Source: a bacterium (GTDB lineage Bacteria > Verrucomicrobiota > Verrucomicrobiia > Verrucomicrobiales > Akkermansiaceae). Taken from it: a DNA stretch of 64,000 nt. The notes under the pieces were generated by a model that made no database searches, was not told where the DNA came from, and saw only the letters and a program-made list of their open reading frames with translations. Below, in pieces: positions 1 through 64,000 of the stretch (position 1 is the stretch's first letter; each line of letters opens with the position of its first letter). Both the position numbers and the translations under genes were made by a program. Location of the stretch: contig JAAEZT010000017.1 in the NCBI GenBank assembly GCA_018222765.1, forward strand, positions 1 through 64,000. The letters are read 5' to 3'.

Positions 1-3000
1 CGGGCACTTCAATACAGCTCGATTGGTCTACTCTCAATGTCACTGCGCTAGATCTCAACGGGAGCAATGTCACCGGAACGACAAGCTTGACGGTTAATCC
101 TACCACAACCACTACCTACACCCTCAGTGCGACCAATGGGCAAGGGGTGATTACTTCGCAGCTTACGGTGACCGTCATCATTCCTGGTGAACCGGTTATT
201 AATGAAGTTAGCGCAACCAACCAAAGTATTCTTTTGGACGAGGACGGTGAGAGCACGGACTGGATCGAACTTCACAATCCGAGTGGAGCCACCGCCATCT
301 TGAACGATTACTATCTAAGCGATGACCCTTCATTGCCGACTAAATGGCGCTTACCCAATATGAATTTGGCACCGGGTGGTTTTTTAATGATCTTCGCCTC
401 CGGAAAAGATCGGGCCGTCGCGGGATCTGAACTGCACACCAACTTTAGCCTCCAGGCCGGTGGTGAGTATCTTGCGCTCAGCAAAGTCGATGGCGGGGTG
501 ACTACTTTCCTCTCGGAGTTTAATCCCTATCCGAATCAATTCGAGGATATCAGCTGGGGATATTTCCCGGATGGAAACACGCTTGGTTACTTCACAACTC
601 CGACGCCCGCATCAACAAACCTCATCGGGGCGATCGACTACGTCCGCGACACCAGCTTTTCGTTGAATCGTGGATTTTATACCGCGCCAATTTCGGTGGC
701 GATTTCCTCGAATACGCCCTCTGTTGACATTCGATATACCACTGATGGATCGGCACCCACCACCACTACCGGCACCCTGTATACCGGTCCGATTGGTATT
801 AGCTCCACCACAGTCTTGCGCGCGATTGCCTATCGGACGGGCTATCTGCCAACGAACGTCGACACGAACACTTACATTTTTCTCGATGATGTCGTCACCC
901 AATCCGAAACCGCACCACCGGGTTGGCCCGCCAGCGGGACCTTCAACGGGCAGCTATACAACTACGGAATGGATTCCGATATCGTGAACAGTGCGAACTC
1001 TGCCATCGGCGGGGTGCAAGAGGTTAAGGATGCCCTTTCTGCAATCCCCAGTATCTCGATTTCTCTGAAGCAGGATGATTTCAGTGGAAGCAGCGGTATT
1101 TTCTCGAATCCCGGAAATCGGGGGATCGCTTGGGAACGTCCCGCGTCAGCTGAATTAATTTTCCCGACTGGTTACATTGATCCTGATGGCAATCTTGAAG
1201 GGTTCCAAGTTGATGCAGGGCTGCGCGTCCGGGGTGGATTTAGTCGGAGTGGCAGCAACCCGAAGCACGCTTTGCGTTTATTCTTCCGCGCCGAGTATGG
1301 TGATTCAAAATTGCGATTCCCGATTTTCGGTGATGAAGGAGTCGATGAATTTGACAACCTCGACCTCCGGACCTCTCAGAATTATTCATGGGCATTCCAG
1401 AACGATCCAAACAGGAATACTTTCCTGCGCGAAGTGTTTTCCCGCGACACCCAGCGGGATATGGGACAGCCATACACCAGAAGTCGCTATTACCACGTTT
1501 ACATCAATGGCATATACTGGGGGCTATACATGACGCAAGAGCGTGCCGAGGCCTCCTACGCCGAGACTTATTTTGGAGGAGATAAAGCCAACTACGATAC
1601 GGTTAAATCCGCTGGTAGCTCTGGTGGCTATACCAACGAGGCGACCGACGGTAATCTTAATGCCTGGCAGGATATCTTTAATATGGGGCGAAATCTGGTC
1701 GATCCTGGCTTCGTGAATAAGCGTGCTGAATACTATAAGATGCAGGGGCTCGACAGCAATGGCGTGCGTGACACAAACCTGCCTGTCTTGATCGATATGG
1801 ATAATTTGATCGACTTCATGCTGGTGACATTCTGGGTGGGTAACTTCGACGCACCTTTGTCCAACTTTCTGGGGAATGATCGACCGAATAACTTTTTCTC
1901 CCTTCGTGACCGGACCAACAATGATAAGGGCTTTGCGTTTTATGCTCATGATGCCGAGCACTCTCTCTTCTCTGGTTGGGATCGGACCGGGCCGTTTAAT
2001 AGCTCGAATCGTGCTGTATTTGCCTACAGTAATCCGCAATTCCTGCACGAGGATCTTTTGCAAAACCTCGATTCCTTTAGTCGCAATGAATATTTCATGG
2101 CTTGGGCCGACCGCACTCACAAGGCCCTCTTCAATGATGGCGTGTTGACCACTGCGAGCGCGACTGCCCGGATTAACTCCAGGGCAAGCATCGTCGACCA
2201 AGTAATTGTTGCCGAGTCAGCTCGATGGGGCGATGCCAAGGGAGCGAACCCGCCGCATGACCGCAACGATTGGATTGGTGCCAAGAACAGCCTATTGAGC
2301 ATCGCGGGTGGTCGCAATTCAACCGTCCTCGGACAACTCGTTGCGGACGGACTTTATCCCACTCTTGGAGCCCCGGGATTTAGCCAGCATGGAGGACACA
2401 TATCCAGTGTGACTCCGTTGACGATCACCAACGCAAGTGGCGATATTTATTATACCACCGACGGCTCGGACCCACGCCTCATCGGTGGTGGGATTCACAC
2501 CAGCGCAACATTGTACACCGGTCCTCTGCTCTTAACTACCACCAGCCCCGTCCGTGCTCGTTCATATGCCTCGGGCACTTGGTCCGCTCTCAACGAAGCG
2601 ACCTTCATTGTTGATGCCGTAGTTGCGAATAGCTCGAACCTTGTCGTCTCTGAGATTCACTACCGTCCTGCTGCGCCAACTCCTGCTGAGGAAGATGCTG
2701 GATTCCTCGAGCGTAGTGATTTCGAATTTATAGAAGTAATGAACATCGGCCCAAATGAGGTCGATATGACCAACGTGCGTTTCACGGACGGCGTCGAATT
2801 CGATTTTGATAACTCACTCCAGGGAATTACCCTCGCGCCGGGACAGCGCTTCATACTCGTTAGTAACATCGACGCCTTCCAGATCCGCCACCCGGGTGTC
2901 TCCAGCAACCTGATTGCGGGCGAGTTTTCCGGAAGCCTGAGTAATGGGGGCGAACAGATTACCCTCCAGGCCTCGGATAATTCCGTGGTGCGAGGCTTTA

Positions 3001-3533
3001 CCTACGATGACAAGTCACCATGGCCGGAAAGCCCGGACGGTGACGGTTTCAGTCTTACTTTGATTGATCCCGGTGGGGATCCTGATCACGCCGATCCATT
3101 TAGCTGGCGCGCGAGTGTTTCGATTGGTGGATCTCCGACGGGGTCCGATGCCAGCTCCTTTAGCGGGAATGCTCTCGACGATCTTGATGGAGACGGATTG
3201 AGGGCGCTCATTGAATATCTTTTGGGAACCTCTGACACGGTGCCTTCCGGCGCTGCTGGTCCAACAGTTACCGCACAAAACCTAATTGTTGATACGGTTG
3301 CTGGTGACTACCTCACAATGACTGTCGTGCTCGATCTCTCGGCGGACGATGTCGAATATCAGGTCGAAATAACCGACGACCTTGCAGTTTGGGAATCTGG
3401 CTCGGGTCATGTGGAGCATGTCAGTAGCACCAATAATGGCGATGGCACCCTCACCGTGGTATACCGTAGTGCTGATCCGATTGTGGCAGGGAGTCAGGAG
3501 TATTTCCGTCTGAGGGTGATTTCCCGTTCCTAG
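1..3533 (+). CDS. Giant secreted protein with Ig-like (TTTYTL) segment, lamin-tail domain, chitobiase-like domain, CotH kinase-like domain, second chitobiase-like and lamin-tail domains; 5'-truncated by window edge (paralogue A)
   Basis: The frame is open from position 3 (GTSIQLDWSTLNVTALDLNGSNVTGTTSLTVNP...) through the listed TTG at 87 to the stop at 3533, so the real start is outside the window. Motifs: STDWIELHNP, IRYTTDGSAPTTTTGTLYTGP, ARSYASGTWSALNEATF, FYAHDAEHS. Confidence 0.85.
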   Translation, partial: GTSIQLDWSTLNVTALDLNGSNVTGTTSLTVNPTTTTTYTLSATNGQGVITSQLTVTVIIPGEPVINEVSATNQSILLDEDGESTDWIELHNPSGATAILNDYYLSDDPSLPTKWRLPNMNLAPGGFLMIFASGKDRAVAGSELHTNFSLQAGGEYLALSKVDGGVTTFLSEFNPYPNQFEDISWGYFPDGNTLGYFTTPTPASTNLIGAIDYVRDTSFSLNRGFYTAPISVAISSNTPSVDIRYTTDGSAPTTTTGTLYTGPIGISSTTVLRAIAYRTGYLPTNVDTNTYIFLDDVVTQSETAPPGWPASGTFNGQLYNYGMDSDIVNSANSAIGGVQEVKDALSAIPSISISLKQDDFSGSSGIFSNPGNRGIAWERPASAELIFPTGYIDPDGNLEGFQVDAGLRVRGGFSRSGSNPKHALRLFFRAEYGDSKLRFPIFGDEGVDEFDNLDLRTSQNYSWAFQNDPNRNTFLREVFSRDTQRDMGQPYTRSRYYHVYINGIYWGLYMTQERAEASYAETYFGGDKANYDTVKSAGSSGGYTNEATDGNLNAWQDIFNMGRNLVDPGFVNKRAEYYKMQGLDSNGVRDTNLPVLIDMDNLIDFMLVTFWVGNFDAPLSNFLGNDRPNNFFSLRDRTNNDKGFAFYAHDAEHSLFSGWDRTGPFNSSNRAVFAYSNPQFLHEDLLQNLDSFSRNEYFMAWADRTHKALFNDGVLTTASATARINSRASIVDQVIVAESARWGDAKGANPPHDRNDWIGAKNSLLSIAGGRNSTVLGQLVADGLYPTLGAPGFSQHGGHISSVTPLTITNASGDIYYTTDGSDPRLIGGGIHTSATLYTGPLLLTTTSPVRARSYASGTWSALNEATFIVDAVVANSSNLVVSEIHYRPAAPTPAEEDAGFLERSDFEFIEVMNIGPNEVDMTNVRFTDGVEFDFDNSLQGITLAPGQRFILVSNIDAFQIRHPGVSSNLIAGEFSGSLSNGGEQITLQASDNSVVRGFTYDDKSPWPESPDGDGFSLTLIDPGGDPDHADPFSWRASVSIGGSPTGSDASSFSGNALDDLDGDGLRALIEYLLGTSDTVPSGAAGPTVTAQNLIVDTVAGDYLTMTVVLDLSADDVEYQVEITDDLAVWESGSGHVEHVSSTNNGDGTLTVVYRSADPIVAGSQEYFRLRVISRS

Positions 3534-3572
3534 CTGAAGTCCCCTTTTTGAACGAGGGACTTCGGGGCGTAG

Positions 3573-5261
3573 GTGAAGGGAGTGTTGCTAATTAGAGTTC
3601 TTCCAGTTACCAGCTCCCCGTCCTTGACTACTTCAGCTTCCATCAACCCGGTTCCTGCCGCTGCCGCTCGCGAAATCTCTCGTCGCCGGACTTTTGCCAT
3701 CATTTCTCACCCTGATGCGGGGAAGACTACACTCACCGAGAAACTTCTCCTATACGGAGGTGCGATCGGGTTGGCCGGAAGCGTCACCTCCAAGAAAGAG
3801 GCGCAGTCCACCTCAAGTGACTGGATGGCGATGGAGAAAGAGCGGGGGATTTCGGTATCCTCGACAGTGTTGCAGTTCGAATATCAGGATTACTGCGTCA
3901 ATCTACTCGATACTCCTGGGCACCATGATTTCTCGGAAGATACCTATCGGGTTCTCTCGGCTGTTGATGCCGCGGTGATGGTCATAGATGCCGGTAAGGG
4001 AATCGAGGCACAGACTTTAAAATTGTTCGAGGTATGTCGTCGACGGGGAGTCCCGATCTTTGTCTTCATCAATAAGATGGACCGGCCCTCGCGTCCGCCT
4101 TTAGAGTTGATGGACGAGCTGGAAAAAGTCCTCAAGTTGGCTCCCGCTCCCGTAAACTGGCCGCTTGGTGATGGTCCGCGTTTTCGCGGTGTTTATGATC
4201 GCAAGAAAGGGGAGGTGAATCTTTTCGAGAGGACTCCCCACGGTGCATTTAAAGCGCCTCTCGAGGTTGCCGGAATCGAGGATGATGCCGTGCGCGAGGT
4301 TTTGAGCGATGAACTTTACGAAGCTGTAATCCAGGAAGTTGAATTACTCGACGGTCTCACCGAGCCTTTGGACATAAAACGCGTGTTGGCTGGCGAGCAA
4401 ATGCCCATCTACTTCGGGAGCGCGATGAACAACTTTGGTGTTCAGAATATGCTCGAGAGCTTTCTGGAAATGGCGCCGCTTCCAGCCGGTCGCAAGAGTG
4501 AGAGCGAGATGATCGAGCCAACGACGAATAACTTTTCAGGGTTCGTTTTCAAAATTCAGGCTAACATGAATCCCCGTCATCGCGACCGGGCTGTTTTCGT
4601 GCGGATCGTCTCCGGTATCTTCGAACGGGATATGCAGGTCATCGACCAGCGCTCCGGAAAAAAAGTGCGACTCGCGAATGCGCAGAAGTTATTTGGACAA
4701 GATCGCGAAACTCTCGATACGGCCTACGCAGGTGATATTCTGGCCTTGGTGGGAAATTACAACTTTCTCATTGGCGACACGTTGACTAGCGACCCAAGAG
4801 TGGTCTACAAAGAGATGCCCCGTTTCACGCCCGAGTGTTTCGCCTACATTCTCAATAAGGACACCGCCGGGATCAAACGCTATCGATCCGGAATGGAGCA
4901 GTTGATGAAGGAGGGCGTGGCCCAGGCCTACCAAGTTCACGGAAGTGCCCAGGCCGTTCCCTTACTTGGCGCAGTGGGACCTCTGCAATTTGAAGTCATG
5001 CAGGCCCGTCTGGCTGCCGAGTATCAGATCGAGACCCGGCTCGAAACTCCGTCTTGGACGGTGGTGCAGTGGTTTGAGGAAAAAGAACCCGATTCATCGA
5101 GAGGGGAACTTGATCCACCAAAAGTGCAGCTTCCGTCGGGATGTTCCGTGGCCCGGGATCAGGATGGCCAGTGGGCGGTTTTGTTGCCGGTGAAATATCT
5201 CACCAGCATTCTCCACGACCGTAATGAGCACTTGATCTTCCGCGATCACGCCTACGATTAG
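3573..5261 (+). CDS. prfC: Peptide chain release factor 3
   Basis: GTPase motifs SHPDAGKTTLTEKLLLYGGAI, DTPGHHDFSEDTYR, FINKMDR; full-length RF3-like sequence. Confidence 0.95.
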   Translation: MKGVLLIRVLPVTSSPSLTTSASINPVPAAAAREISRRRTFAIISHPDAGKTTLTEKLLLYGGAIGLAGSVTSKKEAQSTSSDWMAMEKERGISVSSTVLQFEYQDYCVNLLDTPGHHDFSEDTYRVLSAVDAAVMVIDAGKGIEAQTLKLFEVCRRRGVPIFVFINKMDRPSRPPLELMDELEKVLKLAPAPVNWPLGDGPRFRGVYDRKKGEVNLFERTPHGAFKAPLEVAGIEDDAVREVLSDELYEAVIQEVELLDGLTEPLDIKRVLAGEQMPIYFGSAMNNFGVQNMLESFLEMAPLPAGRKSESEMIEPTTNNFSGFVFKIQANMNPRHRDRAVFVRIVSGIFERDMQVIDQRSGKKVRLANAQKLFGQDRETLDTAYAGDILALVGNYNFLIGDTLTSDPRVVYKEMPRFTPECFAYILNKDTAGIKRYRSGMEQLMKEGVAQAYQVHGSAQAVPLLGAVGPLQFEVMQARLAAEYQIETRLETPSWTVVQWFEEKEPDSSRGELDPPKVQLPSGCSVARDQDGQWAVLLPVKYLTSILHDRNEHLIFRDHAYD

Positions 5262-5294
5262 GCGAGAGGCTGCTTTTACCCATTGCCGAGAAGA

Positions 5295-5318
5295 GTAGTC
5301 GAAAGCCGTGCTTTTGAT
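5295..5318 (+). repeat. Solo GTAG-footed REP-like hairpin
   Basis: GTAGTCGAAAGCCGTGCTTTTGAT; stem TCGAAAGC/GCTTTTGA (one G-T), same head as the 47961 copy. Confidence 0.65.
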
Positions 5319-5472
5319 ACCCAATATAGGGGCCTGATGATGGAAAATTAGAGCAACTCCGGATCGTTCTGACGGTGCGCAATCAGCCTATGTTTTTCCA
5401 CAGATAAGAAACGTTTAGCGTTGGCCGAGATTATGCAGTTGAAATCATTCATTTTGTGCGTCAGAAGAACCT

Positions 5473-7143
5473 ATGTTTGACAGTGATATCGACATTGCCC
5501 GCGCAGCCAAACTTGAACCGATCTCGGAGGTCGGCGGTAAGATTGGTATCCCGGGGGATGCACTCCACCAATACGGGCACACGAAAGCAAAGATCGACTC
5601 AAAATATCTCCAGTCTCTGGAGGGGAAACCTGATGGAAAGCTCATCCTGGTCACTGCGGTTAGCCCCACTGCAGCAGGGGAAGGGAAGACAACGACAACG
5701 GTCGGTATCGGCGATGGCCTGAACAGGATTGGCAAGCGAGCGCTCATTTGCCTGAGGGAACCCAGTCTTGGCCCATGTTTTGGGATGAAAGGAGGCGCAG
5801 CCGGAGGTGGCATGGCTCAGGTCGTGCCTATGGAGGATATCAATCTGCACTTCACGGGCGACTTTCATGCCATCGGCGCGGCCAATAATTTACTGGCGGC
5901 CTTAATCGACAATCATATTCACCACGGAAACCAGCTGGATATCGACGTGAGGAGGATTAGTTGGCGAAGGGTTGTCGATATGAATGACCGCGCGCTTCGC
6001 GATATTGTTGTGGCCACCGGGGGAATCTCGAATGGGTTCCCTCGCGAGGATGGATTTGACATTACCGTTGCCTCGGAGGTGATGGCGATCTTTTGCCTGG
6101 CCTCGGATTTGAAAGACCTGCAGGAGCGCCTTGGGAAAATTGTCGTCGGCTACAATCGCAAACGTGATCCCATCACAGCCAAGCAACTGAATGCTGATGG
6201 CGCCATGACGGTTCTCTTGAAGGATGCCTTTATGCCAAACTTGGTGCAGACGCTTGAAAATAATCCGGCGCTCGTTCACGGGGGTCCCTTTGCCAATATT
6301 GCACACGGTTGTAATTCCGTTGCCGCTACAAAAGCAGGACTCAAGTTGGCCGACTACGTTGTCACGGAGGCCGGATTTGGCGCCGATCTGGGTGCCGAAA
6401 AATTCTTTGATATCAAGTGCCGGAAGGCTGGATTAAAACCTTCGGCAGCGGTTCTTGTGGCCACGATCCGCGCCCTGAAAATGCACGGTGGAGTCTCAAA
6501 GGATTCTCTTGCAGAAGAAAATGTCGATGCGGTTCGAGAGGGGTGCGTGAATCTTGAACGTCACCTGCGGAATGTGAAATCGTTTGGCGTCCCAGTAGTT
6601 GTAGCGATTAACCAGTTTAGCGCAGACACCGAAGCTGAACTCGCAGCAGTGCGTGAAACAGCAGAAAAATATGGAGCCGTCGCTATTGTCTGTTCCCACT
6701 GGGCCGAGGGTGGCGCTGGCACCGAGGAAATTGCGAACCATTTGGTTAACTTGCTCGAGAATGAAGAGTCTCAATTCACTCCGGCCTATCCCGATGAAAT
6801 GCCCCTGTGGGATAAAATTGAAACGATCGCCCGCCGACTCTATGGTGCGGCAAACGTTATCGCTGATGCCAAGGCTCGGAAAAAGATAGAATCGCTTCAA
6901 GAGGAGTATGGCCACTTTCCAATTTGCATGGCAAAAACCCAATATAGTTTTTCGACGGATCCCAATGCAATCGGCGCGCCTGATGGACACACCATTCCGG
7001 TTCGGGAGGTGCGCTTATCAGCGGGTGCGGAGTTCATCGTCGTGATTTGCGGGAATATTATGACCATGCCTGGTTTGCCCAAAGTCCCGTCAGCAAACAG
7101 CATCGGTCTCAATAGCAGTGGTGAAATCGAAGGATTGTTTTAG
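5473..7143 (+). CDS. fhs: Formate--tetrahydrofolate ligase
   Basis: [55 protein letters not shown]-terminus [15 protein letters not shown]. Confidence 0.97.
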
Positions 7144-7331
7144 TGAGGGCACAGTGGCGAAAGCACCGTTTGCATGGGGCCAATGCGGCGGAGCATCGTC
7201 GCTTGCAGGACGAAAGAATCGCGGGTTTTGGAGAGTGTCTTGATGATGTCATAGGCGGGTCATTCCCGGATTCCGGGGATTTGATTGAGATGGATCCGGA
7301 GATTTTGGAAGAATTGAAGAAAGGAATTTAA
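7143..7331 (+). CDS. Small conserved-looking protein of unknown function (62 aa), 1-nt overlap with both neighbours
   Basis: GTG start inside the fhs stop (TAGTG) and stop overlapping the next ATG (TAATG). No family recognised. Confidence 0.5.
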   Translation: MRAQWRKHRLHGANAAEHRRLQDERIAGFGECLDDVIGGSFPDSGDLIEMDPEILEELKKGI

Positions 7332-8101
7332 TGAAGAAGATTAGAATGTGTGTCCTTTGGTTTTTGTGCCCGCTGACTGCGCTGGCGGAACCTCGGAAAG
7401 AAAAATTACCGGACGAGTTGGCGGGGAAGACGGTCTCGTTGAACCCCGAGTATTGGGTTTATCAGGATGAGGAATTGAAGAATGGGAAAAAGTTTCCCTT
7501 GTTGATTTATCTCCACGGAGGAGGTGGAACCGGCAATAACATAGAGAAGATCAGACGCCAGCCGATGCGCTTCCTGGAAACGATTGGGAAAGCGGGTGAG
7601 AAGTGTTTATGCGTCGCTCCGCAGGCGCTGCATAGTCCGAGACAGCGGGGTGAGAAAGGCGGCTGGGTTCCTTCTGATCTCGATGTTTTGATCGGACACC
7701 TGAAGAAGACGCTGCCGATTGATGAGAAGAGAGTTTATCTCACCGGAAATAGCATGGGCGGTTATGGAACTTATGTCTGGGCGGGGAATTCTCCGCACCA
7801 CTTTGCCGCGATCGCGCCCATGGTGGGTGGGATTGGGCCGGATGGTCCGAAGGGTATCACAAAGGACATGAAGAAGTGGGGGAAGAATCTCGCGACGATT
7901 CCGATGAAGGCATACTACGGTGGGAAAGATAAAGTGGTTCCGGCCGACCGGGGCGCGATGGTTTTGAAAGCGATCAAGGCGGCTGGAGGAAAGAAGGCCG
8001 AGGTGATTGTTCTTGAGGAGGAAGGGCACGGTGCCGGACGGGTGCCATTCAATGATCCCAAGTTTGTCGGATGGTTGTTCTCTCATAAGAAGGGGGAGTG
8101 A
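7331..8101 (+). CDS. Secreted alpha/beta-hydrolase (phospholipase/carboxylesterase-like)
   Basis: Signal peptide, LLIYLHGGGGTG oxyanion region, GNSMGGYGTYVWA nucleophile elbow, C-terminal EGHGAGRV. Confidence 0.85.
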   Translation: MKKIRMCVLWFLCPLTALAEPRKEKLPDELAGKTVSLNPEYWVYQDEELKNGKKFPLLIYLHGGGGTGNNIEKIRRQPMRFLETIGKAGEKCLCVAPQALHSPRQRGEKGGWVPSDLDVLIGHLKKTLPIDEKRVYLTGNSMGGYGTYVWAGNSPHHFAAIAPMVGGIGPDGPKGITKDMKKWGKNLATIPMKAYYGGKDKVVPADRGAMVLKAIKAAGGKKAEVIVLEEEGHGAGRVPFNDPKFVGWLFSHKKGE

Positions 8102-8240
8102 GAGATCGATGAGATTGGAGAAAGTGGAACCACAAAATTCTCAGATTCTCACAGATTTTTTAACTTTATTCGGGCAGAGAGGAACGTGGATCAGGGGAGC
8201 TGAGAGCTGAATCGGGTGGGCCTCGGAGGGGGAGGGATTC

Positions 8241-9632
8241 CTAGCGGTAGTCTTTTCCTTCGTGGCTGCGGAGGACGGACTTTTGCCAGGTGGTGATTTT
8301 TTCTTTGAGGCGCTCCAAATTTTCCGGGGCGAATGTTGGGGAAAGGTCTTTGGATTCCATGGGATCTTTGTCGAGATCATAGAGTTCCCAGGTGATTTTG
8401 TTGTGTTTGTAAATGGCGTGGATCTTGTGGGGCCAGTCGAGCAGGGCGGCGTGGCCTTTTTGGTGAGCACCTTCGGAGTAGGTGGGGAAGTCGTTGACGT
8501 TTTTGAGGAGGCGCTCGGGAAGCGGGGTTTCCTTGCCGGCTTGTTGGGCTTCCATGAGTTGTTTGATGATGCGGTCGCTCCAGGTTGAGTTGCCACCGGC
8601 GAAGTGGTGCCAGAAACCCATGGGCTTGGAACGGGTGCTTTGTTTCCCGTCGATGAAAGGCGTGAGGTCGATGCCGTCGAGTTTGGGTTGCTTGTCGACT
8701 CTGGTATCGGTGATGGAAAGGAGGGTGGGGTAGATGTCGGAGGAGAGCGAGGGGGCAGAGATGGTTTTAGGTTTGAAGCGACCGGGCCATTCGAGGAGGG
8801 AGGGGACACGGAGGCCGCCCTGGTAAATGGAGCCTTTTTTGGCGCGACCGCCCGAGCTTTCGGTGACGAGGCCTCCGTTGTCAGAGGTGTACCAGAGGAG
8901 GGTGTTTTGATGAATTTTTAGATCGCGGAGAGCTTTGCGGAGTTTGCCGACTTGTTCGTCGAGGAGGGTGATTTCCTGAAAGTATCCGGCGTGCTTTTTT
9001 CCTTTGTAAAGTTCGGGCTGGGAGGAGGTTTCGCGATGGGGGTCGTGAGGTGAGGGGAACCAGACCACGGTGAAGGTGGGTTGTTGTGAGGAATACTTTT
9101 TAAGGTGCTCGATGGCGTGGTCCATCGCGATGACGGAGCCCTGGCCTTTGTATTGTTTGTAGGTGCCGTTGTGGCTGAGGTAGGGATCACGGTCGAAGAA
9201 GTTGAGTCCGGAAAGCCAGTGGTCGAAGCCTTGTCCGCCGGGAGAAGTCGGGCTTTCTTTTTGGACCGAGCCGATGTGCCACTTGCCGAAATGGGCGGTG
9301 AGGTAGGCTTTTGATTTGAGGGCTTCGGCGATGGTGATTTCCTGCGGGCGGAGGTAGAGGCCGTGGTTGGGGACGTTGGTTCGGACGGGGTTGCGGCCGG
9401 TCATGACGCTGGCGCGGGTGGGGGAGCAGACGGGTGCCGAGGCGTGGAAGTGATCGAAGACGACGGAGTTTTTGGACATCTCGTCGAGGTGGGGCGTCTT
9501 GACGAAGGGATGTCCGGTGTAGCCGCAATCGCCGTAGCCGTGGTCGTCGGCCATGACGAGAATGATGTGCGGTGGGGCTTTGACCGCGAAGATCGGAAGG
9601 CTGGCGAAGAAGAAAAAGGCGAGGCGAAGCAT
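8241..9632 (-). CDS. Sulfatase (type I, CSPTR)
   Basis: PHIILVMADDHGYGDCGYTGHP; FGly motif VCSPTRASVMTGR; signal peptide. Confidence 0.93.
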   Translation of the reverse strand: MLRLAFFFFASLPIFAVKAPPHIILVMADDHGYGDCGYTGHPFVKTPHLDEMSKNSVVFDHFHASAPVCSPTRASVMTGRNPVRTNVPNHGLYLRPQEITIAEALKSKAYLTAHFGKWHIGSVQKESPTSPGGQGFDHWLSGLNFFDRDPYLSHNGTYKQYKGQGSVIAMDHAIEHLKKYSSQQPTFTVVWFPSPHDPHRETSSQPELYKGKKHAGYFQEITLLDEQVGKLRKALRDLKIHQNTLLWYTSDNGGLVTESSGGRAKKGSIYQGGLRVPSLLEWPGRFKPKTISAPSLSSDIYPTLLSITDTRVDKQPKLDGIDLTPFIDGKQSTRSKPMGFWHHFAGGNSTWSDRIIKQLMEAQQAGKETPLPERLLKNVNDFPTYSEGAHQKGHAALLDWPHKIHAIYKHNKITWELYDLDKDPMESKDLSPTFAPENLERLKEKITTWQKSVLRSHEGKDYR

Positions 9633-9753
9633 GGAAAAGAGGTGATGAAATTACTGGAGGGGGTGGAAGTTTGAAATTAGGTGAGGGAGGTGCCTGTATT
9701 TGAAGTGGCGTGGGTGGACCGGATTTTTCAACCGGCAATGGCGATGTTTGAGC

Positions 9754-9798
9754 GGACAATAGATAGGAATTTTCAAGTTAGATCGAAAATAATTGTCC
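9754..9798. promoter_or_regulatory. 7-bp inverted repeat GGACAAT...ATTGTCC in the intergenic region between the divergent sulfatase and CotH genes
   Basis: Arms 9754-9760 and 9792-9798 read directly. Function unknown. Confidence 0.3.
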
Positions 9799-10003
9799 AA
9801 AAGCCGTTCATTTTCTGAACCTGTGTAAAAGCACGACTTTTGCATGGATTCAGGAGAGAACTACGGGACATTAATGTTAACTTCCTTATCGAAAAGAAGC
9901 GGATCAAGGGTTAGTTTTTATTGTGGGCAACGAAAGTGGACATTTAGGCTATTTCCGGAAAAAATTCGGCAAGTCGGAGCTGAACCGGAAGTCCAATCGT
10001 TGC

Positions 10004-13000
10004 ATGACAAAGTATAAAAAACCTGGTTTTATGTCTCTATTCAACGTTCTCACATACAGCTTGGTTTCCATACTGATGCCTGTCTTCACGGTATCCGGGG
10101 AGACTCTTTCCTCGGCGAAAATTACCGAGTTTTTGGCCAGCAATGGAGACGGGATTGAAGATAGGAATGGCAAGCGCTCGGATTGGATCGAGCTTTGGAA
10201 TTCGACGAATAGGGCGGGAGATCTTGATGGATGGTATTTGACCGATGATCCGGAAAATTTAACCAAGTGGCGGATTCCTGCGGTGAATTTGGATGTGGGA
10301 GAGTATCTTCTGGTCTTCGCTTCAGGGGACGATCTTTCCGACCCTGCTAATGAGCTTCATACGAATTTTCAATTGCAGTCCGGGGAGGGGGGATACCTCG
10401 CGCTTGTGCAGCCGGACGGTGTGACGGTTAGCAGTGAATTTGTAAATTATCCCAAGCAGTTTGAGGATATTTCCTATGGTGTTGGGTTTGGAGTGCCGGC
10501 TGCTGAAGTTCTCGTGGAAGAGGGGGAGGCTGCGCGTGTCCATGTGCCGACTGGCGAGATTCCCGGCTGGCAGAATGTCGGACATGATGACTCCGGCTGG
10601 ATTGCTGCGACGACCGGAATTGGATTTGATTCTTTCGGGGGAAGCTATGAGCAATTTTTAGGAACGGGGGCTGCGGAGTTGAAGGCTGAAATGTCGGGAG
10701 CGAACGCCACTGCGTTTGTCAGGATTCCTTTTGACGTGCCGTCACCTGCGGGGCTGCAGGATCTCGTTCTCAGCGCGCGCTGGGAGGATGGATTTGTGGC
10801 CTATCTCAACGGAGTGGAAATTCACCGCGAACGTGCTCCCGATTCTCTTCTCTGGAATTCCCGATCTGATCCCCAAAGCGGTCGCAATGAGACCGAAGCG
10901 GTTGCCTTGAGCAGCTATCCGCTTACGACGGGTAGCTTGGTTCAAGGCGAGAACATTTTGGCGATCCATCTCTTGAATCAATCAACCGGGAGTTCGGACT
11001 TGTTGTTTTCACCCCGATTGACGGCAATGCGGGTGGATCTCAATGGTTCTTCAAGGGGATTCTTTCCAGTGCCCACTGCAGATGAGGCAAATAGCTTGCT
11101 TGTTGATGGTATTACCGAGGATACCAAATTCAGTGTTGACCGGGGGCTTCACGATGCTCCCTTTAGTCTGGCCATTACCTCTGAGACTCCTGAAGCCATC
11201 ATTCGGTATACCACTGATGGTACGCCGCCGAGCGAGACCGAGGGCACGGTCTACGCCGGGCCGATTACGGTCAATGAGACCACAGTGATTAGGGCGATAG
11301 CCTATCGGGAAGGGTTCCTCTCAACGAATGTCGATACGCACTCTTATATCTTCAGGGCCGACGTGGTGACGCAACCGGAGATGGCGACTTCGATCACGCA
11401 GCATCCGGTTTATGGACCGCAGATGATTGATGCACTTGGCTCTATTCCCACGGTTTCATTGACCTTTGATGGTTCGGATATTGATCGAACCGAGCTCCCC
11501 GTTTCGGTCGAACTTCTCAATTTTGAAACGGGCGCGAAACAGGTCGATGCGGGTGTAGTGCGTTATGGATCTTATTTTACCAATTTTCAAAAACGTAGTA
11601 TTCGTCTGCATTTTCGCTCCGAGTATGGTCCCAGCCGTCTGGAGTATCCATTGTTCGAAGAGACAAGCTATGAGATTCCTCCGACTGAAGATTTCGATGC
11701 ACTTGATTTGCGAGCGGGGAATCACGATATGATCAACCGGGGAGCCTACCTTTCAAACCGCTATACTGATGACGCGATGCTTGATATGGGAAATCTTTCA
11801 ACCCACGGGCGCTTCGTGCACTTGTATTTTAACGGGAAATATCGGGGGCAGTATCATCTGCGCGAACGATGGGATGCGGCATTTTCCGCGGATTATCTTC
11901 CGGGGAAAGAGGAAGAATATGATACTATCAATGCCAATAATTCGGGGTCGGAATTCGGTAACCCCGGTCTGCAACAACTTCAAGATGGTGATCTGACTGA
12001 TTGGGTGGCGATGCGAAATCTTCTGGGTGGTGCGACTCCTTATGGTTCGGTCAAGGATATGCTTGATGTTCCCAATCTCATCGACTTCATGTTGTTGTGG
12101 ACGATGGGAAATTCCGAGAGCGAATTTCGGGCAGCGGGCTCTCTTGAAAATGGGGAGGGCTTCAAGTTTTACGTCAAGGATGCGGATGGTTATTTGCGGA
12201 CTCCCAATGGAAACCACAACGTGACTCACAATGGACCGGTGAGTGCGTTGACCGAGTTTCGCAGCGAGGGGAACCCTGATTTTAAGATCGTTTTGGCAGA
12301 TCAGATTCACAAACGCTTCTTCAATGACGGTGCTCTGACTGCGGAGAGGAATATTGCTCGATTACAGCATCGTATTGATGAATGTAGTTTGAGTTACATC
12401 GCCGAAGCTGCGCGATGGAAATTTGTCAATGGGACAGCCAACCGGACCCCATCGCAGTGGCTGGCGTATCAGAATAACTTGGTCAATAACCACTTTCCGA
12501 ATCTTTCGTCGAGTCGACTTGGTCTCCTGAAGTCTGCCAACATGTATCCGGATATTGTGGCGCCCGTGCTTTCCCAGCACGGGGGTTCGGTAGCTCCGGG
12601 TGCCGGCATGACCATGACCACGGATGCATCCGCCATTTATTACACTCTTGACGGGAGTGATCCGCGCCTTCCAGGTGGAGCAATCAGTCCTGATGCGGTG
12701 CTTGCTCCTTTTGATGACGGAGTTCCAACCCCGGAGGATTTCGTTCTGACAGGGGCTATTTGGAAATACCTTGATGACGGTTCTGATCAAGGAACGGCCT
12801 GGTATGCCAGCGGATTTAATGATACCGCTTGGGCCGAGGGGCCATCGGAGCTTGGCTATAACGAGGGTGATGAGGGGCAGGTAATCGGTTCGGTAGATGT
12901 CGATCTGGAAAAACCTGGTCCTCAGCGTAATGCAACGTCCTATTTCCGACATAAAGTTGTCATCCCAAATCCGAGTTCTTTCTCTCGCTTCGATTTGGAC

Positions 13001-14263
13001 CTTCTCTACGACGACGGAGCGGCGGTCTACGTGAATGGCGTTGAGGTCGTTCGCACGACGAACCTACCGGAAAATGCCGGCTACGACGTCTATGCGACCA
13101 GTAGCACACCAGATGAAAATGCCTTCTTCCGCTACGAATTAACCACCGCCAATTTCGTTCCGGGAGAGAATGTCATTGCGGTTGAAGTCCACAATCAGAG
13201 TGCCACGAGTTCGGATGTCAGTTTTGATCTGCACCTTCGGGGTGAGATCGAAGCAACCAACGGCACCAACCGGACTTTGCCGGTTGTTCTCAATGCGCCC
13301 TCGCAATTTAAGGCCCGGGCCTATAATCAGGGATCGAATGAGTGGAGTGCGTTAACCTCGACATTCTTCAGTATCAATTCGGTTCCGGCTTCGGCTGACA
13401 ACTTGGTCATCTCCGAGATCCACTATCATCCGGCCGAACCGACAAGTGCGGCGGAGATTGCGGTGTCTACTAATCGGGACGATTATGAATTTATCGAACT
13501 TCTAAATGTGGGAACCCGGCCGCTTGAGCTGGAGGGGGTTCACTTTTCTGATGGAGTGTCATTTACCTTTGGTTCCGAGAGTCTGCTTGATCCCGGAGCA
13601 CGCGCGGTTCTTGTTCAGGACGTTGAGGCTTTCGCCGCGCGTTATGGCGAAGGCGTTTCGATCGCTGGCGAGTATTCCGGAAAACTCAATAACGGGGGAG
13701 AGCGACTTTCGCTTGATCTTGAGGGGGTGGGTGTCTTGCACGAGTTGGACTATGGCGATAATTCGCCCTGGCCGGCTGCCGCTGATGATAATGGAGTATC
13801 CCTAGTGTTGCGAAATGCTGAGAGTGCCCCTGATCATTCGCTACCGGAAAGTTGGGGTGCTCATACAACAGTTGGTGGAGGACCGGGTGTTGCTGATACG
13901 ATTTCTGAGTCCGGATTAGCGAACTGGAAGGCTGCGAACGGGGTGACGAGCGATGACGAAGACTCCGATCTTGATGGTCTTACAGCTTTGGTTGAGTATG
14001 CCCTCGGAACATTGCCGAATGTTCCCGATCACAATGCTCTCGTTCTCGGAAGGGTGGACTTTGAAGGTGCGGATTATTTGACCCTGCAATTTAACCAAAA
14101 CGTCGATGCCACGGATGTTGGTTTTCAGATTCAGTCATCAATAGATCTGGAGGGCTGGGTGGACGAAGATGGGGTCGAGGTGTCTCCGGGTGTTTATCGC
14201 CTTGCTACTCCGATCGCAGGAGAGACCCGCCACTTCCTTCGGCTGAAAATCTCAGTGCGTTAA
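10004..14263 (+). CDS. Giant secreted LTD/CotH-kinase-like protein (paralogue B)
   Basis: ATG at 10004 precedes a signal peptide (MTKYKKPGFMSLFNVLTYSLVSILMPVFTVSGET); the ORF track start at 9923 is probably too early. SDWIELWNS, IRYTTDGTPPSE, IYYTLDGSDPRLPGG, DDYEFIELLN. Confidence 0.85.
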   Translation: MTKYKKPGFMSLFNVLTYSLVSILMPVFTVSGETLSSAKITEFLASNGDGIEDRNGKRSDWIELWNSTNRAGDLDGWYLTDDPENLTKWRIPAVNLDVGEYLLVFASGDDLSDPANELHTNFQLQSGEGGYLALVQPDGVTVSSEFVNYPKQFEDISYGVGFGVPAAEVLVEEGEAARVHVPTGEIPGWQNVGHDDSGWIAATTGIGFDSFGGSYEQFLGTGAAELKAEMSGANATAFVRIPFDVPSPAGLQDLVLSARWEDGFVAYLNGVEIHRERAPDSLLWNSRSDPQSGRNETEAVALSSYPLTTGSLVQGENILAIHLLNQSTGSSDLLFSPRLTAMRVDLNGSSRGFFPVPTADEANSLLVDGITEDTKFSVDRGLHDAPFSLAITSETPEAIIRYTTDGTPPSETEGTVYAGPITVNETTVIRAIAYREGFLSTNVDTHSYIFRADVVTQPEMATSITQHPVYGPQMIDALGSIPTVSLTFDGSDIDRTELPVSVELLNFETGAKQVDAGVVRYGSYFTNFQKRSIRLHFRSEYGPSRLEYPLFEETSYEIPPTEDFDALDLRAGNHDMINRGAYLSNRYTDDAMLDMGNLSTHGRFVHLYFNGKYRGQYHLRERWDAAFSADYLPGKEEEYDTINANNSGSEFGNPGLQQLQDGDLTDWVAMRNLLGGATPYGSVKDMLDVPNLIDFMLLWTMGNSESEFRAAGSLENGEGFKFYVKDADGYLRTPNGNHNVTHNGPVSALTEFRSEGNPDFKIVLADQIHKRFFNDGALTAERNIARLQHRIDECSLSYIAEAARWKFVNGTANRTPSQWLAYQNNLVNNHFPNLSSSRLGLLKSANMYPDIVAPVLSQHGGSVAPGAGMTMTTDASAIYYTLDGSDPRLPGGAISPDAVLAPFDDGVPTPEDFVLTGAIWKYLDDGSDQGTAWYASGFNDTAWAEGPSELGYNEGDEGQVIGSVDVDLEKPGPQRNATSYFRHKVVIPNPSSFSRFDLDLLYDDGAAVYVNGVEVVRTTNLPENAGYDVYATSSTPDENAFFRYELTTANFVPGENVIAVEVHNQSATSSDVSFDLHLRGEIEATNGTNRTLPVVLNAPSQFKARAYNQGSNEWSALTSTFFSINSVPASADNLVISEIHYHPAEPTSAAEIAVSTNRDDYEFIELLNVGTRPLELEGVHFSDGVSFTFGSESLLDPGARAVLVQDVEAFAARYGEGVSIAGEYSGKLNNGGERLSLDLEGVGVLHELDYGDNSPWPAAADDNGVSLVLRNAESAPDHSLPESWGAHTTVGGGPGVADTISESGLANWKAANGVTSDDEDSDLDGLTALVEYALGTLPNVPDHNALVLGRVDFEGADYLTLQFNQNVDATDVGFQIQSSIDLEGWVDEDGVEVSPGVYRLATPIAGETRHFLRLKISVR

Positions 14264-14295
14264 CTTTTGGTGTCGGTAGAAATTGAGCTAAAGCG

Positions 14296-14934
14296 ATGAC
14301 CTTGGATGAGGCTGCCCGGAAAATTTGGGACTACCATCTCATGAACCATGAGTTGGAGCCCCGCGAGCTGATCTGGGCGCTTGGGAGTTTGGACCTCCGG
14401 GTGGCTGACCGGGTGGCTGAGCTATGGCATGCCGGGATGGCTCCTCTGATCGTGATGTCGGGCGGTTTGGGGAATTTCACGGCGGAAATTTTTGAGAGGC
14501 CCGAAGCGGATCTGTTTGCCGAGAGAGCGATAGAGTTGGGCGTGCCAGAGAAAGTGATCTTGATTGAGAATCGCTCAACAAACACCGGAGAGAATGTCAA
14601 GTTTACCCGGGCGTTGTTAGAGAGTCGAGGGATTGAAGTCAGCCGGGTAATTGCGGTCCAGAAGCCCAATATGGAAAGGCGAACCTTTGCCACGATTTCG
14701 AAACAATGGCCGAAGCTTGATGTAAAAGTAACCTCGCCGAAGTTAACGCTGGAGGAATACTGCAACGAGGTCGTTCCGAAGGAGATGTTAATTCACATCA
14801 TGGTGGGAGATTTGGAGCGTATTATGAGATATCCTGAGATGGGGTTTATGACAGAGCAGGAAATCCCGGATAGAGTGAGGGAGGCTTTTCATCTACTCGT
14901 GGATGCTGGATTTACGGGGCATTTGATTCAGTAA
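14296..14934 (+). CDS. YdcF/DUF218 family protein
   Basis: ALGSLDLRVADRVAELWHAGMAPLIVMSGG ... NRSTNTGENVKFTRALL ... VIAVQKPNMERRT. Confidence 0.8.
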   Translation: MTLDEAARKIWDYHLMNHELEPRELIWALGSLDLRVADRVAELWHAGMAPLIVMSGGLGNFTAEIFERPEADLFAERAIELGVPEKVILIENRSTNTGENVKFTRALLESRGIEVSRVIAVQKPNMERRTFATISKQWPKLDVKVTSPKLTLEEYCNEVVPKEMLIHIMVGDLERIMRYPEMGFMTEQEIPDRVREAFHLLVDAGFTGHLIQ

Positions 14935-15002
14935 ATTGAGAGGAGCTATTTTTGAGGGGTTTAAGATTAGGATTCATTAATCTGTTGGAGCTTGCTTGAG
15001 AA

Positions 15003-15872
15003 ATGGTTAATCCTAATTTAGGTGACATGTGGGTTTGGTCCAAACTATCGGCGGTGAAGTGGACCGATGCGTGGGAAGAGCGGTTTTACGGAAATCCAAA
15101 TTCGGTGATCTCCGAGATAAAAGGGGGAAAGTCGATCCGGGTTGAGGTTTATTGTGAGGGTGAAGAGGAGGGTCTTAAGATTCAGAAACAATTCGGGGGA
15201 TCTGTTAGGGAGCTTAAAAAGGCCAACTGGGTGGCGATGAGCGCGCCGAAGGCGGAGGCGATATTAATTAGGGACCGGCTTGTGATTTCGCAACTCGAGG
15301 ATAAGAAAGAGATTGAGAAACTGAAGGCGAAGCATGCGGGTCGTGATGTCATTGTGATTCCGGCTGAAATGGCCTTCGGAACGGGGGATCACCCAACGAC
15401 GGCGACTTGTTTGCGGCGGCTGGTCGATTGTTCGCGGGAGCAGGAGAAGGAGGGCTGGAGTTTTTTAGATCTTGGGACTGGGAGTGGTGTGTTGGCGATT
15501 GCGGCGCGACTTTTGGGAGCGGGGGAAGTGCAGGCTTTTGACTTTGATGCGAAGGCTATCGAAGTAGCGACTCTCAATATTGAACGGAATGGTGTTTCAG
15601 ACATCGCGATGTTTGAGGAGGACGTATTTTCCTGGAAGAACCGGAAGAAGTTTAAAGTGATCGCGGCGAACCTTTTCGCGGCGGTGTTGATCGAGGCGCT
15701 ACCGCTGATGCGGAATTGGATTAAAGAAGACGGACGATTGATCCTTTCGGGGATTCTTTTTGAGCAGTGGCCGGATGTGGAAAAGACGGCGAGGGATTGT
15801 GGCTTTGAGTTGCTGAGCCATACCCCAAAAGGCAAGTGGGTCACGGCGACTTTCGATGTTGCCGATACTTGA
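15003..15872 (+). CDS. prmA: Ribosomal protein L11 methyltransferase
   Basis: VIPAEMAFGTGDHPTTATCLRRL ... FLDLGTGSGVLAIAARLLGA ... AANLFAAVL. Confidence 0.9.
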   Translation: MVNPNLGDMWVWSKLSAVKWTDAWEERFYGNPNSVISEIKGGKSIRVEVYCEGEEEGLKIQKQFGGSVRELKKANWVAMSAPKAEAILIRDRLVISQLEDKKEIEKLKAKHAGRDVIVIPAEMAFGTGDHPTTATCLRRLVDCSREQEKEGWSFLDLGTGSGVLAIAARLLGAGEVQAFDFDAKAIEVATLNIERNGVSDIAMFEEDVFSWKNRKKFKVIAANLFAAVLIEALPLMRNWIKEDGRLILSGILFEQWPDVEKTARDCGFELLSHTPKGKWVTATFDVADT

Positions 15873-15941
15873 GTTCTTTGAATGCGGATCTCGCGAATGT
15901 GAATTTTGCTGAGTAACGCTGGGGGTCGCGGCTCCCTTGGG

Positions 15942-17294
15942 TCACTCTGAGTCGCTCTCAAATTGGCTCTTCCAGAATTCGATGCGGTCTTTGATGCGCT
16001 TTTCCATGCCGTTGGCGGTGGGTTCATAGTAGCGGCGGCCCTCGGGGAGGTAGGAGTGGGGGGTAAAGTTTCCTTCGTAGTCGTGTGAGTAGAGGTATTG
16101 CATTGCGGCTTTGTCGGCTCCGGATTCTTCGGCGAGTTTTTTACGGAATCTTGTGCGAAGGTGTGCAGGGACTTCCAAGGTTGCCCCGCTGTTAATGTCG
16201 GCCTCGGCGGCACCGAGGGCAGCATAGGCGCTGTTGGATTTGGGTGCGGTGGCGAGATGGACGGTCGCGTGGGCCAAAGTGATGCGTCCTTCAGGCATGC
16301 CGATGAAGTCGAGGGCCTGTTGGGCGGAGACGGCAACTTGCAGGGCGGTGGAGTCAGCAAGGCCGATGTCTTCGGAAGCTGAAATGACGAGCCGTCGGGC
16401 GATGAAGCGTGGGTCTTCCCCAGCGTGGAGCATTTTGGCGAGCCAGTAGAGGGCGGCATCCGGATCGGAGCCGCGAATGGATTTGATGAAAGCGGATATG
16501 GTGTCGTAGTGCTGGTCGCCGTCAGAGTCGTAGAGGACGGCTTTTTCTTGGATTGATTCCTCGGCAATGGCGAGGTCGAGGACGATAGTGTCGTCGGTTT
16601 TCGGTGTGGTGAGGATAGCTAGCTCAAGGGCGGTGAGGGCTTTGCGGGCGTCGCCGTCGGCCTTGGTGGCGAGATGTTCAAGGGCGTCGGGATGGGCGTC
16701 GATCTTGAGCGAGCCAAAGCCCCGTTCATTGTCGGTGAGGGCTCGGTGGAGAAGCGGGAGGAGGTCCTCGGTGGCGACTGGTTCGAGTTGGAAAACCTGG
16801 GAGCGGGAGACGAGGGGGGAATTGACGTAGAAGTAGGGATTGTGCGTGGTGGCTCCAATGAAGCGAACGGTGCCGCGTTCGAGGTGGGGGAGGAGGGTGT
16901 CCTGCTGTGCTTTATTGAAGCGGTGAATTTCGTCGATGAAGAGGACGGTTGATTGGTCGCGGAGCTGTGAATAAGTTCGAGCGGCTTCGATTTTGGCACG
17001 GATTTCAGCGACGTTTGATTCGACACCGTTGAGGGATTCGAAGCGGGACCCCGTGGAGCGGGCGATGACGTTGGCGAGAGTGGTTTTTCCCGTACCAGGT
17101 GGTCCGTAGAAAATGAGTGAGGTGAAGCGGTCGGCTTCGATGGCGCGGCGAAGAAGCTTTCCCTCGGCGAGGATATGTTGCTGTCCGGCGATTTCCTCAA
17201 TGACGCGTGGTCGCATCCGGGCGGCGAGGGGTTCGCTGTTTCCGGGCGACGACGGTTCGGACTGAGATTCTTCCGGGAGAAAGAGCGAGTCCAT
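15942..17294 (-). CDS. rarA: Replication-associated recombination protein A (AAA+ ATPase)
   Basis: RPRVIEEIAGQQHIL ... SLIFYGPPGTGKTTLANVIA ... VLFIDEIHRFNKAQQD. Internal ATG (MDSLFLPEES) used; the upstream 100 aa of the listed ORF look spurious. Confidence 0.92.
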   Translation of the reverse strand: MDSLFLPEESQSEPSSPGNSEPLAARMRPRVIEEIAGQQHILAEGKLLRRAIEADRFTSLIFYGPPGTGKTTLANVIARSTGSRFESLNGVESNVAEIRAKIEAARTYSQLRDQSTVLFIDEIHRFNKAQQDTLLPHLERGTVRFIGATTHNPYFYVNSPLVSRSQVFQLEPVATEDLLPLLHRALTDNERGFGSLKIDAHPDALEHLATKADGDARKALTALELAILTTPKTDDTIVLDLAIAEESIQEKAVLYDSDGDQHYDTISAFIKSIRGSDPDAALYWLAKMLHAGEDPRFIARRLVISASEDIGLADSTALQVAVSAQQALDFIGMPEGRITLAHATVHLATAPKSNSAYAALGAAEADINSGATLEVPAHLRTRFRKKLAEESGADKAAMQYLYSHDYEGNFTPHSYLPEGRRYYEPTANGMEKRIKDRIEFWKSQFESDSE

Positions 17295-17354
17295 GGCCTC
17301 TTTTAAGAGCAAGGGTCGCTTATGGCTACGGAAATTTCTCGCCAAGGATGCGCC

Positions 17355-17621
17355 ATGAAGACATCGGCGACTCTTTTTGGGAATAATAAAGGTTGGGCTG
17401 AGAAAATGGAGATCAAGGAGGATGAATTGAACGCTTTGTGGAGTAAAGAAAGGCTCAACCGGCTCTGTGAATTGAATTTTTTGGCTCAAGCTAGTAATGT
17501 GAGTCGAACCAATATTATCAGGGATGCCTGGTCCGGCGGGCAGGATTTGAGTGTCCACAGCTGAATATACGGGTTGAGTTACGGAAGGCTCCAAGAGTTA
17601 GCTGATCCGCTTACGTCGTGA
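17355..17621 (+). pseudogene. Beta-carbonic anhydrase remnant: internal deletion plus in-frame TGA
   Basis: LFGNNKGWAEKMEIKED (N-terminal type) joined directly to ERLNRLCELNFLAQASNVSRTNIIRDAWSGGQDLSVHS*IYGLSYGRLQELADPLTS (C-terminal type). Zinc-ligand motifs CxDSR and HxxC absent. Confidence 0.75.
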
Positions 17622-17665
17622 AGCGGGTCTTGCCAAAAGAGGCGTAATCGAGTGATATTCCTGAC

Positions 17666-18169
17666 GTGAGCGATACACAACAGCCCCTGGTGGGAGTGGT
17701 CATGGGAAGTGATTCCGATTGGCCGACGATGGAAAAAGCGGTGGAGGTTCTCGAGGAATTCGGAGTTCCTTATGAAACCAAGGTCGTGAGTGCGCATCGG
17801 ACTCCAGAATTGTTGGTGCAATATTCCAAGACTGCGCAGGACCGTGGACTGAAAGTGATTATTGCCGGGGCCGGAGGGGCAGCGCACTTGCCGGGAATGG
17901 TGGCCTCGATGACGATTTTACCCGTATTGGGAGTTCCGGTGAAGTCCCGGGCGCTGAGTGGAATGGATTCGCTTTTGTCGATCGTGCAGATGCCGAAAGG
18001 GATCCCGGTGGCGACTTTCGCGATTGGTGAGGCCGGAGCGGGGAATGCCGGGCTTTCGGCGGTATCGATTTTGGCAACCTCGGACGCGGGACTTGCAGAG
18101 AAGTTGCAAGAGTTTCGCGACAATCAACGTGACACGGTCCTTGGAAAAGTTCTTCCTCCTCAAGATTGA
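17666..18169 (+). CDS. purE: 5-(carboxyamino)imidazole ribonucleotide mutase
   Basis: [42 protein letters not shown] start. Confidence 0.96.
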
Positions 18170-19287
18170 TGACGCTTGGAATTCTCGGTGGCGGACAACT
18201 CGCCCGCATGCTTTGTCTCGATGCCCGCCGGATGGGGTTTCGAACGGTTGTCTGGAGTGGCACCCCGACGGCGGAGCCGACCGAGGGAGTAGCCGATGTT
18301 CTCATCAAGAAGGGGTTTGATGATGATGTTGCCCGTGCCGAGTTTTGCGGACAGGTTGATGTGGCGACGGTGGAGTTTGAAAATATTCCACTGAAGACCC
18401 TGAAAGCGGTGGAGGAAGAAATTGAACTTTATCCCTCGGCTGAAAGTATTGGCGTGAGTCAGCATCGTTCGCGGGAGAAGGCTTTTTTGCGGGAACATGA
18501 GATTCCCTGCGCGCCATTTGCACTCGTGAATTCGCTGGAAGATCTGGAGAGGGCTTATGCAGAGGTCGGGCCGGTGGGCGTCTTGAAAACGGCGGCGTTT
18601 GGCTATGACGGCAAGGGGCAGGTGAAGCTTACGGGAGCGGAACAACTTTCCGAGGCCTGGCAAAGTGTCGAGGGACAGCCGTCGGTGCTGGAAGGCTTTG
18701 TGGATTTTCAATGTGAGATTTCCGTTTTGGTGGCTCGTGATGCCGAGGGGAAGAGTTTGGCATTTCCTCCGGTGGAGAATCAGCATCGTCATCACATGCT
18801 GGATCTCACAATTGCGCCGGCGCGGGTGTCCGATGTGATTCTCGATGATGCCAAGACGATTGCGATCAAGCTGGCGGAAGCGATGGGGTATCGTGGGCTC
18901 TTGGCGGTGGAGTTTTTTGTGGAAAAGTCAGGTCGCGTCATTGTGAATGAAATGGCACCGCGACCGCATAACTCGGGGCACTTTTCGATGAACGGGAGCG
19001 TTACTTCTCAGTTTGAACAACAGCTTCGGGCGGTATGTGGATTGCCCTTGGGATCAACGGAATTACATGGCGAGACTGTGATGGTGAATCTTCTCGGGGA
19101 TATGTGGCGGGGGGAACCGCGTGAGTTGGATACAGCCGCAATTTTTGAGACGGAGGGTGCGAAGCTGCATCTATACGGCAAGAGCGACCCGGGGGAGCGT
19201 CGTAAGATGGGACATTTGAATTTGGTGGGTGGCGAGGGGGTGCTGGAGCGAGCGATTCGGTTGAAGCTCCGTTTGTTGGGGGCATGA
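18166..19287 (+). CDS. purK: 5-(carboxyamino)imidazole ribonucleotide synthase
   Basis: [22 protein letters not shown] ... [13 protein letters not shown]; overlaps purE stop (ATGA). Confidence 0.96.
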
Positions 19288-19353
19288 TTTTTTCCGGGCT
19301 GGAACTCGGCGTTTCCTGAAGAGCATTTCCGTGCGCCTTGGCTTGCGGTTGGA

Positions 19354-20124
19354 GTGAATTGCATTGAAGGTGGCTGCGTGGGAAATCACGGGAAAAAGAA
19401 AGCGCGGCGGCGGAAGCATCAGCCGATGGGACTGGAGATTCTTCATGAGGATCGCGATATCATTGTGGTGAATAAGGCGGCGGGTTTGCTGACCATGGGG
19501 ACCGGGCGCGATGGCGGCAGGACCGCGCATGCGGCATTGGATGATTATGTGAAGAAGGGGAATCACAAATCGCGGGAGAGGATCTTTATTGTGCATCGCT
19601 TGGACCGCGATACCTCGGGTGCTTTGGTTTTTGCTCGAACGGAGAGTGCAAAGGAGACGCTTCAGAAAAATTGGGAGGAGGCAAAGAAGACCTACCTCGC
19701 TTTTGTGGAAGGTCACCCGGCTCCGAAGGAGGGAAAGATTTCAAGTTATCTGGCTGAAAATGAAGCCCGTCGGGTTTACTCGACGAAGGATAAACGGAAA
19801 GGGCGTCTGTCCCATACGGAATACAAAGTGCTCAAGGAAGTGGGAGCGAGGGCCTTGTTGGAGATCACTCTACTAACAGGTCGGAAGAATCAGATCCGGG
19901 TTCACTTGGCGGATAAAGGATGGCCTATTGTGGGGGACGGGAAATACGGCAAGAAGATCCGCGATAATAAGCGTCTCGCGCTGCACTCGCATACCTTAAG
20001 TTTTGATCATCCTTTTCGGGGGGAGCGAATGATATTCGAAGCGCCCGTGCCGAATACCTTTCATAAGATGGCAGCGGCACCACAGCCGGAGGAAAATTCG
20101 AAAAAGCAGCGCAATGTCGATTAG
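19354..20124 (+). CDS. RluA-family pseudouridine synthase
   Basis: HEDRDIIVVNKAAGLLTM ... IVHRLDRDTSGALVFARTE ... TGRKNQIRVHLA. Start may be 19426. Confidence 0.9.
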   Translation: MNCIEGGCVGNHGKKKARRRKHQPMGLEILHEDRDIIVVNKAAGLLTMGTGRDGGRTAHAALDDYVKKGNHKSRERIFIVHRLDRDTSGALVFARTESAKETLQKNWEEAKKTYLAFVEGHPAPKEGKISSYLAENEARRVYSTKDKRKGRLSHTEYKVLKEVGARALLEITLLTGRKNQIRVHLADKGWPIVGDGKYGKKIRDNKRLALHSHTLSFDHPFRGERMIFEAPVPNTFHKMAAAPQPEENSKKQRNVD

Positions 20125-20215
20125 AGTATAGGTGTCAATATCCGGGGTGGTGATATCAGTCGATGTTGTTTCGCCTGTAATTGATCGCCCTTTGGTCTCC
20201 GATGCAACTTGATCG

Positions 20216-21643
20216 TTGTCGGGGGTGAGAAAGTTTCATTTCCTGACGGTCATGTCGCGAGTAAAGACGATTGCCCGTTGGTTGGCGCCGGTGTCGGCGT
20301 TGGTGATTTTTGGGATTGCGGATTTTTCCGGAATGGAACGACAGGCGGCGGTGACGCTGGGGATTGCCTGGTTGACGGCGACGTGGTGGATGACGGAGGC
20401 AGTTCCGATTCCGGTAGCTTCGCTGGTTCCGATTGCCTTGCTTCCTTTATTTGGAGTTTTGCCTGCAAAGACAGCGGTGGCGCAGAGTTACGGGCATCCC
20501 TTGGTGCTTTTATTACTGGGTGGGTTTTTGCTTTCGAAGGGAATGGAAAAGAGCGGAGTACATCGTCGCATTGCACTGGGAATGGTGCGGGCTTGTGGCG
20601 GCAGTGGCGGGAAGGGGTTGATTCTCGGGTTTATGTTGGCCTCGGCCACGTTGAGTATGTGGATTTCAAATACTGCAACGACCTTGATGCTGCTCCCGAT
20701 TGCATTGGCGGTGTTGAGTGGGTCGAAGGACTCGGCGAAGTTGGCTGCTCCGCTCATGATGGGCGTGGCGTATGCAGCGAATATCGGTGGATTGGGGACG
20801 CCAATCGGAACCCCTCCAAATTTGGTGTTTATTGAGCAGTATCAAGAACTGACGGGGAAGGCGATGAGTTTCATGGAGTGGATGAGTTACGGTGTTCCCA
20901 TTGTGATCATCATGATTCCGTTGATGTGGCTTTGGTTGAGTCGGAGTCTCAAGGGTGGGGAGAAAATTGAGCTTCCTGAAAGTGGTGCCTGGCGTGCAGA
21001 GGAGAAGAGAACCTTGATTGTTTTTGGGCTGACGGCCTTGGCGTGGATGACTCGGTCTGAGCCTTTTGGGGGCTGGAAAACCTGGCTGAATCTTCCGGGA
21101 GCCAATGATGCTTCGGTAGCTTTCATCGGAGTGATCTTGTTGTTCCTGATTCCGGATGGATCGGGCAGAGTTGGAGAGAAAGGGCGTTTGTTGGATTGGG
21201 AGACGGCGCAGAAGATTCCGTGGGGAATGCTTCTCTTGTTTAGTGGAGGAATTTGTCTGGCTTCAGGGATCAAGAGTTCCGGCCTGAGCGGGCAGGCGGC
21301 GTCCTTGTTGAGTGGAGTGGGGACCTTGCATATTTTGGGAATGATTTTTGCGATTTGCCTTTTGATGACCTTCCTCACCGAGTTGACGAGTAATACCGCG
21401 AGCACAATTTTGATGATGCCGATTTTGGGGTCGGTGGCCTTGTCCAATGATCTTGATCCCAAATTCCTGATGCTTCCGGCGGCTTTGAGTGCCAGTTGTG
21501 CTTTTATGTTGCCAGTGGCAACGGCTCCGAATGCAGTAGTCTTCGGGTCGGGCTATCTCACTGTGCCCAAGATGGTACGGGAAGGAATTGTTCTGAATTT
21601 GATCGGAGTGGCGGTGGTAAGTCTCTACTGTTGGTTGCGATGA
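20216..21643 (+). CDS. SLC13/DASS family divalent anion:sodium symporter
   Basis: Hydrophobic, LLGGFLLSKGMEKSG, MWISNTATTLMLLPIALA, LTELTSNTASTILMMPILG, LPVATAPNAVVFGSGYL. Confidence 0.88.
   Translation: MSGVRKFHFLTVMSRVKTIARWLAPVSALVIFGIADFSGMERQAAVTLGIAWLTATWWMTEAVPIPVASLVPIALLPLFGVLPAKTAVAQSYGHPLVLLLLGGFLLSKGMEKSGVHRRIALGMVRACGGSGGKGLILGFMLASATLSMWISNTATTLMLLPIALAVLSGSKDSAKLAAPLMMGVAYAANIGGLGTPIGTPPNLVFIEQYQELTGKAMSFMEWMSYGVPIVIIMIPLMWLWLSRSLKGGEKIELPESGAWRAEEKRTLIVFGLTALAWMTRSEPFGGWKTWLNLPGANDASVAFIGVILLFLIPDGSGRVGEKGRLLDWETAQKIPWGMLLLFSGGICLASGIKSSGLSGQAASLLSGVGTLHILGMIFAICLLMTFLTELTSNTASTILMMPILGSVALSNDLDPKFLMLPAALSASCAFMLPVATAPNAVVFGSGYLTVPKMVREGIVLNLIGVAVVSLYCWLR
21583..21643 (+). 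repeat. Left copy of 61-bp imperfect direct repeat (3' end of SLC13 gene)
   Basis: aggaattgttctgaatttgatcggagtg... ending cgATGA; ungapped match to 28248-28308. Confidence 0.8.
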
Positions 21644-24600
21644 ATGTGGTGAAGAAAAAATCGCGCTTTTGCCGCATTTGGGAGGTGTTGCTTCTCCTTT
21701 TGTTGTTTCCTTGTTTTGCGGGGGCGCAGTTGCGACTGACTGAGTTTTTGGCGGATAGCGATGGATCGTATCCCGACAGCGATGGTGAGCCATCGGATTG
21801 GATTGAGATTCATAACCCGGGAAATTCTCCAATTTCCACCGACGGGCTGTTTCTGACGGATGATTTTTCGAATCTAACGAAGTGGATGCTGCCCGATGTT
21901 TCCATTGAGGGTGGCGGGTATCTTGTCGTTTTTGCTTCGGGGAAAGACCGTCGGGACCCGGCAGAGGAGCTGCATACCAATTTTTCCTTATCGAGCGGTG
22001 GCGAGTATTTGGGTCTGATCGCTGCTGACGGGAGTTCGCCGATTAGTCAATTCAGCCCGGTATATCCCCGGCAGTTTTATGGCGTTGCTTTCGGAACAGG
22101 AACGAATGCAATCTCGGAACCTGAGACATTTGTTCCGTGGCCGTCATCGGGGACCTGGATTGTTCCGCTCGCTGATATTGGAGATTCCTGGCAGGAAGTT
22201 GGCTTTGATGACGGGGGCTGGAATTCTGCGCAAACTGGAATTGGTTACGGGTATTCCTTTCCGGGATTCATCGGTGCGGGTGGAGATACGCGAGATGCGA
22301 TGCAAGGGAAGGCCGGGAGTGCGTATGTGCGGGTTCCATTCCAAATCAATGATCCTGCCGAGGTGGTGAGTATGACGCTCGATCTATTTTATGAAGATGG
22401 ATTCGCAGCGTATCTTAATGGGGAATTGGTTTCCTCGGCAAATTTGCCTGCGGATCTCAGCTACGATTCGGTTGCGACGAATCGGGGGGAGGTTCGCGAG
22501 GGCGATGAGATGGAGAGTTTTGAAATCGACTTTTCGGGGAAGCTATTGAGTGGCGAAAACTTACTAGCATTCCAGGTGTTGAACGACATCAAGGAGAGTT
22601 CGGATGTTTTGTTGGTTCCGCGTCTCAAGGGAGAAATACGCGATCTTTCCGGAGGGATTATTGGAGGGTATTTGGCTTCGCCTACGCCGGGCACTCCGAA
22701 CGCGGATATCGAGTTTGTTGATTTTGTGAGTGATACGACTTTCGATGTTGATCGTGGTTTTTTTGAGTCGCCATTCATTACCACGATCGAATGCGGAACG
22801 CCGGGAGCTCTCATTATTTATACGTTGGATGGGAGTACACCGACACTCGAGAACGGTATACAAGTGCCGGTTTCCGATCCAGATTCGGCGTCCTTGGCAG
22901 CGGTGAATATTAACACGAGTACGGTTTTACGTGCGGCTGCTTTCAAAAACGGGCTCAGACCATCGAATGTTGATACGCAAACTTATCTCTTTTTGGATGA
23001 TGTGTTGGATCAGCCTGCACAGCCGCCGGGTTATCCGCTGCCGTGGCGGCAACGTAATGGGAACAGTATCCCAGGTGATTTTGAAATGGATCCTGAGATC
23101 GTTGGGCCGGTATACAGCCGCGAAGAATTGAAGGAATCCCTGCGGGATATCCCGACAGTTTCAATTGTTACCGATATTGCGAATCTTTTCGATCAACAGA
23201 CGGGAATTCAAGTAAATCCACAAGACTCCGGTCCCAGTTCAGAGCGGCGGGTTTCGGTGGAATTGATGGATTTCAAGGATGGTGCACCCATTCAGTTAGA
23301 CGCTGGAATGTTGATGAACGGGAATGCTTCGAGAAACCCGGGGCGGGGGAAGCACAATTTCCGGCTCGCTTTTCGTAATCGATATGGTGCCGGGAAATTG
23401 AACTTCCCCTTATTTGGCGAAGGGGCGGCCACCGATACCTTTAATCAGATCATCCTGCGGGGAGGGAACGGCAACGGATGGTTTCACCCGACTTCGGCGG
23501 TGCGGCAGTATGCGATGTATATCCGGGATCAGTGGTTTCGTGATGCCCACACCGCAATGGGGTATCCGGAGGCGCTTCAAAACGAGGTGCATGTTTACTT
23601 CAACGGGCTCTACTTTGGGGTGCATCATTTATTCGAACGGATCGAGGAGGAATGGACCGCGGAACGATTTGGCGGAGGTGAAGACGATTGGGAAGGTTTT
23701 CGGATCGTGGGAGGGAACAACATCGAGGTGATCAAAGGAACTCCGGCCGAGGTGAGTTCGCGGATGCTTGATAGTTGGCGGGCGGTGCTTGATGCGGCGG
23801 AGGCAGGGGACCTTGCCACGGTTGAAGAGTATCTCGATTTGGATAGTTTTATCGATTACCTGGTGCTCAATTTTCACGCGGGGAATACCGATTGGGACCA
23901 GAACAATGTTCGAGCGATGCGTCAGTTGAATCCTCCCGGAAAGTATATGTTCTTTTGCCATGATGCCGAACGCGCTGGTCTGAATGGTCTCTCTACCGGA
24001 AATCTTAACATCAATTCCATCACGCATCCTCGCTCAGGTGCCGAACAGCGACCGACCTCGGTCAATGCATGGCTGAAAAGTAATCCGGAGTATGCCTTGC
24101 AGTTCGCCGACCGGGCTTTCAAGCACATGTTCAATGGGGGGGCATTGACTCCTGAAAACGGGATGGCCCAGTGGGACGCGCGTGCGGAGGGAATTCGCAT
24201 TGCCTTGAAGGCTGAGAGCGCGAGGTGGGGGGATCACGTGGACTCAAACCCCCGAACCTTGGTTGATTTTGAAAACGGGCTCAATCGTGAGTATACTACC
24301 TGGTTTCCCAATCGCACCCCGATCAGTATCAGTCAGTTTCGTGCGGCGGGTCTGTATCCTGATATCGATCCTCCGGTTTTCAGCCAGCATGGAGGGAGTG
24401 TTTCGGAGGGCTTTGGGCTGACGATTACAAACGAAGCGGGGGATATTTACTATACGGTTGATGGGAGTGATCCGCGTTTGCCTGGAGGAGGGATCGGGCC
24501 GAGTGCCGTCAAGATTGATGGCACAAAGAACGAGCTTGTTCTTCTCGGTGCAGGTGCTCCTGGATGGAGTTACCTTGATGATGGCAGTGACCAAGGAAGT

Positions 24601-25971
24601 GCCTGGAAGGAGCCTGCTTTTAACGATGAGGCCTGGCCGGTCGGAGATGCTCCGTTGGGTTATGGCACGATCAATTTTCATCCCTTTGGAGGTCCGGAAA
24701 TTAATGTGGATAGAAATCTCACCGTTTACTTTCGAAAAGAAGTCGAGTTGGCTAATATCAATCTCATCACTGAAGCGAGGGCGCGTGTGATGTCGGATGG
24801 AGGTGCCATCGTTTACCTGAATGGCACCGAAATCGCCCGCGACAATATGCGGGGTGATCCCGTGGACTATCTCACGACTGCTCTGAGTGATAGCAATGTG
24901 GCAGAGGGGAATATTGACGTTTTCAATTTTCCGCCATCGGCTTTTGTGGAGGGCACGAATGTGATCGCGGTCGAGCTTCACAATGGAAGTGTGGGAAGTT
25001 CCGATATGGGAATGGATTTGCAGATTGATGTGACCAGCCTGAGCTCTCCGGGAGACGCGATAACGATCAATTCGGCGACAACGGTTTTGGCCCGGAGTTT
25101 CGATGGCGATGACTGGAGTGCGCTCAACCAAGCGACCTTTGTCACAGCTCTCCCGGCCTCGGCTGCTAATCTTGTGATATCCGAGATCTTTTACAATCCG
25201 GCGGGCCAGTTTGAGACCAGCGAGTATATTGAGCTTATGAATATTGGTCCGGTTCCAATTAGTCTCGCAGGTGTTGTTTTTTCAAGAGGGATCACATTCG
25301 CGTTTCCAGATGAGGCAGTTCTAGCTCCAGGGGCGCGTTTGTTGCTTGTGGCCGATCTTGCTGGTTTCGAGAGTGCTTTTGGCGCGGACCTTCCGGTGGC
25401 CGGCATCTACACGGGGCGGCTGGATAATGGTGGTGAAGATTTGTTGCTGAGTGGTTCCAATGGAGATCCGATCCAGAGTTTTCGCTATGATGATGGAGAT
25501 CTCTGGTCTCAAAATGCCGATGGTGAGGGGTACTCGTTGACCTTGATCGCTCCCTCTTCTAGGCCTGATCCAGGCAATGCCACAAGTTGGCGGTCGAGTC
25601 TTGATTTAGGAGGAAGTCCGGGTGCCTCTGATGCCTTGATTTTCACCGGCACCACTTCAAATGATTTCCTGTCTTATGCCCTGACCGATCCATTTGGAGG
25701 AATTTCAGCCTCGATTCAGAGTCTTGAAGTGAATGGGGCGGTCGATGACTATCTGGTGACTGCTGTTTCCGCGAATACTGGTGCGGATGATGCGGAGATC
25801 TCGGTTGAATTCTCAGCTGATTTGGAAACCTGGCTGAGTGGTGCGGCCGTGTTTTTGGGATCTGACGAGCGGGTTAATGGAATGAGTATTCACCATTGGC
25901 GGGCCCCGACCTCAAGTGCCGCCAGCTCCCCATTTCGCTTCGCTCGGGTGGTATTGGTGGCGAGGCCATAG
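21640..25971 (+). CDS. Giant secreted LTD/CotH-kinase-like protein (paralogue C)
   Basis: ATG at 21640 overlaps the transporter TGA (ATGA) and opens a signal peptide (MNVVKKKSRFCRIWEVLLLLLLFPCFAGAQ). SDWIEIHNPG, IIYTLDGSTP, GNTDWDQNN, CHDAE, IYYTVDGSDPRLPGG. Confidence 0.87.
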   Translation: MNVVKKKSRFCRIWEVLLLLLLFPCFAGAQLRLTEFLADSDGSYPDSDGEPSDWIEIHNPGNSPISTDGLFLTDDFSNLTKWMLPDVSIEGGGYLVVFASGKDRRDPAEELHTNFSLSSGGEYLGLIAADGSSPISQFSPVYPRQFYGVAFGTGTNAISEPETFVPWPSSGTWIVPLADIGDSWQEVGFDDGGWNSAQTGIGYGYSFPGFIGAGGDTRDAMQGKAGSAYVRVPFQINDPAEVVSMTLDLFYEDGFAAYLNGELVSSANLPADLSYDSVATNRGEVREGDEMESFEIDFSGKLLSGENLLAFQVLNDIKESSDVLLVPRLKGEIRDLSGGIIGGYLASPTPGTPNADIEFVDFVSDTTFDVDRGFFESPFITTIECGTPGALIIYTLDGSTPTLENGIQVPVSDPDSASLAAVNINTSTVLRAAAFKNGLRPSNVDTQTYLFLDDVLDQPAQPPGYPLPWRQRNGNSIPGDFEMDPEIVGPVYSREELKESLRDIPTVSIVTDIANLFDQQTGIQVNPQDSGPSSERRVSVELMDFKDGAPIQLDAGMLMNGNASRNPGRGKHNFRLAFRNRYGAGKLNFPLFGEGAATDTFNQIILRGGNGNGWFHPTSAVRQYAMYIRDQWFRDAHTAMGYPEALQNEVHVYFNGLYFGVHHLFERIEEEWTAERFGGGEDDWEGFRIVGGNNIEVIKGTPAEVSSRMLDSWRAVLDAAEAGDLATVEEYLDLDSFIDYLVLNFHAGNTDWDQNNVRAMRQLNPPGKYMFFCHDAERAGLNGLSTGNLNINSITHPRSGAEQRPTSVNAWLKSNPEYALQFADRAFKHMFNGGALTPENGMAQWDARAEGIRIALKAESARWGDHVDSNPRTLVDFENGLNREYTTWFPNRTPISISQFRAAGLYPDIDPPVFSQHGGSVSEGFGLTITNEAGDIYYTVDGSDPRLPGGGIGPSAVKIDGTKNELVLLGAGAPGWSYLDDGSDQGSAWKEPAFNDEAWPVGDAPLGYGTINFHPFGGPEINVDRNLTVYFRKEVELANINLITEARARVMSDGGAIVYLNGTEIARDNMRGDPVDYLTTALSDSNVAEGNIDVFNFPPSAFVEGTNVIAVELHNGSVGSSDMGMDLQIDVTSLSSPGDAITINSATTVLARSFDGDDWSALNQATFVTALPASAANLVISEIFYNPAGQFETSEYIELMNIGPVPISLAGVVFSRGITFAFPDEAVLAPGARLLLVADLAGFESAFGADLPVAGIYTGRLDNGGEDLLLSGSNGDPIQSFRYDDGDLWSQNADGEGYSLTLIAPSSRPDPGNATSWRSSLDLGGSPGASDALIFTGTTSNDFLSYALTDPFGGISASIQSLEVNGAVDDYLVTAVSANTGADDAEISVEFSADLETWLSGAAVFLGSDERVNGMSIHHWRAPTSSAASSPFRFARVVLVARP

Positions 25972-26046
25972 GAGTAGCAACGATTGTGAAAGAAGATTGT
26001 CTCTTTCGCTTTTCACAGGATTAACGCTCTGATAGTCCTGTTTGAT

Positions 26047-28239
26047 ATGAAGTTAGCAAACATTCTTCTCGTTCTGGTGGCCTTGTCTCATCTGGGGCTT
26101 CGCGCGGATTTGGTCGCCCACTGGACTCTTGAGGAAGGAACGGGAGCGACGGCTGGAGATAGCACGGCGAATGGTCGGACCGGGACGATTGCGGGAACGA
26201 CACTTTGGAACACCACTGATCTTCCGCCTGTTCCTACGGGAACCACGGCCGCCCTTGAGATGGACGGAGTCGATGATCAAATCAACATAGTTGGTTACAA
26301 AGGAATTTCCGGAACCGGTGATCGCTCGGTTTCCGCTTGGATCAAGACCGACCTCAACAGCACGTCCCAAGACATGGGCATTGTTTCCTGGGGGAGTAAT
26401 TCGACGACGCAAAAATGGACCTTTCGAATTCAGACTCAAAATGGCACTCCCGGAGCGATTCGCGTCGAAGCCAATGGTGGTTTCTTTGTTGGGAATACCG
26501 TGGTTACGGACACCGAATGGCATCATGTTGCTGTAACTTGGGCAAATGACGGCACTCCAGATATTCAGGATGCTAAGCTCTATGTCGATGGGGTTCTCGA
26601 TGCTGAATTTGGAAGTATCGATTTCCCGCCGAGTGCCAGTCAAAGTGTTGCAATCAACACTGCTGTTGGTTCAGATGTGCGTATCGGGGATGATTTTCAA
26701 TTGACCCACAATTGGCGGGGCGGAATCGATGAGGTACGCATTTACGACGAGGCGTTGGATGCTGCAGCCATTGCAGACCTTGCCATTGGTAATCAGATTC
26801 TTTCGGCACTCGAGGCTTCCGAGGAAGCGGTGGCAAGCGGGGCTCCGGTAGAACTCAGTTGGGCAAGCGATCCTGCAAACGATACTCTGACCATCGACAA
26901 CGGAGTTGGAGATGTTTCAGGGCTGGCAATGATAACGGTCAATCCTACTGCTACCACGACTTATACTCTTACCGGCACCCGAGGGGGAGATACGGAGGAA
27001 CTTCAAGTCACGGTATTGGTCAATGCCGCTCCTCTCATTAACGAGGTCATTAATCTTGGTTCCGAGACTCTGCTTGAGGGGCAATCAACCACGATTTTCT
27101 GGGATGTTTTTGGAGAGGCGGGTCTTAGCATGAACGGTAACAACGTCACCGGGCTTGATCGGATTGAATTATCTCCAACCGAGACTACGACCTACACTTT
27201 CGCGGCGACCAATGCATTCGGGACGACAACCTCGCAATTCACCCTCACCGTGATCGATGGAAACAACCCTGATCTCGGTTGGGAAGTGGCTGAACGGCCG
27301 AACGGAGTGCTCACCCAGTGGGATCCGACAACAAATACCACCGGGAATTTGGGCATCGCCTTCATTAATAGCACGGGTGGCACAGTTCAAAGTGGTGCGA
27401 GTAATTTCTCTTCAATTAGTAAGTGGGTGAATAGTCCGGGCTATAACCTCGCTGCGAATCCCCTCGATTCCTGGCAGGACGGGCTTGGTGATCTCGTGAC
27501 AAAAGAAGATGTGAGTTGGGAAATGGTAGTTCGTCCCGGAGACTTCACCGGAACGCATACTCTCTTCAATACCGGCGGAAATGGTCAGGGATTAGGCATT
27601 GTTCTCACTGCCAGTATACTTGATTTCCGCTTTCAATCTGCGAATAACGCCTCGCAAAGAATCATTATTTCAACCGATCTCTCAGCCATCGGCCTTGCTA
27701 CTGATTTCTTTCATATCGTGGCGACGGCTGATGTTGGAGGGGCGTCTCCTGGCGTGGCCACTCTTTATGTAAATGGCCAACTTGTTGCTGGTCCTACGTC
27801 CAGCACAGGAATTATCGCTGACTGGGATGGGGGAGATCTTGCCGAGCTCGGAAAAGGAGCGAATATTCCAACGAGCACGGCTTTTCCCTTCGAGGCCTTC
27901 ACCGGCGACATCGCGGTCTTTAACTATTACGGATCCCGTGTTCTCAATGCCTCGCAGGTCTCTGATAAGTATGATGCCCTCGGTGGCCCCGGGGGAGATT
28001 TGGCGATCAAGAATATCGAGTATGATGACGCGGCTGACGAGATCAGGCTGACTTTCGATTCCATTCCCAACCAAACCTACGCTCTTGAAACGACGGTTGA
28101 CTTGTCAACAGAGGCTTGGATCGAGCTCGACGATTCGATTTCCTCCGGCGGAACCGAAACCACCATTGTGATTAGCGGAGTTGTTCTGCCTGATCCGGGG
28201 AACCCAAGGCGCTTCTATCGTATCCTCTTGGGGTTGTAG
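26047..28239 (+). CDS. Secreted LamG/concanavalin-like protein with two Ig-like TTTYT repeats and a second LamG-like domain
   Basis: LVAHWTLEEGTGATAGDSTANGRTGTI, ALEMDGVDDQI, VNPTATTTYTLTG, SPTETTTYTFAATN, WHHVAVTWANDGT. Confidence 0.85.
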   Translation: MKLANILLVLVALSHLGLRADLVAHWTLEEGTGATAGDSTANGRTGTIAGTTLWNTTDLPPVPTGTTAALEMDGVDDQINIVGYKGISGTGDRSVSAWIKTDLNSTSQDMGIVSWGSNSTTQKWTFRIQTQNGTPGAIRVEANGGFFVGNTVVTDTEWHHVAVTWANDGTPDIQDAKLYVDGVLDAEFGSIDFPPSASQSVAINTAVGSDVRIGDDFQLTHNWRGGIDEVRIYDEALDAAAIADLAIGNQILSALEASEEAVASGAPVELSWASDPANDTLTIDNGVGDVSGLAMITVNPTATTTYTLTGTRGGDTEELQVTVLVNAAPLINEVINLGSETLLEGQSTTIFWDVFGEAGLSMNGNNVTGLDRIELSPTETTTYTFAATNAFGTTTSQFTLTVIDGNNPDLGWEVAERPNGVLTQWDPTTNTTGNLGIAFINSTGGTVQSGASNFSSISKWVNSPGYNLAANPLDSWQDGLGDLVTKEDVSWEMVVRPGDFTGTHTLFNTGGNGQGLGIVLTASILDFRFQSANNASQRIIISTDLSAIGLATDFFHIVATADVGGASPGVATLYVNGQLVAGPTSSTGIIADWDGGDLAELGKGANIPTSTAFPFEAFTGDIAVFNYYGSRVLNASQVSDKYDALGGPGGDLAIKNIEYDDAADEIRLTFDSIPNQTYALETTVDLSTEAWIELDDSISSGGTETTIVISGVVLPDPGNPRRFYRILLGL

Positions 28240-28247
28240 GGGAGGGC

Positions 28248-28308
28248 AGGAATTGTGCTGAATTTGATCGGAGTGTTCATCGGGAGCCCTTATCGTAGGC
28301 CGCGATGA
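28248..28308 (+). pseudogene. Relic of the C-terminal codons of an SLC13-type transporter, immediately upstream of the TPR-sulfatase; right copy of the 61-bp direct repeat
   Basis: Translates as GIVLNLIGVFIGSPYRRPR* versus GIVLNLIGVAVVSLYCWLR* at the intact transporter; same length and same ATGA overlap. First 28 nt 27/28 identical; about 45/61 overall (hand count). Confidence 0.75.
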
Positions 28309-30347
28309 AGGTTCTGATCTCATTCTTTATTCTGACATGTCTCGTTTCGGCACAGCAAGCTGACGATCTCTATCGACAGGGAGCTGAGAAATTTTTCGCG
28401 GGGAAGGTTAAAGAAGCGATTGTTGATTGGGATCGCGAGATTGCCATGGTTCCTCGTCGTGGCCCGCACCATTGGCAGCGTGGCTTGGCTCTTTATTATG
28501 CCGGTGAGTATGACAAGGGGGTGGCGCAGTTTGTCAGCCATCAGACGGTGAATGGACATGATGTTGAGAATGCGGTGTGGCATTTTCTGTGTGTGGTGCG
28601 CGGGACGGGTGGATCGGTGGAAAAAGCGAGGAAGGATTATATCCCGATCGAGGGAGATTCCCGGGTGCCGATGAGGGAGGTGCATGATTTGTTCGGAGGA
28701 ACCGGCTCGGAAAAAGCTGTGCTTGAGGCAGCGTCGAAGAATGCCGCAGGGCTGAGGTTGAGAAATCAACTTTGCTACGCGCATTTGTATCTCGGGCTTT
28801 ATTACGAGGCGTTGGGTGAGACGGTGAAGTCTGCGGGGCACATGAAGAAGTCTGCGGTGGATTATCGCATGGATCATTACATGGGAATGGTGGCGCAACT
28901 GCATCACAAGCTGCGGTCGCGTCCCAATATCATCTTCCTTTTCGCCGATGATCAACGGGCGGACACGATTGGAGCGCATGGGAATCCCCACATCAAGACT
29001 CCAAATCTCGATGCCCTGGCGGCGGAAGGGATGAGCTTTCGCCAAAACTACTGCGCGGGTTCTTTTAGTGGAGCCGTTTGTGTGGCGAGTCGAGCGATGT
29101 TGATGACGGGGCGTCATTGGATGAGTTTGCCGGAAAAGAGGCCTCAGACGAATTGGGGTGATTCGGTGGTGCTTCCGGCTCACCTGGAGAATGAGGGCGG
29201 GTATCAATCCTACATCGTAGGTAAGTGGCACAATGGAAAGGGAACTTTGGATAAGTCGTTTCATGGTGGAAAGGCGATCTACATGGGGGGAATGGCGGAT
29301 CACACCTCGTTTCAGGTGCAGGATCTTGAGGGGGGAAAGCTCATGCCGAAACGTGATGCGGGAGGATTCTCGAGCACCGTTTTTGCGGATGCTGCAATTG
29401 AGTTCATTGAAAACGCGAATGGGGAGAAACCTTTCTTTCTCTACGTGGCCTTCATGGCTCCACATGATCCGAGAAACCCACCCGAGAAATATCGCGAGAT
29501 TTACTATAAAAATCGTCCACCGCTCCCACCGAATTATTTGCCCCAACATCCCTTTCAGAATGCTCCTGCGTCGACATCAGGTCGTGATGAGGGGTTGGGA
29601 CCATGGCCGAGAACCAAAGAAGTCATTAGTGATCAACTCTGCGAGTATTATGGTCTGGTGACGCACCTAGACGAGCAGGTCGGACGGATCATGAGGGCTC
29701 TTAAAGGAACTCCCCATGCCGACAATACTTACGTAGTTTATACCGCTGACCATGGTTTGGCGATGGGGAGCCATGGTTTGCTTGGTAAGCAGAATGTCTA
29801 CGAGCAGAGCATGAAGTGCCCGCTGATCATCAAAGGTCCGGGCATTCCGAAAGGGAAGTCAACTGAAGCGATGACCTATGTGCATGATCTCAATGCTACG
29901 GTATGCGGATTTTCGAAGACCTCGATTCCGGAGAAGAGTGATGCCCGGGATTTGGGACCGTTAATTCGCGGGGAGATTGAGAAAGTCCACGAGGAGGTTT
30001 TTTTGCCCTTTCAGAATAACCAGCGCACGGTCCGTGATGAACGATGGAAGTTGCATGTCTACCCCTTGATCAATCATCGCCTTCTGTTTGACCTGAAAGA
30101 GGATCCCCACGAAACGAACAATCTCGCGGAGAAGCCGGAGCACTCGGGAAAACTGAGGGAAATGATGGCGATGATGGAAAAGAACCGAAAATCCCACGGT
30201 GACCGCTATCCGCTCTCAGTGGAAAATCCCAAACCCAAGGAGGCAATTTACGATAATGCCAAGCGGACTTTGGACATTTGGCAGCCAAAGTGGATTCGCG
30301 ACAAGTATTTCGGCGGGCGGAGTCGGACCAATCACGGGAAGAAGTGA
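28305..30347 (+). CDS. Secreted TPR domain-sulfatase fusion (CVASR)
   Basis: N-terminal TPR-like repeats (DDLYRQGAEKFFAGKVKEAIVDWDREIAMVP; HHWQRGLALYYAGEYDKGVAQF), then SRPNIIFLFADDQRADTIGAHGN and VCVASRAMLMTGR. Confidence 0.88.
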   Translation: MKVLISFFILTCLVSAQQADDLYRQGAEKFFAGKVKEAIVDWDREIAMVPRRGPHHWQRGLALYYAGEYDKGVAQFVSHQTVNGHDVENAVWHFLCVVRGTGGSVEKARKDYIPIEGDSRVPMREVHDLFGGTGSEKAVLEAASKNAAGLRLRNQLCYAHLYLGLYYEALGETVKSAGHMKKSAVDYRMDHYMGMVAQLHHKLRSRPNIIFLFADDQRADTIGAHGNPHIKTPNLDALAAEGMSFRQNYCAGSFSGAVCVASRAMLMTGRHWMSLPEKRPQTNWGDSVVLPAHLENEGGYQSYIVGKWHNGKGTLDKSFHGGKAIYMGGMADHTSFQVQDLEGGKLMPKRDAGGFSSTVFADAAIEFIENANGEKPFFLYVAFMAPHDPRNPPEKYREIYYKNRPPLPPNYLPQHPFQNAPASTSGRDEGLGPWPRTKEVISDQLCEYYGLVTHLDEQVGRIMRALKGTPHADNTYVVYTADHGLAMGSHGLLGKQNVYEQSMKCPLIIKGPGIPKGKSTEAMTYVHDLNATVCGFSKTSIPEKSDARDLGPLIRGEIEKVHEEVFLPFQNNQRTVRDERWKLHVYPLINHRLLFDLKEDPHETNNLAEKPEHSGKLREMMAMMEKNRKSHGDRYPLSVENPKPKEAIYDNAKRTLDIWQPKWIRDKYFGGRSRTNHGKK

Positions 30348-30402
30348 GAACACCGGACTCCCGGTATCGACAGGGCGTCTGTGAATGGGCATTCTTACGG
30401 GG

Positions 30403-32013
30403 ATGAATGAATGGTTTTCCTACGTCGATCTGGCGGTCTTGATTGGCTATCTTGTAATCACAACGGTGATTGGCCACTACATGAGCGGGAAACAGTCGAC
30501 GATCTCAGATTTTTTTGCAGGAGGGAAATCGCTGCCTTGGTGGGCGGTTTGTGGGTCGATCATTGCTACCGAGATCAGCGGGGTGACCTTCATTGGAGTC
30601 CCGGGCGGGGTTTTGGCGGCCAGCGGGAACTTTACCTACATGCTTTGGGGGATTGGTTCCATCATGGGACGGGTTGTTGTGGGAATGGTCTTTGTGAAGG
30701 TCTTTTACGAAGATGAAATCTACAGTCCCTATGACTATATGGGGCGTCGCATTAAGCCTGAGCTCAAGAAGTTGGCCACCGTCTTTTTCACAATTGGCTC
30801 GATCCTAGGACAGAGTGTGCGGGTTTTGGTAGCGGCGATTCCATTGAGAGTGGTGACGGGCTTGGGATTCGAGGAATGTATTTTGATTATTGGGCTTTTC
30901 GCCATCGCCTGGACCCTAATGGGAGGAATGAGAACGGTGATCTGGACCGATGTGATGCAATTCGGCCTATTTGCCGTGGGAGGATTGGTCACTTTGCTGT
31001 GGATCACCAATTCCATCGATGAAGGGTGGAGTGCTCTTTGGGAAGTGGCCAGAGATGGGGGGAAGACCAAAATGTGGAATGGAGAATTTGGTTTGTCGCA
31101 GCAATTCCAGTTCACCTTCTGGGTCGCGATCATCGCCGTGCCATTTCAGAATCTTACAGCCTTCGGGGTCGACCAATTGAATGCGCAGCGGATGTTTTGT
31201 TGCCGGAATGCAAGCGATGCAAAAAAAGCCATCATCTGGAGCTCTTTGGGACAAGCTCTTACCTATTTGATGCTCCTGGTGGGAGCGGCTCTTTTTGCGT
31301 TTTATTACATGAACCCTCCGGAGGGGGATGTGGCGGCCAAGTTGGCATTTAAGAGTGGTGGTGAGTTAACCACTCTTGCTCAAGGAGGCACGCCTGTGAA
31401 ACCCGATATGGTCTTTCCAATTTGGATTGTGACCGAGTTGCCTCAAGGTCTCAAAGGTTTGATCCTTGCCGGGGTCTTTGCGGCGGCGATTTCGAGTCTG
31501 GATTCCATTCTTGCGGCTCTGAGCCAGACCACAATTTCTCTCCTCTATCATCCTGAAAATAATCCCTCCCTCAATCAGACGGTTCTGGTGAAGAAGTCAA
31601 GGCAATGGGTTGTGATCTGGGGCGTGTTGCTGACTGGGTTTACTTTCCTGATGAGCTATGTGCAAAGCTCCCTGAAAATCAATGTGTTACCTCTAGCTTT
31701 TGGTATGACTAGTTACACCATGGGGCCCTTGTTAGGAATGTTTCTATGTGCCTTGATTGGTAAGGGGTGTTTCCGGGGAATACTCATTGGAGCGATCATT
31801 TCCTTTTTGATGACGATGTTCTTGAGGATGGACGTTTGGATTCTGTTCGAAAAAGCAGGCATGAATATTCAATGGTTGGCAAATCTACCGTCTTATTATC
31901 TATCTGAAAGTGGTGATGTTAAAATGTCGATAGCATCACATTGGATGTGGCCTGTTGGTACTATTTTAACCTTCTTTGGAGGACAGATTGGAGCCCGTGT
32001 GAAGGGTGATTAA
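30403..32013 (+). CDS. Sodium:solute symporter (SSS family)
   Basis: VIGHYMSGKQSTISDFFAGGKSLPWWAVCGSIIATEISGVTFIGVPG; about 13 hydrophobic segments. Alternative start at 30385. Confidence 0.9.
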   Translation: MNEWFSYVDLAVLIGYLVITTVIGHYMSGKQSTISDFFAGGKSLPWWAVCGSIIATEISGVTFIGVPGGVLAASGNFTYMLWGIGSIMGRVVVGMVFVKVFYEDEIYSPYDYMGRRIKPELKKLATVFFTIGSILGQSVRVLVAAIPLRVVTGLGFEECILIIGLFAIAWTLMGGMRTVIWTDVMQFGLFAVGGLVTLLWITNSIDEGWSALWEVARDGGKTKMWNGEFGLSQQFQFTFWVAIIAVPFQNLTAFGVDQLNAQRMFCCRNASDAKKAIIWSSLGQALTYLMLLVGAALFAFYYMNPPEGDVAAKLAFKSGGELTTLAQGGTPVKPDMVFPIWIVTELPQGLKGLILAGVFAAAISSLDSILAALSQTTISLLYHPENNPSLNQTVLVKKSRQWVVIWGVLLTGFTFLMSYVQSSLKINVLPLAFGMTSYTMGPLLGMFLCALIGKGCFRGILIGAIISFLMTMFLRMDVWILFEKAGMNIQWLANLPSYYLSESGDVKMSIASHWMWPVGTILTFFGGQIGARVKGD

Positions 32014-32229
32014 GAAGGCTTAAAAAATTGCGGGGGGATAAAAAAATTTCAAAAAAACGTGGAACACCCGTGGAAAAAAATGAGAGCAACTATGAATATT
32101 TTTTTTACCCAAAAATGGTTCCCAAAATAGGCCTGATCACAGCATGATCTCCGCATCGAAGCGGCAGCCCCCGACCCTATTCGATCTAATTAAATTTTGG
32201 CAATAACCCCAATCAATAGATCACAAATA
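32014..32229. other. Candidate replication-origin region upstream of dnaA
   Basis: AT-rich runs, two CGTGGAA direct repeats 11 bp apart (32058, 32069), four GATC sites at 32135, 32146, 32183, 32219, adjacent to dnaA-dnaN. No consensus DnaA box cluster seen. Confidence 0.35.
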
Positions 32230-33684
32230 ATGACGACTCATGCAGGAGGAGAAAATGATTATGACTCAGACAATTCAAACAACAACCCCGCGAGCGGCGA
32301 CTTGCAGACCTGGGAAAAGGTCAAGGCAAAACTCAGCGAGTATTTAAGTGCCGATGCATTCACGCGTTGGTTCAAAAACGCCGAGCTTATTGAGACAGGT
32401 GGAGAAGAAGGTGTCATCGGCGTGCAGTCGGACATGCAGCAGATCTGGATCGAGACGAATTACTTAGACGAACTCCGTGCTGCTTTCGCTGAGGGGGCTG
32501 GTATTCACTGCACTCCTCGAGTGACGGTGTTTGGTCAAGAGGTTATTACTCAACCACAAAAGCCCTCAAAAATAGCCGCTAGAGGTCCGGGCAAGGGCAG
32601 CAGCCAAGTCAAGGTGGTCGCACCTGATGAGAAGAACCCCGCCTTTGAGCGGCGTCTCAAAAAGATGGGCATCAATCCGGAATTCGATTTTGCGAGCTTT
32701 GTAGTTGGTGACAATAGCCAGTTCGCTCACGCAGCCTGTTCCGCAGTGGCCCATCGTGAAGGACGGAGCTTCAATCCACTCTTCATTCATGGGCGGGCCG
32801 GACTTGGAAAAACCCACCTGATGTCGGCGATTGCCCAGCAATTGTTGATTAACGACCCGAAGGCCAAGATTGTCTTTTTGACAGCGGAGCAATTTGCCAA
32901 TGAGTTCATTGAGGCTGTTCGGAAAGGGAATCTCGATGCCTTCCGGAAATCCTACCGCAGTGCCGATGTCATGCTCATTGATGATATTCAGTTCCTGGCG
33001 GGGAAAGAGCGGACACAGGACGAATTCTTCCACACTTTCAGCACCCTTCTTAATACCCAGACCCAGGTGGTTCTTACCTGTGACTGTCCGGCACCGGAAA
33101 TCCAGACTTTGGAGCCCCGCCTGGTCAGTCGTTTTGAAAGCGGTCTCACTGTGGAGCTCCAGCCTCCGGGCTTTGAAACCCGCGTGGCGATTCTTCGCCG
33201 CAAGATGGAGCAGTGGAACGTGCAGCTCGAGAACGGCGTGGTGTGCCACATCGCCAATCTCATCAAGAGTAACGTGCGCCGCCTCGAGGGGGCACTGACC
33301 CGCGTGGCTAGCTACAGTTTCCTCTCATCCGAGGAAATGACCATCTCCAAGACCGATGATCTCCTAGGAGATCTGATTCGGGACGAAAATACCCAGCAGA
33401 TCACGGTTGATCAAATCCAGAAAATGGTGGTGGATTACTATGATCTCAACCTCTCGGATATGAGCAGTCGTCGCCGCCCCAGCAGCATTGCCTTCCCTCG
33501 ACAGGTGGCGATGTTCCTCTCCCGAAAGCTTACCAAGCTCTCATTAGTGGAAATTGGGGAGTGTTTTGGCCGCCGGGATCACGGAACCGTCATCCACGCC
33601 TGTAAGAAGGTGAATCACGAGATGGAACTCAATCCCGACGTAAAAGGGGGCGTTGAGAAGCTGATTGCAGCTCTGCAGCGCTAA
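32230..33684 (+). CDS. dnaA: Chromosomal replication initiator protein DnaA
   Basis: NPLFIHGRAGLGKTHLMSAIAQQ, DVMLIDDIQFLAGKERTQDEFFHTF, C-terminal FGRRDHGTVIHACKKV. Confidence 0.96.
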   Translation: MTTHAGGENDYDSDNSNNNPASGDLQTWEKVKAKLSEYLSADAFTRWFKNAELIETGGEEGVIGVQSDMQQIWIETNYLDELRAAFAEGAGIHCTPRVTVFGQEVITQPQKPSKIAARGPGKGSSQVKVVAPDEKNPAFERRLKKMGINPEFDFASFVVGDNSQFAHAACSAVAHREGRSFNPLFIHGRAGLGKTHLMSAIAQQLLINDPKAKIVFLTAEQFANEFIEAVRKGNLDAFRKSYRSADVMLIDDIQFLAGKERTQDEFFHTFSTLLNTQTQVVLTCDCPAPEIQTLEPRLVSRFESGLTVELQPPGFETRVAILRRKMEQWNVQLENGVVCHIANLIKSNVRRLEGALTRVASYSFLSSEEMTISKTDDLLGDLIRDENTQQITVDQIQKMVVDYYDLNLSDMSSRRRPSSIAFPRQVAMFLSRKLTKLSLVEIGECFGRRDHGTVIHACKKVNHEMELNPDVKGGVEKLIAALQR

Positions 33685-33770
33685 ATACTACTCGATTGTG
33701 AAGGAAATACTCTTGCCAAGGCGAGATGAGGTGGGCAGCCTCAATTCAGCCCGCAGGGGCGTTTTTATTT

Positions 33771-34868
33771 ATGAAGTTTCGCATCTCTAAGGAGGCTTTT
33801 TTGGATGGGCTGCAGCAAGTGCAGCATGTGGTGAGCACCCGCACTACACTTCCTATTCTCTCAAACGTTCTCATCGAGGCCGATGACGAAGGTCTACGTC
33901 TCACGACGACAGATCTCGATGTCGGAGTCAGTGGGGTAGTGAAAGCCGAGGTTTCCAAGCCCGGGTCTACCACGCTGCCGGTGAAACGCTTGGCGAATAT
34001 CATTCGTGAACTGCCTTCAGCTGAGATTGAAGTTTCGGTTGATGGAAAGAATATTGCCTCGATCAAAAGCGGCCCCTCATTCTTTAAAATCATCGGTCTT
34101 CCCGATAATGAATTTCCACCGCTGGCCGACTTCCACGATGCCAAGGAATATAAGATCTCGCAGGCGCTTCTGCGCAATGGCCTTAAGAAAACTTCTTATG
34201 CGATTTCGACTGACGAAACCCGCTACGTGCTCAACGGAATCTTCACTTCCTTTAAGGAGGGTAAATTGACTCTCGTTGCCACCGATGGTCGGCGCTTGGC
34301 GATGGTGGAAAATGACTTGGAGTTTCCGTCCAGCCACGAGACCGATTTCATCGTGCCAACCAAGGCGATTCAGGAACTTCAGCGTCACATTGGCACCGAG
34401 GGGGACATCATGCTCCGCCTCTCCGACAATCAAGTGTGTTTCGAAGTGGGTAGCTCGATCATCGTGAGCAAGCTTATCGAAGGAAATTACCCGAATTACC
34501 GTCAGGTCATTCCTGGCGAGTCGAAAGAACGCCTCACGCTGAGCCGCGAGCAACTTCTCGAAACGACCCGCCGGGTCTCTCTCCTTTCCTCTGAAAAGTC
34601 CAACTCGGTTAAAATGACCTTCGGACTGAACCAAGTCGATGTCATGGCAAATAGCCCGGACATCGGTGAGGCGAATGAGTCGATCGAGGTGAAGTATGAG
34701 GGCAAAGAATTCTCTATCGCCTTCAACCCTGAATTCCTAATGGCCCCCTTGAAGAGCCTGGAGGAAGAATTTGTGCATCTCGATCTCATCGATGAAATGA
34801 GCCCGGGGGTTCTTCGCACCGAAGATGCTTTCCTCTACGTGCTCATGCCGATGCGCGTGACTTCGTAA
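33771..34868 (+). CDS. dnaN: DNA polymerase III subunit beta
   Basis: MKFRISKEAFLDGLQQVQHVVSTRTTLPILSNVLIEA ... C-terminal DAFLYVLMPMRVTS. Confidence 0.96.
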   Translation: MKFRISKEAFLDGLQQVQHVVSTRTTLPILSNVLIEADDEGLRLTTTDLDVGVSGVVKAEVSKPGSTTLPVKRLANIIRELPSAEIEVSVDGKNIASIKSGPSFFKIIGLPDNEFPPLADFHDAKEYKISQALLRNGLKKTSYAISTDETRYVLNGIFTSFKEGKLTLVATDGRRLAMVENDLEFPSSHETDFIVPTKAIQELQRHIGTEGDIMLRLSDNQVCFEVGSSIIVSKLIEGNYPNYRQVIPGESKERLTLSREQLLETTRRVSLLSSEKSNSVKMTFGLNQVDVMANSPDIGEANESIEVKYEGKEFSIAFNPEFLMAPLKSLEEEFVHLDLIDEMSPGVLRTEDAFLYVLMPMRVTS

Positions 34869-34938
34869 GGGAGCCCTGGCTCTCTCGACGCTTGAGCTGG
34901 GTATGTTGGGGTTATTTTACCTCGGTGTCCCTCTGGAC

Positions 34939-34957
34939 ACGTGGAAAATTTCCGCGT
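34939..34957. repeat. Near-perfect inverted repeat ACGTGGAAA/TTTCCGCGT directly after GTGTCC-CTCT-GGACAC
   Basis: 9-bp arms with one mismatch and 1-nt centre, plus a 6-bp perfect palindrome at 34925-34940, in the convergent dnaN/mnmH intergenic region. Confidence 0.5.
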
Positions 34958-34978
34958 CCCCTCTGAATGGTATCGACG

Positions 34979-36043
34979 CTACGCGCTTTGGTAGTGCGCA
35001 ATGAGCTCAGTAGCCATTTGCTCAAAGTCTACTTGATTGGACGAGGAAGGAGTCAAAGTTTTTTCCGGTGTCTGGTAAACCGACTCCTCTGAGCCGGGAC
35101 GGCGGTAGACGAGGTCGTAGTGATCGAGGAGGATGGACTGGAGGAATTCGGACCAGTTTTCCTGATCGATCAATCTGTTCCACTTTTCGATGCGTTCCTT
35201 CCCGCGAAGTCGGGCCAGACCGCTGATGGTGCTTTTCAGGAGTGCCTGGTCTTGCACGAAGTGGGCGTATTCCCGGGTGAGAAGTTGCACTCTCTCCTTG
35301 ATGGGGAGGTCGAGGAGAATGACGCGAGCCTTGCCGAGTCGTCGCCAAAGTGCGGGCGGACATTGTAGTCGTCCGATGCGGTTGGATTCGGCCTCGGTGA
35401 AGACGGGACGCCCGTGGTCGTATTTATGGAACTCGTGCCAGAGTTCGGATTCGAATCTTTTTTGATTGGGTTGGGCCGAGTCGGGCGAAGTTCCGAGAAT
35501 GGATCCGCGATGATTGGCAATCCCTTCGAGGTCGAGAATTTGGGCCCCTTGTTTTTTTAACTCGTGCAAAAGAAGAGTTTTTCCGCAGCCGGTGAGGCCT
35601 CCGAGAACGATGAGCTCCGGCCCCGGGAGACCAAAGGTGTTTTCTAGGTCATCCATGAGCCATTTGCGCCAAGATTTGTATCCTTGGTTGAGAATGCGCG
35701 CGCGCCACCCGATGGCGCGGAAGATGACCGCCATGGAATTGGACCGGAGATTGCCCCGCCAGCAATAGATGAGTGGAGCGAAGTCCCGTGGGTGATCGGC
35801 GAGAGTGGTCGAGAGGTGACGATGTACGTTGGCGGTGATTAGGGTCGCACCGAGTCGTCGTGCTTCATAGGGGCTTTGGCTGTGAAGCAAGCCAACCTCA
35901 TGCCGTTCCGCATCGGTGAGGACCGGCAGATTGATCGCGCCGGGGATATGGTCTTCTTCGTATTCCGATGGAGAGCGCACATCGATGATGTCCGGAAAAT
36001 CCGCGAGGGAAATCGGAAGGTCGACGCGTTCAGGCAGGTCCAT
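34979..36043 (-). CDS. mnmH: tRNA 2-selenouridine synthase (rhodanese + P-loop)
   Basis: IIDVRSPSEYEEDHIPGAINLPVLTDAERHEVG, YCWRGNLRS, VLGGLTGCGKT, LDLEGIANHRGSILG. Confidence 0.9.
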   Translation of the reverse strand: MDLPERVDLPISLADFPDIIDVRSPSEYEEDHIPGAINLPVLTDAERHEVGLLHSQSPYEARRLGATLITANVHRHLSTTLADHPRDFAPLIYCWRGNLRSNSMAVIFRAIGWRARILNQGYKSWRKWLMDDLENTFGLPGPELIVLGGLTGCGKTLLLHELKKQGAQILDLEGIANHRGSILGTSPDSAQPNQKRFESELWHEFHKYDHGRPVFTEAESNRIGRLQCPPALWRRLGKARVILLDLPIKERVQLLTREYAHFVQDQALLKSTISGLARLRGKERIEKWNRLIDQENWSEFLQSILLDHYDLVYRRPGSEESVYQTPEKTLTPSSSNQVDFEQMATELIAHYQSA

Positions 36044-36052
36044 GCAAGTTGT

Positions 36053-36511
36053 TTAGGATTTCAACTCAACAACCAGGCTGATTTCAACCGAAACGCCAAG
36101 TGGAAGAGATGAACAGCCTATCGCAGCACGGGAGTGACGACCAGCATCCCCGAAAATTTCGACTAAAAGATCGGAAGCCCCGTTAATGACCTGGGGATGT
36201 GCTGTAAAATCGGGCTCGGCATTGACGTAGCCGCTGAGAGACACGATTTGCGCCACTTGGTCAAGCGAGCCAGCCTCGGCCTTGATGACAGCGAGGCGCG
36301 TCAGAAGGGCGGTTCGTGCAGCTTCTTGAGCTGTGTCTAGATCACATTCGGAGGGGACTTTGCCGAGAAACTTCTGATCGCCGATGATTGGAAGGCCTCC
36401 GGAGATGTGGAGAAGGTTGCCGCTGCGGGTGGAATTAAGATAGGAGCCGACGGGAGGGGCGGCGTCGGGAATGATCAGACCGAGTTTGGCGATTTTTTCT
36501 TCAGGTGTCAT
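36053..36511 (-). CDS. RidA family protein
   Basis: PAAPPVGSYLNSTRSGNLLHISGGLPI ... GDAGRHSRAAIGCSSLPLGVSVEI. Confidence 0.85.
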   Translation of the reverse strand: MTPEEKIAKLGLIIPDAAPPVGSYLNSTRSGNLLHISGGLPIIGDQKFLGKVPSECDLDTAQEAARTALLTRLAVIKAEAGSLDQVAQIVSLSGYVNAEPDFTAHPQVINGASDLLVEIFGDAGRHSRAAIGCSSLPLGVSVEISLVVELKS

Positions 36512-36522
36512 GGGGCAGAGAG

Positions 36523-37548
36523 TTATTTCTTAAATTTGTCGGTAAGGAGACCGATGAAATTTCGGCCGGAATTTGTCAGCGTAGCATTGCGTCCGGTTCC
36601 GGTGAGACGTTTTTGGGTGTAGTAGCTGTGACTGGAGCGCGTGCTACGAACGTAGGTCACAAGCGGCTGCTTCACATCTCGATGGCTGGGGATGATAGAG
36701 AGAGGAATGCCTGATCCGGTGAAGGAAATTTCCCAGGATGGGCTTGGAGCGTCGTGATTACCTTTCTTGAGCCAGGGGTAACGCTGGCAGAGGCTGAGAT
36801 CGGCCTTGCGGGGAACGGCGACCTTGAAGTAGGGCGATGCCGAGGCAAGGAAAGTGGGAATGGAGATTGCTGGATTGGCTTTGTGCGAAAGGAAGAGGGA
36901 AGACGCATCGATGCCGATGAGATTTCTTCCGTTGTAGTTGCCGTGCGTATTGACCGACCCGACAGCGGCGATGTAGTCATCGTAATGATCCGAAGCCATG
37001 AGGTTGACCTCCAGGTGAAGATGGGAGCGTTCCCGGTTCAGGCCTCTTCCGGTGTAGCCCATAATGCCAAGGGCATCTCCGCTGGCGAGGGATTGTCCTT
37101 TCTCGACCGTGATTTTGGCGAGGTGCGCGTAGAGGCTGTAGATTTTTCCGTAGCCGAAGTCGTGTTCCATCACAACATAGATCCCGTAGTTGCTCGCGCC
37201 TCTGTTGTGACTGGTATGAACAACAATGCCGTTTGCAATGGTTCGAACCTCATCGAGAGCGGCGTTGCTGGAGTCACGCTTGACCGGCTTGATGTCGAGT
37301 CCTTCGTGGAACTGGGTCGCCACGATGCCGTCATCCTTGGTTTTTCTCAAGGTACGAACGAAACCGTATTGCCCGGCGGTCCAAGGTCTGGAAGAGACTC
37401 CCTCGAAGGTTCGGGGCACCCACATGTAAAAGTCTTCGGGCCTCCCGTCGAAGATAGCGGTGTTGTCAGTCGGGAGACTGAGATTAAGCGGGAGTGGGTC
37501 GGCTGCCGCGAGTGAAAGTGAGAGGGCGAGAGTCGCGAGGAACTTCAT
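36523..37548 (-). CDS. Secreted M23/LytM-type peptidase
   Basis: HEGLDIKPV ... NYGIYVVMEHDFGYGKIYSLYAHL ... RSHLHLEVNL. Confidence 0.85.
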   Translation of the reverse strand: MKFLATLALSLSLAAADPLPLNLSLPTDNTAIFDGRPEDFYMWVPRTFEGVSSRPWTAGQYGFVRTLRKTKDDGIVATQFHEGLDIKPVKRDSSNAALDEVRTIANGIVVHTSHNRGASNYGIYVVMEHDFGYGKIYSLYAHLAKITVEKGQSLASGDALGIMGYTGRGLNRERSHLHLEVNLMASDHYDDYIAAVGSVNTHGNYNGRNLIGIDASSLFLSHKANPAISIPTFLASASPYFKVAVPRKADLSLCQRYPWLKKGNHDAPSPSWEISFTGSGIPLSIIPSHRDVKQPLVTYVRSTRSSHSYYTQKRLTGTGRNATLTNSGRNFIGLLTDKFKK

Positions 37549-38094
37549 TTATTTTCGCTGTTTTTCCTTACGGGCTTTGATTTCTGCAGCCCGGGCTTTT
37601 TTGTGATTTTCGAGGCGCTCTTTCCACTCTTTCCCGCTTTCGCCGATGTGCGGGATGATGTAGTCGAAGGAAACGATTTCAGCCTGCTTCATGCCTTGCC
37701 AAATGACGAGCTTACCGTCGGTGACCGGATTTTCGATGAAGACGGCATCGACAGGTCGTCCATTGAGCATGGCGACGAGCCACTTCTGGCGGTTTTGATT
37801 TGTAATGGCGGCAATGCGACGGGCGGTTTCGGCTTTAAACTTAAAGGTCGCACCTGCTGTGCCGTCCTCGGCAAAGAAGGGGAGAAAGGCCACGATTTCC
37901 TTGGTGAATGTTACCGGACTTTTCTTGAAGAAGAGTCTCTTGCCTCCCATGGGAAGCGGAAAAACCATTTTGGGTCCATCCGAAGCCTGACCTTGCATGT
38001 GAAAGGTGAGTCGGTTCTTGGGTGGCTTTTTTCCAAAGGCAAAAACGGAAGAGGTAAGGGAAAGTGAAAGCAGAGTGATGATGAGTAGGCGCAT
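37549..38094 (-). CDS. Secreted small protein with SecD P1-head-like domain
   Basis: FKAETARRIAAITNQNRQKWLVAMLNGRPVDAVFIENPVTDGKLVIWQGM resembles the SecD periplasmic P1 head pattern; no transmembrane bundle. Confidence 0.6.
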   Translation of the reverse strand: MRLLIITLLSLSLTSSVFAFGKKPPKNRLTFHMQGQASDGPKMVFPLPMGGKRLFFKKSPVTFTKEIVAFLPFFAEDGTAGATFKFKAETARRIAAITNQNRQKWLVAMLNGRPVDAVFIENPVTDGKLVIWQGMKQAEIVSFDYIIPHIGESGKEWKERLENHKKARAAEIKARKEKQRK

Positions 38095-38117
38095 GGTTTT
38101 GTGAGCGTGGTCTCCGT

Positions 38118-38735
38118 TTAAGCGGGGCAGAAGGGGTTGCTTTGTTTCTCTTTTCCGATTTGGGTATCAGGTCCGTGGCCGGGAAAGACAGCAACATCGT
38201 CCGGCAAGATGTAGAGGTTTTCGCGGATGGAGTCGAGTAGTTGCTCGTGGCTTCCGCCGGGTAGGTCAGTTCTGCCAATGCTTCCAGCGAAGAGGGCATC
38301 GCCGGAAAAAAGGAAAAGCTCGTCCTTGAGGTAGAAGGAAATGGAGTCGGGAGAATGACCGGGGACGTGGGAAACTTCGAAGGTGAGATCACCCAGCGTA
38401 AGGGAGGTTTTTCCCCCAAGAAGGTGATTGACGGTGAAGTCGGGGACATTGACCGGGATTCCCCAGGCTTCGCGGGCTTGTTGGTCGCGAATGAGAGTTC
38501 GGTCGAATTCGGAATGACCGTAGATTTCCGCTCCGGATTCAGCGAGAGCCGAGGCATCTTCAACGTGATCAAAATGTTGATGGGTTAGGAGAAGATAGGT
38601 GGCCTTGAGTTCGTGTCCTTTTAGGAAGTCGGCAATGCCGGCTGGGGCATCGACGACGAAGCAGGTCTTATCGTCGAATTCGAGGATGTAGCCGTTGGTT
38701 TGGACGGCTCCACCGGTGAAGGTGTGCAGGATCAT
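38118..38735 (-). CDS. MBL-fold metallo-hydrolase (glyoxalase II-like)
   Basis: LLLTHQHFDHVEDASAL, HVPGHSPDSISF, FSGDALFAGSIGRTDLPGG. Confidence 0.9.
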   Translation of the reverse strand: MILHTFTGGAVQTNGYILEFDDKTCFVVDAPAGIADFLKGHELKATYLLLTHQHFDHVEDASALAESGAEIYGHSEFDRTLIRDQQAREAWGIPVNVPDFTVNHLLGGKTSLTLGDLTFEVSHVPGHSPDSISFYLKDELFLFSGDALFAGSIGRTDLPGGSHEQLLDSIRENLYILPDDVAVFPGHGPDTQIGKEKQSNPFCPA

Positions 38736-39811
38736 GAGCGGAGGTATTCGATGGCGTCTCTGACAGCTTCCGGAGGAACTTCATCGGTGGTGATGGCATT
38801 GCCGATTCGATCGAGGAGAACGAAAGTACGTTTCCCGCCAGAGAATTTCTTGTCCCGATTGAGTTTTTCGAGAATGACATCGGTTTCGATATCTTCGGTG
38901 AGGAGAAGGGGGAGTCGGAAAGTTTCTAGGATATCGAGAACGCGTTCGCTTTCCTGAATGGTAAGTCCGGCGTAGTCTTCGGAAAGTTTGAGAGCGGCTC
39001 GAATACCAAGTGAGATTGCTTCGCCGTGGAGATAGGTCCCGTAGGGCACGGCGGCTTCGATGGCGTGGCCGATGGTGTGGCCGAAGTTGAGTAAGGCGCG
39101 GGTGCCGGAGTGTTCCTCTTCGTCTTCTTCCACGATGGCTGCTTTAATCGCGACGTTTTGCGCGATGAGGGTGGCGGAAACGACCTGGTTATCGGGATCG
39201 ACGTTTTCGAGTTCGGTCATCATGTCGATGTCGCGGATGGCGGCGTGCTTGACGACCTCGGCAAAGCCCTCCCGGAATTCACGGGAGGGAAGAGTAAGGA
39301 GTGTTTCCGGATCGATGATGACGAGCCGTGGTTGATGGAAACAACCGATGAGGTTTTTTCCTTCGGGCGTATTGACGCCTGTTTTTCCTCCGACCGCCGA
39401 GTCGACTTGCGAGACGATTGTGGTGGGGATTTGTACAAAGGGAATGCCGCGATAGAAAATCGAAGCGATGAAGCCGGCGAGATCGCCGACGACGCCTCCG
39501 CCGAGAGCAATGATGAAGGAAGAGCGATCATGGCCGTCTTCGATGAGAGACCGGCAAAGCGAAGTGGTTTCGCTCATCGACTTGGATGACTCACCTGCAG
39601 GAAAGACGTGGGAGGTTGTTTCGTAGCCGGAGATCTCTAGGGCGCGTTGTACGCCGGTGAGGTAGGGACCGGCCACGTTGTGGTCGGAAATGATGGCGCA
39701 TCGACCGGTGAGGCCGGCGTTTTTGACGCGCATGCCGACTTCGCGAATGAGGCCGGGTTCGACGAGGATTTCGTATGATCTATCGCCAAGGCTGACTGGA
39801 ACAGATTTCAT
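38732..39811 (-). CDS. aroB: 3-dehydroquinate synthase
   Basis: FIIALGGGVVGDLAGFIASIFYRGIPFVQIPTTIVSQVDSAVGGKTGVN; LLNFGHTIGHAIE. Confidence 0.96.
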   Translation of the reverse strand: MKSVPVSLGDRSYEILVEPGLIREVGMRVKNAGLTGRCAIISDHNVAGPYLTGVQRALEISGYETTSHVFPAGESSKSMSETTSLCRSLIEDGHDRSSFIIALGGGVVGDLAGFIASIFYRGIPFVQIPTTIVSQVDSAVGGKTGVNTPEGKNLIGCFHQPRLVIIDPETLLTLPSREFREGFAEVVKHAAIRDIDMMTELENVDPDNQVVSATLIAQNVAIKAAIVEEDEEEHSGTRALLNFGHTIGHAIEAAVPYGTYLHGEAISLGIRAALKLSEDYAGLTIQESERVLDILETFRLPLLLTEDIETDVILEKLNRDKKFSGGKRTFVLLDRIGNAITTDEVPPEAVRDAIEYLRS

Positions 39812-40407
39812 GAATGACGGAGGCGGTGCCAAGTGGAAGTGTCAGGTTTTAAGAGGAACTCGACCGGAGCTTCGGCGAGCTGGAAGTAGTTCACAAGATG
39901 ATCGAGAAGGGCGAGCGAGGCAAGCGCATCATAGAGGGCATCGTGCCAGTTTCGATCGGGGGCGTATTTTGCAAAGGAATCGAGACCGAGGGATTGGCAA
40001 AGATCGCCCAGGGAATGTGAGGGAAGGTCGGGCCAGGCGGCACGGGAGAGCTGGAGGGTGTCGATCCAGGGGCCGAAGGGATGGCCCGGAAAGGCGCGGA
40101 GAAAGCGTTTCTCGGTGCCGTGACCGTGGGCCACCACGGGGCCCCGACCGAGGGTTGATTTTAAGGTGGGCCAAAGCGAGAGAAGGGAGGGGGCCTCAGC
40201 TAGGTCTTTGGTGGTGATTCCGTGGACTTTGCGAGCAGCCCAGGTGATGTCCTGATCGCACTGGAGGAAGGAAACGAACGGGTCGTGAATACCTTCTGTG
40301 AACGACCATCGTCCCAAGCCGATCTGTACCGGAGCATCGGTGCGCCCGCGCGCGGTGCCGGCCGACTCGAAATCGATGGCAGTAAAAATCGTCTCGGAAA
40401 TTTTGAT
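39808..40407 (-). CDS. DnaQ-like 3'-5' exonuclease with probable non-canonical start codon
   Basis: In-frame extension upstream of the listed ORF reads IKISETIFTAIDFESAGTARGRTDAPVQIGLGRWS, containing the ExoI DFE motif. Next upstream in-frame stop TAG is at 40411-40413. Candidate ATC start at 40407. C-terminal HDALYDALASLALL. Confidence 0.75.
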   Translation of the reverse strand: MKISETIFTAIDFESAGTARGRTDAPVQIGLGRWSFTEGIHDPFVSFLQCDQDITWAARKVHGITTKDLAEAPSLLSLWPTLKSTLGRGPVVAHGHGTEKRFLRAFPGHPFGPWIDTLQLSRAAWPDLPSHSLGDLCQSLGLDSFAKYAPDRNWHDALYDALASLALLDHLVNYFQLAEAPVEFLLKPDTSTWHRLRHS

Positions 40408-40434
40408 GCCCTAGAGATAGTCGGAATTGGCGGT

Positions 40435-41820
40435 TTAGGAAAGCTCGTCTTCCAGTTCCTCGGCCACGTAGGTCCAGATTTCTCCGAGAGTAGGGTGGTA
40501 TGATGGAATTTTGAGGAAATCAGCAATAGTGAGGCGCTGTGAAATCGCTACGGTGATGGTGTGGGCGTAGTCGATAATGTGGGGTCCCATGCCGGAGGCT
40601 CCGAGGATTTCGCCGGACCCTCTGTCTGCGATGAGCATGACGAGGCCATGTTGCTCACCGACAATTTCGCCTTTGCCCTGATCATCGAAGCGATACTCGC
40701 CGGATACCGCGTCGATGCCGGCTTCGCGGGCTTGATCGAGAGTTTGTCCGACTTGTACGATTTCGGGGTCAGTGAAGATGCCGAACATATCGAGACGGGA
40801 ATTCCAGGTTGCTTCGAGTGGTTTTACGGAGAGTAAGGATGCGGCATTGGCTCCGGCAGCCTCGCCTTGCATCACGGCGAGATGTACGACCGCGAGCGGG
40901 CTAGCGCAGTCTCCCGCAGCGAAAATATGGGGGACTGATGTTTGGCTGTGTTGGTCGATTTCAATGCGAAGAAGGTCAGGCTTGAATCCCGCCTTCTCGA
41001 GATTGAGTTGCGCGATGCGCGGAGCACGGCCGGTGGCCATGATGAGTTGATCACATTTGAGAACGGTGCCCTCGCTGAGAGTGAGTGTGAAGCCGGAGTC
41101 ATCGTGAGCAACTTTCTGTAGGCCTTCGCCGAAGACGAGATTAATGCCGAGATCGGTGCAGCGTTTTTCCATTGCTTCGGAGACGGCGGGTTCGACGGAT
41201 GAGACGAGTGGTTTGCGTCGTGAAATGATCGAGACTTCCGAGCCGAGACCCTGGAAGAGGTGGGCGGACTCCATGCCGACGGCACCGGTGCCGACGACGA
41301 CCACGCTTTGGGGGACGGAGGGCATTTGGACAATGTCGTCGCTCGTCCAGAAAGGAGAGTTCGCTAGTCCGGGGACGGCTGGGATTCGTTCGTCGGAGCC
41401 GGTCGCAATGACGAATGTTTTGGCTGTGAATTCGCCATGTCCTTCCACCTCGATAGTGTGAGGTGATGTGAAGGTCGCATTTCCACGGATGAGTTCGAAG
41501 TCACCTTTTTCAAGGCCAATTACACGATATTCTTTGAAGCCATCGATGAGCTTGGTTTTACGGTTGCGGAGGGCATCGAGATCCAGAGTAGGTTCATCGA
41601 CTTGAATGCCGAATTCATCGGCCTCGCGAATGGCGCGGAGGCGGTTGGACGTTTCGAGGAGGGCTTTGGTCGGCATGCAACCACGGAGGATGCAGAGTCC
41701 GCCCAGTTCGCTGGCTCCCTCGACGACGGCAACATTTAATCCCTGGCCAATGGCTGTTTTTGCGGCGGCGTATCCACCACTTCCTCCACCGATCACCACG
41801 AGGTCAAATTCCTTACTCAT
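40435..41820 (-). CDS. Dihydrolipoamide dehydrogenase-like pyridine nucleotide-disulfide oxidoreductase
   Basis: DLVVIGGGSGGYAAAKTA, redox motif GGLCILRGCMPTKALL, VVVGTGAVGMESAHLFQGLG. Confidence 0.88.
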   Translation of the reverse strand: MSKEFDLVVIGGGSGGYAAAKTAIGQGLNVAVVEGASELGGLCILRGCMPTKALLETSNRLRAIREADEFGIQVDEPTLDLDALRNRKTKLIDGFKEYRVIGLEKGDFELIRGNATFTSPHTIEVEGHGEFTAKTFVIATGSDERIPAVPGLANSPFWTSDDIVQMPSVPQSVVVVGTGAVGMESAHLFQGLGSEVSIISRRKPLVSSVEPAVSEAMEKRCTDLGINLVFGEGLQKVAHDDSGFTLTLSEGTVLKCDQLIMATGRAPRIAQLNLEKAGFKPDLLRIEIDQHSQTSVPHIFAAGDCASPLAVVHLAVMQGEAAGANAASLLSVKPLEATWNSRLDMFGIFTDPEIVQVGQTLDQAREAGIDAVSGEYRFDDQGKGEIVGEQHGLVMLIADRGSGEILGASGMGPHIIDYAHTITVAISQRLTIADFLKIPSYHPTLGEIWTYVAEELEDELS

Positions 41821-41867
41821 GGTGCGATCTTGGCACCTAAGGGAAATGATTCAAGGGGAGTGAAAAG

Positions 41868-41903
41868 AAAAGGGTGCCGGGTAATAAACCCCGGCACCCT
41901 TTT
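41868..41903 (-). terminator. Strong intrinsic terminator downstream of hyi-like gene
   Basis: 14-bp perfect stem AAAAGGGTGCCGGG / CCCGGCACCCTTTT, loop TAATAAAC. Confidence 0.85.
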
Positions 41904-41924
41904 GAAAAATATGGGGTGTCGCGA

Positions 41925-42800
41925 TTAGACCGTGCAGATCTCGACAGCCTCCTTGAGAGAGGTAAGAGGATCTCTTTTGGGCACAAATTCCTGCCCGAGG
42001 AATCCTTTGTAGCCGATCTTCTTGAGGGCTTTGCAGATGCCTTTGTAATTGAGCTCCTGATTGTTGTCGATTTCGTTACGTCCCGGAACGCCGGCGGTAT
42101 GGTAGTGGGAAATATGGTCTTTGTACTTCGAGAATGTTGCGATGCAATCTCCTTCCATGATTTGCATGTGGTAGATATCGTAGAGGAGCTTGAAGTGGGT
42201 CGAGCCAACCTCGTCGACGAGGCGTGCACCCCATTCGGTGCGGTCGCACATGTAATCCTTGTGGTTCACCTTTGAGTTCAGGAGTTCCATCGAGATGATG
42301 ATGTTGTGCTTCTCGGCAAGCGGCATGATGCGCTTGATACCTTCGGCACAATTTTTCAGTCCGGTTTCATCGTCCATGCCTTTGCGATTTCCGGAAAAGG
42401 CAATCACTTGGGGGACGTTGCCCGCTTTGGCGGCAAGAGGAATGCCTTCTTCGTAGGCCTTGTAGAGCGCGTCGTGATTTTCCTTGCGGTTGAAGGAATT
42501 CCCGATGCTGCCGATTCCACCGGGAGTTTTAAGGCGGCCCATGGCACATTTCAGGCCGTGCTTGGCGGCGATTGCCCATTGGTCGGGGAAAAGAATCTCC
42601 ACGGATTCAATGCCCATCTTTTTGACTTCGCCACAAAACTGGTCGAGCGGGATTTTCCCGAAGCACCAGTGGCAAACGGAGTGTTTGAAGCCGGCATCGG
42701 TGCCAGCGGCATCCTCGGCTGCTTTGACTTGTTGTCCGAGGGCATGGAATACAGCCGCGGAGCCGGCAGTGAGAGCGGTAAGTGATTTACGTCGGTTCAT
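41925..42800 (-). CDS. Secreted hydroxypyruvate isomerase-like TIM-barrel protein
   Basis: RRKSLTALTAGSAAVF signal, KHSVCHWCFGKIPLDQFC, EKHNIIISMELLNSKVNHKDYMCDRTEWG, LLYDIYHMQIMEGD. Confidence 0.85.
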   Translation of the reverse strand: MNRRKSLTALTAGSAAVFHALGQQVKAAEDAAGTDAGFKHSVCHWCFGKIPLDQFCGEVKKMGIESVEILFPDQWAIAAKHGLKCAMGRLKTPGGIGSIGNSFNRKENHDALYKAYEEGIPLAAKAGNVPQVIAFSGNRKGMDDETGLKNCAEGIKRIMPLAEKHNIIISMELLNSKVNHKDYMCDRTEWGARLVDEVGSTHFKLLYDIYHMQIMEGDCIATFSKYKDHISHYHTAGVPGRNEIDNNQELNYKGICKALKKIGYKGFLGQEFVPKRDPLTSLKEAVEICTV

Positions 42801-42922
42801 CAGGAGCTACTACAGAGTATTAGGGTGGGATTTGTCGAGAAATTGCTCAGAATAGTGAAGCGTTTCTTGTGAGTTGTCTGATTGTGTTGAAAATTGGCGG
42901 GCCATGTCGATGTAGTCATGTC

Positions 42923-44413
42923 GTGAGGTTCTTTTTGTTTTTCTTGGCCGGGCTCTGCGTTTTTGAGCTCCAGGCAGAGGCAAATGATCTCATTAAAATT
43001 TACCCGGGAGACCTTCCTATTGTTCTCTCGGCACCGCATGGCGGGAGTTTAGAGATTAAAGGGGTTCCCGAAAGGAAGGGGCAGGGCGTGAAGCGGTTTG
43101 TTAGGACTAAGGATATGTGGACGGACCAGTTGACAGTGAAACTGGCGGATTCGATCGAGAAGAAGACGGGAAAGCGTCCTTATGTCGTTGTCGCAAATTT
43201 CCATCGTAAATTCATCGATGCCAATCGCAGCGCAGACCTAGCTTATGAGTCACCCGAGGCCAAGCCGGTATACGATGCCTATCATCGGGCGATTGCTGCG
43301 GCGCGGCGGGAGGTCTTGCAGCGCTGGGGGCGGGGGATGTTATTTGATGTGCACGGACAGGCTGCCGAGGCAAAGGCTATTTTCCGGGGAACCCAAAATG
43401 GCCAGACGACCTCGCACCTTGTCGGGAAGTTCGGGCAGGAGGCTTTAAGCGGAGAGAAGAGCGTTTTCGGATTATTTGCCAAAGAAAGCATCGCCGTCAT
43501 TCCTGATTTGGGTCCGGAGCATCGTGAAACCCGTTATACCGGTGGCTATATTGTGCGGACCTATGGGAGTTCCTCGGGCGGAGCAATGGATGCGATCCAA
43601 CTGGAGTTTGGAAGGCAGTTGCGTTCATTAGAGAACATTGACGAAACGGCCAGAAAAGTGGCGAATGCGATCGTGGAGTTTTCTCAGAAATATCTCCCGG
43701 AGAAAGAACTCACCAAAGAGGAGATTGTCGAAAGGAAGAAAGGTCAGGGAATCCGCGTCGGCGTCTATCAAGACATCGGATCGGGGCGGAGTTTGGTGGA
43801 CCTTTTGGAGACATTAAAGAAGTTCGACGATGTCACCGTGCAAAAATTGATGGCCGCTGATATCCAGGCCGGATCCCTGGCTGATGTCGATGTCTTGATC
43901 CACCCCGGCGGAAGCGGGGGGAAGCAGGGGCGGAATTTGGGAGAAGCTGGTCGGGAAAAGATTCGGAGGTTTTTACATGATGGGGGTGGGTTTATCGGGA
44001 TCTGTGCCGGCGCGTATCTAGCCTCGGCGGATTACAGTTGGTCGCTCGATATTCTCGATGCCAAAGTGATCGACCGGAAGCACTGGGCACGCGGGACGGG
44101 AACGGTCGTGATTGGGTTGTCGGAAGAGGGTTTCCTGAAGTCGGATCAGGAAGAGCTTAAGATTTTTTATGGACAGGGTCCCCTACTCGCACCGGGCAAC
44201 AAGGTGGACATCGAGGATTATCATGCGGTCGCGACTTTCAAGACCGAGATCGCCAAGAACGGCGCGCCCAAGGGGGTCATGGTTGGGACGACCGCGATCG
44301 CACAGGGAAAGTTTGGACAAGGGCGCGTGGTTTGCTTTAGTCCACATCCGGAAATGACGGAAGGGCTCGACGACCTCGTCCGCCAAGCCATCGAGTATGT
44401 CCGGAGACCGTAG
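42923..44413 (+). CDS. Secreted N-formylglutamate amidohydrolase-like domain fused to BPL_N/class I glutamine amidotransferase-like domain
   Basis: SAPHGGSLEIKGVPER, NFHRKFIDANR, DVHGQAA; then DVLIHPGGSGGKQGRNL and FIGICAGAYLAS. GTG at 42923 precedes a clear signal peptide. Confidence 0.75.
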   Translation: MRFFLFFLAGLCVFELQAEANDLIKIYPGDLPIVLSAPHGGSLEIKGVPERKGQGVKRFVRTKDMWTDQLTVKLADSIEKKTGKRPYVVVANFHRKFIDANRSADLAYESPEAKPVYDAYHRAIAAARREVLQRWGRGMLFDVHGQAAEAKAIFRGTQNGQTTSHLVGKFGQEALSGEKSVFGLFAKESIAVIPDLGPEHRETRYTGGYIVRTYGSSSGGAMDAIQLEFGRQLRSLENIDETARKVANAIVEFSQKYLPEKELTKEEIVERKKGQGIRVGVYQDIGSGRSLVDLLETLKKFDDVTVQKLMAADIQAGSLADVDVLIHPGGSGGKQGRNLGEAGREKIRRFLHDGGGFIGICAGAYLASADYSWSLDILDAKVIDRKHWARGTGTVVIGLSEEGFLKSDQEELKIFYGQGPLLAPGNKVDIEDYHAVATFKTEIAKNGAPKGVMVGTTAIAQGKFGQGRVVCFSPHPEMTEGLDDLVRQAIEYVRRP

Positions 44414-44437
44414 GCGAAATTTAAAAATTTCGCCTAC
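44410..44437. repeat. REP-like palindrome GTAGGCGAAATTT-AA-AAATTTCGCCTAC; supplies the TAG stop of the upstream gene
   Basis: Perfect arms, GTAG foot on one end and CTAC on the other; stop codon 44411-44413 lies inside. Confidence 0.75.
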
Positions 44438-44443
44438 AAGTCC

Positions 44444-46045
44444 CTATAGCGACACGCCGGTGGCGTAGATTAGTCCCTCCGTGCTGCGAATTTCAACCAT
44501 TACGTCTTCGGAGAGTGGCTGGTCGAGTTGAATCACGGAGAGCGCGTTGCCCTCTGACTTGTTGCGAGCGAGGGAGAGGTTGGCGATGTTGGAACCGGCT
44601 TTTCCAAGGATCGTGCCGATGGCTCCCACGATTCCGGGGCGGTCATCGTTTTTCACGATGAGGAAATCTCCTTTCACGCTGATGTCGACGTAGAGCTTGT
44701 CAAATTCCACTACGCGAGGTGATTTGCCAATCACGGTGCCGGAAACGCGAAAGCCTTCGTCGCCTTTCCTGAGTTCGGCTACCACGAGTTCGCTGTATTC
44801 GGTCTGTGCGTTGATGGTGGACTCGGTTGTGTTGAGGCCCATGTCTTTGGCCACGGAAGGGGCATTGACGATGTTGACCTGACCGTCACTACGAGCGGCC
44901 TCGAGGTATGAGGTCAACACGCTGCGCGATATGAGTGCAGTGTCTTTTTCGCCGATTTCGCCGTGATAAGACACGCGAAGGGAGTCGGGGTTGTCCATGC
45001 CAAGCTTGGCGAGAAGCCTTCCGAGAGCGTTGGCAATGTCGAGATAGGGGCCCACTTCGGCCAAGGCCGTCGCATCGGCTGATGGCATGTTAATGGCGTT
45101 GCGAATTTCGCCGGTGGCGCAGAAGTCGCGTATTTGCTCGGCGACTTGAATGCCGACGTTCTCCTGGGCTTCGTTGGTGGAAGCTCCGAGGTGTGGGGTG
45201 AAGGCGATGTGCTTGCCGAGGGTGAAGAGTGGATGATCGGCTGAAGGAGGCTCGTCTTCGAAGACGTCCAATCCACATCCGGCGATGTGTCCATTATCGA
45301 TGGAGGCTTTGAGCGCAACTTCATCGATGAGTCCGCCCCGGGCGCAGTTGATGACGAGTGCGCCTTGGTTCATGAGGGCAAGGCGGTCGGCATTGAGAAT
45401 GTGACGGGTGTCGTCGGTCATCGGAACGTGCAGAGTGACCACGTCGGCTCCAGTGAGGGCTTCGTCGGGAGTAGCGGCGAGGCGAACCTTCATCTCGTCT
45501 GCGCGAGCTTGGGTGAGGAAAGGATCGTAAGCCACGATTTTCATGTTGAAAGCCTGGGCGCGCTTGGCGAATTCGGAACCAATGCGGCCCATGCCGATGA
45601 CGGCGAGAGTTTTACCGTTGAGTTCGATTCCCTGATAAGCCTTTCGGGCTGCTTTGAAGTCGCCGGCAATAACTCCAGCGTGACCGAGAGCGATGTTGCG
45701 GGCCGTTGAGCACATCAGAGTGAAGGCGTGCTCGGCAGTAGAAATAGTATTGCCGGTGGGCGTATTCATCACGATCACGCCATGTTGATTGGCGGCATTA
45801 CGGTCGATGTTGTCGACTCCAACCCCGGCCCGGCCGATGGCCTTGAGCTTGGATGCGGCGGCGAAGACTTCCGGGGTGACTTTGGTTTGGGAACGCACCA
45901 CAAGGGCGTCATATTCACCGATGATCTCGAGGAGTTCACCCGGTGAAAGTCCGACTTTGAAGTCAGCAGTGATGTCGGGATGGGCATTGAGAAGCTCAAC
46001 ACCTTTTTCGGAGATTGGGTCGGAAACCAGAACGCGGCTAGGCAT
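44444..46045 (-). CDS. serA: D-3-phosphoglycerate dehydrogenase
   Basis: RVLVSDPISEKGVELL ... LKAIGRAGVGVDNID ... LAVIGMGRIGSEFAKRAQAF; C-terminal ACT domain. Internal ATG chosen over the 46207 start. Confidence 0.94.
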   Translation of the reverse strand: MPSRVLVSDPISEKGVELLNAHPDITADFKVGLSPGELLEIIGEYDALVVRSQTKVTPEVFAAASKLKAIGRAGVGVDNIDRNAANQHGVIVMNTPTGNTISTAEHAFTLMCSTARNIALGHAGVIAGDFKAARKAYQGIELNGKTLAVIGMGRIGSEFAKRAQAFNMKIVAYDPFLTQARADEMKVRLAATPDEALTGADVVTLHVPMTDDTRHILNADRLALMNQGALVINCARGGLIDEVALKASIDNGHIAGCGLDVFEDEPPSADHPLFTLGKHIAFTPHLGASTNEAQENVGIQVAEQIRDFCATGEIRNAINMPSADATALAEVGPYLDIANALGRLLAKLGMDNPDSLRVSYHGEIGEKDTALISRSVLTSYLEAARSDGQVNIVNAPSVAKDMGLNTTESTINAQTEYSELVVAELRKGDEGFRVSGTVIGKSPRVVEFDKLYVDISVKGDFLIVKNDDRPGIVGAIGTILGKAGSNIANLSLARNKSEGNALSVIQLDQPLSEDVMVEIRSTEGLIYATGVSL

Positions 46046-46149
46046 AACAAATAGGGCGGTAGCGCACCTGAGAGCTTCTGGCAAGAGTTGGCGCTTGAAA
46101 ATCTCGCAGATGTCTGAAATGTCCTTCCTCGATGTGCGATAATCCGAAT

Positions 46150-47826
46150 ATGCGTGAATTCTCTTCGAAGGTGCTCGACGGTCCCGATCGGGCTCCCAGT
46201 CGGGCAATGCTCTACCCGGTGGGCTTCGAGAAAGACGACTTTAATAAGCCTAAAATCGGCGTAGCCTCGACCTGGAGTCAGGTGACACCCTGTAACTTCC
46301 ATATTGATGGTTTGGCCAAGGAATCCGCCAATGGCGTTGATGCCGCAGGCGGGAAGTCGGTCATTTTCAATACCATTACCATTTCCGACGGGATTTCCAT
46401 GGGAACCGAGGGAATGAAGTATTCTCTTGTGAGCCGGGAAGTTATCGCGGACTCGATTGAGACCGTTGTCGGTTGTGAAGGCATGGACGGCTACGTTGCC
46501 ATCGGAGGTTGCGACAAGAACATGCCCGGTTGTGTCATGGCGATGGCGCGCATGAATCGTCCCTCGGTTTTTGTTTATGGTGGAACGATTCTTCCCGGAT
46601 GTGCCACTTTAAAGGGCGAGGACAAGGATCTCGATATCGTGTCGGTGTTCGAAGCCGTCGGCAAACACGCCAGCGGTGAATATTCCGATGAGGAATTGCA
46701 GCTTGTCGAAGAGACGGCCATTCCCGGCGCCGGATCTTGCGGCGGAATGTATACCGCCAACACCATGGCATCTGCCATCGAAGCCCTCGGCATGAGTCTT
46801 CCCAACAGTTCGGCCCAGGCTGCGATCAGCGATGATAAAAAACGCGATAGCTTTGATGCCGGCGCGGCGGTGCTCCACTTGTTGGAGAAGGGGATTCGAC
46901 CTCGCGATATCATGACTCGCAAGGCCTTTGAGAATGCCATCACGGTGGTGATAGCTCTCGGTGGTTCGACCAATGCGGTGCTGCACCTTCTTGCGATGGC
47001 GCACTCCGCGGATGTGGAATTGTCCATCGATGACTTCACTGAGATCGGTAAGCGCGTCCCCGTGCTGGCTGACCTCAAACCGAGCGGAAAATATGTCATG
47101 GCAGAATTGGTTAAGATCGGCGGAACGATCCCGCTCATGAAGATGCTTCTCGAAGCGGGTCTCCTCCACGGAGACTGCATGACAGTCACCGGCAAGACCG
47201 TTGCGGAAAACCTCGCGAACTCCGAGATCGAATATCCTGAAGGGCAGGATGTTATTCGTCCCATTTCTGATCCAATCAAAAAGGATAGTCACCTTCGCAT
47301 CCTCTATGGCAATGTCGCTCCCGGTGGTTCGGTAGCGAAGATCTCTGGTAAGGAAGGTCTCAGTTTTCAGGGCCGGGCCCGTGTCTTTGAATCCGAAGAG
47401 GCCGCGATGACCGCGATCCTCGACGGCAAGATTGAGGCTGGTGATGTTATCGTTATTCGTCGCGAAGGCCCCAAGGGTGGACCTGGAATGCGCGAGATGC
47501 TTGGGCCAACCGCCGCCGTCATGGGTCGTGGTCTTGGCGACAGTGTGGCGCTCATCACTGATGGACGATTCTCCGGTGGAAGTCACGGCTTCGTAGTGGG
47601 ACACATCACTCCGGAAGCGTTCGACGGCGGACCGATCGGACTCCTTGAGGAAGGGGACACCATCACCATTGATGCCGAGAAGAACGAGATTTCTGTTGAC
47701 GCCGACCTCGACGCGAGAAAAGCCAACTGGACCCAACCCGCACCGCACTACACCCGTGGGGTTCTGGCCAAGTTTGCCAAGCTTACTACAAGTGCAAGTG
47801 AGGGAGCGGTGACGGATAAGCTGTAA
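46150..47826 (+). CDS. ilvD: Dihydroxy-acid dehydratase
   Basis: [73 protein letters not shown]. Upstream alternative ATG-like start at 46132. Confidence 0.95.
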
Positions 47827-47845
47827 TTTCGATCAAACGATTCCC

Positions 47846-47875
47846 AAACCACAGGGGAGTGATCCTCCGTGGTTT
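47846..47875 (+). terminator. Hairpin downstream of ilvD
   Basis: AAACCACAGGGGA-GTGA-TCCTCCGTGGTTT with two wobble/mismatch positions. Confidence 0.5.
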
Positions 47876-47960
47876 ATGTTTGAGAAGGATGAAGAATTGA
47901 CTGCGAATTGACGCGGATCTTTTTCTCTGGTGCCGGGGAATTACGACGGTGGTTTAAAAT

Positions 47961-48043
47961 GTAGTCGAAAGCTTCACTTTTGATGACCGCTGGTAGGTTG
48001 CGGAGAGCGGGAATTTCGCACCAAAAGTGAAACTTTTGGCTAC
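47961..48043. repeat. BIME-like inverted pair of GTAG-footed REP hairpins
   Basis: GTAGTCGAAAGCTTCACTTTTG (47961-47982) and the reverse complement of 48022-48043, GTAGCCAAAAGTTTCACTTTTG (19/22 match). The right unit supplies the TAG stop of the 48040-49359 gene. Confidence 0.75.
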
Positions 48044-49359
48044 TTTTCAGAGAGGTCAATTCGCACGATTTCTGTGTCATTTCTTGCGAAGATGGATTTC
48101 TGTGAAAAGGCGGGTTGGCTCCAGACGACTTTACGGCCCCAGGCTCCGTTGGTAGGGGCGAGGATGTGTTGGCGGCCGAGTTCCTCGTAGCCCTTGGGGT
48201 TGAGCTTGGCGAGAATGAGGTCGCCCATTTCTCCGAAAATCCAGAAGTGTTTGTGGGCTTCATGGTAGACGAGAAAGGCGGAGCCGTGACGGGATTTTTT
48301 GGGAGAACCCGGAGCGAGGGTTGGCTTGGTAGTGCTCCAGAGACGGTCGCCATTTTCCATGGAGACGGCCATAAGCTTGCTGCTTTCGCTGTCGACTCCG
48401 TAGATGACGCCCTCGAGGAGGTGGGGAGGTGAGTTTAGAGAATAGAGTGCGTTGGTTTTTGTGCCTCGCCAGAGGACTTTGGCGGTGGGCTTTTTATCGT
48501 CGAGTTCAATCATGACGGCGGCGTTTTTCCCAGGGCCTGAGACGAAGAGTTTGTTTCCCAGCTTGCGGGGAACCATGCGTGAGATTCCGTAGACGGGTTC
48601 GAGCGGGACCGACCAATAGACTTTTCCGGTGGTTGGATTGAGAGAGGTAACTTCCTTGGGAGACCAGAAGAGGAGTTGTTCGACGCCAGCGTGTTCGATG
48701 ACACGGGGAGGACAATAGCCTGCTTCGTCGGAGCTGAGGGCTTTCCATTTTTCCGCTCCAGTTTTTTTGTCGAAGGCAATGAGGACCTGTCCATCTCCTC
48801 CGGCGGTGGCGTAGACGAAATCGCCATGAATCAAGGGATGGGCGGAGTATCCCCAACGCGGTGGGCGGCATTTGTATTTTGCGCAAATGTCATGTTTCCA
48901 AATGATCTTGCCGGATTTGGTATCGAGGCAGCGGAGGTGTCCCATCGTCCCCTGGAAATAAAGTCTTCCGTCTTGTACCGTGGGGGTGACGCGGGGACCA
49001 CCGGGATAAGAGACGGTGTAGGTTACTTCGTATTCGTGCGTCCAAAGCTCCTTTCCGGTTTCGGCGTCGAGGCAGAGAATGCGCTCCTTTCCGCTGCGAG
49101 GTGTGCCACCCTGTCCGACGCCATCGAACTCGCCCTTAGTGATCAGGAAATCGGGAACGTAGACTTTTCCATTGGCCACTGACGGCCCCGCGTATCCCCA
49201 ATTGACTGGCGCGCGCCAAGCGACGCTCAGTTTGGTATCGAGGTCTTTGCGGATTCCGTCTTCACGCCAGAGGCCATCACGCTCGGACCCAAGCCACTGC
49301 GGCCAATCGTCGGCGTGGAGGCTGGTGAAGACTAGGAAAGTGAGGATGGTCCATTTCAT
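48040..49359 (-). CDS. Secreted PQQ-binding-like beta-propeller protein
   Basis: DDWPQWLGSERDGLWREDGI, VAWRAPVNWGYAGPSVANGKVYVPD, repeated blades LDAETGKELWTHEYE. Confidence 0.88.
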   Translation of the reverse strand: MKWTILTFLVFTSLHADDWPQWLGSERDGLWREDGIRKDLDTKLSVAWRAPVNWGYAGPSVANGKVYVPDFLITKGEFDGVGQGGTPRSGKERILCLDAETGKELWTHEYEVTYTVSYPGGPRVTPTVQDGRLYFQGTMGHLRCLDTKSGKIIWKHDICAKYKCRPPRWGYSAHPLIHGDFVYATAGGDGQVLIAFDKKTGAEKWKALSSDEAGYCPPRVIEHAGVEQLLFWSPKEVTSLNPTTGKVYWSVPLEPVYGISRMVPRKLGNKLFVSGPGKNAAVMIELDDKKPTAKVLWRGTKTNALYSLNSPPHLLEGVIYGVDSESSKLMAVSMENGDRLWSTTKPTLAPGSPKKSRHGSAFLVYHEAHKHFWIFGEMGDLILAKLNPKGYEELGRQHILAPTNGAWGRKVVWSQPAFSQKSIFARNDTEIVRIDLSEK

Positions 49360-49526
49360 ACGAGGGAGAGTTCAAGATTGGAGATGGAAGGCAATTCAGA
49401 GTTGTGAGCGAAGCAAGGAGTAATGAAGGAATTGTTGAGAATGGCGGCAGTGATGGTTGATGCTGATGAAGACGGGATCGAGGGCGATAGGGAGAAGTTT
49501 ATCTCGATGGATTGGGGAGCGGCCCC

Positions 49527-49651
49527 GGATCTGATAAGGATGAGGACGGAGAAGATTGTTTGCTGGAGTATGGCTTGGAATTGCGACCGTTGTGGTGACT
49601 GGTAAAGTTGCGGAAGGGGCGCTTTGCCGGGTGCGGATAGTGTTGCCTTGA
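49527..49651 (+). pseudogene. Frameshifted relic of the C-terminus of an LTD/CotH-family-type secreted protein
   Basis: GSDKDEDGEDCLLEYGLELRP (compare DGDGLRALIEYLLG and DLDGLTALVEYALGTLP in paralogues A and B), then in another frame EGALCRVRIVLP* resembling the terminal strand of paralogue C (FARVVLVARP*). Confidence 0.5.
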
Positions 49652-49656
49652 GTTTT

Positions 49657-51639
49657 CTATTTTGAGGTCCAGTCAAGGAGGGTTTTCTTATTCTGATCGA
49701 GGAGTTTGAGCTCTTCGATGATTGCTTTGCCAGGGCCGCTGGAGACATCGAGGCGGAGTTGGTAGAGGGATTTATTGGTGTCGATGGCGATCCTGATTTT
49801 TTGCGATGTATTGTCTCCGTTGACGGGGAAGGAAATGGGAGCGCCCTTAGGGAGAGCAGAATTTTGATTGGTGGTGAAGTAGAGATGGCCGGTGTCTTTG
49901 CTTTCGGTGGTGAGAGTGAAGGAGAGAAAGTAGGGGCCGACGGGAGGTTTGGTGGTTCTGCGGAAGTCCATCGCGATGCCGGGATCGTCGCCAGTGAAGG
50001 TGAGATAGAGAGCGTTGTCTTTGCGAGTGAGTTTGGTGTTCTTGCGGGCGCGGATGGGTATTTTTCCTGTCCGACTTTCTTTTTTTTGCGCGTTGGTGGG
50101 TGGTTCATTGGCGTCCGAGAACTTGGTCCACTGGCGGTTTGCTTTTGGGTGGCTGGCGGGTGTCATTTTGGTGTTAGCGAGCTTTTCAGAATGGAGAACA
50201 TTCCGTGAGATCTCCTGCCACTTTGCAATCATGGCTTGCAGGCGTTTTGGTTCGGCGTCGGCGAGGTTATTGAGTTCAGTACGGTCTTCGGCAAGGTTGT
50301 AGAGTTCCCACTCCTGGCCTTTGAAATTTACCAACTTCCAGTCGCCATCGCGGAGGCCGAAGTCATTTGCAAATTGCAGATAGAGTGGTTCGGGTCGGGT
50401 GAAGCTGGTATTCTCGATGATGGGAAGGAAGGACACTCCGGAAACGGGACGAAGCTCTCTGGTTGGATGCTTGGCGGGGATAGTGCTCTTCGAAATTTCA
50501 GCGAGGGTGGGAAGGACATCGATAAGGTGGACCGGGGTGTCGATGACGGCTCCGGGCTTGAGTTTTATGCCAGCAGGCCAGTGGAGAATACCAGGGGTGC
50601 TGATTCCACCTTCGAATTGATTTTGTTTATAGAAGCGGAAGGGGGCGTTACGGGCCCAAGCCCAGCCGGTAGAGTCGGCGAGGGCAATGTCTCCGTTGGT
50701 GGGTTCAACATTGAGGAGGGGTTTTCTGCGGTCATACGGGCAGGCACCGTTGTCGGAGACGAAGAGGATGAAGGTGTTGTCGAGTTGCTTGTTCTTTTCG
50801 AGGTCGCTAATAAGGCGGCCGATTTCCTGATCAACGCGATCGATCATCGCGGCGAGGGTAACCATACGGTTGATTTCGTATCCTTGTTGCCAAGGGACGA
50901 GCTTGTCCCAAGCACGAATGTGAGGGGGACGTGGGCTGGCTTTGAGGTTTTTAGGGAGAATGCCGAGTTCCTTTTGTTTCGAGATGCGGGTGTCTCGAAC
51001 TTTATCCCAGCCGGCATCGTAACGGCCTTTGTATTTAGCGTAGTCTTCGGGGAGAGCGTGGAGAGGGGCGTGGGGGGCATTGACGGCGAGGTAAAGATAG
51101 AAGGGGTCGTCGGCCTTACGGGATTCTTCGAGAAATTTGAGGGCATGATCGACTTTGGCGACGGTGGTGTAGAAGCCGGAGTCGGGGACTTTCCAGGGCT
51201 CGCCGTTGAGTCGAAAGGTATTGTCTCCCTTGAAGAAATTGCAGGCACCGGAGAGGTGGCCAAAGTAGCGGTCGAAGCCAAAATCGGTTGGTTCTTTTTT
51301 GAGATGCCACTTGCCGGACATGGCGGTGAAGTAGCCGCCGTCGCGGAGGACTTCGGCGGAGGTGACGGCGTGGGAGAGCGCGACGTCACCGGCGGCGACG
51401 CAATACTGCCCGGTGAGAAGCGAGACGCGGGATGAGTGGCACTTGGCTGTATTGTAGAATTGGGAAAAGCGGAGGCCGTTTTTGGCGAGTCGATCGAGAT
51501 TGGGGGTTTCGATTTCCGACCCGTAGCAGCCGATGTCGGAGTAGCCGAGGTCATCGACCATGATGACGAGGAAGTTGGGCTTTTGGGCAGAGTGGGCGGG
51601 AAGGTTCAGAAGAAGTGTGAAGAGAAGAAGTAATCTCAT
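49657..51639 (-). CDS. Sulfatase with non-canonical CHSSR motif and C-terminal beta-sandwich-like extension
   Basis: KPNFLVIMVDDLGYSDIGCYGSEIETPNLDRLA; FYNTAKCHSSRVSLLTGQ. Confidence 0.9.
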   Translation of the reverse strand: MRLLLLFTLLLNLPAHSAQKPNFLVIMVDDLGYSDIGCYGSEIETPNLDRLAKNGLRFSQFYNTAKCHSSRVSLLTGQYCVAAGDVALSHAVTSAEVLRDGGYFTAMSGKWHLKKEPTDFGFDRYFGHLSGACNFFKGDNTFRLNGEPWKVPDSGFYTTVAKVDHALKFLEESRKADDPFYLYLAVNAPHAPLHALPEDYAKYKGRYDAGWDKVRDTRISKQKELGILPKNLKASPRPPHIRAWDKLVPWQQGYEINRMVTLAAMIDRVDQEIGRLISDLEKNKQLDNTFILFVSDNGACPYDRRKPLLNVEPTNGDIALADSTGWAWARNAPFRFYKQNQFEGGISTPGILHWPAGIKLKPGAVIDTPVHLIDVLPTLAEISKSTIPAKHPTRELRPVSGVSFLPIIENTSFTRPEPLYLQFANDFGLRDGDWKLVNFKGQEWELYNLAEDRTELNNLADAEPKRLQAMIAKWQEISRNVLHSEKLANTKMTPASHPKANRQWTKFSDANEPPTNAQKKESRTGKIPIRARKNTKLTRKDNALYLTFTGDDPGIAMDFRRTTKPPVGPYFLSFTLTTESKDTGHLYFTTNQNSALPKGAPISFPVNGDNTSQKIRIAIDTNKSLYQLRLDVSSGPGKAIIEELKLLDQNKKTLLDWTSK

Positions 51640-51860
51640 GTGGGTGGTTTTAGCTTTCGAAGGAGGAGATGGAAAGCCGGAGCGTGTTTTCTTTTTTTCT
51701 AATTCTTAAACTACTGGGAGAGAGTGAGGCAGGTTTTTGACAGACCCAATGGCTGCAGATCTGGATCGGATTTACCGGAGATGAAAGCCGTGACCGTGGA
51801 GAGGGAGGCCCATTCGCCTCAGCCTAAGAAAAAGAAGCGAAATGATCGAGATGGGAAATC

Positions 51861-53441
51861 CTATTTTTGAAGCTGTCGAGAAGATCCTTGATCGCCCATG
51901 GCTTTCTTTGCCTGGTCGAGTAGGAAGGTGAGCGCCGTTTGGTGCTTGGGATCTTTGAGGAGGTTTTCCTTTTCCATCGGGTCGCTGGCAAGATTGTAGA
52001 GCTCTTTGGGTTGGAGCTTTTGTTCCCACGCGAATGTGTGGTCGAGAAAGAGTTTCCATTGGCCGGGTTGGGGAGCTCCGTTGGAGCGAATGGCGACCCA
52101 GGCGCGTTCTTTGTTGTTGGATTTGGACGCTTCGTTGTGGTCGTTGGGGATGATAGGAATGCGGGGAGAGAAGGGTTTTCCTTGCAAGGCGGGAAGTTGG
52201 CTGACGCTGTCCTCGGCACCTCGACCGTTGCCTTTGAGTGGCGGTAACGGTTTGCCTAGGATGTCTGCGGTGGTGGCGTAGATGTCGTTGAGACCAAGAA
52301 GGCGGCTGGTATCTCTCCCGCCGTTTACTCCTCCAAGAGGCCAACTTGCGAGAAAGGGAACGCGGTGTCCGCCCTCGTAAACCGAGCCTTTGTTACTGCG
52401 GAGAGGGCCGGTGAATTGCTTGTTCCTTTTCTCTGCACCGTTGTCGCTGGAGAAAATGAAGAGAGTATTTTCAGAGAGCTTTTTCCCGGGGCGCCGTGGG
52501 TCGTCGGTGGTGGCGAGGTAGTTGCGCAGGCGACTGACGAGGACGTCGTTTTCATAAATGAAATCCTGGCGGACGCTGTTGCAAGGTGATCCATCTTTGT
52601 TTCGACTCGCTCCGATGATCTGTTGGTCGCCAAGTTTTTTATCTGGGGTGTAGGGCCCGTGATTGATGTGGGAGGCGAAGTATAGAAAGAAGGGTTTTTC
52701 TTTTGCGTTGGCGGAGTCAAGGAACTCGCGACTTTGAGCGTCGAGGACTTTTCCGATTTTGTTGAGAACGTAGGAGCCGTCGAGTTGTTTACCATTTTTG
52801 GTGGCGCCGATAATTTTACGACCATGGATCCAGCCAGGGCCTCGGGCTTGGTTGGGTGTGTTGGCAGCACCTTGTTTGAGGACCGAATTTGGTCCTGAGG
52901 TTCCGTGGCTGCGGGAGAAACCGTGGAAGAAATCGAACCCGTGGTCGAGGGGGCCGTCGAAAATGGGTTTGGTGAGGTCGGCGTCCAACCAAGCGTCGGC
53001 GGGTTGGCCTTCTGAGTTATGGTAGGTGAGTCCAAGGTGCCACTTTCCGACCATGCCGGTGGTGTAGCCGTGTTCGCGGAGGAATTCCGGGAGGGTGACG
53101 CGTTCGCGTTCGATCAGGGGATCTCCCTGAACGCCGAAAAGAACCCAGCTCTTGAGGTGAGTGCGCCAGCAATAGCGTCCGGTGAGCAGAGCATAGCGAC
53201 TGGGGGTGCAGCGGCTGGAAGGGGAATGGGCGTCGGTGAAGCGAACGCCGTCTGCTGCGAGTTTTTCAAGAGCAGGAGTATGGAGTTGGGTCGTGTCGGG
53301 GTTACCTGACCAAGATTGGTAGGCGCTGGTGTCGCCCATGCCCATGTCGTCGGCGAGAAAAACGACAATATTTGGCGAAGGAGATGCAAATCCCACGTTG
53401 GTAATGAGGGATACGAAAAAGATGGCTGGCAAACTCTTCAT
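51861..53441 (-). CDS. Sulfatase (CTPSR)
   Basis: SPNIVVFLADDMGMGDTSAYQ; SRCTPSRYALLTGRYCWRT. Confidence 0.93.
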   Translation of the reverse strand: MKSLPAIFFVSLITNVGFASPSPNIVVFLADDMGMGDTSAYQSWSGNPDTTQLHTPALEKLAADGVRFTDAHSPSSRCTPSRYALLTGRYCWRTHLKSWVLFGVQGDPLIERERVTLPEFLREHGYTTGMVGKWHLGLTYHNSEGQPADAWLDADLTKPIFDGPLDHGFDFFHGFSRSHGTSGPNSVLKQGAANTPNQARGPGWIHGRKIIGATKNGKQLDGSYVLNKIGKVLDAQSREFLDSANAKEKPFFLYFASHINHGPYTPDKKLGDQQIIGASRNKDGSPCNSVRQDFIYENDVLVSRLRNYLATTDDPRRPGKKLSENTLFIFSSDNGAEKRNKQFTGPLRSNKGSVYEGGHRVPFLASWPLGGVNGGRDTSRLLGLNDIYATTADILGKPLPPLKGNGRGAEDSVSQLPALQGKPFSPRIPIIPNDHNEASKSNNKERAWVAIRSNGAPQPGQWKLFLDHTFAWEQKLQPKELYNLASDPMEKENLLKDPKHQTALTFLLDQAKKAMGDQGSSRQLQK

Positions 53442-53788
53442 GGCTTATCTGGGAGCGAGGGCGTCAAAGGTGTTCTCAGGTAGCGTTGTGCTTGCCGAGT
53501 TTTAGGATCCTCCGAGAAATGATCACTCTCCTCCTTCAACTCCACCAGCTTGTATGAGTGGGACAGTATCGGTGGAGGTAGGTCAAGGCAAGCAGGCGAT
53601 GAGGAGATTGGCTCAGAGTTTGTCTGAGATGAAATGCTCTCGTCTCGAGGCGATGTTGTTGGAAGGTTCATTCGATTCGAAGGTTAATGATAGGAACAAA
53701 GTCCTTCGGAAGTAAAAATCTGCCTCCCTGGTGCTGTGATGATAAGTGTCGATTGCGTTTGGGAGAAGTTTGAATAGATTAATTTAGA

Positions 53789-54952
53789 ATGAGGATATTT
53801 ATCGTGACTTTCTGTTTGCTGTCATTGTCGGTTGTTGCTCTGGCAGTACCCAATGCAGCGATTTTGGAAAAGGGGAAAGCGCTCTACAATGGTGCGGGTT
53901 CCTGTGTGGCGTGTCATATGGAGGACGGGAAAGGGCAGCCCAGTTCGGTTCCACCATTGACCGGTAGTGATTGGTTGGATGACCCCGATCGGACAATCGC
54001 CATTGTGCTCCGCGGGTTAGCTGGCCCGATTAAGGTGAACGGTAAGCGCTACTATTCTGCGATGCCGCCGCAGCTCCTCTTCGATGATGAAAAGATCGCG
54101 CATATTGTTACCTACGTGAACAACGCATGGGGAAATAAGGGCGCGGAGGTTTCCCGCGAGCAGGTCGCGAAGGCACGGGCGGAGTTACCGGTTGCGGTTT
54201 ATACACCAGAGGCGATCCTGAAGGCCTTTCCTTTTGATAAGAGGAAGGGGAGGTCCAATGGGACCTTCAAGCCGGACTTTGACGATGTTCTTGCCGACGT
54301 GACTGTGCCGGTGGTATACCGCACCTTCATGCCGGGAGCCTCACCGGCAGCCTTCGCGGTGGCGCTTCCGGGGAATCAGTTTTATTGCTGGGATGCGGGC
54401 GAATGTCGCCTGCGATATGTTTGGTCGAAAGGGGGTTTCATTCGGGGGAACCAAGTGCATTGGTCCAGCAACGGAAAGCCGGTGGCCCAATTCAATGGAA
54501 TTCCGTATTATCGGGCTCGGTCCAGCCTGTTGAAGCCCGAGGATTACCAGTATTTGGCCGAGTCTGGGCGTAGGACTCCTTTTTATGATACGACGGAAGC
54601 CGTTGATTTTCCGATTCTCGTCGAGGGAATGAAGGAGTCCCCGAAATTCAAAGGATATCGTCTGATTCGCGGATATCCCGAGTTCCGGTATCAGCTTGGC
54701 AAACACGAATTCCGGGAATTGATCACCATGGCAGAGGGTAGGAAAGGGATCACGCGAAGGTTTTTCATGGAGCCGGAGGCTCCGATCACTTTCCGACTCA
54801 CTCCGGATGAGGCGGCACTCGTTTCAACCTCCGCCGGAGTGATTCAAAAAGACGGAAGTTTCAAGCTGACAGCGAAGCAGGCCAAGGAATTCCACATCAC
54901 AATTAACGAGAGGAATCCTCTTACACCACAACCTACAGGAATCACCAAATGA
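53789..54952 (+). CDS. Secreted cytochrome c with uncharacterised C-terminal domain
   Basis: GKALYNGAGSCVACHMEDGKGQ heme motif; distal YSAMPPQLLFDDEKIAHIVTYV; C-terminal FIRGNQVHWSSNGKPVAQF. Confidence 0.85.
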   Translation: MRIFIVTFCLLSLSVVALAVPNAAILEKGKALYNGAGSCVACHMEDGKGQPSSVPPLTGSDWLDDPDRTIAIVLRGLAGPIKVNGKRYYSAMPPQLLFDDEKIAHIVTYVNNAWGNKGAEVSREQVAKARAELPVAVYTPEAILKAFPFDKRKGRSNGTFKPDFDDVLADVTVPVVYRTFMPGASPAAFAVALPGNQFYCWDAGECRLRYVWSKGGFIRGNQVHWSSNGKPVAQFNGIPYYRARSSLLKPEDYQYLAESGRRTPFYDTTEAVDFPILVEGMKESPKFKGYRLIRGYPEFRYQLGKHEFRELITMAEGRKGITRRFFMEPEAPITFRLTPDEAALVSTSAGVIQKDGSFKLTAKQAKEFHITINERNPLTPQPTGITK

Positions 54953-56874
54953 GACCTCTATTCTACTTTCTTTCTTTTTCGCTGATTAGTCAGTTTGTCT
55001 TGGCGGGCACGCCTCCGGCTTATCGAGTCACCAAGATTCCTAATCCACCGTCGAAGTTCGAGACCAAGCAAATCGATGGTTTGGATTTCCTTCCCGATGG
55101 ACGCATGGCGGTTTGTTTACCGAGTGGAGAGGTCTTTCTTTATAGTCCTAAGAGTAAGAAATGGCAGCTCTTCGCAGAGGGTTTGCATAATCCTCTCGGG
55201 CTCATTGGAGAGTCAAATACATCCTTGATTATTTCGCAACGACCCGAGGTGACTCGGGTGAGCGATACCGATGGGGATGGAAAGGCTGATGATTTTGAGG
55301 TGCTCACGGACGCTTTCGGGATGTCCGGGAATTATCATGAATTTCATTTTACCCCGGTGAAGGATAAAGAGGGGGCGCTCTACTTCTCTCTGGGAACCGG
55401 GTCATCGGGAGACGGGATTCGTTCGATCGTGAGAGGGAAGTTTGATCCCCGGGGTCGCCCCGGGCGCATGCATGCCTCGACGCCTTATCGCGGCTGTGTG
55501 ATGAAGCTGACCAAGGATGGGAAAACGATTCCTTGGTCATACGGGCATCGTACTCCTAACGGTTTGGGCCTCGATCTGGAGGGGAATCTCTTTGTGACCG
55601 ATAATCAGGGAGATTGGGTCGGTTCGAGTAAGTTGTTTCATGTCAAAGAAGGGCGCTTCTATGGACATGTAGCCAGCCTGACGTGGAAGAAAGGATTCAA
55701 AGGTGCGCCTTTGGAGGCCGATCCCAGGGAGTTGGCCAAGATGCGAAGTCGGGCTGCGGTGGTATTTCCGCATGGATCGATGGCGAACTCTCCAACACAG
55801 GTTCTTGCGATTACCCCTGAAGCCAAGTTTGGTCCCTTCACGGGGCAGCTACTTGTGGGTGAGATGAACCGGAATCGCATTGTCAGAGTGATGCTGGAAG
55901 AAGTAGACGGCGAATTGCAGGGGGCCTGTGTTCCGTTTATCGATGGCGGCGCATTAGCCAGAGGCTGCAATCGCATGGCTTGGGCTCCCGATGGCAGTCT
56001 CTATGTGGGGCACACCAAGCACACTTGGGCTGGTGGCGAGGGGATTTCCCGCGTTGAATGGAATGGCGAGGATCCTTTCGAGGTCGCTTCGATGAAGCTG
56101 ATGAAGGATGGTTTTCGTTTTAGCTTTACCAAGCCGGTTGACCGAGAGCTTGCTGAAGATCCTGCGAATTGGCCGTTTAAGCGCTACTATTACAAATACC
56201 ACAAATCCTATGGCTCCCCGCAAACTGGGGTTACCCCGATTGAGGTTGAATCGGTGGAGGTTTCCAAGAACGGTAAAACGGTCATGGTTCGTCTGAAGGA
56301 GTTGAAGGCCTGGCATATTCACGAAGTGAACATCAGGGGCTTGAAATCGGCGGATGGAACGTCGCTGGCCAATTCCTATCTGGCCTACACTCTCAATCGC
56401 TTGCTTGAGAATACCCCACCAGATCCTCTCCATGTGAGTGGGAAAGCCTCTCCGAAAAAGACTCTTCAAGGAGAGCCGGTTAAAGTGATTGATCCGATTG
56501 GGACGGTTTATCAGGCCGAGGATGCAAAACGCCGTGGGGTGGGGCTCGCAACTGGACATAGCGGATTTACCGGGAGAAATTATGCTGATTTTGGGGAGGG
56601 AGAGCAGTCAATCGGGTGGACCGTCGAAAGCGCCAAGAGCGGGCAGGGAAAAATTCTTATTCGTTACGCTCTTGGAGCAAGTAAGCGCCCGCTCAAGTTG
56701 ATTGTGAATGGAAAAGATGTCGGTATTTTGCCATTTCCCCCCACCGGGGATTGGAAAAAGTGGGGTGATCTGATCAGTCCGGTGACCTTGAAGAAGGGGG
56801 AGAACAAAATTGTCCTTCAAACGAATGGTGCCAGTGGAGGGAACATTGATCATCTTCAGGTGGTTGAACCGTAG
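54949..56874 (+). CDS. Secreted sorbosone/glucose dehydrogenase-like six-bladed propeller with C-terminal carbohydrate-binding-like module
   Basis: QIDGLDFLPDGRMAVCLPSGEVFLYSP, TPNGLGLDLEGNLFVTDNQGDWVGSSKLFHV; C-terminal YQAEDAKRRGVGLATGHSGFTGRNYADFG. ATGA overlap with cytochrome. Confidence 0.85.
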   Translation: MRPLFYFLSFSLISQFVLAGTPPAYRVTKIPNPPSKFETKQIDGLDFLPDGRMAVCLPSGEVFLYSPKSKKWQLFAEGLHNPLGLIGESNTSLIISQRPEVTRVSDTDGDGKADDFEVLTDAFGMSGNYHEFHFTPVKDKEGALYFSLGTGSSGDGIRSIVRGKFDPRGRPGRMHASTPYRGCVMKLTKDGKTIPWSYGHRTPNGLGLDLEGNLFVTDNQGDWVGSSKLFHVKEGRFYGHVASLTWKKGFKGAPLEADPRELAKMRSRAAVVFPHGSMANSPTQVLAITPEAKFGPFTGQLLVGEMNRNRIVRVMLEEVDGELQGACVPFIDGGALARGCNRMAWAPDGSLYVGHTKHTWAGGEGISRVEWNGEDPFEVASMKLMKDGFRFSFTKPVDRELAEDPANWPFKRYYYKYHKSYGSPQTGVTPIEVESVEVSKNGKTVMVRLKELKAWHIHEVNIRGLKSADGTSLANSYLAYTLNRLLENTPPDPLHVSGKASPKKTLQGEPVKVIDPIGTVYQAEDAKRRGVGLATGHSGFTGRNYADFGEGEQSIGWTVESAKSGQGKILIRYALGASKRPLKLIVNGKDVGILPFPPTGDWKKWGDLISPVTLKKGENKIVLQTNGASGGNIDHLQVVEP

Positions 56875-56946
56875 TGCTGTGCCGGAGCTCGGCGTTCCCC
56901 GGGGAATAAACCTTGTTCTCGATGAGCAATTTATCATTGTTGGGGA

Positions 56947-58323
56947 ATGATGCGTATCCGTCTTGCTAGTTTGTTTGCTACCCTCTCGCTCGGTAGCGCC
57001 CTGGGCGCGAAGCCCAACATTATCATGATCATGGCCGATGACATGGGCTATGAAACGGTGGGGGCGAATGGGTGTGAGGACTACAAGACACCAAATATTG
57101 ACAAGATGGCAAAGAGCGGGATGCGTTTCACCAATGCCTTTGCCAATCCGATTTGCACTCCTTCGCGGGTGAAGTTGATGACGGGGAAATTCAACGTTCG
57201 GAATTACACCCAGTTTGGCTACCTCGATCATGATCAGAAAACCTTCGGAAATTACTTTCGCGATGCGGGATACAAGACCTGTATCTCGGGGAAGTGGCAA
57301 CTGGGGAATGGAAATGAAGGGCCCTCGCATTTTGGTTTTGATCAATCCTGCCTCTGGCAATTAAAGAAGGGAAATAGCCATACCATCGACGGCAAGAAAT
57401 ACGACAGTCGCCACACCAGTCCGGATTTGACCATCAACGGAGAATACAAGGAGTTTCGAAATGGCGAGTTTGGTCCGGATGTTTGCGTTGATTTTATCGA
57501 GAAATTTCTCGGGGAAAGCAAAGACGATCCTTTCTTTATATATTACCCCATGATTCTCCCGCACTGTCCCTTCGTCCCGACTCCGGGCACGCCGAATTAC
57601 GATCCCAAGTCACCGGGGAGCCCGAGTTACAAAGGGGACGCCAAGTATTTCAAAAATATGGTCGAGCACGTTGATAAGCTGGTGGGGAGGATCGTTTCCA
57701 AAGTTGATGCTCTGGGGCTATCCGAAAACACCTTGATCGTGTTTACAGGTGATAATGGCACGGATTCGCCAGTTGTGACGTCCTGGAAGGGAAAGAAGAT
57801 CGCAGGAGGCAAAGGGAAAGGGAATGATGACAGCGGAGTGCGAACGCCATTCTTTGTGACGATGCCGGGGACGGTGCAGGCAGGGAAAGTGAGCGATGAG
57901 TTGGTTGATTTTTCCGATCTGTTGCCGACCTTCTGTGAATTGGCTAAGATTGATTTTTCTGCTGATAAGAATCTCGATGGGGTTAGCTTGTTGCCAAGCT
58001 TAACAGGTAAAGGGGAGCGTGATAAACCATGGTCTTATTTGTTCTACAGTCGGAATGATGGTTCGAGGGAAGCTTCTTCGGTAGTGGTGCGAAATGCCAC
58101 GCATTTGGTTTTTCGAAAAGGTGGTCCGACGAAGGAGGTGCAGTGTTTCAACTGTGCGATTCCTTTTGAAAGGAAGCTTCACGAAGTGCAGGACCAGAGT
58201 GAGGGGGATCGCCAGGTTTATGCCGAATTGACCAAGGTGATGAAGGATTACGATGCTCGTTTTCAAAGTGAACTGAGCGAGGAAGCGGTGGCGAAGTGGC
58301 AGAAGAAGAGGAAGAAAAAGTAG
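56947..58323 (+). CDS. Sulfatase (CTPSR)
   Basis: KPNIIMIMADDMGYETVGANGCEDYKTPNIDKMA; ICTPSRVKLMTGK. Confidence 0.93.
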   Translation: MMRIRLASLFATLSLGSALGAKPNIIMIMADDMGYETVGANGCEDYKTPNIDKMAKSGMRFTNAFANPICTPSRVKLMTGKFNVRNYTQFGYLDHDQKTFGNYFRDAGYKTCISGKWQLGNGNEGPSHFGFDQSCLWQLKKGNSHTIDGKKYDSRHTSPDLTINGEYKEFRNGEFGPDVCVDFIEKFLGESKDDPFFIYYPMILPHCPFVPTPGTPNYDPKSPGSPSYKGDAKYFKNMVEHVDKLVGRIVSKVDALGLSENTLIVFTGDNGTDSPVVTSWKGKKIAGGKGKGNDDSGVRTPFFVTMPGTVQAGKVSDELVDFSDLLPTFCELAKIDFSADKNLDGVSLLPSLTGKGERDKPWSYLFYSRNDGSREASSVVVRNATHLVFRKGGPTKEVQCFNCAIPFERKLHEVQDQSEGDRQVYAELTKVMKDYDARFQSELSEEAVAKWQKKRKKK

Positions 58324-58342
58324 GAGTCCGGCGCCTCCAAAA

Positions 58343-58456
58343 TTTCAGGGTAGGACAGATGATTACAGCATTGGTTTTGACGAGGGTCACCCGGTTGATC
58401 CAAAGGGACCCAAAGAGAAATTCAGCGGAAAGATTTTGCAGTTGCAGTTGGTGTAG
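58343..58456 (+). pseudogene. Relic of a sulfatase 3' end
   Basis: KFQGRTDDYSIGFDEGHPVDPKGPKEKFSGKILQLQLV* resembles the terminal strands of arylsulfatases (xxGxDxGxPVxxxY...FTGxIxxVxxxL). No sulfatase core precedes it; the intact sulfatase stop is 20 bp upstream. Confidence 0.55.
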
Positions 58457-58537
58457 GCGGACCGCTGGGACCGATCACTCGGATTGATGGAAATTCTGCG
58501 ATTGTGTGGGCTTGTTCCTTCTTCTATCACCATCGCG

Positions 58538-60220
58538 ATGAGAAATCGTATGGGGATTTTAAGGTTTGTCTTGTTGACGTTTTTGGGATGCGGCGGTCTG
58601 GAGGCTCAGGATACTCCTGAAATCTTCGAAGCTGAGATTGTCATCTACGGTGACGCGGCGGTTGGTGTCACCGCGGCAGTTCAGGCGGCCAAGATGGGGA
58701 AGTCTGCTTTATTGATATCCCAGTATGGGCATCTCGGGGGGATGACCAGTAGTGGACTTGGGTGGACTGATATTGGAAATTCAAAGATTCTGGGCGGTCT
58801 TTCCCGGGAGTTTTATCATCAGGCCTATCTGCACTATCAAAAGCCGGAAGCCTGGGTTCAGCAGAGCAAAGACCTTTTTCCAAAGAAAGGGCAGGGGGCG
58901 CCGACCTTCGATGATGCCACTGGATTGGCTTCGGTTTTTGAGCCCAAGGTTGCCGAGATGATTTTTGACAAGTGGATTGCCGGGGCAGGCGTCCGCGTTG
59001 TGAAAGGTCGTTTGAAGTTGGAGAAGGGAGCGGAGATGGATGGGGAACGCATTACGGGAATTCATCTTGAAGGCGGGCAGCGCATCAAGGGGAAGATGTT
59101 TATCGATGCGTCGTATGAGGGTGATTTGTTGGCTGCTGCGGGAGTGAAGTTTGTCGTCGGGCGTGAAGCAAATTCCCAGTATCAAGAAGTGTCAAATGCG
59201 ATCACCAAGCCGGTGCACGGAAATAATTTACGGAACGGGATCGATCCCTATCGGGTTCCGGGCGATGCTGCGAGCGGGTTGCTACCTGGGGTGAACCAGT
59301 TTAACGAGGCGGAAATCGGGGCGGCGGATCATCGATTGCAGGCATTTTGCTATCGAATGTGCCTGACGGATGCTCCTGAAAACCGGGTGAAAATTTCCAA
59401 GCCCAAGGGCTACAAGGAGGAAGATTATGAGATTCTTTTTCGGTCGATTGCGGCGGGTCAGAAGAGCCACTTTTTTAAACTCTCCCCGATGCCGAACCGT
59501 AAAACCGACTCCAACAATATCGGCGGGATCTCTACGGATTTTATTGGAATGAATTATAGTCCGCTTGCTCCTGATCATTCGGATTACTGGAACTGGACAA
59601 CGTTGTCGCATAAGGAGCGTGAGGTCCTTGCCGGCAGGCATCGGGAGTGGCAATTGGGTTTGGTTTGGAGTTTGCAAAATCATCCCCGTGTTCCGGAAGG
59701 AATGAGAAAGCAGAATGCCCGTTGGGGGCTTCCAAAAGACGAGTTTGTTGATAACAATCATTGGCCCTACAATCTCTATGTTCGAGAGGGTCGGCGGATG
59801 GTTTCCGATTTCGTCATGACCGAGCACCAGTGCCGACAGAATCCAAAGTATCCTGCCGTGGAGGACTCCGTGGGGATGGGTGCTTACACCATGGATTCCC
59901 ACAACGTTCAGCGAGTGGTTTACAAAGGGAATTTGAAAAATGAGGGTGACATCCAGCGGAGCTTGGGTGGCAAACCCTATCCGATCTCTTACAAATCGAT
60001 TGTTCCGGCCAAAGGGGAATGTGAAAATATTTTGGTTCCGTGGTGTCTCTCGTCATCACATATTGCCTTCGGCTCGATTCGGATGGAGCCGGTTGGCATG
60101 GTCCTCGGACAAAGTTCCGCGACGGCTGCTGCAATCGCGATCGATGACAAGGTTTCGGTTCAGGAAGTAGACTACAAAAAGCTAAAGGTCCGGCTTATTC
60201 AGGATGGACAGAAGCTTTGA
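58538..60220 (+). CDS. Secreted/lipoprotein FAD-dependent oxidoreductase (FAD_oxidored type)
   Basis: AEIVIYGDAAVGVTAAVQAAKMGKSALLISQYGHLGGMTSSGLGWTD; C-terminal QSSATAAAIAID; lipobox-like FLGC. Confidence 0.88.
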   Translation: MRNRMGILRFVLLTFLGCGGLEAQDTPEIFEAEIVIYGDAAVGVTAAVQAAKMGKSALLISQYGHLGGMTSSGLGWTDIGNSKILGGLSREFYHQAYLHYQKPEAWVQQSKDLFPKKGQGAPTFDDATGLASVFEPKVAEMIFDKWIAGAGVRVVKGRLKLEKGAEMDGERITGIHLEGGQRIKGKMFIDASYEGDLLAAAGVKFVVGREANSQYQEVSNAITKPVHGNNLRNGIDPYRVPGDAASGLLPGVNQFNEAEIGAADHRLQAFCYRMCLTDAPENRVKISKPKGYKEEDYEILFRSIAAGQKSHFFKLSPMPNRKTDSNNIGGISTDFIGMNYSPLAPDHSDYWNWTTLSHKEREVLAGRHREWQLGLVWSLQNHPRVPEGMRKQNARWGLPKDEFVDNNHWPYNLYVREGRRMVSDFVMTEHQCRQNPKYPAVEDSVGMGAYTMDSHNVQRVVYKGNLKNEGDIQRSLGGKPYPISYKSIVPAKGECENILVPWCLSSSHIAFGSIRMEPVGMVLGQSSATAAAIAIDDKVSVQEVDYKKLKVRLIQDGQKL

Positions 60221-60238
60221 GGTCGTGTGGGTTGAAAT

Positions 60239-60270
60239 AAAAAGGGCTCATATTTCGATGAGCCCTTTTT
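60239..60270. terminator. Bidirectional intrinsic terminator between convergent genes
   Basis: Perfect 13-bp stem AAAAAGGGCTCAT / ATGAGCCCTTTTT, loop ATTTCG. Confidence 0.9.
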
Positions 60271-60296
60271 GAATGGGGGGTGATGAATGGCAGATA

Positions 60297-61667
60297 CTAG
60301 TATTTGCGCTTCGGAGACTGGATGGCCTTTTGCACCTCGGAGGGGAGCCCGCTATCAGCGAGCCACTCGGCGGCGGCTTTCGGGTTGCGGCGAAAGTAGG
60401 ATTGTCCGGCTCTGGTGAGGGACTGGTTGCGAAGAGTTGGGTCGCTGATGTCGCTGGCCCAGGCGATGGCTGTTTCCGGGTCTTGTCGAGCGTAGCCGTC
60501 GGCAAATCCTTTGATGGCGAAATCGCGTTTGGGGGAGTCGGACATGGTGAGGAGGTAATTTCCGGCGGCGACGGGGTCTCGGTCTTCCCAGTCATCGAAG
60601 GCGGAATTGAGACCGTATTTCTGGCCGTCGCCTTCGGGAAGTTTATCGAGCCAGGTGACGGCAGCCATTGGGTTTTTCTCGGCCCATTCGCCTCCGACTT
60701 CGCGAACGGCTCTGGCGGCATAATCCCGATCGGCGAATTTTTCAATCCAAGCTGCGGCCGCTTCGGGGTCCGTGCGGACGTAACGGGAGGCGACGGTGTT
60801 CATGGCGGCTCCTTTCAGTGGGCCCTCAGGAAGGGATTCAGTCCAGATGGAAGCTCCGACCAGACCATCGGACCGCAGAGCTTCGCCGGCGACGATAGAC
60901 ATAAGGCGGTCGGCATCCTTGCGTCCTTCGATGGCGAGGGAGGAAACGTATTCCGCGGCTTCATCGCGATTCCGGTCGGCGAGACCGGTGACGATGCCGC
61001 TTTCGAGGAAGGCTTTTTGTTTGAGGAGGTCTTCGGGGAGCTCGGTCAACATGGCGATGGCTCCTTTTGGGTCGTTGGCGGCCCATCCGTTGATGATCCG
61101 ATAGAGATCCTGCCGAAGGGCCTCTTTCTTGACGTTACTGCCTGTAGTATCCGTGGTCATGGCATCGGTAAAGGCTGCTCTTCCGGCGATGGCACCCCAG
61201 GCGTAGTTAAAGTCGGCCCATTCACGGGGTGAATGATGATACTTATCCCCGAGTTCGGTGAGTTGAGCTCGAATGGCGGAGGCGTTTTCCGCGGTCATTC
61301 CTTCAAGGAGCTTGCTGAAAGCGAGGCGTCGCTTTACGGGATTGGGATCGGTGAGGGCTTCTTTGGCGAGAACCTCGATGCCATCCTCTGAGAAGAGAGC
61401 TCCTCCAAAGATTTGAGCGATGAGAGCTTCCTCTTCTTTTGATGAGCCTGAACGGCTATTTCGACGGGAGTTGGGATTAGAAGGATTGGAACTGCTTCCG
61501 CCTCCGTCACGATAGAGCCGGGAGGATGATTCCGATCTCCCCGGGGTGTCGGCGGATGAATTTTCGCTGGAATCTTTGCTCCAGCGGGTGCCGATGAAAA
61601 ATGCGGTGATCAAGGCGAGCAGCCAAGTTCCGTGGACTTTTAAGAATGTATTATTCATGGCGCTCAT
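60297..61667 (-). CDS. Membrane-anchored helical-repeat protein (roughly 33-aa AAxWLxxLP-type repeats)
   Basis: N-terminal TM WLLALITAFFIGTRW; repeats DPEAAAAWIEKFADRDYAARAV / NPMAAVTWLDKLPEGDGQKYGL / DPVAAGNYLLTMSDSPKRDFAI / DPETAIAWASDISDPTLRNQSL / NPKAAAEWLADSGLP. Confidence 0.8.
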   Translation of the reverse strand: MSAMNNTFLKVHGTWLLALITAFFIGTRWSKDSSENSSADTPGRSESSSRLYRDGGGSSSNPSNPNSRRNSRSGSSKEEEALIAQIFGGALFSEDGIEVLAKEALTDPNPVKRRLAFSKLLEGMTAENASAIRAQLTELGDKYHHSPREWADFNYAWGAIAGRAAFTDAMTTDTTGSNVKKEALRQDLYRIINGWAANDPKGAIAMLTELPEDLLKQKAFLESGIVTGLADRNRDEAAEYVSSLAIEGRKDADRLMSIVAGEALRSDGLVGASIWTESLPEGPLKGAAMNTVASRYVRTDPEAAAAWIEKFADRDYAARAVREVGGEWAEKNPMAAVTWLDKLPEGDGQKYGLNSAFDDWEDRDPVAAGNYLLTMSDSPKRDFAIKGFADGYARQDPETAIAWASDISDPTLRNQSLTRAGQSYFRRNPKAAAEWLADSGLPSEVQKAIQSPKRKY

Positions 61668-61765
61668 TGTTAGGCTTGGTATTTGTATACCACCTTGAGG
61701 AGCTAAGACGGGGAGCGGTGAAGATTCCTTTCAAAGCGTGAAGTCTTCCTGTCTTCCCCTCACAA

Positions 61766-61801
61766 AAAAAGCTCCCGCAGGATGATCTCGAGGAGCTTTT
61801 T
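61766..61801 (-). terminator. Intrinsic terminator-like hairpin
   Basis: AAAAAGCTCC ... GGAGCTTTTT, 10-bp arms, directly after the PEP-CTERM-like remnant on the minus strand. Confidence 0.7.
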
Positions 61802-61809
61802 GAAGTCTT

Positions 61810-61995
61810 GAAATCAGGAATCGAGCGGCGTCGGCGGCGTAAGAGAGCCCGGCCGGTTAGGCTAAGGAGTCCGAGCGAGGTAGGCTCGGAAATTAAGGTA
61901 ATGCCATTGTCCCTGATATCTTGGATCGCGGTCTGGTCGACGGCTTCGTCCCAGATGGTGACATCAAGGACGGGCAGGAGCTTGAGGAGGATCAT
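61810..61995 (-). pseudogene. Remnant of a PEP-CTERM sorting-signal protein
   Basis: DNGITLISEPTSLGLLSLTGRALLRRRRRS matches the PEP-CTERM layout (PEPTSL, hydrophobic stretch, Arg cluster) but has ISEP in place of the PEP motif and no stop after the Arg cluster; the frame runs on through a terminator. Confidence 0.6.
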
Positions 61996-62007
61996 TGATT
62001 CTCTTGG

Positions 62008-62769
62008 CTAAAGATCTTCCCGCGTGACGGTGTATTTCCGGGCGCATCTCGGGCATTGGATGGAGATGGCGGGGTCGTCGCCGAAGAGTTCCTCGGGTTT
62101 TTCTTTCCAGGCGGAGAGTGAGGGGAGGATGCGCTCGAGGCTGCAGCCGCACGCGAATTTGAATTTGCGGGTTTCGAGGGTTTTGTGCTCCTCGGTTTCA
62201 GTGAGAGTGGAGACTTGCTCGGTAGTGAGGGCGGCGAACCATTCTTCATCGAAGTCTGGTTGGGCTGCGATGAGGACGTAGTTGTCGTCGGGGAGTTTGA
62301 AGAGCTTGCCGGGGCGTTGTTCCGATTGGTCGTAGAAGTGTTGCAGCCACTCAACGGGATCGGTGGTGTCGACTTCGATGGTTGAAAGGCGTGGCTCGGC
62401 GCCCGGAAGAGTGGTTTGGGAGTATAGGAAATTACGGTCGGGTTCGCGGACGTCTTCGGTGAAGAGGCGACCGGTGATGTATTCGTTGGTGGACGATCCG
62501 GTCGCAAAAAAATTGACGCGAGGCGCCCGGATGTTGGCGGTCCAGGCGATGGTCTCGGCCCAGGGCCGGGCGGTGAGGTGGAGGGTTAGGGTGGCAAGGA
62601 GGTCCTTGAGCGGCGTGTCGAGATTTTCGGGATGGCGTTGGCCGATGTCCATCAGGTGAAGATAGTAGTCGGTGAAGATGGGCGTGAAGTTCGCGCGTAC
62701 AGCGAGGACGTTGCGATGGCGGATGAAAATGGATTCAACCTTGGTGAATTCGGCGACGGCTTCGGGCAT
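62008..62769 (-). CDS. hslO: Hsp33-like redox chaperone
   Basis: C-terminal FACGCSLERILPSL...ISIQCPRCARKYTVTREDL (CxC...CxxC zinc/redox switch). Confidence 0.82.
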   Translation of the reverse strand: MPEAVAEFTKVESIFIRHRNVLAVRANFTPIFTDYYLHLMDIGQRHPENLDTPLKDLLATLTLHLTARPWAETIAWTANIRAPRVNFFATGSSTNEYITGRLFTEDVREPDRNFLYSQTTLPGAEPRLSTIEVDTTDPVEWLQHFYDQSEQRPGKLFKLPDDNYVLIAAQPDFDEEWFAALTTEQVSTLTETEEHKTLETRKFKFACGCSLERILPSLSAWKEKPEELFGDDPAISIQCPRCARKYTVTREDL

Positions 62770-62772
62770 GAC

Positions 62773-63600
62773 TTAAATAAGTTGTGAAGAGGTGTTTTCT
62801 AGATCGGCTTCGAGTCGTTCCCGCGCAGCAGCGAAGTAGCCGTCATCGATTTCAAATCCAGTAAAATGTGCAAGCTTCATTTGCTGGGCGGCGAGAGCGG
62901 AAGTGCCGATGCCGAGGAATGGGTCGAGGAGGTGAGTGGACCCGGTGACGCCGTGGATAGTGAGACATTGCTTCACGAGGTCGACGGGGAAAGTTGCGGG
63001 ATGCGGGCGGTCCTTGTCGCGCGACATGATGGTGTCGTAGGGCATAAACCAGGTGTTGCCACGGCAGCGTTTGTCATTTCCGTCGGTGTGGGCCCAGCGC
63101 TTGATGTTGCTTTTGTCGGCATAGGTGACCCCGGCCTCGCGGCGTTGGAGGGGAACGTCGCCGGATTTGGTAAGGTGAAAAATGTATTCGTGGCAGTCGT
63201 TGACGAAGCGCTTCGAATTAATGGGCTTGAAGTGGCCGGCGGAAATTTCTTCGCCTTTCCTGGTGTTAATCGTGATCGATTTGATCCAGTGAAAGGTGTT
63301 TTGAAGAATGAAGGCGGGCGATTCTTCGGTAAGAGCGAGGAGGAGCTGATGGGGGAGAAGCGGATTCTTGGGCGCGCCCCCGAGATTGAGAAAGAAGGAG
63401 CCGCCGGGCTTGAGCAGGCGATGGACTTCGGTAGCCCATTCATGGCACCAACGGATGAACTCTGAACGCTTCGAGGTGTCTTTGTAGGTGCCGTAGTTGA
63501 TGCCGATGTTATAGGGCGGGGAGGTGACGACGAGATCGACGGATTCGTCGGGCATGGCGCGCATTCCGGCGAGGCAGTCTTCGTGGTGAAGGTCGATCAC
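62773..63600 (-). CDS. DNA methyltransferase, TSPPY motif (m4C- or m6A-type), apparently orphan
   Basis: DLVVTSPPYNIGINYGTYKD ... LLDPFLGIGTSALAAQQMKLAHFTGFEID. No restriction endonuclease adjacent in the window. Confidence 0.88.
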   Translation of the reverse strand: MIDLHHEDCLAGMRAMPDESVDLVVTSPPYNIGINYGTYKDTSKRSEFIRWCHEWATEVHRLLKPGGSFFLNLGGAPKNPLLPHQLLLALTEESPAFILQNTFHWIKSITINTRKGEEISAGHFKPINSKRFVNDCHEYIFHLTKSGDVPLQRREAGVTYADKSNIKRWAHTDGNDKRCRGNTWFMPYDTIMSRDKDRPHPATFPVDLVKQCLTIHGVTGSTHLLDPFLGIGTSALAAQQMKLAHFTGFEIDDGYFAAARERLEADLENTSSQLI

Positions 63601-63645
63601 GCGTTAATCATTGTGGGGCTTTGGATTTCAGGGGAGTAAAAAAAG

Positions 63646-63662
63646 TTAAACAATCGTTTGAA
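63646..63662. promoter_or_regulatory. Putative operator 1 TTAAACAATCGTTTGAA
   Basis: Imperfect palindrome, same pattern as operator 2, just upstream of the TetR gene. Confidence 0.7.
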
Positions 63663-63678
63663 AATCTTAAAAACAGAT

Positions 63679-63695
63679 TTAAACAAGTGTTTGAA
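63679..63695. promoter_or_regulatory. Putative operator 2 TTAAACAAGTGTTTGAA
   Basis: Same TTAAACAANNGTTTGAA pattern, 33 bp downstream of operator 1, 5 bp before the ATG. Confidence 0.7.
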
Positions 63696-63700
63696 ACGAG

Positions 63701-64000
63701 ATGGCGATCGCAGAAGAGCAATTAACGGGAACAAAGAAATCCTTGGTGGATGCGGCGGCCACACTGATTGCGGAGAGAGGGTTTGACGCGGTCACGGTGC
63801 GGGAAATTACCGGGAAGGCTGATACAAATATCGCTTCGGTAAAATACCATTTCGGTTCGAAAGAAGAGTTGATCGATGCGGTGGTGGCGAATTTTGTCTC
63901 GCCGGTGAATATGGGACGGTTGGCGAGAATTGATAAGCTAGAGGAGGCGGGTGATTTTTGTGCCGAGGATTTGCTGCGGGCCTTTTTGGAGCCAATGCTT
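63701..64000 (+). CDS. TetR/AcrR family regulator, 3'-truncated by window edge (absent from the ORF track)
   Basis: MAIAEEQLTGTKKSLVDAAATLIAERGFDAVTVREITGKADTNIASVKYHFGSKEELIDAVVANFVSPVNMGRL: canonical TetR HTH; open to the end of the window. Confidence 0.9.
   Translation, partial: MAIAEEQLTGTKKSLVDAAATLIAERGFDAVTVREITGKADTNIASVKYHFGSKEELIDAVVANFVSPVNMGRLARIDKLEEAGDFCAEDLLRAFLEPML

Follow-up and report, generated by a model that had tools for sequence, protein, structure and literature searches.

Repeated transporter gene end on both sides of a CotH-LamG gene pair in an Akkermansiaceae genome, a probable insertion at a former SLC13-sulfatase junction

In an Akkermansiaceae genome (GenBank assembly GCA_018222765.1), the end of an SLC13-type transporter gene is found twice, once where it belongs and once beyond two further genes, directly before a sulfatase gene. 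How the second copy came to stand there is the question raised by this locus. The window, meaning the whole stretch of DNA that was analyzed, comprises 64,000 nucleotides of contig JAAEZT010000017.1 (C46 in our contig numbering), and on its + strand the genes are ordered pseudouridine synthase, SLC13 transporter, CotH, LamG, TPR-sulfatase, and sodium:solute symporter, followed by dnaA and dnaN. The features are:

19354..20124, + strand: pseudouridine synthase, left-hand landmark outside the proposed event
20252..21643, + strand: SLC13/DASS-type transporter (Pfam Na_sulph_symp, CitMHS, E 3.4e-64)
21583..21643, + strand: intact copy of the repeated transporter end, its TGA overlapping the CotH ATG (ATGA)
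21640..25971, + strand: CotH gene, product probably secreted, with CotH kinase, lamin-tail, Fn3-associated, and CHB_HEX_C_1 domains
26047..28239, + strand: LamG gene, Laminin_G_3 in two stretches, single copy in the genome
28244..28308, + strand: relic copy of the transporter end, from 4 nt past the LamG stop to the sulfatase start (ATGA)
28255..28308, + strand: possible 17-codon leader frame within the relic, with a GTG start, overlapping the sulfatase start
28305..30347, + strand: TPR-sulfatase fusion (sulfatase PF00884 + SGSH_C)
30385..32013, + strand: sodium:solute symporter, right-hand landmark outside the proposed event, conserved upstream of dnaA-dnaN

A gene end in two places

The last 61 nt of the transporter gene (21583-21643) recur ungapped at 28248-28308, with 27/28 matches over the first 28 nt and 45/61 over the whole, and the coordinates, counts, and translations given in the original prediction are all correct. 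The repeat can be extended, still ungapped, to 21579-21652 and 28244-28317 (73% over 74 nt), and its core is 30/32 identical with no element genes alongside. Both copies end in cgATGA, as had also been claimed, so that a transporter-type stop overlaps the ATG of CotH at 21640 and that of the sulfatase at 28305. Homologous direct copies of 61 nt in the same orientation therefore immediately flank the CotH-LamG insert on both sides, and the borders are tight, with the pair opening at the shared ATG and the relic starting just past the LamG stop. In the window the similarity perhaps continues 9-13 nt beyond ATGA into both genes, less clearly so in the relative G008 (below); such an extension might imply that CotH acquired its start as a copy of the sulfatase start, although it is too short for that to be claimed.

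In fixed register, a 61-nt match of this quality has a chance probability of about 4e-15. When a 201-nt query from the transporter end was searched against its own genome (4.33 Mb, 87 contigs), it matched itself and 28244-28275 only (E 7.7e-7), which answers the proviso of the original prediction that the match might be a common genome-wide repeat, and that explanation is ruled out. An assembly artefact is likewise ruled out, as the repeat structure is present in three metagenome-assembled genomes (MAGs), namely that of the window and two more. A self-comparison of 1.4 Mb of loci found direct repeats of similar score elsewhere; the score alone is thus no argument for a relic, whereas the register and the homology are.

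Several observations concern the surroundings of the repeat. The block of symporter, dnaA, and dnaN (30385-34868) is conserved in the genus and lies directly downstream of the run, so the rearrangement may neighbor the replication origin. The TPR-sulfatase has the appearance of a fusion that occurs in the genus of the window; its TPR part is a gene of its own in G005, G006, and G033 (64-73% identical), its sulfatase part occurs alone (about 70%) in many Verrucomicrobiota and Planctomycetes, and the fusion is present twice in G013. The CotH/lamin-tail/Fn3-associated family has 19 matches at E <= 1e-90 in the genome of the window and 10 to 18 in many relatives, with examples in the window at 87-3533, 9923-14263, and 21640-25971. 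A promoter scan yielded 7 sites against 8.5 expected, which is the level of shuffled sequence, and terminator-like sites were modestly above expectation; neither was used.

The second copy in related species

Two further MAGs, G008 (Akkermansiaceae MAG JAQWZU010000043, the nearest named relative at the locus) and G004, have the same relic copy. The full arrangement is present on contig C209 of G008 (SLC13 at 26241-27629, sulfatase at 17537-19576) and, as far as its short contig reaches, in G004. The relics translate, each up to a stop, as GIVMNLIGVFIASLYCRPR in G008, GIVMNLIGVFIASLYHRPR in G004, and GIVLNLIGVFIGSPYRRPR in the window, with G008 and G004 sharing the reading GIVMNLIGVFIASLY(C/H)RPR before the stop, and the working SLC13 genes end in GIVLNLIGVAVVSLYCWLR in the window, GIVLNLIGVVVVSLYCWLR in G008, and GIVLNLIGVIVVSLYCWLR in G156, a member of another genus of the family. 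Set against the pattern of the SLC13 ends, GIVLNLIGVxVVSLYCWLR followed by a stop, the protein reading of the G008 relic indicates that the whole 61 nt is a decaying transporter end, homologous over its full length. The second half, which in the window matches at 14/27 positions (P 0.003), matches at 16/27 before ATGA in the G008 copy (P 2e-4), where ...SLYC.. is still legible, and at 54/61 columns one base is common to the copies and the SLC13 ends of the window, G008, and G156.

Its presence in three species indicates that the relic arose before G000 (the genome of the window), G008, and G004 split, and that the event is old. Between the relic and the working ends of its clade there are 14-17/61 differences (44-47/61 match), whereas the working ends of the window and G008 differ at 3/61, and those of the window clade and G156 at 8-10/61 (51-53/61 match). 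Divergence is strongly unequal between the first 30 nt of the relic and the last 27 nt. The original prediction read the divergent second half as a sign of either an old event or recombination between two different loci, and the first of these stands; the second is possible but not needed, since the G008 copy is nearer to the transporter protein than the window copy, and change of both copies after the duplication can explain the second half. At several sites, e.g., CTTTATTGT, the relic agrees with G156 where the working end of the window clade differs, so part of the difference is change in the working gene.

The transporter gene itself has a separate history. The SLC13 protein of G156 (C34:12692-14080) is 90% identical to that of the window, other same-genus orthologues are at most 76% identical, and in a tree the G156 protein groups with the window clade (support 89/98), all of which indicates transfer of SLC13 between genera. 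DNA similarity between G156 and the window covers little beyond the gene and stops at its stop codon. A G156-like gene was considered as donor of the relic and set aside, 61 nt being too few to decide. The relic shares its TGA stop with the window clade (TAA in G156), which would fit copying after the G156 lineage had split off; one base decides little.

Histories that could place a transporter end before the sulfatase

In other genomes of the genus, the transporter, the CotH-LamG pair, and the TPR-sulfatase are common but lie at separate loci or on different contigs. CotH and LamG are side by side in G021, G002, G014, G006, G023, and G025, for example between DUF1592-DUF1552 and cytochrome-type genes in G021, or between PNPase and a PhoD-like gene in G006; in G014, G016, G019, and G023, a sulfatase follows the pair on the other strand. 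These differing surroundings identify the pair as a unit that changes place within the genus, and the lack of a second close copy of LamG in G000 implies that it was relocated, not copied. No duplication flanks the pair in five other genomes of the genus, so flanking copies are no general feature of such pairs. Inspection of other such pairs and their borders had been proposed, and it bore out that the pair is separable. In G014 (L158, 16385-16984), only the last third of a DUF1552 gene (residues 394-590, 80%) precedes the pair; the same gene is whole in G021 and nearly whole in G023, and the G014 remnant is another decayed upstream neighbor of the pair.

A direct SLC13-sulfatase junction was found in none of 27 genomes of the genus or 260 of the family, no SLC13 end precedes the sulfatase in the upstream regions of 11 same-genus sulfatase loci, and no SLC13 gene lies near the sulfatase within flanks of up to 10 kb at other named GTDB loci. 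The synteny comparison thus came out in two ways: the predicted adjacency of transporter and sulfatase did not appear (0/260 family genomes), and the relic is absent where the pair lies elsewhere, as was expected. The relic is consequently the one trace of a former coupling. In the sister genome G017 (about 95% nucleotide identity), the SLC13 start and the sulfatase end stand on separate contigs, one breaking off inside SLC13 and the other at the sulfatase end, which is compatible with either presence or absence of the pair; on C95 (L171, about 1-60), SLC13 similarity is lost at about window position 20466 and gives way to ~60 nt of unrelated, AT-richer contig end, which may be an artefact of the contig end or else an insertion into SLC13. 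In G073, the side of the query toward the sulfatase start had a match (E 0.001), which was set aside because no related genes lie there.

The probable explanation, in our assessment, is that the CotH-LamG pair was inserted at an old SLC13-sulfatase ATGA junction, with duplication of the transporter end. The exact register with both start codons, the relic in three species, the separable pair, and the relic-free relatives support it. In the ancestor of the clade, SLC13 and the TPR-sulfatase would have been adjacent, overlapping by ATGA. The pair, as a relocating two-gene unit, would then have entered this junction, and the last 61-74 nt of the transporter would have been duplicated, one copy either side of the insert, through staggered-break repair, template switching, or recombination between two copies. 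The copy before CotH would have remained a functional gene end, and the copy before the sulfatase, no longer coding, would have decayed, above all in its second half. Three elements of this account are our inference: that SLC13 and the sulfatase were once direct neighbors, in what sequence the events took place, and by what mechanism the end was copied. The uneven decay of the relic is contrary to what simple uniform decay predicts and is a point against it. Of the insertion as originally proposed, the relic, the separable pair, and the age of the event are upheld, while the former direct coupling is read from the relic; the accompanying argument that release and uptake of sulfate make transporter and sulfatase a sensible pair is weak, as the two are unlinked in other genomes.

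Alternatively, the sulfatase may have arrived second, moving from a different SLC13-sulfatase locus (a paralogous or a foreign one) with the end of its old neighbor attached and landing behind LamG in an existing SLC13-CotH-LamG run. SLC13 does move between genera (90% identity to G156 against at most 76% within the genus), the sulfatase has its own separate locus in relatives, and the relic is somewhat nearer to the G156 SLC13 end (48-50/61) than to those of its own clade. This closeness does not discriminate, however, as the working SLC13 end of the window clade is about equally far from G156, and the relic has the TGA stop of the window clade and not the TAA of G156. Such a history would also require another SLC13-sulfatase locus, none of which was found, and the coincidence of a donor tail landing in a run already headed by SLC13. 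We regard it as unlikely; a past transporter-sulfatase junction somewhere is needed by this history and by the insertion of the CotH-LamG pair alike.

Possible use in translation, and likeness to known systems

The relic appears to change more slowly than neutral sites, although the sites are few (p about 0.01-0.03). Among the three species, 6/57 of its sites vary against 292/1274 four-fold sites (Fisher p 0.033; one-sided binomial 0.014), and 2/30 vary in its first 30 nt (p 0.020); in the gap between CotH and LamG, 17/75 vary. In G008 and G004, an ATG six bases past AGGA begins a frame of 16 codons whose end falls on the sulfatase start. Two neighboring bases are different in the window, where a 17-codon frame may begin at a GTG one codon earlier, preceded by GGGGAGGG. 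The sulfatase ATG itself is preceded only by a weak AGG, with no strong Shine-Dalgarno (SD) sequence. Following the insertion of the CotH-LamG pair, the leftover transporter tail might have been kept and remodeled into a ribosome-loading leader for the sulfatase, its start codon preceded by an SD-like sequence; what is left of the relic at its 5′ side would then act as a short coupled leader, a further step that is doubtful. A clear SD is absent from many genes in the window, so a leader may be unnecessary. RNA structure was set aside, the folding of the relic region being unremarkable (z -1.67).

The same data could be read as a small duplication selected from the outset as a ribosome-loading leader for the sulfatase, with no earlier SLC13-sulfatase adjacency. 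The below-neutral change, above all in the first 30 nt, the SD-like AGGA/GGAG before the GTG (window) or ATG (G008 and G004) of a frame of 16-17 codons running over the sulfatase ATG, and the missing strong SD directly before that ATG would agree with it, as would termination-reinitiation across ATGA overlaps, which is documented for overlapping genes (PMC6728339). The sample of 57 sites is small, though, the genes without a clear SD and the unremarkable folding weigh here as well, and the end of a neighboring gene in stop/start register would be left unexplained. We consider this origin improbable.

Islands that enter the 3′ ends of genes restore the gene end on one side and leave the displaced end on the other. 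An integrative element could by such a route have entered the SLC13 3′ end, supplied a new end, displaced the old one, and later lost its integrase, leaving an att-like scar, and the geometry (a near-identical core, a divergent remainder, restored and displaced gene ends) is that of 3′-end islands. No integrase, recombinase, or other mobility gene was found in or beside the insert, however, the three Phage_integrase matches of the genome all lying on other contigs; the insert consists of two ORFs with almost no spare DNA, and the five other CotH-LamG pairs of the genus lack a flanking duplication. This origin is very improbable. A literature search on gene remnants from integrative elements gave no useful result. 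Chance similarity, for which the weak second half of the window copy might speak, is refuted by G008 and G004, where the copy is kept with residues nearer to the transporter, in addition to the register probability and genome-wide E-value given above, and its likelihood is negligible.

If the CotH-LamG pair was inserted as proposed, the scar would record the rebuilding of an operon in a marine Akkermansiaceae group, in which a two-gene unit came between probably coupled genes, together with the fate of the severed junction, and the three species would form a small time series of relic change. Should the leader idea hold, a gene end would have been reused as a translational coupling device; should it fail, the rearrangement would be an ordinary, well-documented one.

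Among known systems, insertions with target duplication, through staggered-break repair or template switching, likewise leave direct, same-orientation copies of the target flanking the insert, but here a mobility gene is absent, the insert comprises two full ORFs and hardly any spacer, and the target duplications of IS elements are far shorter than the 61-74 nt of this locus. Islands and phages in the 3′ ends of protein-coding genes also have a gene end at the gene and a second copy with a near-identical core at the far border, whereas integrase and element genes are absent here and other CotH-LamG pairs lack flanking repeats. As in gene pairs coupled by termination-reinitiation at ATGA (PMC6728339, PMC10666635), CotH and the sulfatase each begin at an ATGA shared with an SLC13 end; at the sulfatase, however, the upstream frame is the relic, of at most 17-19 codons. 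The sulfatase-rich genomes of marine Verrucomicrobiota (PMC8857213) resemble this locus in combining sulfatase, lectin-type LamG domains, and transporters within a single run, whereas the present run has no glycoside hydrolase, and its linkage is specific to the window clade. Set beside these systems, the case is a readable rearrangement and a good example, not a new class of element or system.
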